Assembly: GCA_015231345.1 (NCBI GenBank)
Contig: JADGBV010000002.1
Location: forward strand, 1 to 39,105
Direction of reading: 5' to 3'
Source of the DNA: Planctomycetota bacterium
Lineage (GTDB): Bacteria > Planctomycetota > JADGBV01
Length of the DNA: 39,105 nt
A program made the translations under genes and the position numbers. Positions 1-39,105 of this stretch are shown here, piece by piece. Within the stretch, counting starts at the first letter, position 1. Each line of letters opens with the position of its first letter. The notes beneath the pieces are model-generated. The model worked only from the letters and a program-made list of their open reading frames with translations. It had not been told where the DNA came from and did no database searches.

Positions 1-2
1 TT

Positions 3-104
3 GCCTCTAACCCTTGTTTGTACGATTCAGTTAAAGATGTGCTTAAGGGTGTCAAAGTACAATTCGAAAGCGATACTCAAAAAGGTAAGGGGGTTCAATC
101 ATGA
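3..104 (+). CDS. C-terminal end of a truncated protein, possibly a cold-shock/OB-fold type domain (…YDSVKDVLKGVKVQFESDTQKGKGVQS*)
   Basis: Open frame from the window edge to TGA at 102-104, overlapping the ATG of the next gene. A weak KxVLKGxKVQFE resemblance to the C-terminal half of cold-shock domains. Confidence 0.35.
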   Translation, partial: ASNPCLYDSVKDVLKGVKVQFESDTQKGKGVQS

Positions 105-529
105 GCTGGTTTCAAAAGAGTATTTCTATAGCGCCCAAAAGTAGAGGTTTTCACTTGGTGACTTCTGAGTTTCTTGCTCAAGTGTCAGAGATAGGAAAGT
201 ATAAAGTAGGCCTGATCCATATTATGATTCAGCATACATCTGCTTCAATTACAATAAATGAAAATGCAGACCCAGATGTTCGAGTTGATTTTGAAAGTCA
301 TTTTCGCCATACTGTTCCGGATAATGCATCTTACTATATACACACATATGAAGGGAGTGATGATATGCCTGCTCATTTAAAATCGTCCCTTTTGGGTTGT
401 GAAATGACTCTTCCTATAGCTGATGGTTGTCTTCGCTTAGGAACCTGGCAGGGGATCTATCTTTGCGAGCATCGTATTTCGGCGGGCTCAAGAAAATTGA
501 TCGTAACCCTACAAGGTGAGTGCTATTGA
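101..529 (+). CDS. YjbQ/UPF0047 family protein (secondary thiamine-phosphate synthase-like)
   Basis: 142-aa ORF with family signatures (HTSASITINENADPDVRVDFE; GTWQGIYLCEHR). Confidence 0.9.
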   Translation: MSWFQKSISIAPKSRGFHLVTSEFLAQVSEIGKYKVGLIHIMIQHTSASITINENADPDVRVDFESHFRHTVPDNASYYIHTYEGSDDMPAHLKSSLLGCEMTLPIADGCLRLGTWQGIYLCEHRISAGSRKLIVTLQGECY

Positions 530-674
530 AACACTGCTTTATAAAGCTAAGTGTTTATGATTCAGTTGTTAAAGCGAATAGGTCAAGTCTCATTTAAACT
601 CATATAAAAAAAATCATTGATTTGATTTGAGCATAGCATAGAATGGGGTGCTCTAACCTCTTCGAGGTCGATCT

Positions 675-1868
675 ATGACGACTCTGAATAATTTTAGGGG
701 AAAAGTGAAAAAATATCACATTCACTCTTCCTATTGCAGTAGACTGATATTGTCCACCATACTTCTTGCCTGCACTGTGTTTGATTTGAGTGCTGAAAAT
801 GGTGTGTGTGGTGATGAAATTCTTATTGGGCAATCTTGTGCGTTGAGTGGGCCTGCTCAAGCTTTAGGTCAGGGTATGAAAGTTGGCCTTAATGCGTGTT
901 TTTCTGAAATAAATGATGCTGGCGGTATTAAAGGAAAAAAAATAAAACTCATTAGTATGGATGATGGTTACGAGCCTGATAAGGCTATTGCGAATACACG
1001 AAAACTAATAGAAACTGATAAAGTGTTCTTGCTAATTGGTGAAGTTGGTACGCCAACCTCTAAAGCTGTTGTTCCATTGAGTGAAGAAGCTGGAGTGCCT
1101 TTTATAGGCCCTTTTACTGGCGCAGGATTTTTGCGTGACCCCGCGAAGAAAATCCTTAATGTGCGTGGGAGTTATGATCAAGAAATGGAACGTTTAGCAC
1201 AGTACTTGGTCGACGAAAAGAAACTTAGTAAAGTCGCCTGTTTTTATCAGAACGATGGCTATGGCAAAGTAGGTTTGTCTGGTATTACGAAAGCTTTGAA
1301 AAGTCGGAATCTTGAGTTGGTTGCAACAGGAACCTATGAGAGAAATACAACGGCTGTAAAAGGTGGTTTGCTAAAAATCAGGAAAGCAAAACCTGATGCA
1401 GTGGTGATGGTTGGGGCTTATAAGCCTTGTTCAGCATTCATTAAGGTGGCTAAAAAAGCTGGCTTAAAGAAAACTATTTTTTGCAATATTTCATTTGTAG
1501 GCACCAAAGCTCTTCATGCTGATTTGGGTTCTGCTGGCGAAGGGTGTATTATTTCTCAAGTGGTTAATTATCCTTGGGATGACTCTTTGGCTTTGCATAA
1601 AGACTATCATGGTGCTTTGAAAAAGTATGCTCCTGACCAAGAAGTTGGTTTTGTTTCTCTCGAAGGTTATATGGTGGGAAAATTGTTCACTATGGTCGCT
1701 AGTCAAGTAGAAGGTGACTTAACCCGAAAAAGCTTTATGGCAACGGCTGAAAAAGTTGGTGTGTTTGATTTGGGCGGAGTGAAGCTTGAATACAGTTCTA
1801 GTGACCACCAAGGTATGGATGAGATTTTTCTTACTGTCATAAAAGATGGTAAGATAGTCCCTTTGTAG
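675..1868 (+). CDS. ABC transporter substrate-binding protein, branched-chain amino-acid type (periplasmic binding protein)
   Basis: 397 aa with a hydrophobic N-terminus then DEILIGQSCALSGPAQALGQGMKVGLNACFSEINDAGGIKGKKIKLISMDDGYEPDKAIANTRKL, typical of LivJ-like receptors. Confidence 0.9.
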   Translation: MTTLNNFRGKVKKYHIHSSYCSRLILSTILLACTVFDLSAENGVCGDEILIGQSCALSGPAQALGQGMKVGLNACFSEINDAGGIKGKKIKLISMDDGYEPDKAIANTRKLIETDKVFLLIGEVGTPTSKAVVPLSEEAGVPFIGPFTGAGFLRDPAKKILNVRGSYDQEMERLAQYLVDEKKLSKVACFYQNDGYGKVGLSGITKALKSRNLELVATGTYERNTTAVKGGLLKIRKAKPDAVVMVGAYKPCSAFIKVAKKAGLKKTIFCNISFVGTKALHADLGSAGEGCIISQVVNYPWDDSLALHKDYHGALKKYAPDQEVGFVSLEGYMVGKLFTMVASQVEGDLTRKSFMATAEKVGVFDLGGVKLEYSSSDHQGMDEIFLTVIKDGKIVPL

Positions 1869-1883
1869 ATCGTACAGTTTTAT

Positions 1884-1906
1884 AAGCTCCTGCTCTGCAG
1901 GAGCTT
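1884..1906 (+). terminator. Perfect 10-bp stem / 3-nt loop hairpin between the substrate-binding protein and MCP genes (terminator or attenuator)
   Basis: AAGCTCCTGC-TCT-GCAGGAGCTT followed by GTTT, 15 nt after the stop codon. Confidence 0.6.
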
Positions 1907-1924
1907 GTTTCATAGGAATAAGAT

Positions 1925-4318
1925 ATGTCGCTTAAAGTTCGTCTCCTCCTTGGTTTTTTACTGTGCGCGGTGTTGGCCGTCTGTGCAGTAGGTGTTGGTG
2001 TCTACTCACTTCATGAAGTGAATAGTAACTTCTCGAAGACAGCCTCTCAGGTTCAGGGGACTTTAGAGTCACAAGGCTCATTGGGTCACCGTGTTAGTCT
2101 TCTCCGGAGTAGTATGGATGGGATACGCGAGGCTGAAAAAGAAGAGGCTCTTAATGAGGAACTTGAAGAAGCGAAGAGTGCTTCTCAAAATTCACCCGAG
2201 AGTGATATTGAACTATGGCAGAGTATTGTCGGTGAGCTTGCACCCATGCAGGCAGAAAGAATATCTGCCATAAGCTCTCAAGAGCAGGCTTTAGAGAATG
2301 CTCGAGTCGCAAGAGAAGGCATCGCAAGTGTTTCCAAAAATGCTGAAAAAGTACGTCAGCAAATTATGGCTGAAGTCAAATCGTTGGCGACAGAAGTTAC
2401 GGCCATTGCTGATACCGTTGATTTTAATTCCATATTGGCCATGGAGGATTCTTTTGAAGGGATTCTTGAAAGTGCGAAGGTGGAAGGTTATAAAATTGCT
2501 GAAGTGATGAAAGGTCACACAGGGGGAGGGAATATCACAGAAATTGAACTCAGGCAGACTCTAGAGGGCCTTATTTCAAGTTTTGATGCGAAACAGAAAG
2601 CGTCCAGCAAAGCCTTAAGTCAATCTATAGAGAAAGCTCAAGATATAATCTCAACTGCTTCAGATTCCTCAAAAAGCACATCGACTTTGATGAGTCATAG
2701 TAAAGAATTGCGTACTTTGGCTCTGGAATGTTTATTGGCAACTGATCCGTCTATGGTGGATTATTCTAAAAATCCCATGTCGACTCTTTTGGAAGATATT
2801 AAAGGAGGGGTCTCTAGCTTGGAAGAAGATGAGAATACCCTGAATGTATTAAAGATCCTTAAGGCAATGCCGCCTCTTTTTGAGGATATGCGTACGACTC
2901 GTAAGCAAGCCATAAGCAAAGAGGAGAATCGCGATCAGGCTCAGAAGGCTTTAGTGGAAGCTCGTCAGCTTACAAATGACGTCGAGAATAAAATGTCTCT
3001 TGTGGTGTCTTCAATTCGCGAGCAGTTAGAGGACAGTGAGAATGATTTGGCTTTGATGGTAAAAGATACTCAACAAACAACCAGTACTAATTTATCTTCT
3101 GTGTCCGATTTTGTTTCACAATGGATTGATCGTCTCTATGGTATTGGAATCGTGGCTTTTCTTGTTGCTCTTGTCTTAGGTGTTATTTCAGCTAGTGCCG
3201 TATCAAAGCCTTTACATCAATGTGTAGGGATGCTTAAAGATATTAGTCAGGGAGACGGCGATCTCACCAAACGACTGGATATTAAAGCGAAGCATGAAAT
3301 TGGCATTTTAGCCAATCACTTCAATACCTTTACGGATACGATTCATAATATTGTCAAGAATGTCTTTGATTGTTGCACTGAGCTTGCGAGTGCTTCAGAT
3401 GGCTTAAGTAAGTCGGCAAAAGAGATGACTTCAGATGCTCAAGGAATGAGTGAGAGAACAGGAAGTGTGGCATCAGTTATCACAGAAATGAATATGAATT
3501 TTACCACAATATCATCTGCTAGTGAAGAAATGTCCGTTAATCTGAATAATGTTTCTTCTGCAACGACAGAAATTGCCGATTCAATGAAAAATGTCACCAA
3601 GGCTGTTGAGGAGTTGAGTCAATCTTCTGAAAATATATCTAAAGACTGTGTATCTGGTTCAAGTCAAGCTGGAGATGCTCAAAAGAATGCTAAAGTATCA
3701 AGCGATATTATGAGCCGCTTAAGTGAGGCATCAGGTAATATAGGCGCTGTTGTGGATACCATTAAAGATATTGCTGATAAGACAAACTTGTTGGCATTGA
3801 ATGCGACGATCGAGGCCGCTTCTGCTGGTGATGCCGGTAAGGGCTTTGCTGTGGTGGCAGGTGAAATAAAAGAACTTTCCAGGCAGACCGCTTCGGCAAC
3901 AGAGGAGATAGCGAAGTTGATCGAAAATGTAAAAGAGAGCTCAGAAGAGGCCGTCGGAGCCTCTCAAGAAATTTCAAAAACCATTGATGGTCTTCACTCT
4001 ACAGTAGAGACGATTTCCTCTTCAGTGCATCAGATGTCTACTACGACAGAAGGGGTAACAACGAATGTGGAAATGGCCTCTCAGAAAATTAATGATGTTG
4101 CTAATAATATCCAAGAAGCTTCTTCGGGAGTGAATGAAATTGCAGCAAATATCCAAGAAGGTTCCAAAGCAATTGGAGAGATTGACGAAAATATACAAGG
4201 CGTGAATACGTTGGCGCAAAAAAATGCTCAAGGGTCGAGTGCTACAGCAGAGGCTGCCGGTAAAATTTCTGATACAACGATGAATTTAAAAGGTCTTGTG
4301 GGTCGTTTTAAATTGTGA
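1925..4318 (+). CDS. Methyl-accepting chemotaxis protein
   Basis: 797 aa: N-terminal TM, long periplasmic region, second TM followed by HAMP-like region, and the MCP signalling hairpin ([50 protein letters not shown]). Confidence 0.95.
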
Positions 4319-4460
4319 TTTCTGTTTCTCTATTCGTATCGTTGATCTTCCAGTCTCATTAAGATAGTCATGTGTTTATTAAGCTAGGAGCCTTGCTTCT
4401 ATTCTAGATTCTTGCTCAGGCGTAGTATACGCTTCTGATTTCCTTGATGATTAAGATAAA

Positions 4461-5141
4461 ATGGATCCTAGAGAAGCTATTATTTGGTATGCTGTCTTTG
4501 TTTTCTCAGCCACTCTTCACGAGGCTGCACACGCCTATTTTGCTAAAAAAGGCGGTGATTTAACGGCCTATCTGGGAGGGCAAGTCTCCCTTGATCCTCT
4601 GCCGCATATGAGAAGAGAGCCAGTTGGCATGGTGATTTTGCCTTTGGTTTCGCTATACTTTATGGGGTGGCCCATTGGTTTTGCGTCCGCACCTTATAAT
4701 TTGCAATGGGCGTATGATAATCATAGGAAGGCAGCTAAAATGGCTCTCGCTGGGCCCATGTCTAATTTATGCATGGTGGTGCTGTCTGTTATTCTGATGA
4801 AAATAGGCTTATCGATGGGCTATTTTGTGCCTCCAGAAGCCAAAAGATTGGCGCAGTTAGTTACGGGAGCCGAGACAGGGGTGGCAGTTAATATTAGTAT
4901 ATTGCTAAGCACTTTCTGCTCTCTGAACCTGGTGCTTACTATTCTTAATCTCATTCCTCTGCCTCCTCTTGATGGCAGTGAAATTATTTCTTTTTTTCTG
5001 ACGAAAGCTCAAGCTCGAAAATACAAGGACTTTATGCATCGGCCAGGCCTAAGCCTGATGGGGATGTTTATTGCTTGGAATGTTTTCCCAGCTTTATTCG
5101 GCCCTGCCATTAACGTCGTTTTGCAGCTTATTTATAGTTAG
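4461..5141 (+). CDS. Site-2 protease family membrane metalloprotease
   Basis: 226 aa, multiple hydrophobic segments, HExxH motif (ATLHEAAHAY) and NLIPLPPLDGSEI motif. Confidence 0.85.
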   Translation: MDPREAIIWYAVFVFSATLHEAAHAYFAKKGGDLTAYLGGQVSLDPLPHMRREPVGMVILPLVSLYFMGWPIGFASAPYNLQWAYDNHRKAAKMALAGPMSNLCMVVLSVILMKIGLSMGYFVPPEAKRLAQLVTGAETGVAVNISILLSTFCSLNLVLTILNLIPLPPLDGSEIISFFLTKAQARKYKDFMHRPGLSLMGMFIAWNVFPALFGPAINVVLQLIYS

Positions 5142-5172
5142 TCGCATTAACAGCCCTGCTTCCCAAAGCAAA

Positions 5173-6006
5173 CTATTTATCAGCTTCGCCTTTAGACTCG
5201 CCTGCAGTTATATGCTTGAAAAGCATAGAAATAGGATTTAAGTTCCCTGGAATTGTTTTGGCTAAGCCGCGGCTATCCACTTCAGTCATGGTAATAACTT
5301 CGGGTAATAATACCTTCCCAACCTCTTTATACTTAATAGAAATATTGCGGTAGTGCGGAACCTTATGGCGAAATTGCACCATTTGCAGCTCAGAAAAATA
5401 ATGCCTATCAGCGATAGTATGAGAGATGAAGTTGATTTGTGTTTCGGTCTCATCATCGTGTACTGTAAGTGAGCGTAACTTCCCCTTCATATCCATTTCG
5501 AATGCTACAAATGAGGGGCGGTCTAGCCTTTTGTCAGGCTTTGCTTGTTTTCGGTCTTTAAACTGGAACTCTGTGGATGTCGGTTTGACGACAATTTTAG
5601 AGTGAAAATCCTCTTTATGCTCAGCTACTTTTTTAAGCCGAAAAAGGGGGTCATTATCGAGGACTTCTTGGTAGGCTTTTTTGAAATCATTTTCGATTTC
5701 GAAAAAATATTGTCTTACAAAATCCTTAAGGGGCTCACTTTTTCCGATAAGTTCTATCTGGCAAGATTGCCGACTAGCCGTAAATTTGATGTTGACCTTT
5801 TCGAATAATTGACGGTAAAATCTAGGCAGTACTCTTTCAAATTCAGGAAAATGAAGAGTTCCGACAAGTTTTGTTTCCCCATGAATGATGGGGTCATATT
5901 GGGATAATGCTGCTTGTAAATCTTTGAATGTTGCAGCACATGCGCTTTGACATAAAACTGCCAAGCAGAGAAGTGTTAGGCAGCGCTTCATTCTGAACAA
6001 CTGCAT
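5173..6006 (-). CDS. Hypothetical secreted protein
   Basis: 277 aa with an apparent signal peptide (RCLTLLCLAVLCQSACAA). No recognised family. Confidence 0.6.
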   Translation of the reverse strand: MQLFRMKRCLTLLCLAVLCQSACAATFKDLQAALSQYDPIIHGETKLVGTLHFPEFERVLPRFYRQLFEKVNIKFTASRQSCQIELIGKSEPLKDFVRQYFFEIENDFKKAYQEVLDNDPLFRLKKVAEHKEDFHSKIVVKPTSTEFQFKDRKQAKPDKRLDRPSFVAFEMDMKGKLRSLTVHDDETETQINFISHTIADRHYFSELQMVQFRHKVPHYRNISIKYKEVGKVLLPEVITMTEVDSRGLAKTIPGNLNPISMLFKHITAGESKGEADK

Positions 6007-6018
6007 TGAAAGTCTTAT

Positions 6019-6288
6019 TTAAAGCAGAGAAGAGAGTTTTTCCACAACGCTTTGAATGCGTTGTTCTGTAAAATAACTTCCGGACTCAAGCTCTCGCTTA
6101 ACTTCATCGATAAGATCTTGTCGACTAGGGTCAATATCAGCAAGCTTTTCTTTAAGCTCGCCTAAATTTGGCCCGGAAAAACTATCAGTTTCAAGCTCTG
6201 AAGACTCTTTCGTCTCCGAGTGCGCTGGGCGCCCTGACCTTCTTGAAGGGTCTTGGGGGGGTATGCCGTTGTATGATCCGATTTCCAT
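6019..6288 (-). CDS. FlgM-like anti-sigma-28 factor
   Basis: 89 aa; disordered N-terminus; C-terminal helix pattern (RQDLIDEVKRELESGSYFTEQRIQSVVEKLSSLL) resembling FlgM. A flagellar gene (FlgC) is present in the same window. Confidence 0.55.
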   Translation of the reverse strand: MEIGSYNGIPPQDPSRRSGRPAHSETKESSELETDSFSGPNLGELKEKLADIDPSRQDLIDEVKRELESGSYFTEQRIQSVVEKLSSLL

Positions 6289-6349
6289 GCCGAGAATTTA
6301 TTAGATTCAGTAATTAAATCGGCAGGAAAAAAGGGAATCTTTAGAGAAA

Positions 6350-6823
6350 TTATACTTTAATTTTCTCGTCCATTTCTTGGACAGTATCGACCATTTCTTC
6401 TTCATTTGTTGCATTTCGAAGAAATTTGCAGAAAAATTCATCGCGTAGAGCTGTGCTGATGAATGTAAGTGCTTTAAGGTGATCTGTAGCGTTTTTATCG
6501 GGGGATAAAAGCATAAAAAAGAGAAAAACTGGTTCCCCATCTAAAGCGCCAAAAGTGACGCCTTTATCTGAGCGGCCAATGCAAAGCAGTGGTTTTTCGA
6601 TTGAAAGATGTTTGGTGTGGGGAACGGCGATTCCGTTGCCCACTCCTGTAGATCCCAGCTCTTCGCGACTAATGAGCTTCTCCAAAATTTCATCGTAGGT
6701 TCCGTCCTGGAGAAGGCCATTTCCCTGAATATGATTCAGGATTTCGGAAAGGGCTTCATCTCGAGTACCGGCTTCTAATTTGTAGATGATTGAGTTTTTG
6801 GCTAAAAGCTCTGAAAATGACAT
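6350..6823 (-). CDS. PTS fructose-type EIIA / PtsN-like regulatory protein
   Basis: 157 aa; LISREELGSTGVGNGIAVPHTKH active-site region; downstream of an HPF gene, the usual context. Confidence 0.88.
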   Translation of the reverse strand: MSFSELLAKNSIIYKLEAGTRDEALSEILNHIQGNGLLQDGTYDEILEKLISREELGSTGVGNGIAVPHTKHLSIEKPLLCIGRSDKGVTFGALDGEPVFLFFMLLSPDKNATDHLKALTFISTALRDEFFCKFLRNATNEEEMVDTVQEMDEKIKV

Positions 6824-6855
6824 GGATTGCTCCGAATGTGAGTGAAAAATAAATC

Positions 6856-7152
6856 CTAGCGGTGGTGATCGTTTCGTTTGCCCATTAATTTTGAGACTAG
6901 ATTATCTAATTTTGATATGGCTACATCGCAAGCACCTGCATTAGAGGTTGCTTCCGCTTTGGCCACGAGAGGGTTTGAGTGCGCAACATGTAAGATGAGC
7001 TCAATGCCGTGTCGATCACCTTCGACATTTACAATGGCGTCAACTTTGGTAAGTCCTTGAACTTTTCTTTCGTACTTAGCAAGTTTCTCGCTGATAAGCT
7101 TCTTCTCACCATCCCTTAAATTGGTGTGTCTTCCAGAAATGACAATTTGCAT
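6856..7152 (-). CDS. hpf: Ribosome hibernation-promoting factor (HPF/RaiA, short form)
   Basis: 98 aa, MQIVISGRHTNLRDGEKKLISEKLAKYERK… typical HPF fold signature. Confidence 0.88.
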   Translation of the reverse strand: MQIVISGRHTNLRDGEKKLISEKLAKYERKVQGLTKVDAIVNVEGDRHGIELILHVAHSNPLVAKAEATSNAGACDVAISKLDNLVSKLMGKRNDHHR

Positions 7153-7224
7153 ATTGTTTTTAGTCCTTAGTTGTAGGGATAATAGAATATGATACGCGAT
7201 TAACGAAAAATGAAATAGGGTTCC

Positions 7225-8535
7225 TTAGGTTTTTATAAAAGCTCGGTAAATGGCATTGATGGCCTTGTTGAAATCGGGCTCTTCAACGCCTAAAATGATG
7301 TTTAATTCGCTGGCGCCTTGGTCGATGAGGCGAATATTGATGCCTTCATCTGATAATGATCTGAAGACTGTCGCGGCAATGCCGGGGTGATAAGCCATGC
7401 CTGCACCTACAACAGCAATAAGGGCAATGCCTTCGTAAGTTGCGAGGTCGTCTACTTTTAAGGTTTGCTCAATTTCGCTAAGAACTTTCTTTCGTTTGGC
7501 GTCAAAAGCTTTCTGTCTAACTATGACTGAAACCGTGTCAATACCTGATGGTAAATGTTCTATGCTGAGCCCATTACTCTCGAAAATTTCTAATAATCGC
7601 CTGATGAAGCCGACTTCTTTATTCATGAGGATTTTCTGCATGAAGACAGCATCAAAGCCTTTTTTTCCAGCTAAACCAACAATGGGTGTGGCTCGGTGTT
7701 TCACTTTGCCAACGATGGATGTGCCTGCGTCGTCAGGTGAATTGGTGTTTTTTATGTGTACGGGGATATTTAGCCCTTTTACAGGGAAAATTGCTTCATC
7801 GTGAAGAACGTGAGCGCCCATGTAGCTGAGCTCGCGAAGTTCTGTGTAGCTCACCTCTGAAATGGGTTCTGGATTGGGCACAATACGTGGGTCAGCCATA
7901 AGGAGGCCACTGACATCGGTCCAGTTTTCGTAGACGTCTGCTTCCACTGCGCGGGCAATAATAGCTCCACTGATATCGGAGCCGCCACGGCTGAATGTTT
8001 TGACTTTGCCTGTAGGGTCAGAGCCATAAAAACCGGGAATGACACAGCGACCATTATTGTTGAGTGCTTTGGCGACTGCTGGATATGTTAGCTCTTCGTT
8101 AAGGCTGCCATCTTGGTCGATGGTGATGACCTGTGCTGGGTCGATAAATGTGGCTCCCAATAGTTCGGCGATAAGCTTGCCATTAAGGTATTCGCCCCTG
8201 CTGGCAGCATAATCTGAGCTTTCTGTGCTGAGTTGTTTCTCGATTTCTTTGAGTTCAGGGCCTAAGTCGTAATCGAGCTTTAAGTCTTTGCTGATTTCTT
8301 GGTAGCGTTTATTGATGACCTCAAGAATGGAGCCTGTGTCCATTTTGTTTTGGGCTGTTTCCCATGCCAAAAGGAGGAGGTCAGTGATTTTTTGATCATC
8401 ATCGGACCTTTTGCCTGGAGCACTAACAACGATATATTGTCTGGCTGGATCTGAGTCAACAATAGCCTTGACCTTTAAAATCTGCGAGGCGTCAGCAACA
8501 GATGACCCTCCAAATTTACAGGCAATTGTTTTCAT
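7225..8535 (-). CDS. Aspartate kinase
   Basis: 436 aa; KFGGSSVADASQI, FYGSDPTGKVKTFSRGGSDISGAIIARAVEADVYENWTDVSG; C-terminal ACT regions. Confidence 0.95.
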   Translation of the reverse strand: MKTIACKFGGSSVADASQILKVKAIVDSDPARQYIVVSAPGKRSDDDQKITDLLLLAWETAQNKMDTGSILEVINKRYQEISKDLKLDYDLGPELKEIEKQLSTESSDYAASRGEYLNGKLIAELLGATFIDPAQVITIDQDGSLNEELTYPAVAKALNNNGRCVIPGFYGSDPTGKVKTFSRGGSDISGAIIARAVEADVYENWTDVSGLLMADPRIVPNPEPISEVSYTELRELSYMGAHVLHDEAIFPVKGLNIPVHIKNTNSPDDAGTSIVGKVKHRATPIVGLAGKKGFDAVFMQKILMNKEVGFIRRLLEIFESNGLSIEHLPSGIDTVSVIVRQKAFDAKRKKVLSEIEQTLKVDDLATYEGIALIAVVGAGMAYHPGIAATVFRSLSDEGINIRLIDQGASELNIILGVEEPDFNKAINAIYRAFIKT

Positions 8536-8637
8536 CTCGGCTTAGGTTGACCTATGGCATGCGTAGAGTGCCGGGCATGCTATGGAGACCAAGTTTTTGG
8601 CAAGAGTGGCTAAATTTTGTTGGGACTATGATGAAAT

Positions 8638-9477
8638 TTAGCGGTGATAATAGCCAGATGGCATGGGTCTGCCCTTTTTTCCTTTCTTGAAGGAGCTTGG
8701 CTTAATCTTGCTTTCTTCTTTGCTTGCTGAGTCTAAACTGCTAGCTAAATCGTAGGCTATAACATCGAGGAAGCCTTGTTTGGTTCGCAGGAATCTTTCT
8801 TTGCCCCAGCCATAATCCTGAGAATCATGTGTTTTGAGGTAGTGATTGAGTTTTTGTGAGAAAATACTGCTGCTGCCATCGTAAAAAGCACTTTTATTCC
8901 AAAGCTGCCTAAAAAATGTAGGGTTGTAATTGTTTAAGGGGACTCCGGAGTGAGCTAGGCTCGATATTTCTGTTGCAGTGGCAAAGCGGTCTAAGCGTGT
9001 GAGGTAAAAACGCATAGAAAGAGAGAGTTTTGGTGGGTAGTACATATTGTACTGTTTAATGACACCAAAAACGAGCGCATCAACATCCAGAAGATTACCG
9101 ATCTCTTTTAAGTCATCCTGGCGCGTGATATTATAGCTTGTTCCCTCTAGTTGATCTAAAGCTTGTCTGGGATAGAGCACTGAATTAAAAGTCTCAGAGC
9201 CAACCAGGTGATTGGCGAAAGCTTCTGCTGTGTTATTAAGGTCGATAATATCGACGTTGTGATCTAATTCGTTTGTTCGGTCAATAAAAGGTAAAATGGC
9301 GATGTCTTTAATTTGCGACATCACTTCATGTTCAGGCAGCTGGCTAACATCTACCTGCTCAACCTTTTTGGGTTGCCAGACAGTGCCATCGTAAGGGTGT
9401 TGTCGCTTATCTCTGCAAGAAGATAAAGTTAAGCTGAGCAGAAGGGCACCTGCGATGAAACTGCCTTTTTTAATCAC
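8638..9477 (-). CDS. Hypothetical lipoprotein
   Basis: 279 aa; signal peptide with lipobox-like LTLSSC; no recognised family. Confidence 0.6.
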   Translation of the reverse strand: MIKKGSFIAGALLLSLTLSSCRDKRQHPYDGTVWQPKKVEQVDVSQLPEHEVMSQIKDIAILPFIDRTNELDHNVDIIDLNNTAEAFANHLVGSETFNSVLYPRQALDQLEGTSYNITRQDDLKEIGNLLDVDALVFGVIKQYNMYYPPKLSLSMRFYLTRLDRFATATEISSLAHSGVPLNNYNPTFFRQLWNKSAFYDGSSSIFSQKLNHYLKTHDSQDYGWGKERFLRTKQGFLDVIAYDLASSLDSASKEESKIKPSSFKKGKKGRPMPSGYYHR

Positions 9478-9503
9478 GAATCAATCTTGATAAAATTTAA
9501 ATA

Positions 9504-10604
9504 TTAGAGCTCCATGCCTGGAAGGCCGGATTCTAGTGTGTCTGGGTGGTAGGGATCCATGTCGCGAGGCTTAATGCTCCAGATATTCTGGAAACCGTTT
9601 TGCATTGAAACATAAAAGACTCTGCCATCTTTTGCCCAGATTGGGTTCCAATCAGGAGCGCCATCATTAGTAAGACGGATTAAGTGTGTGCCATCCACTG
9701 AAATAGTAAAGATGTCATCACCAGCGTAAGCGCCATTTTCGTAAATACTTTTATTGATAGCGCCAAAAATAATTTTTCGGCCATCGGGGCTCCAGTTTGG
9801 AGTGACAGCTGCCCAGTTATTATTTGAAATGATTTCGCTGATATTTTCTGTGCGTAAGTCGAGTAGCCAAATGGAGAACCACTGAGGAGATCGAGATCTT
9901 GGTCTTTGAAAGACTAATTTCGTGCCATCAGGTGAAAATTTTGGGAAAAGACCTGGTCCGTAAATTTTCTCTTGCTGAGTTTTGAGGTTCATGGTCGCTA
10001 TTTCCCAGTGAGATTTGCGCGGGATCCATGTGACGTAGGTGATGTGTCTGCCATCTGGGCTATAACATGGCTGCTCGTTAATGCGGCCATTGCTGACGAT
10101 TTCAGTTTCGATAGAGCCACTGTGGAGGAAAGACGTTTCGTAAATATTCCATTTGCCTTCTTTATTAGAAGCGTAAATGACACGGCTTCCATCGGGGCTC
10201 AGCTGCGGTTGTTTTTCGCTAGCGTATGGAGTGTGCGTGACTTGAGTGACAACTTTGCTGTTGGCGTCTTTAATAAAGACATCTGAGGTTTCAGAGATAC
10301 GTGTGGAGGCAAAAAGAATTCTTTTGCCATCACTTGTAATGAAGGGGTCAAAGTCTTTGCCCACTTCGGAAAAGGTATGCCTGACTTGTTCGCTATATAC
10401 GTCACCAGCCGGGGTAGGGCTTGGGTTTCCGTATAAATCAGGGCGAACCCCTGGGCCTCGGTCAGCTTCTGTAGGATTGGTGTCCTGTGTGACTTGGCAG
10501 CCGGAAAAAAATGTGGGAAGCAATGCCAACCCCGCGGCACATAATAGTTTGCGTCCGTACAAAACAGGTCTCCTGTAGATGATTAAGTTGAGAATTTTCG
10601 CCAA
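9504..10604 (-). CDS. TolB-like / PD40 beta-propeller lipoprotein
   Basis: 366 aa; lipobox FFSGC; repeated PxxSPDGxxIxF/Y blades (QPQLSPDGSRVIYAS, QPCYSPDGRHITYVT, TPNWSPDGRKIIFGA). Confidence 0.85.
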   Translation of the reverse strand: MAKILNLIIYRRPVLYGRKLLCAAGLALLPTFFSGCQVTQDTNPTEADRGPGVRPDLYGNPSPTPAGDVYSEQVRHTFSEVGKDFDPFITSDGKRILFASTRISETSDVFIKDANSKVVTQVTHTPYASEKQPQLSPDGSRVIYASNKEGKWNIYETSFLHSGSIETEIVSNGRINEQPCYSPDGRHITYVTWIPRKSHWEIATMNLKTQQEKIYGPGLFPKFSPDGTKLVFQRPRSRSPQWFSIWLLDLRTENISEIISNNNWAAVTPNWSPDGRKIIFGAINKSIYENGAYAGDDIFTISVDGTHLIRLTNDGAPDWNPIWAKDGRVFYVSMQNGFQNIWSIKPRDMDPYHPDTLESGLPGMEL

Positions 10605-10759
10605 TTCTATAAGCCGATGTCAGATTCAAAGTATTTTAAAGGGAACTATTTGGTTTTTTTTTATTTGTGTTCTGTGGTTTAGAAAATGGCGAGGAATAAA
10701 AAGGGAAATCCCAGATGTGTGTTTGGGTGATTTGAATTGATAAGTCGAGAAATTTGAGC

Positions 10760-11797
10760 TTATAAATCGAGAAGGTAGAGAGGCCCTTCAAGCATGAAAG
10801 GAGCTGTGCTGCCTATTAAAGGGATGCTCGGGGAGGCGTTGAATCCTTCGAACATTTCCATCCATTCGGGTTTTTGCTTGTAGCGCTTGATATCGCACTC
10901 TAGGTTGATGCGTTTTCGAAGAGCTTCGTAGCAATCTTCGATACTGCCGATTTCGTCGATGAGTCCAAACTTTTTCGCTTTGTCCGCAAGAAAGAAAGAG
11001 CCTTGAAGGTTCACTATGTCCTCTTTGTTGACTCGCTCGCCTCTTCCACTGACCACAATATCAACAAAACGATCGAAAAGTCCATCGATGGTGTCTTGGA
11101 GGAGCTTGTCTTCTTCTGGACTTGTATCGCGCATGCCACTGCCCATATCTTTTAGTTTTCCTGATTGGTAGTTCCTGCTTTCGACGCCAATTTTATCCAT
11201 CAGATTTTTGACTTTGAGTCCTCCCATAATAACCCCAATGCTTCCTGTGATGCAGGTTGGTGAGGCATAAATTATATCTGACCCTGCTGAGCAGTAGACT
11301 CCCCCGCTTGCGGCCATGCTTTCATAAAAAGAAAAAATGGGGATGTTTTTTCTTTTTTTAAAGCGTTCAAGAATCTGATACATGCGATCGCAAGCGCTCA
11401 CCTCGCCGCCGGGGCTATTAATGCGTAGCAGGATTGCAGCGACTTGAGGGTCCTCTTCGGCAACATCGAGATCAGATAAGAATCTGTCGTAAGCACTTTT
11501 CTGCTGCTCAAATAAGTCTTTTGGAGCTTTTCTGGTGATGATGCCATCTACGGGAATTTCTAAGATGATTTGCTTGAGTGGGTTTGATGATGCGCTGCCT
11601 TCATCGATGATGGTTGTATTTTGCTTTTTATTGATTTTTGGCGCGTTGGCTGCGCCAATAATTGTCAGTGCAATAAGAGGTATGAAGAGGCACATGAAAA
11701 GGATGAGGTTGCTGAGTTGCCATAGAAAAATAATGCGTATGGCTTTGCCAATTGATTCGAGCATGGTTGATTGGTTGGAATATGATATAAAAACCAT
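10760..11797 (-). CDS. sppA: Signal peptide peptidase SppA, S49 family
   Basis: 345 aa; N-terminal TM; LLRINSPGGEVSACDRMYQIL and SMAASGGVYCSAGSDIIYASPTCITGSIGVI motifs. Confidence 0.9.
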   Translation of the reverse strand: MVFISYSNQSTMLESIGKAIRIIFLWQLSNLILFMCLFIPLIALTIIGAANAPKINKKQNTTIIDEGSASSNPLKQIILEIPVDGIITRKAPKDLFEQQKSAYDRFLSDLDVAEEDPQVAAILLRINSPGGEVSACDRMYQILERFKKRKNIPIFSFYESMAASGGVYCSAGSDIIYASPTCITGSIGVIMGGLKVKNLMDKIGVESRNYQSGKLKDMGSGMRDTSPEEDKLLQDTIDGLFDRFVDIVVSGRGERVNKEDIVNLQGSFFLADKAKKFGLIDEIGSIEDCYEALRKRINLECDIKRYKQKPEWMEMFEGFNASPSIPLIGSTAPFMLEGPLYLLDL

Positions 11798-11853
11798 ACC
11801 TTATGTCAGGTCATAGGCTGGCAAGAGGCGGGACTTGATTGGGCGAGACTCTT

Positions 11854-12339
11854 TTATAGGTCTTTGTTGTCGAGGTGGGCTTGCTTTATGGCCTTGGGTA
11901 AAGTGGCCCAGCTGTTTCCTAGCCAAAAAGCATCTCTTTCGTGTTGCGTGATATTCTTTGGGAGTTTATGCGCTCTGGCGAGCAGATTCGCCTGGTCTTT
12001 GCCGAAGCCCGGTAGCCAAGCTAAATGCACTGGGCAGCTCAGTGTTGATCTACAGACTCCGTAGATCATACCTTTGGCTATATTGAGCTTCTGGGCAGAG
12101 GCGTGAGAGCTGTTGTTGTTGCGTGCGAAAAAACGAGTATGCTCTATAATGATCTCAGAGGCCTCAGGGTACTTTCTTAGCTCATCCTGAAGCTCCATAA
12201 AAAGAGCGTTTAATTTTGCTAAAGTATTTCCTTTGAGCGCCTTTTTGGGAGTGATATGCCTTGAGCTCACGAAGCTTCCGTCAGATTTTAAGGAAGCAAA
12301 ACCAATGTGGTTTATGGATGGATCTATGGCTATGATCAA
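11854..12339 (-). CDS. RuvC-like (RNase H-fold) nuclease, non-canonical
   Basis: 161 aa; acidic triad layout of RuvC: IAIDPSINHIGFA, EIIIEH, and HERDAFWLG (HxxD) near the C-terminus. Confidence 0.6.
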   Translation of the reverse strand: MIIAIDPSINHIGFASLKSDGSFVSSRHITPKKALKGNTLAKLNALFMELQDELRKYPEASEIIIEHTRFFARNNNSSHASAQKLNIAKGMIYGVCRSTLSCPVHLAWLPGFGKDQANLLARAHKLPKNITQHERDAFWLGNSWATLPKAIKQAHLDNKDL

Positions 12340-12369
12340 AATGTCTTCGGCCAGGGATCCGAATGAAAG

Positions 12370-12443
12370 CGAGGATGAACGGGCTCGAACCGTCGACCTC
12401 CAGCGTGACAGGCTGGCGCTCTAACCAACTGAGCTACATCCCC
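12370..12443 (-). tRNA. tRNA-Asp (anticodon GTC)
   Basis: Minus strand GGGGATG-TA-GCTCAGTTGGTTAGAGC-G-CCAGC-CTGTCAC-GCTGG-AGGTC-GACGG-TTCGAAC-CCGTT-CATCCTC-G folds into a full cloverleaf. CCA not encoded. Confidence 0.95.
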
Positions 12444-12491
12444 TGGATGCGCGGTATTGTTAAGCGGGACCCGTTTTGTCAAGAGTCCCCC

Positions 12492-13124
12492 TTATATTTT
12501 TTTTGGCGATGTGACCCACTGGCAAATGGGGCATTTCTTTGCGTCATGTTGTCGGGCTGGACAGTATTCACGGCCAAAGTAAATAATTTGCAAATGAAGT
12601 TTTTCCCATTTAGATTCAGGAAAGCATTTTTTAAAATCCTTTTCAGTTTGCACGACATTGCTGCCCTTGCTCAGTTTCCATCTATGCATTAGGCGATGGA
12701 TATGGGTGTCGATGGGGGCGGTGGGGATTTGAAATGCGTGGGATAATACAACTGAAGCTGTTTTGTGCCCTACGCCAGGCAATTCTTCTAGCTCCTCAAA
12801 TGTTTGTGGAACTATGCTATTGTGCTTCTCTACAAGAATTTCGCTTAATTTGAGGATGTTTTTGGCCTTAGAAGGAGCGAGTCCGCAGCTCTTAATGGCT
12901 CCTAGGATTTCGCTCACTTCTAATTGACTCATTTTCTGCGGGGTATCGGCTAAAGCAAATAGGCCTGGTGTGACTATATTGACCCGTTTATCAGTGCACT
13001 GAGCACTTAATAGTACTGCAATAAGTAGTGTGTAGGGGTCTTGGTGGTCCAGAGGAATAGGGGGCTCGGGGTAGAGTTCTTCCAATATGCCAATGATTTT
13101 ATTGATGCGTTCTTGCTTTTTCAT
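12492..13124 (-). CDS. nth: Endonuclease III
   Basis: 210 aa; LLSAQCTDKRVN, HhH LEELPGVGHKTASVVLSHAF, catalytic PIDTHIHRL, FeS cluster CPARQHDAKKCPIC. Confidence 0.95.
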   Translation of the reverse strand: MKKQERINKIIGILEELYPEPPIPLDHQDPYTLLIAVLLSAQCTDKRVNIVTPGLFALADTPQKMSQLEVSEILGAIKSCGLAPSKAKNILKLSEILVEKHNSIVPQTFEELEELPGVGHKTASVVLSHAFQIPTAPIDTHIHRLMHRWKLSKGSNVVQTEKDFKKCFPESKWEKLHLQIIYFGREYCPARQHDAKKCPICQWVTSPKKI

Positions 13125-13211
13125 GTTATGTTGAGTGACTCTTGGCTAAGCTTATTGCTCTTCATGGTATGTTAAGTGATCTTAGCTGTGCCTTCTTGCC
13201 TATTCATGGTA

Positions 13212-14189
13212 TTAGTTGCGCCTTCTTTTTTTCTCGTCATCCATTTTAAATTTGCGGTAGTGATGGCGAAAGGAATCGAAACTCATGTCGAGGCTTGTGG
13301 CGCTTAGTGTTTGTTTCCAGTCATTCTTCACCAAGGTCTCTAAAATCAATTGGCGTTTATAGCCTTCGACTCTATCGTGGAAGCTGCCCACTTCCAACTC
13401 TTCGTTGACGCCTTGGATTTCAGGAGGTAAATCCGCTGGGCTAATGAGCTGACCACTGGGCCCAAGGTATAAGCGCTCGATGACATTTTTGAATTCTCTT
13501 AAATTCCCAGGCCAGTGATAGTCTACAAGCTGATCAATGCTATCGCGCTGAAATTTCTTTTGGGGAAGATCGGGTATTTCGACCTGTAGCTTTTGTACCA
13601 TAAAAGCGATTAGAGCTGGGATTTCATCTCTTCTTTGCCTGAGAGGTGGCATCGTTAGGGAGGCAAAACTGATGCGGTCGAGCAAGTCAGCTCTAAAATT
13701 CTGCTCTGCTGACATATCTTCCAATGGTGCATTAGTGGCGGAAATAAACCTTACATCTACTGTGATTTTATCCCTGCCTCCCACGCGTTCGAACTCTTGA
13801 TATTCGATAACGCGTAGAATGTTCTCCTGAAACTCCACAGGCATGTTGCCTATTTCGTCAAGAAAGAGAGTGCCTCCATGGGCTTGCTCCAGGCGGCCAA
13901 TTCGTCGGCTATCAGCTCCCGTAAAAGCCCCTCTTTCGTGGCCATAGAGTTCGGCACTTAAAAGCTCTTTTTGAAAGGCCGCACAGTTGATGGTGATAAA
14001 GGGCTTGTCCCTGCGTGGACTGTGGTGATGGATATAGCGGGCTAATAACTCTTTCCCCGTTCCCCTTTCACCCCTGATTAAAATAGCGCGGTTAAAAGCG
14101 GCAAAACGTCGAGCTGATTCTAATAGAGTAAGAATGCTTTCGCCTTTGGCCAGGCCTTGAAATCCTTCACTTAGGTTTTCGCTGCTCAT
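13212..14189 (-). CDS. Sigma-54-dependent AAA+ transcriptional activator lacking a receiver domain (PspF-like architecture)
   Basis: 325 aa; [15 protein letters not shown] Walker A, GAFTGAD loop, [10 protein letters not shown] Walker B, C-terminal HTH-like end. Confidence 0.9.
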
Positions 14190-14220
14190 GATGCGTGCAA
14201 AAATGCCGAGCTAGTTGGGC

Positions 14221-14667
14221 TTAGGGATTTTTATCCAGAATATCGACAGTTTGTTTTTTGGCCGAGTTGGCAATTTTCATGGCTTTGAGATTCGCTTCAT
14301 AAGACCTTGAAGCTTCAAGCATATGGACCATTTCACGCGGCATCTGAACATTGGGCTCAAAACGGTAGCCTTTTTCGTCCGATTCGGGGTGCTTGGGATC
14401 GTAAATTCGGTTCAGAGGCGCTTGGTTGTTTTGAATAGAATGAACAAGTACGCCTTGTTCATCTGGTTTATTTGGATTGATTTGTTGACTTTGAAAAAGG
14501 ACCTCTTTTCTGAGGTAAGGCGCAAATTCACCTTTCGCATTGCGTGTGGTGTGAATATTGGCCATGTTATTGGCAATGACATCCATGCGTATTCTTTGAG
14601 CAGCCAAGGCTGTAGCTGTGGTGCTAATAGGCTCGGATTTCACTAAATATGGTGGCAGGATCTTCAT
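14221..14667 (-). CDS. flgC: Flagellar basal-body rod protein FlgC
   Basis: 148 aa; MDVIANNMANIHTTRNAKGEFAPYLRKEV and C-terminal EMVHMLEASRSYEANLKAMKIANSAKKQTVDIL. Confidence 0.92.
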   Translation of the reverse strand: MKILPPYLVKSEPISTTATALAAQRIRMDVIANNMANIHTTRNAKGEFAPYLRKEVLFQSQQINPNKPDEQGVLVHSIQNNQAPLNRIYDPKHPESDEKGYRFEPNVQMPREMVHMLEASRSYEANLKAMKIANSAKKQTVDILDKNP

Positions 14668-14725
14668 GGTTAACTATTATGCCCACAGCCCTAACAAGGC
14701 AAGGGCAATACACAAGGAGTTTTTT

Positions 14726-15631
14726 ATGAAAATTGCAGTTTTAGCTGGGGGCATTAGCCCAGAAAGAGAAGTGTCTTTAAGATCGGGTAAAGCTTGCTTT
14801 GATGCTTTAAAGCGCTTAAACCAAGAAGCTGTATTTATTGATTTTCAAGGAAGAGAACAACTTAATGAGCTATTAACATTTTCTCCGGACTTAGCTTTGC
14901 TGACAACTCATGGCTGCGGTGGCGAGGACGGTGCTATTCAGGGTATGCTAGATTGGCTGCAAATTCCCTATACGGGCTCCGGCTTAGCAGCCTCTGCTCT
15001 GTGCATGGACAAATATTTAAGTAAACTGATTTACAGGGAAACTAAGCTGAGAACAGCTCCTTTTTGTTTATATGAATCAGACTTAAATTTTCAGGCTCTC
15101 TGCGATGCGTGGTCTTGCTCGGCGCTTTTTATCAAACCTCGTTGGGGTGGAAGTAGTATTGGTGCTAAAAAAATCAATTCAGCTGAGGAGTTTTCAGAAC
15201 TCAAGATAGAAAAAGGCCAAGCCTTGCTGGAAGCTTTTGTCGCAGGACGAGAAATAACTGTTGGTTATTTGCAGCAGGGAGAAGGGTGGACTGTTTTGCC
15301 AGCCCTGGAATTGAGGTCAAAAAATGAGTTCTATGACTATGAAGCGAAATACACTAAAGGAATGACTGAATTTATATTGCCGGCCCCACTCGAGGCCATG
15401 CAGAAACAGGAAATTGAAGACGCGGGACTCAAAGCCATAGAGGCATGTGGTGTGAGTGCCTATTGCCGGGTTGATTTTCTGCTGAATGAAGAAGGTGCTC
15501 ATATTATGGAAATTAATACTTTGCCCGGAATGACAGAAACATCTGACTTGCCAGCGCAGGCAAAGCATGTGGGCATGAGCTTTGATGAATTAGTGAATTG
15601 TTTGGTTAAGAGTGCTGATGGAGGCGAATGA
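14726..15631 (+). CDS. ddl: D-alanine--D-alanine ligase
   Basis: MKIAVLAGGISPEREVSLRSGKA…; ATP-grasp motifs (CRVDFLLNEEGAHIMEINTLPGMTETSDLPAQAKHVGMSFDELV). The ATG at 14726 with upstream AAGGAG is preferred over the track start at 14618. Confidence 0.93.
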   Translation: MKIAVLAGGISPEREVSLRSGKACFDALKRLNQEAVFIDFQGREQLNELLTFSPDLALLTTHGCGGEDGAIQGMLDWLQIPYTGSGLAASALCMDKYLSKLIYRETKLRTAPFCLYESDLNFQALCDAWSCSALFIKPRWGGSSIGAKKINSAEEFSELKIEKGQALLEAFVAGREITVGYLQQGEGWTVLPALELRSKNEFYDYEAKYTKGMTEFILPAPLEAMQKQEIEDAGLKAIEACGVSAYCRVDFLLNEEGAHIMEINTLPGMTETSDLPAQAKHVGMSFDELVNCLVKSADGGE

Positions 15632-16083
15632 AAATGAATAATGATGCTAATAATATAAAGTGTATTGCTAAGTGCACTTCGATGAAGACTATTGCTAGGT
15701 ACACTTCACTCACTCTCCTTTTTGTTCTTCTCTCTCAGTCTAGCCAGAGCTTAGCACTCTTCGCGGAGGATTCTAGGAAAAGCTCAGTTAAACATCAGAC
15801 ATTGTACGAGGAAAAACTCTATGCCCTAGATATACTACGCGCAAAAGACTTAACCAGCGCCTGGGAGAGTTTGGTCAAGCATAAAGACAGAGACCATTAT
15901 ATAAGGGCTGTCTTTAAAAGCCCTCGCCGTGAAGTGCAAAAGCATGAACTGACTTTGCTAGAAAGACATGGCGCCTTAGTAAACCTCAAGTTCGTGGAGC
16001 TTGACGAAGACGACGAGTGGAAGATGTTAAGTATACGTGCTTCAGAGCTCGTTCAGCTGGAGCTCATTAAAAGACCGTGGTGA
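15628..16083 (+). CDS. Hypothetical exported protein; true start may be ATG 15682
   Basis: 151-aa ORF; ATGA overlap with ddl stop; signal-peptide-like segment follows ATG 15682 (MKTIARYTSLTLLFVLLSQSSQSLA). Confidence 0.5.
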   Translation: MKMNNDANNIKCIAKCTSMKTIARYTSLTLLFVLLSQSSQSLALFAEDSRKSSVKHQTLYEEKLYALDILRAKDLTSAWESLVKHKDRDHYIRAVFKSPRREVQKHELTLLERHGALVNLKFVELDEDDEWKMLSIRASELVQLELIKRPW

Positions 16084-16140
16084 TGATCCTTGGGGTGAAA
16101 ATAATCAGATAGCCTAAGGGTATACTGAGAATTACGAAAT

Positions 16141-17406
16141 TTATAAACTATCCTGCCCTGTATTATCAAGCACACTTTGCCAAAGTAATCCAGAGGGGTC
16201 AATTTTCTTGCGATCTTTAATGGCTCCTTCAATAGGAATGTGCACATAATGCCCACCCCAGAAACTAATAAGCATTTTGGTGCGTCCAGCCATGGCTGCG
16301 TGCACAGCGTGTTCTGCTAATTGAAAACAATAGCGTGAGTCATTGGCATTTGCGGGTGCACTACGAATAATATATGAGGGATCGATGTAGATTAAGCGAA
16401 CAGGCTCCCCTTTATTCTCGAAGTGTTCTGTTATAGAACCCTTCAGGAAAGTTCCAATATCACCGAACTTCTTGTTCCCAGAGGCATCCTGAGCGCCGTC
16501 TAATTCAAAATACTCCTGGCCAGCACCTTCTGCAACGACAATAACTACATGTGAGCTGTTTTTCAGCCGTTGGTCAATCATATGGTAGAGATTTTCAAGG
16601 CTAAGGGGAACCTCAGGAGTGAGAAGGATATTAACATCACTTGAGGCTAGTGTTGCATTAGCTGCAATAAAACCCGAATCCCTGCCCATTAGTTTTACTA
16701 GGCCAATACCTCTAAATGATGCTTTCGCTTCTTGATGAGCACATTTAATGGGGGTTTGACTCATTTCAACGGCCGTTTCAAAACCAAAAGTACGATCAAC
16801 CATTTTAATATCGTTATCGATGGTTTTGGGGATTCCGATAACCGATATGGGCAGATTTCTTTTCTCAATTTCTTCAGCAATTTCGAGAGAGCCACGTTGA
16901 GTTCCATCCCCTCCCAGAGCAAAAAGTATATTGATGTTATTGGCTTCTAGGTAATCAACGGTTTCGGGAACGGGCTGACTTCCCCTTGATGATCCCAAAA
17001 TCGAGCCGCCTTTTTGGTGAATGCCTTCAACAAATGAAGGAGTGAGCTCAAGGGGAGTGTGCCCATATGAAGGAATAAAGCCTTGATACCCGTATCTCAT
17101 TCCAAGAATACGCCTAATCTTGTATCGGTACCAAAGCACCATGGTCACCCCACGTATTACATCATTAAGTCCCGGGCACAATCCACCACAGGTAACAATG
17201 GCTGCCGTTGTTTCTTCCGGGTTAAAAAATAGTTTTTCGCGTGGCCCTGCTAGTTCAAATGAAGGCGGTGTGCTTCCCTCAAAATTCTTATGCTCCTTTA
17301 TCGTATTATGAACCAAGACTCCGTCAGAATTATCGACAAAAGTAGACGAACTGAGCGGTGAAGGAGTTGAGCAGGGGCCAAGGGTGCTGACACTGTACTT
17401 GTTCAT
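16141..17406 (-). CDS. 6-phosphofructokinase (ATP-type by GGDGT, group with PKTIDND)
   Basis: 421 aa; TCGGLCPGLNDVIR, FALGGDGTQRG, GIPKTIDNDI, GLVKLMGRDSGFIA. Confidence 0.92.
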   Translation of the reverse strand: MNKYSVSTLGPCSTPSPLSSSTFVDNSDGVLVHNTIKEHKNFEGSTPPSFELAGPREKLFFNPEETTAAIVTCGGLCPGLNDVIRGVTMVLWYRYKIRRILGMRYGYQGFIPSYGHTPLELTPSFVEGIHQKGGSILGSSRGSQPVPETVDYLEANNINILFALGGDGTQRGSLEIAEEIEKRNLPISVIGIPKTIDNDIKMVDRTFGFETAVEMSQTPIKCAHQEAKASFRGIGLVKLMGRDSGFIAANATLASSDVNILLTPEVPLSLENLYHMIDQRLKNSSHVVIVVAEGAGQEYFELDGAQDASGNKKFGDIGTFLKGSITEHFENKGEPVRLIYIDPSYIIRSAPANANDSRYCFQLAEHAVHAAMAGRTKMLISFWGGHYVHIPIEGAIKDRKKIDPSGLLWQSVLDNTGQDSL

Positions 17407-17516
17407 ATGGCTAAGATTTTAAACACAAAGAAGAAACTATATAGCTTTCTTTTGAGTCGCAATCTGCTTCAAGAAAGAATAAGTGCCTTGAGTATAGGCT
17501 TAGAACTTAGAGGAAA

Positions 17517-17562
17517 CGAATAGGCCTTTCTGCATTTGGCGGAACATAGAAAGTCCTATTCG
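17517..17562 (-). terminator. Hairpin 8 nt after the stop of the 17571-19805 sulfatase
   Basis: Minus strand CGAATAGGACTTTCT…AGAAAGGCCTATTCG: 15-bp stem with one mismatch, 16-nt loop, then TTTCC. Confidence 0.6.
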
Positions 17563-17570
17563 ATTTCAAT

Positions 17571-19805
17571 TTACAATCCAGTTTCCTTAAACTCAACTGC
17601 ATCAATATTAAAACCAGCACCATTAACGACTTCCAGTCTCAATATTTTATTGTTTCCACCTTCTACTGTTACATTTGGAAAAGTCACAATCCCTTGTTTC
17701 CCCCAGTTTCCTTGGTGAGTCAGTCCATCAATCACGGCAAGAACTTCACCGTCGAGGCTGACTTGTAAGGCCCCAGGGGTAGAAACGGCACAAAAATATA
17801 AGAAGTCAATATCATATATGCCTGCAGTGACGTTAACCGTATATTCTAACCACTCACCTTTCTTTAGATAGCCAACATTATAACCATTGCTTCCTTTATT
17901 CTTTTTTGTCACATCAACCATATCCTCAGGGCGAAAAGCACCATCTCCGCTCCTTTTATTATCGTCATTAAAAGCGAAGTCTTGACCTCCCTCATCATAA
18001 TGCTCACCTTCAATGAGGCCAGGAATGGTCATAGCGTTACCGCCAAATGGAGTTTGTTCAGGAGCAGGAGGAACACTTTTATGAATATCAAGCCCATAGA
18101 GCTCCACTGGTCCAATAACTGAAGCCAAAGAGATATCAAGCTGTCCGTCAGTTACACTGGTCGAAAAAGTTTCAATAAGTTCTGTGTCTTTGCCTGCTTT
18201 TGCATAAATATCAAAATTGCTACCAACCTGAACTCCTTCAACATCTATGTTGAATACACGTTCACCTACGTTATTATATTTGGTTTCAGCAAAATATAGA
18301 TTCACATCATAATCTCCATTCACTACAGGAACATGATAATCAAAAGCCGTTTTCCTGCGACAGGTACTATACAACTCCATGCCAGTAGTGCCTTCAATAA
18401 TTATTTTATTGCTTCGAGCATCTCCTCCTGCATAAAACCTATCAGGGGAAAACTCCATGCCCGTATCGGATGTAATGGCAGAACCACCACAATTTGCCTT
18501 AAACTTTTCTAGCTTGCTACTCGCTTTAATCTCATCAAGAGCATTTTTTAGTAATTCATAAGAGGCTAATTCGTCTGCAGCTAAGGACTCAATAGCAAGA
18601 GGACTTTTCTCTTTTGGATCGTTAATGATATCGTAAAAATTCCCTGTAATGTAGAGCTTATGCCTTTTATTTCGAGTATGCTGTTTTGCATTGGCATAAT
18701 TGGCAAATTTAGAATACCAGCAATAAATAAAATCCTTTGGATTGCCAATTTCTCCTTTAAGCTGAGGAAGAAAACTGACTCCCTCAATTTCAAGATCAGT
18801 AGGAATAGAAGCATTAGCGACTTCGCAAATGGTTGGCAAAACATCACTAAAGTCAATAAGGTCAAAACATTCGCTGTCTGGCATCACCATTCCATCCCAA
18901 CGAGAAATAAAAGGAACATGAGTCCCATTGTCTTTGGTTTTAGCTTTGCCGCCTTGGTAGGAAGCACCACGAAATTGAGAGGTGATTCCTTCAGATGTTC
19001 CATTATCGCCAGTGAAAATAATAATTGTATTTTCAGCAAGACCAAGTTCTTCTACTTTGGCCACAACTTTTCCTACCATTTTATCCATATAGGCAATCAT
19101 ATCAGCAAAATAGACTTTTTCGCCTTTGCCAAGCTCCCCCTGATAAGTTGGATCCCATTCTTCTGAATCAGGGGTTGGAGTCCATGGAGTATGAGGGAGC
19201 AACATGGGGTAATAGGCAAAAAAAGGAACATCTTTATTCTCTTCGATGAAGTCACAAATAAAGTCACTCACTACATCTGGTCCGTATTCGCCATCATTAA
19301 ACTTATTCACAACTCCATTGTATTCAAGAGTAGGGTTGGAGTACCTAGTGTCGTGTCCATCATTATATGTTGCTCCTAGGGATTGTTGCCATAAGCATGA
19401 CTGTTCAAAACCAAAATGTTGAGCAGAATCACTATCGCTTCCTAATTGCCATTTTCCAGCAATGGCAGTTTTATATCCAGCATTTTTAAAAAGGGTTCCA
19501 AAGCTCACCTGACTTCTGTCAAGATTTCCAAATTTATAGTAATTTGTAGCATTAGATTTGCCAGTCATAATTTTTACACGAGAGGGCGTGCAGACGGGCT
19601 GGGCATGAACATGCTCAAAACGCATTCCATGCGAGGCAAGTTGATTAATATGAGGGGTTTGATAAGATGTGCCGCCGTAAGTTTCAATACATTCATAGCC
19701 TAGATCATCAGCCATAATAAGAACGACATTAGGTCTTTCAGCTGCTAACAAAGGCTGCAGTAAATACAGTAAAGGCAGAAGTGGACTAAGGTATTTTAAA
19801 ATCAT
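17571..19805 (-). CDS. Secreted sulfatase with malectin-like and C-terminal CBM6-like domains (here called gene A)
   Basis: 744 aa; NVVLIMADDLGYECIETYGG; FGly motif CTPSR; malectin-like NCGGSAITSDTGMEFSPDRFYAGGD…; C-terminal KKGEWLEYTVNVTAGIYDIDFLY. Confidence 0.92.
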   Translation of the reverse strand: MILKYLSPLLPLLYLLQPLLAAERPNVVLIMADDLGYECIETYGGTSYQTPHINQLASHGMRFEHVHAQPVCTPSRVKIMTGKSNATNYYKFGNLDRSQVSFGTLFKNAGYKTAIAGKWQLGSDSDSAQHFGFEQSCLWQQSLGATYNDGHDTRYSNPTLEYNGVVNKFNDGEYGPDVVSDFICDFIEENKDVPFFAYYPMLLPHTPWTPTPDSEEWDPTYQGELGKGEKVYFADMIAYMDKMVGKVVAKVEELGLAENTIIIFTGDNGTSEGITSQFRGASYQGGKAKTKDNGTHVPFISRWDGMVMPDSECFDLIDFSDVLPTICEVANASIPTDLEIEGVSFLPQLKGEIGNPKDFIYCWYSKFANYANAKQHTRNKRHKLYITGNFYDIINDPKEKSPLAIESLAADELASYELLKNALDEIKASSKLEKFKANCGGSAITSDTGMEFSPDRFYAGGDARSNKIIIEGTTGMELYSTCRRKTAFDYHVPVVNGDYDVNLYFAETKYNNVGERVFNIDVEGVQVGSNFDIYAKAGKDTELIETFSTSVTDGQLDISLASVIGPVELYGLDIHKSVPPAPEQTPFGGNAMTIPGLIEGEHYDEGGQDFAFNDDNKRSGDGAFRPEDMVDVTKKNKGSNGYNVGYLKKGEWLEYTVNVTAGIYDIDFLYFCAVSTPGALQVSLDGEVLAVIDGLTHQGNWGKQGIVTFPNVTVEGGNNKILRLEVVNGAGFNIDAVEFKETGL

Positions 19806-19887
19806 TATAATTCCTTTCTTAAAAGAGTTTAAAAAATGATAATAATTAATGAATATACCTTTAAAATAACCCGAAAAATTTCAAAAA

Positions 19888-19911
19888 CAATATGGTCGTT
19901 TGTCCATAATT
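19888..19911 (-). promoter_or_regulatory. Operator-like palindrome, copy upstream of gene A
   Basis: Gene-strand AATTATGGACAAACGACCATATTG; 82 nt between it and the ATG of gene A. Confidence 0.75.
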
Positions 19912-19922
19912 TCAGATATAAT

Positions 19923-21350
19923 TTACCTAACTAAAGCTTTTTCAGTTTCAATGGGATCTTCATCCCCCAATTCTGCCAAACGTTTCTTTAATTGAGCCTT
20001 CATTTTTTGAACCACACCTGCATATTCTGGGTTAAGAATTTCATTCTTGAGCTCATAGGGGTCGTTCTCGCGGTTATAGAATTCAAATTCAGGTCGGTGA
20101 TGTAGCTTATGAACCAAGTCTTTTGCATTATCGCTCGTGTTGGCTAATTTTACCCATGACGACCCTATATCATTTCTTGAAGAATCCTCTCCACTAAGTC
20201 TTTTTAGGGCCAATGAGAGAGTTAAGTTAGAAGTGATTCTTTTATAGTTAGGGTTATAGATTAAAGAGAAAGACTTATCGCGAATCACTCGTATAGGGAA
20301 TATGCGCTCATTATTATGAATAATATTGCAGTTAGTGAAAGCTCCGTAGACATACTGATGGACATCCTCAGACTTTCCTTCTAATAACTTCATAAAACTC
20401 TTACCATCACAGTCCCCTTCTGATAGTTTTCCCCCTGCTATCTCAACTAGAGTTGGAGTGATATCTGCAATGGAAATAAGTTCATCAATTTTGGACCCTG
20501 GCTGAATAAGCTCAGGGCAATGTGCCACCAAACCAGTGTGTAGGCCGTTATCATAACAGGTCCATTTAGCAAAGGGAAGTTGAGTTCCCTGTTCACTACA
20601 TACGATAAAAATCGTTTTACGCCAAAGCCCGCGACTTTCAAGCTCGATTCGAACCCTGCCTACCAATGTGTCAAAATTGGAAATTTCGGCGTAGTACCTT
20701 CTCATATTTTCACGTAAGATGGGAGTGTCTAGCCAGTAAGGTGGCACCTCAAGTTTTGAGGCGTCATACATAGAGGAATCCCCAGTTGTAAAAGGTGCGT
20801 GTGAATCATGAGAGGCGATAAAAAGGCAAAAAGGAGAATTGTCTTCAGCACAAGAATCCATGAAATTATTCGCAGCATTCATAAACTCATCATTTTCACC
20901 GTTATTATATTTTGTGGTTCTTTCAGTTTTATTCTTATTAGCTTTGAAACGTTCAAAGGGATATGCTTGTTTTGGCCCAATATGTCCTTTGCCAATTAAA
21001 GCTGTACGGTAACCCAAAGGTTTAAGGTAGTGAGCGATACTTTTAGTATCAGGAGTCGAAGAAGAATGGTTAGCTAGGGTGGTTGTACGCCAAGGAGTTC
21101 TTCCGGAATACAGTTCTTGTCGAAAAGGTGCACACATGGCCACTGTGCAATAGGCATTCTTAAAAATGACTCCTTGGTGAGCAAGTTTGTCTATATTGGG
21201 AGTTTTACAGTCCTTGCCTCCGTAAGCCCCCCAGGTATCACGGCTCATATCATCAGCCAACAGAAATACAATATTGGGCTTCTCTGCGCCATACACGGGG
21301 GCAAGCAAAATAAGGCCGAGAATAAAAATAAATAATCTAAATAACATCAT
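19923..21350 (-). CDS. Secreted sulfatase (gene B), CAPFR active site
   Basis: NIVFLLADDMSRDTWGAYGG…; AMCAPFRQELYSGRTPWR. The track ORF starts at 21440, but the signal peptide starts at MMLFRLFIFILGLILLAPVYGA (about 21350) and the 21440 start would lie inside the palindrome. Confidence 0.9.
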   Translation of the reverse strand: MMLFRLFIFILGLILLAPVYGAEKPNIVFLLADDMSRDTWGAYGGKDCKTPNIDKLAHQGVIFKNAYCTVAMCAPFRQELYSGRTPWRTTTLANHSSSTPDTKSIAHYLKPLGYRTALIGKGHIGPKQAYPFERFKANKNKTERTTKYNNGENDEFMNAANNFMDSCAEDNSPFCLFIASHDSHAPFTTGDSSMYDASKLEVPPYWLDTPILRENMRRYYAEISNFDTLVGRVRIELESRGLWRKTIFIVCSEQGTQLPFAKWTCYDNGLHTGLVAHCPELIQPGSKIDELISIADITPTLVEIAGGKLSEGDCDGKSFMKLLEGKSEDVHQYVYGAFTNCNIIHNNERIFPIRVIRDKSFSLIYNPNYKRITSNLTLSLALKRLSGEDSSRNDIGSSWVKLANTSDNAKDLVHKLHHRPEFEFYNRENDPYELKNEILNPEYAGVVQKMKAQLKKRLAELGDEDPIETEKALVR

Positions 21351-21437
21351 AAATGATACGCTAAAAAATAAGATGATTGTCATGATAATATAATCCTGAA
21401 AATCATACATACAGGCTATTGTAAAAATACATGTAAT

Positions 21438-21461
21438 CAATATGGTCGTTTAGCCATATTG
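21438..21461 (-). promoter_or_regulatory. Operator-like palindrome, copy upstream of gene B
   Basis: Gene-strand CAATATGGCTAAACGACCATATTG; both 8-bp arms perfect. Confidence 0.8.
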
Positions 21462-21463
21462 CA

Positions 21464-21491
21464 GGTTCACTGGGAGTATTCCCAATGAACC
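21464..21491 (-). repeat. Hairpin abutting the gene B palindrome
   Basis: Minus strand GGTTCATTGGGA-ATAC-TCCCAGTGAACC: 12-bp stem with one T-G wobble, 4-nt loop. No T-tract. Confidence 0.6.
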
Positions 21492-21499
21492 ATAATGAC

Positions 21500-21549
21500 T
21501 GCCACCCAAGTCTACAAAGCGAATAAGGCCTGTAATTTACTGGGTGACA
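21500..21549 (-). terminator. Stem-loop downstream of gene C
   Basis: Terminal stem TGTCACCCA…TGGGTGGCA on the minus strand; same terminal stem as at 26687-26738. No T-tract here. Confidence 0.45.
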
Positions 21550-21575
21550 GTAATCGATAATTTAGAAGGAATCCA

Positions 21576-23125
21576 TCAATAGATGACTTCAAACTTGTTC
21601 AAGTTCCACCCTCCACCTGTAGCTTCAATACGCAAGGTATATTCACCGGCAGGCAGGTCGATATAGTGACTCACTGTGCCCCAGGTCTGCCAACCGCCGG
21701 TTGGAGGCCCATCAATACTACCAAGTACAGTTGTGCCAGACATCAGGTTTAATTGAATATTCTGTTGATTAGCGGCATATCGGTAGTCGATACGGTACTG
21801 ACCAGCAAGATCTACGCGAATGGAGTATTCCATCCAGTCACCGGGATCTATCCAACCGATATTTTTTCCTCCGCCTTCATCCTTACAGTTGTTGTTGATT
21901 CCTATTCCGTTCATGGCATTGTAGTTTTCTGCTTCGAATAAGGAAGGAGTCATCGGTGGAGGAGGAATATTGCTGTTATCTTCAACGATTTCAAACCAGT
22001 TGAAATTCCAGCCTCCAGCGTTTGCCTCTATGCGTAAAGTCAGTTCGCCGGCAGGCAGTTGTACATAGTGACTTACCGTATCCCAGGTTTGCCAGCCACC
22101 TGTTGGAGGACCGTCAATACTCCCCAGGACTGTTGAGCCTGACATCAGGTTTAATTGAATATTATTTTGATTGGCAGCATATCGGTAATCGATACGGTAT
22201 TCTCTAGCAACATCAACTCGAACTGAATATTCCATCCAATCTCCATTGCTTATCCAGCCAACATTTTGTCCGCCGTCAATATCCTGACAGTTGCTGGTGA
22301 GAATCCCGTTCATGGCATCATAATTTTCTGCCTCAATTTTAGCAGGAACTGCTCGTGGTGCTTCAGATATTTCAAGCCAGTTCAGGTTCCAGCCACCACC
22401 CGTAGCCTCGATACGCAAAGTATATTCACCAGCTGGCAAGCTAACATAGTGACTTGCCGTATCCCAGGTTTGCCAACCACCGGTTGGGGTGCTGTCAACA
22501 CTGCCGAGCAAGGTCGTTCCGGACAATAGATTCAGCTGTATATTATTTTGCTTGGCAGCGTATCGGTAGTCAATGCGATAATCGCCAGCAAGGTCAACTC
22601 GGATAGAATACTCCATCCAATCGCCAGCACCAATCCAACCAACATTTTGTCCGCCGCCAATGTCTTGGCAGTTATTGGTAAGAATGCCGCTCATTGTATC
22701 AAAATCCTCCGCTTCAATTTTAGCAGGAACTAGAGGAGCCGCTGCATTTTCATTAACAAATTCAAGCCAATTGAAGTTCCAATTAGCTCCGGTGGCCTCG
22801 ATGCGAAGAGTGTGATCGCCAGCTGGTAAGTCAACATAATGACTCACGGTTTGCCAGGACTGCTTACCACCAGTTGCAGGGCTATCAATACTGCCTAGGA
22901 TGGAAGCCCCCAATTTCAAGTCAAACAAGATATTCTCTTCTAGAGAAGCCACTCTATAGTCAACACGGTACTGAGTAGGAATATCAACACGAATAACGTA
23001 TTCAAGCCAATCGCCGGCATCAATCTTATCAACATTTTTCCCGCCATTAGCATCCATGCATCTTTTATTGATGCCCATTCCACTCATTCCTAGGTAATCT
23101 TCCGCTTCAATTTTAGCAGGGACAG
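21576..23125 (-). repeat. Array of four ~380-bp tandem intragenic repeats encoding CBM6-like domains
   Basis: Recurring nucleotide blocks (e.g. ccaggtttgccaaccaccggttgg, gcatatcggtagtcgatacgg) and matching protein repeats. Confidence 0.9.
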
Positions 23126-26100
23126 GAATGGGGTCGTAGGTGCATTCTACAGAGTAGATACTCTCCTCGCCGTTCAAATCAACTGCTGTAACCGCAAAAA
23201 AGTAACTATTGTTTATCAGGTCAAGTTCACTGATTGTGCTGCTTGTAACTCCAGCTGGCACCATGACCTTATTCTGATATTGGTATTGCTGAGGAAAAAA
23301 TTGAATATCTCGTGACTCCGTACCCCAGTAGACATAATAATGAGAGAGGTCTGTATCGTCTACCTCATCCCAGCTGACTGTGTTGGTGTCAGACTCAAAG
23401 ATTGGATTCTCTGGCTGAACGATGACAAAACACCTCTCTAGACTATTATTGCTAATATCAAGAGTAAGCACATCTATATCGTTCTGAAGCTCTGTCACAA
23501 TGGCTTGATTGTTTCCGGCTACATCATTCTCTTCGCTAATGTCTGTCGCCAAATCATAAAGTTCGAAAGTGTCACCATTTAGGTTCAGCTTCCATTTCTT
23601 ATTGTCAATATTCTTCCTAACCCCAGCAATTTTGGTGTTATTAGGTTTAACGTAGAAGAAACTTCTATCTGTCGATTCTAATGAAGGATTTTGCAAAAAT
23701 GGCAATAAGTTAATGCCGTCAATAACTCTGTCTTGCGGCAGCTCTATTTCATTTATGGCAGCAAAGGTGGGCAGTAAATCAATGGTGGATGTGATTTCAT
23801 CGGACACTGAACCAGCTGGTATCATATTCGGCCATTGCATGACACACGGCACCCTCTGTCCGCCTTCCCATGTTGAGAATTTCCCATCTCGTAGGGGGAA
23901 TGCTTTTCCGGCACTATCACCCTTGGAGAGCCATGGACCGTTATCGGAAGTAAAAACTACGAGCGTATTGTCCTCCAGTCCATTTTCTCTAAGAGTCCGT
24001 AACACTTCTCCCACACCCCAATCAATTTCCGTAATAATATCACCATAACGGTAATTCTTGGAACTGTACCGATCGGATGTGTTCTTGAACTCGTCCCTGC
24101 AATAAAGAGGGATATGAGGCATGGAGTGAGCTAAATAGAGAAAGAATGGTTTCCCTTCTTGTTTGCTTTGCTCAATAAAAGCCTGAGCTTCATTTGTATA
24201 CTTTTGTGTAAGATAGACCTGATCTACCGGCTGCTCAATAACTTCCGTATTACGGAATAGAGGAGTGCTTTTTCCGTTAAGTACATAGCCTCCCATGTCA
24301 TTGCTATATGGGACTCCATAGTAATAATCAAAGCCATTGTTTGTTGGTAGAAATTTGGGATGATCACCTAAATGCCATTTACCAATAGCAGCAGTATTAT
24401 AGCCTTTCGTTTTGAGCATATCTGCAACGGTGACTTCCTCTGGGGCGAAACCTTTGGCTGACTGAGGAAAAATAACGTTGGTTAAGCTCGACCTGGCAGG
24501 GTAACGACCGGTCAGCAGTGCTGCCCTTGAAGGTGTGCACACACTCGAGGCTACATAAAATTCGGATAATTTTACACCCTTATCTGCGATAGAATCAATA
24601 TTGGGTGTTTCAATTTTTTCATAACCCTGCTCGTCATTTGGGGTCCAAAAACATCCGACATCGTCATAGCCTTGGTCATCAGTAAAAATAACAACAATAT
24701 TAGGCTCAGCGGGTGGCTCAGGGGGATGACTAATGTTAATAGCAAAAAGTTCAACGGTATCCACAACCGCTGTAAAGGATATTTCAAGTTTGTTGTCCGT
24801 TACAGTTGTCGAAAATGTTTCAATACACTCTGTTTCTTTGGGTACTTTTGCCAAGATATCATAATTTGTCGCTACAGAAAGGCCTTCGATGTCGATATTA
24901 AAAACTCGATCGCCAATATTGTTATGTTTTGTCTCGGCAAAGAATAACTCTACATTATACTCACCGTTTGCCATGGGAATGAAATAACTAAGATCAGATC
25001 CCTTTCGGCTTCCAGTATACAATTCTGCATTAGCAGTACCGGCAATTGTTTTACTATTTGTCGGTGTATTTCCGCCATCGTAAAACCTGTCAGGGGCAAA
25101 TGTAATGCCACTATCAGACTCAACAACAGAACCACCACAGTTAATAGAGAATTGTTCGACTTGGCTTTCAAGAATTATATCGTTGAGAGCATCATTTAAC
25201 ATGGTGTATGAGGCTTGTTCTGCGAGATCTAGAGAATTGATATCAAGAGGTGTTTTTTCATTTGGGTCAGCAACAACATCATAAAAATTACCCGTTATAT
25301 ATAGCCTGTGTGTTTTGTTTCTAGTATACTGTTTGGCACTGTCGTATACGGCAAATTTAGAATACCAGCCATAAATCCAATCCTTTGGCGTGCCCTCTTC
25401 CCCTTTTAACTGAGGAAGGAAACTGATGCCATCAATTTCAACATCAGTAGATAGTGGGACATCACCAGCTTCACAAATCGTTGGTAAAATATCGCCAAAG
25501 TCAATCAGATCAAAACACTCGCTGTCTGGATTGATCACACCATCCCAACGAGCTACAAAAGGAACGTGCGTTCCTCTATCTTTTGTAAATGACTTACCGC
25601 CTTGATAAGGCTGACCTCTATATTGGGAGGTGATTCCCAGTGCGGTCCCATTATCACCAGTAAAGATGATTAATGTATTTTCCCCTAAGCCTAGTTCTTC
25701 TACTTTGGCAACGACTTTACCAACCATCTTATCCATATAGGCCACCATATCTTCAAAGTAGATCTTATCACCACCTGCTTGAACAATTTCATTAACCTGG
25801 CCCCACTCCTCAGAATCCGGTGTCGGAACAAAAGGGCTGTGGGGAAGCATCATAGGGTAGTAAGCAAAAAAGGGTACATCCTGATTTTCTTCAATAAAAT
25901 CACAAATATAGTCATTGACGATATCTGGGCCGTACTCACCACTCGTGTAATCAACGAGACCTGCATCATGATATTGCAGGAGGGGATTAGGGTACCTGTT
26001 GTCTTGGCCACCATATGTTGCTCCACGGGACTGTTGCCATAAGCAAGATTGATCAAAGCCGAAATGCTGAGGAGAGTCTTCTTCGGATCCCAGTTGCCAC

Positions 26101-26471
26101 TTCCCAGCAATCGCTGTTTTATAGCCGGCATTTTTGAAAAGTGTTCCAAAACTGACCTGACTTCTTTCAAGCGATCCGAATTTATAGTAATTTTTACGGT
26201 TAGAAATACCGGTCATGATTTTAACACGAGATGGCGTGCAAATCGGTTGAGCGTAGCAGTTCTCAAAGCGCATTCCTTGAGTCGCAAGAGTATCGATATA
26301 TGGGGTCTGGTAGGACTCTCCGCCATACTTTGTAATGCATTCTATGCCCAGATCATCGGCCATAATCAATATGACGTTTGGCTTTGATGTATTGGCAAAC
26401 GATACATGAGATTGGATTGTTATGAGTGCGCAGAGCATCCATACTATTGGTTTGAAATGATGAATTATCAT
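21576..26471 (-). CDS. Giant secreted protein (gene C): sulfatase + malectin-like + second sulfatase + FN3-like linker + four CBM6-like domains
   Basis: 1631 aa. First catalytic domain with AQPICTPSR; malectin-like INCGGSVVESDSGITFAPDRFYDGG; second catalytic domain NIVVIFTDDQGYDDVGCFW with ASSVCTPSRAALLTGRYPARSS; four C-terminal AEDY/AENYDAMNG…GDWMEYSIRVD…LPAGEYTLRIEATGGGWNLNW units. Confidence 0.93.
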   Translation of the reverse strand: MIIHHFKPIVWMLCALITIQSHVSFANTSKPNVILIMADDLGIECITKYGGESYQTPYIDTLATQGMRFENCYAQPICTPSRVKIMTGISNRKNYYKFGSLERSQVSFGTLFKNAGYKTAIAGKWQLGSEEDSPQHFGFDQSCLWQQSRGATYGGQDNRYPNPLLQYHDAGLVDYTSGEYGPDIVNDYICDFIEENQDVPFFAYYPMMLPHSPFVPTPDSEEWGQVNEIVQAGGDKIYFEDMVAYMDKMVGKVVAKVEELGLGENTLIIFTGDNGTALGITSQYRGQPYQGGKSFTKDRGTHVPFVARWDGVINPDSECFDLIDFGDILPTICEAGDVPLSTDVEIDGISFLPQLKGEEGTPKDWIYGWYSKFAVYDSAKQYTRNKTHRLYITGNFYDVVADPNEKTPLDINSLDLAEQASYTMLNDALNDIILESQVEQFSINCGGSVVESDSGITFAPDRFYDGGNTPTNSKTIAGTANAELYTGSRKGSDLSYFIPMANGEYNVELFFAETKHNNIGDRVFNIDIEGLSVATNYDILAKVPKETECIETFSTTVTDNKLEISFTAVVDTVELFAINISHPPEPPAEPNIVVIFTDDQGYDDVGCFWTPNDEQGYEKIETPNIDSIADKGVKLSEFYVASSVCTPSRAALLTGRYPARSSLTNVIFPQSAKGFAPEEVTVADMLKTKGYNTAAIGKWHLGDHPKFLPTNNGFDYYYGVPYSNDMGGYVLNGKSTPLFRNTEVIEQPVDQVYLTQKYTNEAQAFIEQSKQEGKPFFLYLAHSMPHIPLYCRDEFKNTSDRYSSKNYRYGDIITEIDWGVGEVLRTLRENGLEDNTLVVFTSDNGPWLSKGDSAGKAFPLRDGKFSTWEGGQRVPCVMQWPNMIPAGSVSDEITSTIDLLPTFAAINEIELPQDRVIDGINLLPFLQNPSLESTDRSFFYVKPNNTKIAGVRKNIDNKKWKLNLNGDTFELYDLATDISEENDVAGNNQAIVTELQNDIDVLTLDISNNSLERCFVIVQPENPIFESDTNTVSWDEVDDTDLSHYYVYWGTESRDIQFFPQQYQYQNKVMVPAGVTSSTISELDLINNSYFFAVTAVDLNGEESIYSVECTYDPIPVPAKIEAEDYLGMSGMGINKRCMDANGGKNVDKIDAGDWLEYVIRVDIPTQYRVDYRVASLEENILFDLKLGASILGSIDSPATGGKQSWQTVSHYVDLPAGDHTLRIEATGANWNFNWLEFVNENAAAPLVPAKIEAEDFDTMSGILTNNCQDIGGGQNVGWIGAGDWMEYSIRVDLAGDYRIDYRYAAKQNNIQLNLLSGTTLLGSVDSTPTGGWQTWDTASHYVSLPAGEYTLRIEATGGGWNLNWLEISEAPRAVPAKIEAENYDAMNGILTSNCQDIDGGQNVGWISNGDWMEYSVRVDVAREYRIDYRYAANQNNIQLNLMSGSTVLGSIDGPPTGGWQTWDTVSHYVQLPAGELTLRIEANAGGWNFNWFEIVEDNSNIPPPPMTPSLFEAENYNAMNGIGINNNCKDEGGGKNIGWIDPGDWMEYSIRVDLAGQYRIDYRYAANQQNIQLNLMSGTTVLGSIDGPPTGGWQTWGTVSHYIDLPAGEYTLRIEATGGGWNLNKFEVIY

Positions 26472-26546
26472 TTAACTATTCTCCTTAAAAGATTCCATAA
26501 GAACTAAAAATAAGTTGAAGTCTTTTTAACGGGAGACAAACATGCG

Positions 26547-26570
26547 CAATATGGTCGTTTAGCCAAACTA
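26547..26570 (-). promoter_or_regulatory. Operator-like palindrome, copy upstream of gene C
   Basis: Gene-strand TAGTTTGGCTAAACGACCATATTG; proximal half perfect, distal half degenerate. Confidence 0.72.
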
Positions 26571-26678
26571 TGATTGTGAGGACTAATCTAATAGATACCT
26601 TGTTTTGAGTCAAGAGATGTCTATGTTTATTTTATGCTTTGATCAGCAGGCTCAATGCTTGGATAAACTGTAGCCTCC

Positions 26679-26738
26679 AAAAAAAATGCCACCCAAGGAT
26701 AGCCAGATCCGAACACGGCATCTGCTATTTGGGTGACA
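26679..26738 (-). terminator. Strong intrinsic terminator after gene D
   Basis: Minus strand TGTCACCCAA-ATAGC-AGAT-G-CCG-TGTT-CGG-ATCT-G-GCTAT-CC-TTGGGTGGCA then TTTTTTTT. Confidence 0.85.
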
Positions 26739-26823
26739 GTATTTACTATATTGCCTTTTTGAAAGTTAAGCTGGGGAAGCTACCTTTCAAAAAGGCTAAT
26801 TCTTGTGACTTTGCTGAGCTAAC

Positions 26824-27985
26824 TCAATAGATCACTTTAAACCAGTTCAAGTTCCACCCTGCTCCAAGTGCTTCTATGCGCAAGGTGTGTTCGCCGGCTG
26901 GTAAGTCGATATATTGACTCACCGTATTCCATGTCTGCCAGCCACCGGTTGGAAGAGCGTCAATAGTGCCTAGAACTGTAGTGCCTGATATGAGATTAAA
27001 TTGCGCATTTTGACTATTCGCAGCATATCGGTAATCGATACGATATTCTCCGGCAACATCTACTACAATGTCGTATTCCATCCAGTCACCGGCATTGACC
27101 CAGCCAATATTCTTCCCACCGTCAATATCCTTGCAATTGTTATTGATTCCCACTCCGCTCATTGCCTTGTAATCTTCTGCTTCAAACAGAGAAGGAGTTA
27201 TTGGTGGCGGAGGTGTATTGCTGTCATCCTCGACGATTTCAAACCAGTTCAGATTCCAGCCCCCACCTACGACCTCAATGTGCAAGCTTATCTCACCAGC
27301 GGGCAAGGTTACAAAATGACTAGCCGTATCCCATATTTGCCAGCCACCGGTTGGGGCGGCGTCAATATTTCCAATAACTGTCGTTCCATACATCAGGTTA
27401 AGTCGCATATTATTTTTGTTAGCAGCATATCGGTAGTCGATACGAAACTCTCCTGCATGTTTGACTCGAATATTGTATTTCATCCAATCACCGGTATTTA
27501 TCGAACTAACCTTTTGCCCGCCGTCAATATCATCAGCTCCACTGATGATAACACCGCTCATTGTGTCGTAATTTTCGGCTTCAATTTTAGCTGGAACGGC
27601 CTCTGCGACCTCAACTACTTTAAACCAGTTTAGGTTCCAGCCTCCACCGTTTGCCTCTATGCGCAAGGTAGATTCTCCTGCAGGCAAAGCTACATAGTGA
27701 CTTGCCGTATTCCAGATTTGCCAACCACCGGTTGGGGCGGCGTCAAGACTTCCGAGTACCGTTGACCCTGATATGAGGTCCAGTTTTATGTTCTTTTGGT
27801 TAGCAGCATATCGGTAGTCGATGCGATACTCCTTAGCATAATTCACTTTAATGGTATATTCCATCCAGTCTCCGGCATCTACCCAGCCGATATTTTCTCC
27901 ACCATCAATGTCCTTACAACTGCTGGTTAGAATGCCGCTCATTGCTTCATAATTCTCAGCTTCAACAGTAAAAGGGAAAGAAATT
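26824..27985 (-). repeat. Array of three ~385-bp tandem intragenic CBM6-like repeats
   Basis: Repeats within gene D that are also closely similar to those in gene C. Confidence 0.9.
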
Positions 27986-29952
27986 TTCTCTTCTATCGTG
28001 ATGCTTACTGTAGCTAGTTCAGAGTCCAGTTCGCCGTCATTCACCATAAAAGAGAACTCATCGCTGCCGGAATAGTCTGCATTTGGAGTGTATGTTAATG
28101 TTGGTGGATCCCCAGAGAGAACTCCATGAGCTGGAGTGGAAACAAGGATGTAAGTCATTTTGTTGCTGTCAACGTCACTGCTGGTTAACTCAATGATTTC
28201 CGGAGAGCTCCCTAAGATTGATATATTTTGTTCTTCAGCAACAGGAGCGTCGTTAACGCTTTTTACTTTGATGCTCACGGGAGCTACGTATAACATATCA
28301 CCATTACTATCTTTTGCTTCATATTCAAAAGAATCTTCACCAACGAAATTGTTATAGGGAGTGTAAGTCAAGTTGGGAGCCTCCCCTGATAAATTGCCCG
28401 ATGAAGGTTGTGACAATACTGTAAAAGTCCACCCTGTGCTATCGACAAGTTCATTTTCATTATCGAGCATGCCAAGAGTAATGCTTTTTGCAATATCTTC
28501 CTTGAGTTTAACGCGAACTTCTCCTGTTTCTCGACTGCGAATTGCCATCTCTGTTGCGATGGGATCTGAATCATTCAATTCAGCTAAGCGAACGAAAAGT
28601 TGTTGTTTTAATTCATTCACAGTGTCTGCATACAAAGGATTATCTATCTCATTTGTAAGTTCATATGGGTCATTTTCCAGGTCGTAAAGTTCAAACTCCG
28701 GTCGGTGGTGAAGTTTGTAAACTAAAGCCTCTTCTCTCTCAGTTTTAACAGGTAATATGGCCCATGAAGCTGCAGTATTAGGATTCTTAGGGATTTTGCC
28801 ATCATCAAGATAGTTAAGGGCGCCCCCAATGATTTGATTTGATGTACGCTCTGTATAATTAGCGTTGTAAATGAGAGAAAATGATTTATTACGAATAACA
28901 CGGATAGGGAAAACTCTGTTATCGTTTCCCGAAATATTACAGTTAGTAAAGGCTCCATACACATAATCATTAATGACTTGCTCCTCTCCCTTCATCATAT
29001 TCAGGAAGCTTTTTCCGTCACAGTCAATGGTTTCTACTGATCCGCCTGCAGCCTCAACTAATGTAGGTGTAATGTCAGTGATAGCAACTAGTTCATCTGA
29101 AACAGTCCCTGGTTGTGTTACACCAGACCAGTGAGCGATCAAACCGCTACGCAAACCATTCTCATAACAGGTCCATTTGGCGAAAGGAAGAGCTGTTCCT
29201 TGCTCTCCACAAACCATGAAAATTGTGTTTTCCCAAAGGTTTCGATTTTCTAGTTCAGCTCGAACTCGTCCAACCAACTCATCGAAGTTAGTGATTTCGG
29301 CGTAGTAATTGACCATTTCTGCACGGGTTTCTGGTGTGTCTACCCAGTAAGGAGGAACAATTAATTCCTCAGCATTATAAGCCGAAGGATCACCATCTTT
29401 GTATGGAAGGTGTGCATCATGAGATCCAATAAATAGACAGAATGGCTTTTCTTCGCCTTCAGCGGTGCATGAATCAAAAAGCTGAGAGGCTGCATCTAAA
29501 AATTTATCATTATCATCTGAAAGCTCACTACTTCCACTAATTTTTGTGAAGGGGTAAGAATCAGATGGGCCTACGTGACTTTTTCCTGTCAAAGCGACTT
29601 CATATCCCAAATCTTGGAGATAGTGAGCGATACTTTTGGTTCCTTCCGCAGAGTGGGAGTGATTGGATAACGTTCCGGTACGCCATGGTGTGCGTCCGCT
29701 GTAGAGTTCCTGTCTGTAAGGTGCACACATGGCAGTTGTGCAATATGCACGATCAAATTTCAGGCCATCATCTGCAAGTCTATCGATATTAGGCGTTTTG
29801 CAGTTAACGCCTCCATATGCTCCCCAGGTATCGCGGTTAATGTCGTCGCCAAGAACAAATACAATATTTGGTTGATACGCTGCTACAGTGGATGGTGCAC
29901 CTATAACAGCTCCCAGCATAAATAAAAATTTTACAAAACACTTAACATTCAT
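26824..29952 (-). CDS. Secreted sulfatase (gene D), CAPYR active site, with two cadherin/tandem-95-like domains and three CBM6-like domains
   Basis: 1042 aa; AMCAPYRQELYSGRTPWR; LTYTPYNNFVGEDSFEYEAKDSNG and LTYTPNADYSGSDEFSFMVNDGELDS; three CBM6-like repeats. Confidence 0.92.
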   Translation of the reverse strand: MNVKCFVKFLFMLGAVIGAPSTVAAYQPNIVFVLGDDINRDTWGAYGGVNCKTPNIDRLADDGLKFDRAYCTTAMCAPYRQELYSGRTPWRTGTLSNHSHSAEGTKSIAHYLQDLGYEVALTGKSHVGPSDSYPFTKISGSSELSDDNDKFLDAASQLFDSCTAEGEEKPFCLFIGSHDAHLPYKDGDPSAYNAEELIVPPYWVDTPETRAEMVNYYAEITNFDELVGRVRAELENRNLWENTIFMVCGEQGTALPFAKWTCYENGLRSGLIAHWSGVTQPGTVSDELVAITDITPTLVEAAGGSVETIDCDGKSFLNMMKGEEQVINDYVYGAFTNCNISGNDNRVFPIRVIRNKSFSLIYNANYTERTSNQIIGGALNYLDDGKIPKNPNTAASWAILPVKTEREEALVYKLHHRPEFELYDLENDPYELTNEIDNPLYADTVNELKQQLFVRLAELNDSDPIATEMAIRSRETGEVRVKLKEDIAKSITLGMLDNENELVDSTGWTFTVLSQPSSGNLSGEAPNLTYTPYNNFVGEDSFEYEAKDSNGDMLYVAPVSIKVKSVNDAPVAEEQNISILGSSPEIIELTSSDVDSNKMTYILVSTPAHGVLSGDPPTLTYTPNADYSGSDEFSFMVNDGELDSELATVSITIEEKISFPFTVEAENYEAMSGILTSSCKDIDGGENIGWVDAGDWMEYTIKVNYAKEYRIDYRYAANQKNIKLDLISGSTVLGSLDAAPTGGWQIWNTASHYVALPAGESTLRIEANGGGWNLNWFKVVEVAEAVPAKIEAENYDTMSGVIISGADDIDGGQKVSSINTGDWMKYNIRVKHAGEFRIDYRYAANKNNMRLNLMYGTTVIGNIDAAPTGGWQIWDTASHFVTLPAGEISLHIEVVGGGWNLNWFEIVEDDSNTPPPPITPSLFEAEDYKAMSGVGINNNCKDIDGGKNIGWVNAGDWMEYDIVVDVAGEYRIDYRYAANSQNAQFNLISGTTVLGTIDALPTGGWQTWNTVSQYIDLPAGEHTLRIEALGAGWNLNWFKVIY

Positions 29953-30007
29953 AATACTTTTCCTCCATAATATAAAAATATTATACTAGAGGTCATTGGA
30001 GACTTTT

Positions 30008-30031
30008 CAATATGGCTATTCAGCCATATAG
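30008..30031 (-). promoter_or_regulatory. Operator-like palindrome, copy upstream of gene D
   Basis: Gene-strand CTATATGGCTGAATAGCCATATTG. Confidence 0.75.
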
Positions 30032-30074
30032 TTATCCGTTTAACTACCTTTAATGCGGATTACTATCTTGTTTG

Positions 30075-30107
30075 ATGCTGTGTCTGCTATTCTGCCAACC
30101 ACAGCAT
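30075..30107 (-). terminator. Weak stem-loop after gene E
   Basis: ATGCTGTG…CACAGCAT, 8-bp stem, 17-nt loop, 12 nt beyond the stop codon; no T-tract. Confidence 0.35.
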
Positions 30108-30119
30108 TCTATTAGCCGG

Positions 30120-31538
30120 TTATTTTTTATATGTGTTATGGAAATCTTCAAGGACTTCAGCCTCGTGCTCTTCCATTTTTTTGCTTAAGTGCATTGCGAT
30201 TTCCTTTTTCTCTTCAATCAGATTACGGCTTTCGGAAATATCGCTTTCTAGGTTATGCAGTTCACTTATATCTTTATGGGTTCTGAGTTTCCATTTGCCG
30301 TAGCGGACAGCTTCCACCTTTTTGCCTCTCCAGTAGTACAAGTATTCGTGGGGAGTCTTGGCTCCATTCTTGCCAGCCATCAGGTCGAAAATATTTTTGC
30401 CATCTATGGTGCGATCAACAGGGACCGTACAGTCAGCAAGAGTTGCTATGGTTGGTAGTAAATCCATAGTTGAACTGATTTCGCTACAAACTTTACCGGC
30501 TGGGATTTGGCCTGGCCAACGCATGAGACAGGGTACACGTTGTCCACCTTCCAAGGTATTGAACTTGTATCCTCTTAATGGTTTGGCGCACCCGCCTTTT
30601 TTGCCTAGATTCCAAGGGCCATTGTCGGAAGTGTAAATAAGTAGGGTGTTTTCGTCGAGTTGATTTTCTTTGAGGGCTTTCATTAAACGGCCTACGTTGA
30701 AATCGATTTCTTCGACCGTATCACCGTAAGGTCCCTGTTCACTTTTGCCTCTGAATTTCTCAGTGGCATAAAGGGGAATGTGAGGCATGGTGTGGGCCAG
30801 ATAGAGGAAGAAGGGTTTATTCTTATTGTTTTCGATAAAGCGTATGGCTTCATCGGTGTAGCGTTTGGTGAGAGTGCTTTGATCTGCTGGAAATTCGATG
30901 ACTTCTTCATTCCTCATAAGGGGTGAGCGACGCTTGTTTTCACCCTTGTTTGGGTAGTAAATGCCCTGATTGATTTTTTCTATGCTTGCTCCATCTCTAA
31001 GATTAACATCTTTGGAGAGGGTTGGGTTTTTAAAGAGGCTCATGTCATTGCTGTAGGGGATACCGAAATAACTATCGAAGCCATGTTGTGTGGGTAGGTA
31101 TTCTTTCTTATGGCCGATGTGCCACTTACCGACACATGCGGTGGCATATCCTTTTTGCTTAAGTAATTCTGCTATGGTGATTTCATTTTGGGGAAGCCCA
31201 TTCGTGCTTGTAGGAAAGAGAACGCCGGTAATACTGGTTCTTTGGGGGTATCGTCCGGTGAGTAGGGAGGCTCGTGAGGGAGAGCAGACCGAATTGGCCG
31301 AATAAAAATCGGTAAAGCGAGTGCCTTCTTTTGCAATTTTATCGAGATTGGGTGTCTTAATATTAGGAGAACCAAAAGAGCCTAAATCTTGGTAGCCTTG
31401 GTCATCAGTAAAAATAATAATGACATTGGGTTGGTCTGCTTTTGCTGTGCCAATTTGCGCGAAGCTGATGCCAGCAAGTAGAATGAGAAAGGCGGATTGT
31501 AGCTTGCTGCAGATGAATTTTAGCTTGTTTTTAGGCAT
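30120..31538 (-). CDS. Secreted sulfatase (gene E), CSPSR active site
   Basis: NVIIIFTDDQGYQDLGSFGSPNIKTPNLD; ANSVCSPSRASLLTGRYPQR. Start placed at MPKNKLKF… (31538) because a signal peptide follows; the track ORF extends to 31616. Confidence 0.92.
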   Translation of the reverse strand: MPKNKLKFICSKLQSAFLILLAGISFAQIGTAKADQPNVIIIFTDDQGYQDLGSFGSPNIKTPNLDKIAKEGTRFTDFYSANSVCSPSRASLLTGRYPQRTSITGVLFPTSTNGLPQNEITIAELLKQKGYATACVGKWHIGHKKEYLPTQHGFDSYFGIPYSNDMSLFKNPTLSKDVNLRDGASIEKINQGIYYPNKGENKRRSPLMRNEEVIEFPADQSTLTKRYTDEAIRFIENNKNKPFFLYLAHTMPHIPLYATEKFRGKSEQGPYGDTVEEIDFNVGRLMKALKENQLDENTLLIYTSDNGPWNLGKKGGCAKPLRGYKFNTLEGGQRVPCLMRWPGQIPAGKVCSEISSTMDLLPTIATLADCTVPVDRTIDGKNIFDLMAGKNGAKTPHEYLYYWRGKKVEAVRYGKWKLRTHKDISELHNLESDISESRNLIEEKKEIAMHLSKKMEEHEAEVLEDFHNTYKK

Positions 31539-31720
31539 TTTGGGGCTCCCAGTATGATATAAATTTACTGTCTTATACGCTGTTTCTAGAGATTCTGGAC
31601 AAAAAAAACTGAACATGAGAAATTTACCTCTCTTTTCAGTTTGCTTGCATTTTTTGGCATTTAAGAGTTTTGCTGCGTTATTGACCTATTCCTGGTAGGA
31701 AAGGACTTAGATCGCCATGA

Positions 31721-33151
31721 TTACTTCTTTACTTTCCTTCCTTGCGGACGGTTTGGATTTAATAATTCAAGTGCCTTCTTTAAGCGATTGGCAATTTCAG
31801 GGTATTTGTCTATGATATTCTTGCTCTCACCAATATCTTCTTTCAAGTTATAGAGAGATGGACTATTTGTGTCTCTTTGAGTCTTCTTTGTTACAAATTT
31901 CTCTACTTTATGATATTTCCAATCACCACTTCGAACAGCCCTTTGGCCATAGAAGAAATATTTATGAGGAGAAACAGCATCTTTGACTCCCATGAGTAAA
32001 TCCAAGATATTCTGTCCATCTAGTGCCATTTCTGGTAAATTTGCACCTGCAATTTGAGCAATAGTTGGATACAAATCCATGGAAGTTGCTATTTCATTGC
32101 AAATACTTCCTGCGGGAATCTTATTGGGCCATCGAACGATGGCGGGGACTCGTTGTCCTCCTTCAAAATTTGTCATTTTTCCTTCAAACAAAGGAAGTGC
32201 ACTTCCACCATTTTTGCCTTTAATCAACCAGGGGCCATTATCAGAGCTAAATATGACGATGGTGTCATCTGCTATTCCAAGCTCATCTAGGTGATCCAGA
32301 ATACGGCCGACATTGTAGTCTATTTCTTCTATGACATCGCCGTACAAACCACGTTGGCTTTTGCCCTTGAAATCTGGAGATGCAAAGAGAGGAGTGTGGG
32401 GCATGGAGTTAGCCAAGTAGAGAAAAAATGGATTTTTCTCTTTTACAGACTCAGAGATAAAAGTAATACTTTCGGAGGCAAATCTTTTAGTGATGGTTGA
32501 CTGGTCTGCAGGAAACTCGATCACTTCTTGGTTTTGCATCAGAGGGACCTTGTTATTAAAATTCTTAAGAGCTTTCTTGTCAGTTTTCAGAGCAGCAAAG
32601 GCTTTTTGCAATATTTCCTCCGACATGCCTTCACGCCATAGACAATCCTCTGCATATTTCGAAATGCGCGAGGGAGACATATCATTACTATAGGGGATAC
32701 CATAATATGAATCAAAACCTTGATTGGTTGGTAAAAATTTCACATCATCACCCAAATGCCATTTTCCTACAGCTTTAGTCTTATAGCCCACTGTTTTGAG
32801 AGTTTCGGCGATGGTCACATGCGCAGGGTTTAAGCCATTATTGCCCTTATTTGGAAAGAAAACGCCACCTACACCTACTCGTTGAGGGTAACACCCAGTG
32901 AGAAGAGCAGCCCGGGAAGGAGAGCATACGGAAGAGGCAACGTAGAAATCTGTAAATTTCATTCCCTCTTTGGCCATTTGATCCACTCGAGGTGTTTTGA
33001 TATCGGGAGAACCATAACATCCCAAGTCCTGATAGCCTTGGTCATCATTAAAAATAATGATGACGTTCGGCTGAATATCCCCATATGCTAATAATGAAGA
33101 CAGGCATAAAATAAGAATTGTTATCTGCTTGATGCTCTTTGATGTATGCAT
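31721..33151 (-). CDS. Secreted sulfatase (gene F), CSPSR active site
   Basis: 476 aa; NVIIIFNDDQGYQDLGCYGSPDIKTPRVD; ASSVCSPSRAALLTGCYPQR. Confidence 0.92.
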   Translation of the reverse strand: MHTSKSIKQITILILCLSSLLAYGDIQPNVIIIFNDDQGYQDLGCYGSPDIKTPRVDQMAKEGMKFTDFYVASSVCSPSRAALLTGCYPQRVGVGGVFFPNKGNNGLNPAHVTIAETLKTVGYKTKAVGKWHLGDDVKFLPTNQGFDSYYGIPYSNDMSPSRISKYAEDCLWREGMSEEILQKAFAALKTDKKALKNFNNKVPLMQNQEVIEFPADQSTITKRFASESITFISESVKEKNPFFLYLANSMPHTPLFASPDFKGKSQRGLYGDVIEEIDYNVGRILDHLDELGIADDTIVIFSSDNGPWLIKGKNGGSALPLFEGKMTNFEGGQRVPAIVRWPNKIPAGSICNEIATSMDLYPTIAQIAGANLPEMALDGQNILDLLMGVKDAVSPHKYFFYGQRAVRSGDWKYHKVEKFVTKKTQRDTNSPSLYNLKEDIGESKNIIDKYPEIANRLKKALELLNPNRPQGRKVKK

Positions 33152-33250
33152 GGGCTTTTTTATCCTATGATAAATACGGGGAAGGGGATTAGTCTAGAAA
33201 TGAACTCAACTTGTTTTGTCTTCATAGCTTATGTTGTATTTATCCATTAG

Positions 33251-33274
33251 CAATATGGTCAATTGGCCATATTG
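33251..33274 (-). promoter_or_regulatory. Operator-like palindrome between divergent gene F and the histidine kinase gene
   Basis: Gene-F strand CAATATGGCCAATTGACCATATTG; both 8-bp arms perfect; central region also near-palindromic (GGCCAATTGACC). Confidence 0.8.
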
Positions 33275-33428
33275 ATTTAAAGTGCATAATTTCATATATT
33301 AAAGCATGAGCAGAAGGATAATACTATAAGAAACAATCTCCCTGTCTCAAGAATTATATTTCGCTTTTTTTCATTTTTCATTATTATAATCTCATCTTTC
33401 TTATCCACAGCCCCTTCTTGATGGTGTT

Positions 33429-35381
33429 TTGAAAACGTCCACTTACATAGCCGGTCTTTCTACTTTATTCATTCTATGTGCCTTGGCACTGTATTGCCTC
33501 AAGTTTATAACACACTCCACAACCTCTCTTAAGCAGAGTATAGATATTATTCAGAGCGAGCTCGAGCAATTACCTCACGAAAGTCAGAACCACATACCCT
33601 GGACACTGGGGTACCGTAGTCTATCAGCCCCCACACCTGATAAATCCAATATTATTGAAATTACTTTCGCTAAAAAAGCTAAAGTTGATCTTATAGCCAT
33701 TATGCCGGCAACTTATACTACCAACGGAAGAAACCTCATGTCTTTTGGTTTTCCCGAAAATTTCATTCTCGAAGGCATTTGTGATGATGGAAGTACGACA
33801 TTAATCGCTGATTATGGCACAAGTCTCTACCCTACACCCGGGATAGAACCCCAATTATTCCCATGTTCTCGTGCAAAAATGATAAGTGGTTTGCGCTTAA
33901 CAGTCACCCACTACCCCAAGAATCCTACTTGGTGGGACTCTTCTCACGTCCTTGCTCTCAGTGAAATATATGCCTTTGAAGGCGAATGGAATGTTAGTCT
34001 AAATGGTGAAGTTAAGGCCAGCACGAGTAACGACTTCTACTATGTCTGGTCAGAGAAGTGTTTGGTGGACGGTTTTTCGATTTTTTCTCCCATTAATATA
34101 AAGTCCTTTTCTCCTCTAGGCAGCTCATTTACCCATAAAGAGACCTGCAAGTATATTTTCGATTATGGAAATGAAGTTGAAATTGACGAAATGAGATTAT
34201 GGCCTGTTATTCATTCCCTTCAGCATAATTACCCACCTGCGAGTGGCTTGGGTTTTCCTCTTGAATTTTCTCTGGAAGCATCAAGTTCAATTGATTTTAA
34301 CGATGCTCAAGTCATCTATGAAAGCCCAGAAAATTTCCCTAAACCAGGGGCGAACCCCTATATGTGTAAAGTCAAACCTACTGAAGCCAGGTATTATAGG
34401 TTGAACTTATCAGAAGGACTTATTGATCACCGAAGTGGATTTAAGAAAATAGAACTTGCAGAAGCTCAGCTGCTTCAGAAAGGAAAAGTGATGATCACAG
34501 ACTCTGAGGTACAAATGATAGCCGAAAATAAGAACAGAAAGAATATCAAAAGACAATATGCTGCAAATTTAACGGATGGTTATAGCAATGGCGGAATCAT
34601 TTTGCCACTAAGACTCTGGGTAGAGCAATTCACTCGACGAGTCCAACTTAAGAAACAAATGGGGAAACTGCAATTGGACTTACAATTGGCCCAAAGACAA
34701 GAGCGCGAACGTCTTCTATTCAGCATCATTGTTAGTATTACTCTTATTACCATTTTAATACTCGCTATCTGGCTGGTGCGATTGATTGCTGCTAGACAGT
34801 GGACTCAAATGCGCGAGCAAATAGCCAATGATCTTCATGATGAAATAGGCGCAAATATGAGCAGTGTAGCTCACTCCACTGAGCTGGTTCTTGAAAGTGT
34901 GACGCCTACCAAAAAGATACATGAACTTCTCAGTAATGTTATTCAAACAGCAAGGACCACTGCACAGCAAACGCGACAAATTATCCGTTTTCTCGAAAAA
35001 GATAACAAGAATAGTGATTTTATCGATGACCTAAAGCAAATATCTCCGCAGATTCTTGGGACTATCCCTAGTCACTTCTCCTTGCATGATACAAAATCCT
35101 TCAACTCACTTAGTATAAAAGCCCAATGGCATTTACTGCTTTTCTATAAAGAAGCATTAAATAATATCATAAAGCATGCCAAGTCCGAGAATGTAACAAT
35201 TACGACTAAAGCCGTTAAATCTCACCTTCAGATGACTGTTTCGGATGATGGCTGTGGCCTTCCAGATCCGGCACCTTCTTTACTTCATCTTGAAAAGAGG
35301 GCAAATGAGCTTAAAGGAAGACTTCAAATTGAAAGTCAACCTGGTCAGGGAACTCAAATCACTTTACTCTTTTCTCCTTAA
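33429..35381 (+). CDS. Membrane sensor histidine kinase, HisKA_3 (NarL/ComP) type, with ~400-aa extracytoplasmic sensor region
   Basis: 650 aa; TTG start; N-terminal TM, large periplasmic segment, TM (LLFSIIVSITLITILILAIWLV), DLHDEIGANMSS H-box, HATPase motifs (EALNNIIKHAKS, VSDDGCGLP, GQGTQITLLF). Confidence 0.9.
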   Translation: MKTSTYIAGLSTLFILCALALYCLKFITHSTTSLKQSIDIIQSELEQLPHESQNHIPWTLGYRSLSAPTPDKSNIIEITFAKKAKVDLIAIMPATYTTNGRNLMSFGFPENFILEGICDDGSTTLIADYGTSLYPTPGIEPQLFPCSRAKMISGLRLTVTHYPKNPTWWDSSHVLALSEIYAFEGEWNVSLNGEVKASTSNDFYYVWSEKCLVDGFSIFSPINIKSFSPLGSSFTHKETCKYIFDYGNEVEIDEMRLWPVIHSLQHNYPPASGLGFPLEFSLEASSSIDFNDAQVIYESPENFPKPGANPYMCKVKPTEARYYRLNLSEGLIDHRSGFKKIELAEAQLLQKGKVMITDSEVQMIAENKNRKNIKRQYAANLTDGYSNGGIILPLRLWVEQFTRRVQLKKQMGKLQLDLQLAQRQERERLLFSIIVSITLITILILAIWLVRLIAARQWTQMREQIANDLHDEIGANMSSVAHSTELVLESVTPTKKIHELLSNVIQTARTTAQQTRQIIRFLEKDNKNSDFIDDLKQISPQILGTIPSHFSLHDTKSFNSLSIKAQWHLLLFYKEALNNIIKHAKSENVTITTKAVKSHLQMTVSDDGCGLPDPAPSLLHLEKRANELKGRLQIESQPGQGTQITLLFSP

Positions 35382-35390
35382 ACTTATAGC

Positions 35391-36035
35391 ATGAGTGATC
35401 TTATCCGTATCATCATCGTTGAGGACAATGCTGCATACGCCAAATCCTTGCAAGACATTATCGAGCTTACAGATACTCTGACGTATATCCAGCATTATAG
35501 CAAGGGCGAGGACTGCCTTAAAGATTTACAAAGTGAGCACCCTCCTCAAGCAGATATTATTTTATTAGATTTGCATCTTCCTGGAAATAATGGACTTACC
35601 TTTGTACCAAGTTTTCAGCGATACGCGCCAAACTCACGCATTCTTGTATTAACACAGAACGATGATTATCATACCACTTTGGAAGCTATACGCCTTGGCG
35701 TATCTGGATACATACTTAAAGATGCCAAGTTGGATGAAATAAGAACAGCGATTCGCGATGTTCACCAGGGAGGCTGTGTGCTTGATCCGCAATTATCCAG
35801 GTTTGTTCTGAAAACCCTCACAAGCATACCAACTGAAAAGGAGAATCCTTTAAGTAAGCGTGAGGTGGAAGTGCTGGAGCTTTTAGCAATGGGCTATGTC
35901 AAAAAGGAGGTCGCTTCACAACTCGACCTAAGTTATCGAGCTGTAGCTCTGTATACCGAAAATATCTATAAAAAACTCCAAGTGCCAAATGTCGCTGCAG
36001 CCATTGCAACTGCGATACGTAAAGGGTTAATTTGA
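35391..36035 (+). CDS. LuxR/NarL-type response regulator
   Basis: 214 aa; receiver (IIIVEDN, DIILLDLHLPG, GYILKDA) and C-terminal HTH (PLSKREVEVLELLAMGYVKKEVASQLDLSYRAVALYTENIYKKLQV). Confidence 0.95.
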   Translation: MSDLIRIIIVEDNAAYAKSLQDIIELTDTLTYIQHYSKGEDCLKDLQSEHPPQADIILLDLHLPGNNGLTFVPSFQRYAPNSRILVLTQNDDYHTTLEAIRLGVSGYILKDAKLDEIRTAIRDVHQGGCVLDPQLSRFVLKTLTSIPTEKENPLSKREVEVLELLAMGYVKKEVASQLDLSYRAVALYTENIYKKLQVPNVAAAIATAIRKGLI

Positions 36036-36076
36036 TTGAGTGTCATAATGAAAATAAATTGCCTGAAAAAAAATCT

Positions 36077-36135
36077 GCCACAGAGCTCACAGAGAACTCA
36101 GAGAAAAGCTCTGAGGCCTCTGTGAGCTCTGTGGC
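36077..36135. repeat. Long palindromic CACAGAG-type hairpin element
   Basis: GCCACAGAGCTCACAGA-GAA-CTCAGAG-AAAAG-CTCTGAG-GCC-TCTGTGAGCTCTGTGGC: 17-bp outer stem plus 7-bp inner stem. Eight A residues lie 5' (an oligo-T on the minus strand). Confidence 0.85.
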
Positions 36136-36270
36136 TAAAGAGATATAAGCCTAGTATGATTCATGTGCAATGATGAAAAATTTCCTGAGTTAAAAAATAA
36201 GATGTCCATAGCAAGTCTTAAAAACGTATATGAAGTCATGATCACGCTTTTGTGTTATATTTAAATTTTC

Positions 36271-37086
36271 ATGAATCATAAATTCTCTCTTATTGAACTA
36301 CTGATTGTGATGGCCATCTTGGCAATCCTTTCATCCTTGCTATCTCAATCATTATCAACAATGAATTACAAGGCAAAAGCTATTGTCTGCACCCAAAAGG
36401 AACACTCCATAAGCGGTGCAATGTCCATGTTTGCTAATGATAATGAAGACCGAATCCCTTCTTCCATTAAAGAACTGACCGAAAACGATGTGACATCTAA
36501 GTGGTTTTCATGGGATGATCGCCTGTTTTTCTATGATGGCCGGGAGGTTGATGCAAAAACATATGGCAACTCATGGGTAAAATATGATCAGTCGAATGCT
36601 GACTTTCATCAATTATACGCATGCCCTATGGACCCGTCATATGAATTCGTAAACGCAGGAGGAAACCCGATTTGTCGTCGATCATATGCTGTTAATGCTG
36701 GAAAAGAGGAGGTTAACAATATGAGCAAGAAAAGGGGGGTAGTGAAAAGTCTATGGAATACAGATAAGTATATAGAAGGATGGTCTATGGAATTCAGCCA
36801 AATATCCGATCCTTCAGACTCGATTCTACTGATTGAACGGAATGACCCCCAGAAATTCCTAGGCTCAAGTTGGGGAGATACTATCGCAGCTAACGAGCTT
36901 CGCGATGGGAGTATCTCTTTAAATCCTCTAAAACATGGCATACCTTACGAGCTCAACTTCGCCATGTGCGATGGAAGTGTAAGGTTCATGAGCTTTTCGG
37001 ATACCAATGGTAGCAGGAGTGATATAAATATGCTTGATTCTGGCTCAAATGATTTTAAGGAAACGATGTGGGATTGCAGGGATTAG
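36271..37086 (+). CDS. Pseudopilin-like (type II secretion/type IV pilin G-type) protein with H-X-DG-type C-terminus
   Basis: 271 aa; FSLIELLIVMAILAILSSLLS prepilin N-terminus; C-terminal HGIPYELNFAMCDGSVRF. Confidence 0.85.
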   Translation: MNHKFSLIELLIVMAILAILSSLLSQSLSTMNYKAKAIVCTQKEHSISGAMSMFANDNEDRIPSSIKELTENDVTSKWFSWDDRLFFYDGREVDAKTYGNSWVKYDQSNADFHQLYACPMDPSYEFVNAGGNPICRRSYAVNAGKEEVNNMSKKRGVVKSLWNTDKYIEGWSMEFSQISDPSDSILLIERNDPQKFLGSSWGDTIAANELRDGSISLNPLKHGIPYELNFAMCDGSVRFMSFSDTNGSRSDINMLDSGSNDFKETMWDCRD

Positions 37087-37165
37087 GGTCGGTACTTGAA
37101 CGGACCTAATTTATGATTCTCGCTTTAACTTTTTTCCCGTGGCGTCAATACCTAAGGAAGGCACT

Positions 37166-39105
37166 ATGAGCGCGGAAAAGTTTCAAGTCATCTGCCCGAA
37201 CTGTCAAAAGGCTCATTCCGTTGGCCAAGAATTCATAGGCCGAGTAGCCAACTGCAATGCATGCAATACTTCATTTGAACTGAGACTCAAGAAAAAAACT
37301 AAGGATTCTGAGAGGACAAAGCAAAAGGGAAAAAAGCTTGGTTCGCTAAGGTCAAATATAGCGACTGAACAGCAGGCCAAACAGCAGACTAGAAAACGAA
37401 GGCCACAAGGTCGCCCTAGAGATCAAGAATCAAAAGCATCGATGTACCTAGTCATTGCATTTGGGCTTTTGTTATTGGTCGCTGGGGCTGCATACTTGTT
37501 ATCCTCTAGAGATACAGAATCGGAACCTAAAGGTGAAGCTCTCTCTGAGATAAATCAGGAGACTCGGGAGCCAATAACTGCATCAGATGGTGACAGGTCT
37601 TCCCGACTTGGCCAAGAGCCTGAGTGCCAGGCCTCAGATTATCAGCCCTCAGAGCAACAGCCCCTCTCAACCTCAGTGGATCATGTGATAAGAGATGCAA
37701 GGGATACAAGCAAGCCTGAACATAGCTTAGCAAAATCCCCTAGTGCCTATAGCACCGAAAAGAGTGCAATTCTTAAGCTAGATATCTGGGCCCCCGCAGG
37801 AGCTTACGATGAAAGTAGCGAGGCAGGAATCGACACCTTGAAAGCTAAAGGAAGCTATTGGCTCAAATACACCGATTTTGACTTTGGAGAAGGCGCCACC
37901 TACTTTGAAATTGAAATGATGTCCTTAGCTGAAGTCGATTTTGAGATCCGCTTGGGCTCCCCCGAAGGCACTACAATTGCGAGTTATGCATTAGATAAAT
38001 CCAAGAAATGGATTTTACAGCAAGGGCCTCTTAGCCAAAAAATACAGGGAATCCAAGATCTATACTTTGTATTTGAACGCAAGAAAGGAATGTACTACGG
38101 CGTAAGAGACTTCATCTTCAGAAGCGTGGGGCCTGGTTTAAAGCAGCCTTTATCAAAATTTAACACACGGGATTTCGACAGAGAATCCCACCCCGGTAAG
38201 GCACCCATTCAAGCAGGCAAAACGACTCTAGAAGGCATCAAAGATGCTTCCTGGGTCGCATTCTCAAACTTTGATTTTGGCACCAAGTCTAATCATATAG
38301 CTGTAGAAGCAGCTTCTCCCTTTTCTGGAGGGAGAATTGAAGTTATACTAGACTCACTGGAAAGTAAGCCTATTGCTCTCATTGACGTGCAGCATACAGG
38401 GTCGAGGACTCTTTTCTTTCAATACAAGGCTCATTTTGCCAGTAGCGTTGCAGGAAAGCATACGCTATATCTCAAATTTGTGGATTCTTTCAACAATCCC
38501 GAGATGTTCATAACCAGAAACCTGATCGTGTCATATAAAGCCCCAATCGTAAGGGATCAACTCCACCGCAAAGGTCAACTTCATGTTTATCATTCCGTTC
38601 CGGAACTCCCCCCCTCTCCTTACTATAGTTTTAGCATACAAAAGGTTAGCAAACTCGATAACAATAATCCATCCCAAGCTAGCAACTGGGAAAAACCATT
38701 CGCTTGGTTTACGAAATGCAGGACTGATTTAGGAAAAGCTTACTTTGATGGTGCCGTAGGAGACTGGAGTGCGACCTATTGTAATTTTGAATTGGGGCCA
38801 GAGACCCCGGTGGTTATAAAAATCAAAAGACTCAACAAGAAAGGTGCCCCTTCTGGCCCGATAAAATCAGTATCGGCCCGCCCTGTACGCCATATCAAAT
38901 CCTGCGAAATTATCAATGGAGATGTCTATATAACGATGGACAAGCCAGCCTTACTTGTTGTGGATATCGATGGACAAATGGACTCACGAGACGCTCCCCG
39001 AAACTTACAATCCCGCAAGGGACGGGCTGATGCCACCCCTTTTGATAATGAAATGGAAGGAGTCCATAGCATCACAATATTTGCCAATCCTTTTATCGAC
39101 GATAA
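37166..39105 (+). CDS. Truncated large protein: N-terminal zinc ribbon, TM helix, CBM6-like repeats, start of a probable beta-helix glycosidase-type region
   Basis: ATG 37166, open to the window end (not in the ORF track because there is no stop). CPNCQKAHSVGQEFIGRVANCNACNTSFEL, YLVIAFGLLLLVAGAAYLL, KGSYWLKYTDFDFGEGATYFEIEM, and terminal KPALLVVDIDGQMDS…GVHSITIFANPFIDD. Confidence 0.8.
   Translation, partial: MSAEKFQVICPNCQKAHSVGQEFIGRVANCNACNTSFELRLKKKTKDSERTKQKGKKLGSLRSNIATEQQAKQQTRKRRPQGRPRDQESKASMYLVIAFGLLLLVAGAAYLLSSRDTESEPKGEALSEINQETREPITASDGDRSSRLGQEPECQASDYQPSEQQPLSTSVDHVIRDARDTSKPEHSLAKSPSAYSTEKSAILKLDIWAPAGAYDESSEAGIDTLKAKGSYWLKYTDFDFGEGATYFEIEMMSLAEVDFEIRLGSPEGTTIASYALDKSKKWILQQGPLSQKIQGIQDLYFVFERKKGMYYGVRDFIFRSVGPGLKQPLSKFNTRDFDRESHPGKAPIQAGKTTLEGIKDASWVAFSNFDFGTKSNHIAVEAASPFSGGRIEVILDSLESKPIALIDVQHTGSRTLFFQYKAHFASSVAGKHTLYLKFVDSFNNPEMFITRNLIVSYKAPIVRDQLHRKGQLHVYHSVPELPPSPYYSFSIQKVSKLDNNNPSQASNWEKPFAWFTKCRTDLGKAYFDGAVGDWSATYCNFELGPETPVVIKIKRLNKKGAPSGPIKSVSARPVRHIKSCEIINGDVYITMDKPALLVVDIDGQMDSRDAPRNLQSRKGRADATPFDNEMEGVHSITIFANPFIDD

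Follow-up and report, generated by a model that had tools for sequence, protein, structure and literature searches.

A putative two-component system and a repeated dyad in a sulfatase gene cluster of a Planctomycetota bacterium

In the polysaccharide utilisation loci of Bacteroides, hybrid two-component systems serve as local glycan sensors that switch the glycan-degradation cluster. The locus analysed here, the whole of a 39,105-bp contig (hereafter the window) from a Planctomycetota genome of 4.14 Mb in 588 contigs that is 69% complete, would be alike in that a local glycan sensor switches a glycan-degradation cluster, but differs in that its histidine kinase (HK) and response regulator (RR) are separate proteins and in its NarL-type rather than AraC-type output. 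A Reg_prop/Y_Y_Y sensor was not found in the window system. Nearer to it is the PVC bacterium Pontiella agarivorans, in which HisKA_3 kinases (PF07730/PF02518) and response regulators lie near glycoside hydrolase (GH) and sulfatase genes and co-regulation was proposed (PMC10880615), so that this kind of system is already known. Neither an operator nor a sensor fold or regulon is given there (PMC10880615), whereas the window holds five dyads that are confined to the cluster and define a candidate regulon. The window pair shares with NarX-NarL, DesK-DesR and VraS-VraR the HisKA_3/HATPase_c kinase and the REC-GerE regulator with conserved phospho-acceptor residues, but its sensor consists of two discoidin/CBM32-like domains and its candidate site has an N8 instead of a short spacer. 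In a limited search of the open-licence literature we found no paper on the operator, regulon or HK sensor architecture of such systems; the new parts here are the sensor architecture and the site geometry. PVC genomes carry about a hundred sulfatases each, and none of the papers found gives an operator for one of these genes.

Gene layout of the sulfatase cluster

The window carries six sulfatase genes, A to F, on the minus strand, and the HK gene followed by the RR gene on the plus strand, divergent from sulfatase F (Table 1). Each of the seven PF00884 domains keeps the C/S-x-P-x-R formylglycine site, always as C-x-P-x-R (A, C1 and C2 CTPSR; B CAPFR; D CAPYR; E and F CSPSR), which identifies the genes as a sulfatase cluster within a genome that has 103 PF00884 matches. 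The domains form three subfamilies that are 22-33% identical to one another, namely A with the first domain of C (C1; 67% identity), B with D (58%), and E, F and C2 (42-52%), and the identities of A to C1 and of B to D indicate that the cluster grew by duplication. The two sulfatase domains of C thus come from different subfamilies within one 1631-aa protein. The start of sulfatase B was moved to ATG 21383 because the mechanically called start, TTG 21440, falls inside the gene's own dyad. Sulfatase E has no dyad of its own and follows F closely, and is therefore probably co-transcribed with F as part of the same operon.

Table 1. Positions of the genes, domains and operator-like dyads in the window
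Feature	Position	Strand	Description and basis
Sulfatase A	17571..19805	-	PF00884; with malectin and CBM6
Dyad A, operator-like	19888..19911	-	2 mismatches; 82 bp from ATG
Sulfatase B	19923..21383	-	PF00884; start corrected to ATG 21383
Dyad B, operator-like	21438..21461	-	Exact match; 54 bp from ATG 21383
Sulfatase C	21576..26471	-	PF00884; 1631 aa, two sulfatase domains, malectin, four CBM6
Dyad C, operator-like	26547..26570	-	3 mismatches; 75 bp from ATG; distal half degenerate, proximal exact
Sulfatase D	26824..29952	-	PF00884; with CBM6 and Ig-like repeats
Dyad D, operator-like	30008..30031	-	1 mismatch; site end 55 bp from ATG
Sulfatase E	30120..31616	-	PF00884; about 105 bp after F
Sulfatase F	31721..33151	-	PF00884; CSPSR motif; subfamily with E and C2
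Dyad F, operator-like	33251..33274	.	CAATATGGTCAATTGGCCATATTG; exact match; divergent HK/sulfatase F region
HK	33429..35381	+	650 aa, TTG start; Pfam, hydropathy, H-box
HK sensor domain 1, discoidin/CBM32-like beta sandwich	33606..34028	+	Residues ~60-200; AF2, Foldseek
HK sensor domain 2, discoidin/CBM32-like beta sandwich	34119..34523	+	Residues ~231-365; AF2, Foldseek, CBM32 4lks profile
RR	35391..36035	+	214 aa; REC + GerE (NarL/FixJ type); 9 bp after HK
RR GerE helix-turn-helix	35847..36008	+	Residues 153-206; Pfam, alignment of clade RRs

Dyads upstream of the sulfatase genes

A preliminary description of this DNA reported the HK, the RR and, in their promoter region divergent from sulfatase F, a single palindrome with perfect arms around an N8 spacer. 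All three lie where it placed them and the arms CAATATGG-N8-CCATATTG are exact, as they also are in dyad B, but the palindrome proves to be more extended and one of five copies, before A, B, C, D and F, and its spacer is not free, columns 8-15 being conserved (p=0.00025 in a simulation from which site C was omitted for its near identity to B). The copy at 33251 can be read as 12-nt arms with no gap, its 24 bp being 92% self-complementary. With up to three mismatches the pattern occurs at five sites in the window where 0.19 would be expected, a count that was not reached in any of 100 shuffles. Every predicted sulfatase transcription unit is preceded by one dyad, whose edge lies 54-99 bp upstream of the start codon and whose orientation relative to the gene is the same in all five cases. 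The half nearer the gene, CCATATTG, does not vary among the dyads (5/5) and the distal one is degenerate; read on the gene strand, the consensus is CAATATGGCTAAACGACCATATTG.

Conservation ends sharply at the 24-bp edges, beyond which the upstream DNA of the sulfatases is otherwise little alike, with short AT-rich matches, so that shared promoter ancestry does not explain the dyads. Because sulfatases of three different subfamilies have the dyad, and essentially only the dyad, in common in their upstream DNA, the element has the character of a cluster-specific operator. A genome-wide search at up to one mismatch returned copies within the window only, and the core TNTGGNNNANNNNCCATATTG, which was derived from the same five sites on which it is counted, occurs exactly at five places in the 4.14-Mb genome, all of them in the window. 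The dyad is absent from the three loci of the genome that carry paralogous HK/RR pairs (contigs C110, C575 and C144), and the one available genome of the same family has neither a dyad at up to one mismatch nor an HK match. Consensus promoters overlapping the dyads are at background level (60 vs 48 expected). The preliminary description had held that occurrence of the motif in genomes lacking the pair would speak against its proposal; of the 391 other phylum genomes searched, 12 contain one copy at up to one mismatch, compared with 7 for the reversed control, and no genome contains two or a cluster of them; these single copies are chance matches. As far as comparison of sequences can tell, the dyads almost certainly constitute a local operator regulon of the sulfatase cluster.

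The sensor kinase, its relatives and the signal

Pfam and hydropathy order the HK into a transmembrane segment, an extracytoplasmic sensor, a second transmembrane segment, HisKA_3 (34.9 bits, cut-off 24) and HATPase_c (40.1 bits, cut-off 26.4), with an H-box DLHDE at residues 468-472 in which H470 is the histidine; it is a HisKA_3 (DesK/NarX-type) histidine kinase. The RR, with Response_reg at 75.1 bits, GerE at 54.7 bits, the acidic pocket E-D-N and D60, T88 and K110 present, is a response regulator of the NarL/FixJ type. The sensor region has no Pfam match, the cut-offs for discoidin, CBM32 and F5/8 type C included, and its AF2 model (412 residues, 65 sequences, pLDDT 89, pTM 0.90) contains two beta sandwiches, the strands of which supplied the bounds of domain 1. 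Foldseek places them closest to CBM32, F-type lectin and neuropilin discoidin domains, with a target TM-score of 0.54-0.58 and an rmsd of about 3.5 A against single CBM32 domains; superposition of both domains at once is poor (query TM ~0.2). A profile built from homologs of the HK finds CBM32 4lks by sequence (E=2.4e-4), as well as F-type-lectin-like chains. The sensor thus models as a tandem discoidin/CBM32-like fold, for which a carbohydrate ligand is plausible and, one step further, a sulfated one might be supposed. An HK-sensor-like module is carried as well by PSCyt/PSD1 (DUF1549/DUF1553) cytochrome-type proteins at four loci (L018, L025, L026 and L027), the one at L025 with an F5/8 type C match in the module, which points to a discoidin-like domain common to sensors and these proteins.

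We hypothesize, with moderate confidence, that the local two-component system controls the sulfatase cluster through the dyads. The membrane HK would bind a glycan or glycan fragment via its two tandem discoidin/CBM32-like domains outside the cytoplasm and phosphorylate the adjacent NarL-type RR, a dimer of which would bind the 24-bp dyad 54-99 bp upstream of the starts of A, B, C, D and F(-E). By binding in the divergent region between F and the HK, the RR may also adjust its own operon. Binding of the RR to the dyads, the glycan ligand and the autoregulation are what we infer from these features, and activation by the RR is weakly favoured by the fixed dyad orientation and by the site lying upstream of the likely promoter. 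A resident HK/RR pair with five matching sites offers a testable rule for linking sulfatases with a signal and, through it, with a glycan.

It is a serious possibility, though one to which we give somewhat less than even weight, that the RR acts through the dyads while the HK responds to some cue other than a sulfated glycan, be it a desulfated product, contact with a surface or the general carbon status. The ligands of discoidin-like domains are varied, and members of the HK family outside the clade of the window HK adjoin genes for TonB receptors, GH31, GH97 and planctomycete cytochromes. The window HK itself, however, belongs to a sulfatase-rich clade, and its presumed targets are sulfatases with CBM6 and malectin domains. 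The clade comprises 26 rows of the HK tree (SH-aLRT 98), in which the window HK sits on a long branch, so that its exact place is unsure. A sulfatase lies within 3.5 kb of the HK at 10 of 24 clade loci compared with 2 of 51 outside (Fisher p=1e-4), and sulfatases make up 20% of the genes in HK loci of the clade against 3% elsewhere, an excess to which sulfatase-rich host genomes may contribute; in P. agarivorans they account for 4.6% of the predicted ORFs (PMC10880615), as against the 20% of clade-locus genes. Over the HK family (77 relatives) sulfatases are no commoner near the HK (13/145 genes at up to 1 kb) than further away (33/440; Fisher p 0.59), nor do they decay with distance within the clade, where the locus-level excess alone holds.

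Full-length HK relatives at E<=1e-20 were found in 5 of the 391 other phylum genomes sampled. The genome of the window itself has three paralogous HK/RR pairs. Two of them lie next to a sulfatase gene, for which a crude gene-boundary estimate with about 100 sulfatases gives a chance of ~0.7%, and the third has one elsewhere on its contig. A further related RR, the fourth, stands instead beside a gluconate-dehydrogenase subunit on contig C284.

Site geometry and the acting regulator

Unlikely, though by no means negligible, is the reading in which the dyads are operators of another factor, unlinked or off the contig (a PadR-, ArsR-, LacI- or MarR-type dimer), with the HK and RR genes just adjoining the cluster, perhaps as a further target. 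Operators of PadR-type repressors have the form ATGT-N8-ACAT, which the N8 dyad with its ATGG/CCAT arms resembles, and with the contig ending at 39105, 3 kb past the RR, in an incomplete genome, a further regulator could have been missed. Against this, Pfam finds no such gene on the contig, where the RR is the only gene with a sequence-specific transcriptional regulator domain; a sigma-54-type AAA gene at 13212-14189 showed no helix-turn-helix and adjoins a flagellar gene. The core-identical sites of the genome all fall in a 14-kb stretch next to the HK and RR genes, which favours a local regulator, and the confinement of the regulon to one cluster likewise argues for a resident one. The RR is probably the regulator that acts through the dyads.

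The strongest point for a different factor is spacing. The NarL-family dimer ComA of Bacillus subtilis resembles the proposed RR as a GerE dimer with an inverted-repeat site upstream of each target promoter, but its site TTGCGG-N4-CCGCAA is strict for N4, tolerates N5 and is unbound at n=8, and the canonical spacing of the family is shorter than here (PMC4797271). The window dyad has N8 between its best-conserved arms, with conserved inner YY/RR columns that allow the reading ATGGYY-N4-RRCCAT, which is post hoc and symmetric only as purine/pyrimidine; an N8 dyad would need these inner contacts or another mode of binding, and this mismatch is the main reason why we keep a different transcription factor as a minority prospect.

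For the local pair speaks a locus of Puniceicoccaceae, L081, whose HK falls in the same 26-row clade and whose HK/RR pair is flanked by four sulfatase genes in one direction and by two in the other (574-15373). Its 288 bp between a sulfatase operon and HK-RR-sulfatase contain TCTGTCCC-N8-GGGACAGA and GCTGTCCC-N8-GGGACAAT against 0.03 expected, one of them centred about 63 bp before a sulfatase. The dyad letters and RR recognition helices differ from those of the window while the N8 geometry is the same, a coincidence that by our estimate would arise by chance close to one time in twenty for a given recurrent dyad, 21 gaps having been scanned. As one case among 24 clade loci, L081 lends independent but single support, by analogy, to the local pair as the regulator. 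The closest HK/RR relative, L055 (60% identity in the RR helix-turn-helix region), has no comparable site near the HK; N8 dyads are not enriched across the family, where doubled raw counts for exact 7-bp arms are best explained by N runs pairing with N, and palindromes upstream of HKs do not differ from those in other divergent regions.

The suggestion of the preliminary description that the pair regulates the sulfatases therefore stands in part: it gains from the intact pair, the shared operator before every sulfatase unit, the RR as the only recognised sequence-specific regulator on the contig, the carbohydrate-binding-like sensor fold, the sulfatase-associated clade and the analog at L081, and is weakened by L055 and by an N8 unlike ComA-type spacing (PMC4797271).

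Action of the palindromes in RNA, as 5' leader hairpins or terminators, would suit their uniform orientation 54-99 bp upstream of start codons but is very improbable and was rejected, as no pair is changed on both sides (the right arm is invariant and the left drifts), there is no Rfam match and no T-run follows the dyads. Equally remote is that they are functionless leftovers of promoters duplicated together with the sulfatase genes, as the kinship of A with C1 and of B with D might suggest, given that the similarity stops sharply at the 24-bp edge and the dyad crosses three subfamilies, the most similar copies being those of B and C, although these two genes are not sisters.

More speculative, and in our estimate doubtful, is a wider reading from two instances, the window and L081, by which a PVC clade would pair tandem discoidin-sensor HKs with NarL-type RRs that read N8 repeats of locus-specific letters, each pair serving one private sulfatase cluster. 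Should the N8 geometry prove to be a property of the RR clade, it could be used to predict operators beside many uncharacterised HK/RR pairs, and L081 is a good second test case for N8 dyads in this position. A GH97-HK-RR operon on contig C575 (L041), whose HK is of this family too, has a strong inverted repeat TAATGTTATCAGGT-N12-14-CTGATAACATTA close to its start (3138-3183), a candidate operator of that HK/RR pair with other letters and another spacing.

Downstream of the RR, positions 36271-39105 encode a protein that resembles pseudopilins, with a weak N_methyl match, and a CBM6 protein that is truncated where the contig ends, with no dyad near either gene. Just 3' of the RR, at 36077-36135, lies an inverted repeat with 27-nt arms, GCCACAGAGCTCACAGAG...CTCTGTGAGCTCTGTGGC, whose half unit CTCTGTGNNCTCTGTGGC has 23 matches in the genome at up to one mismatch compared with 0 for the reversed control, which marks it as a dispersed REP-like element.
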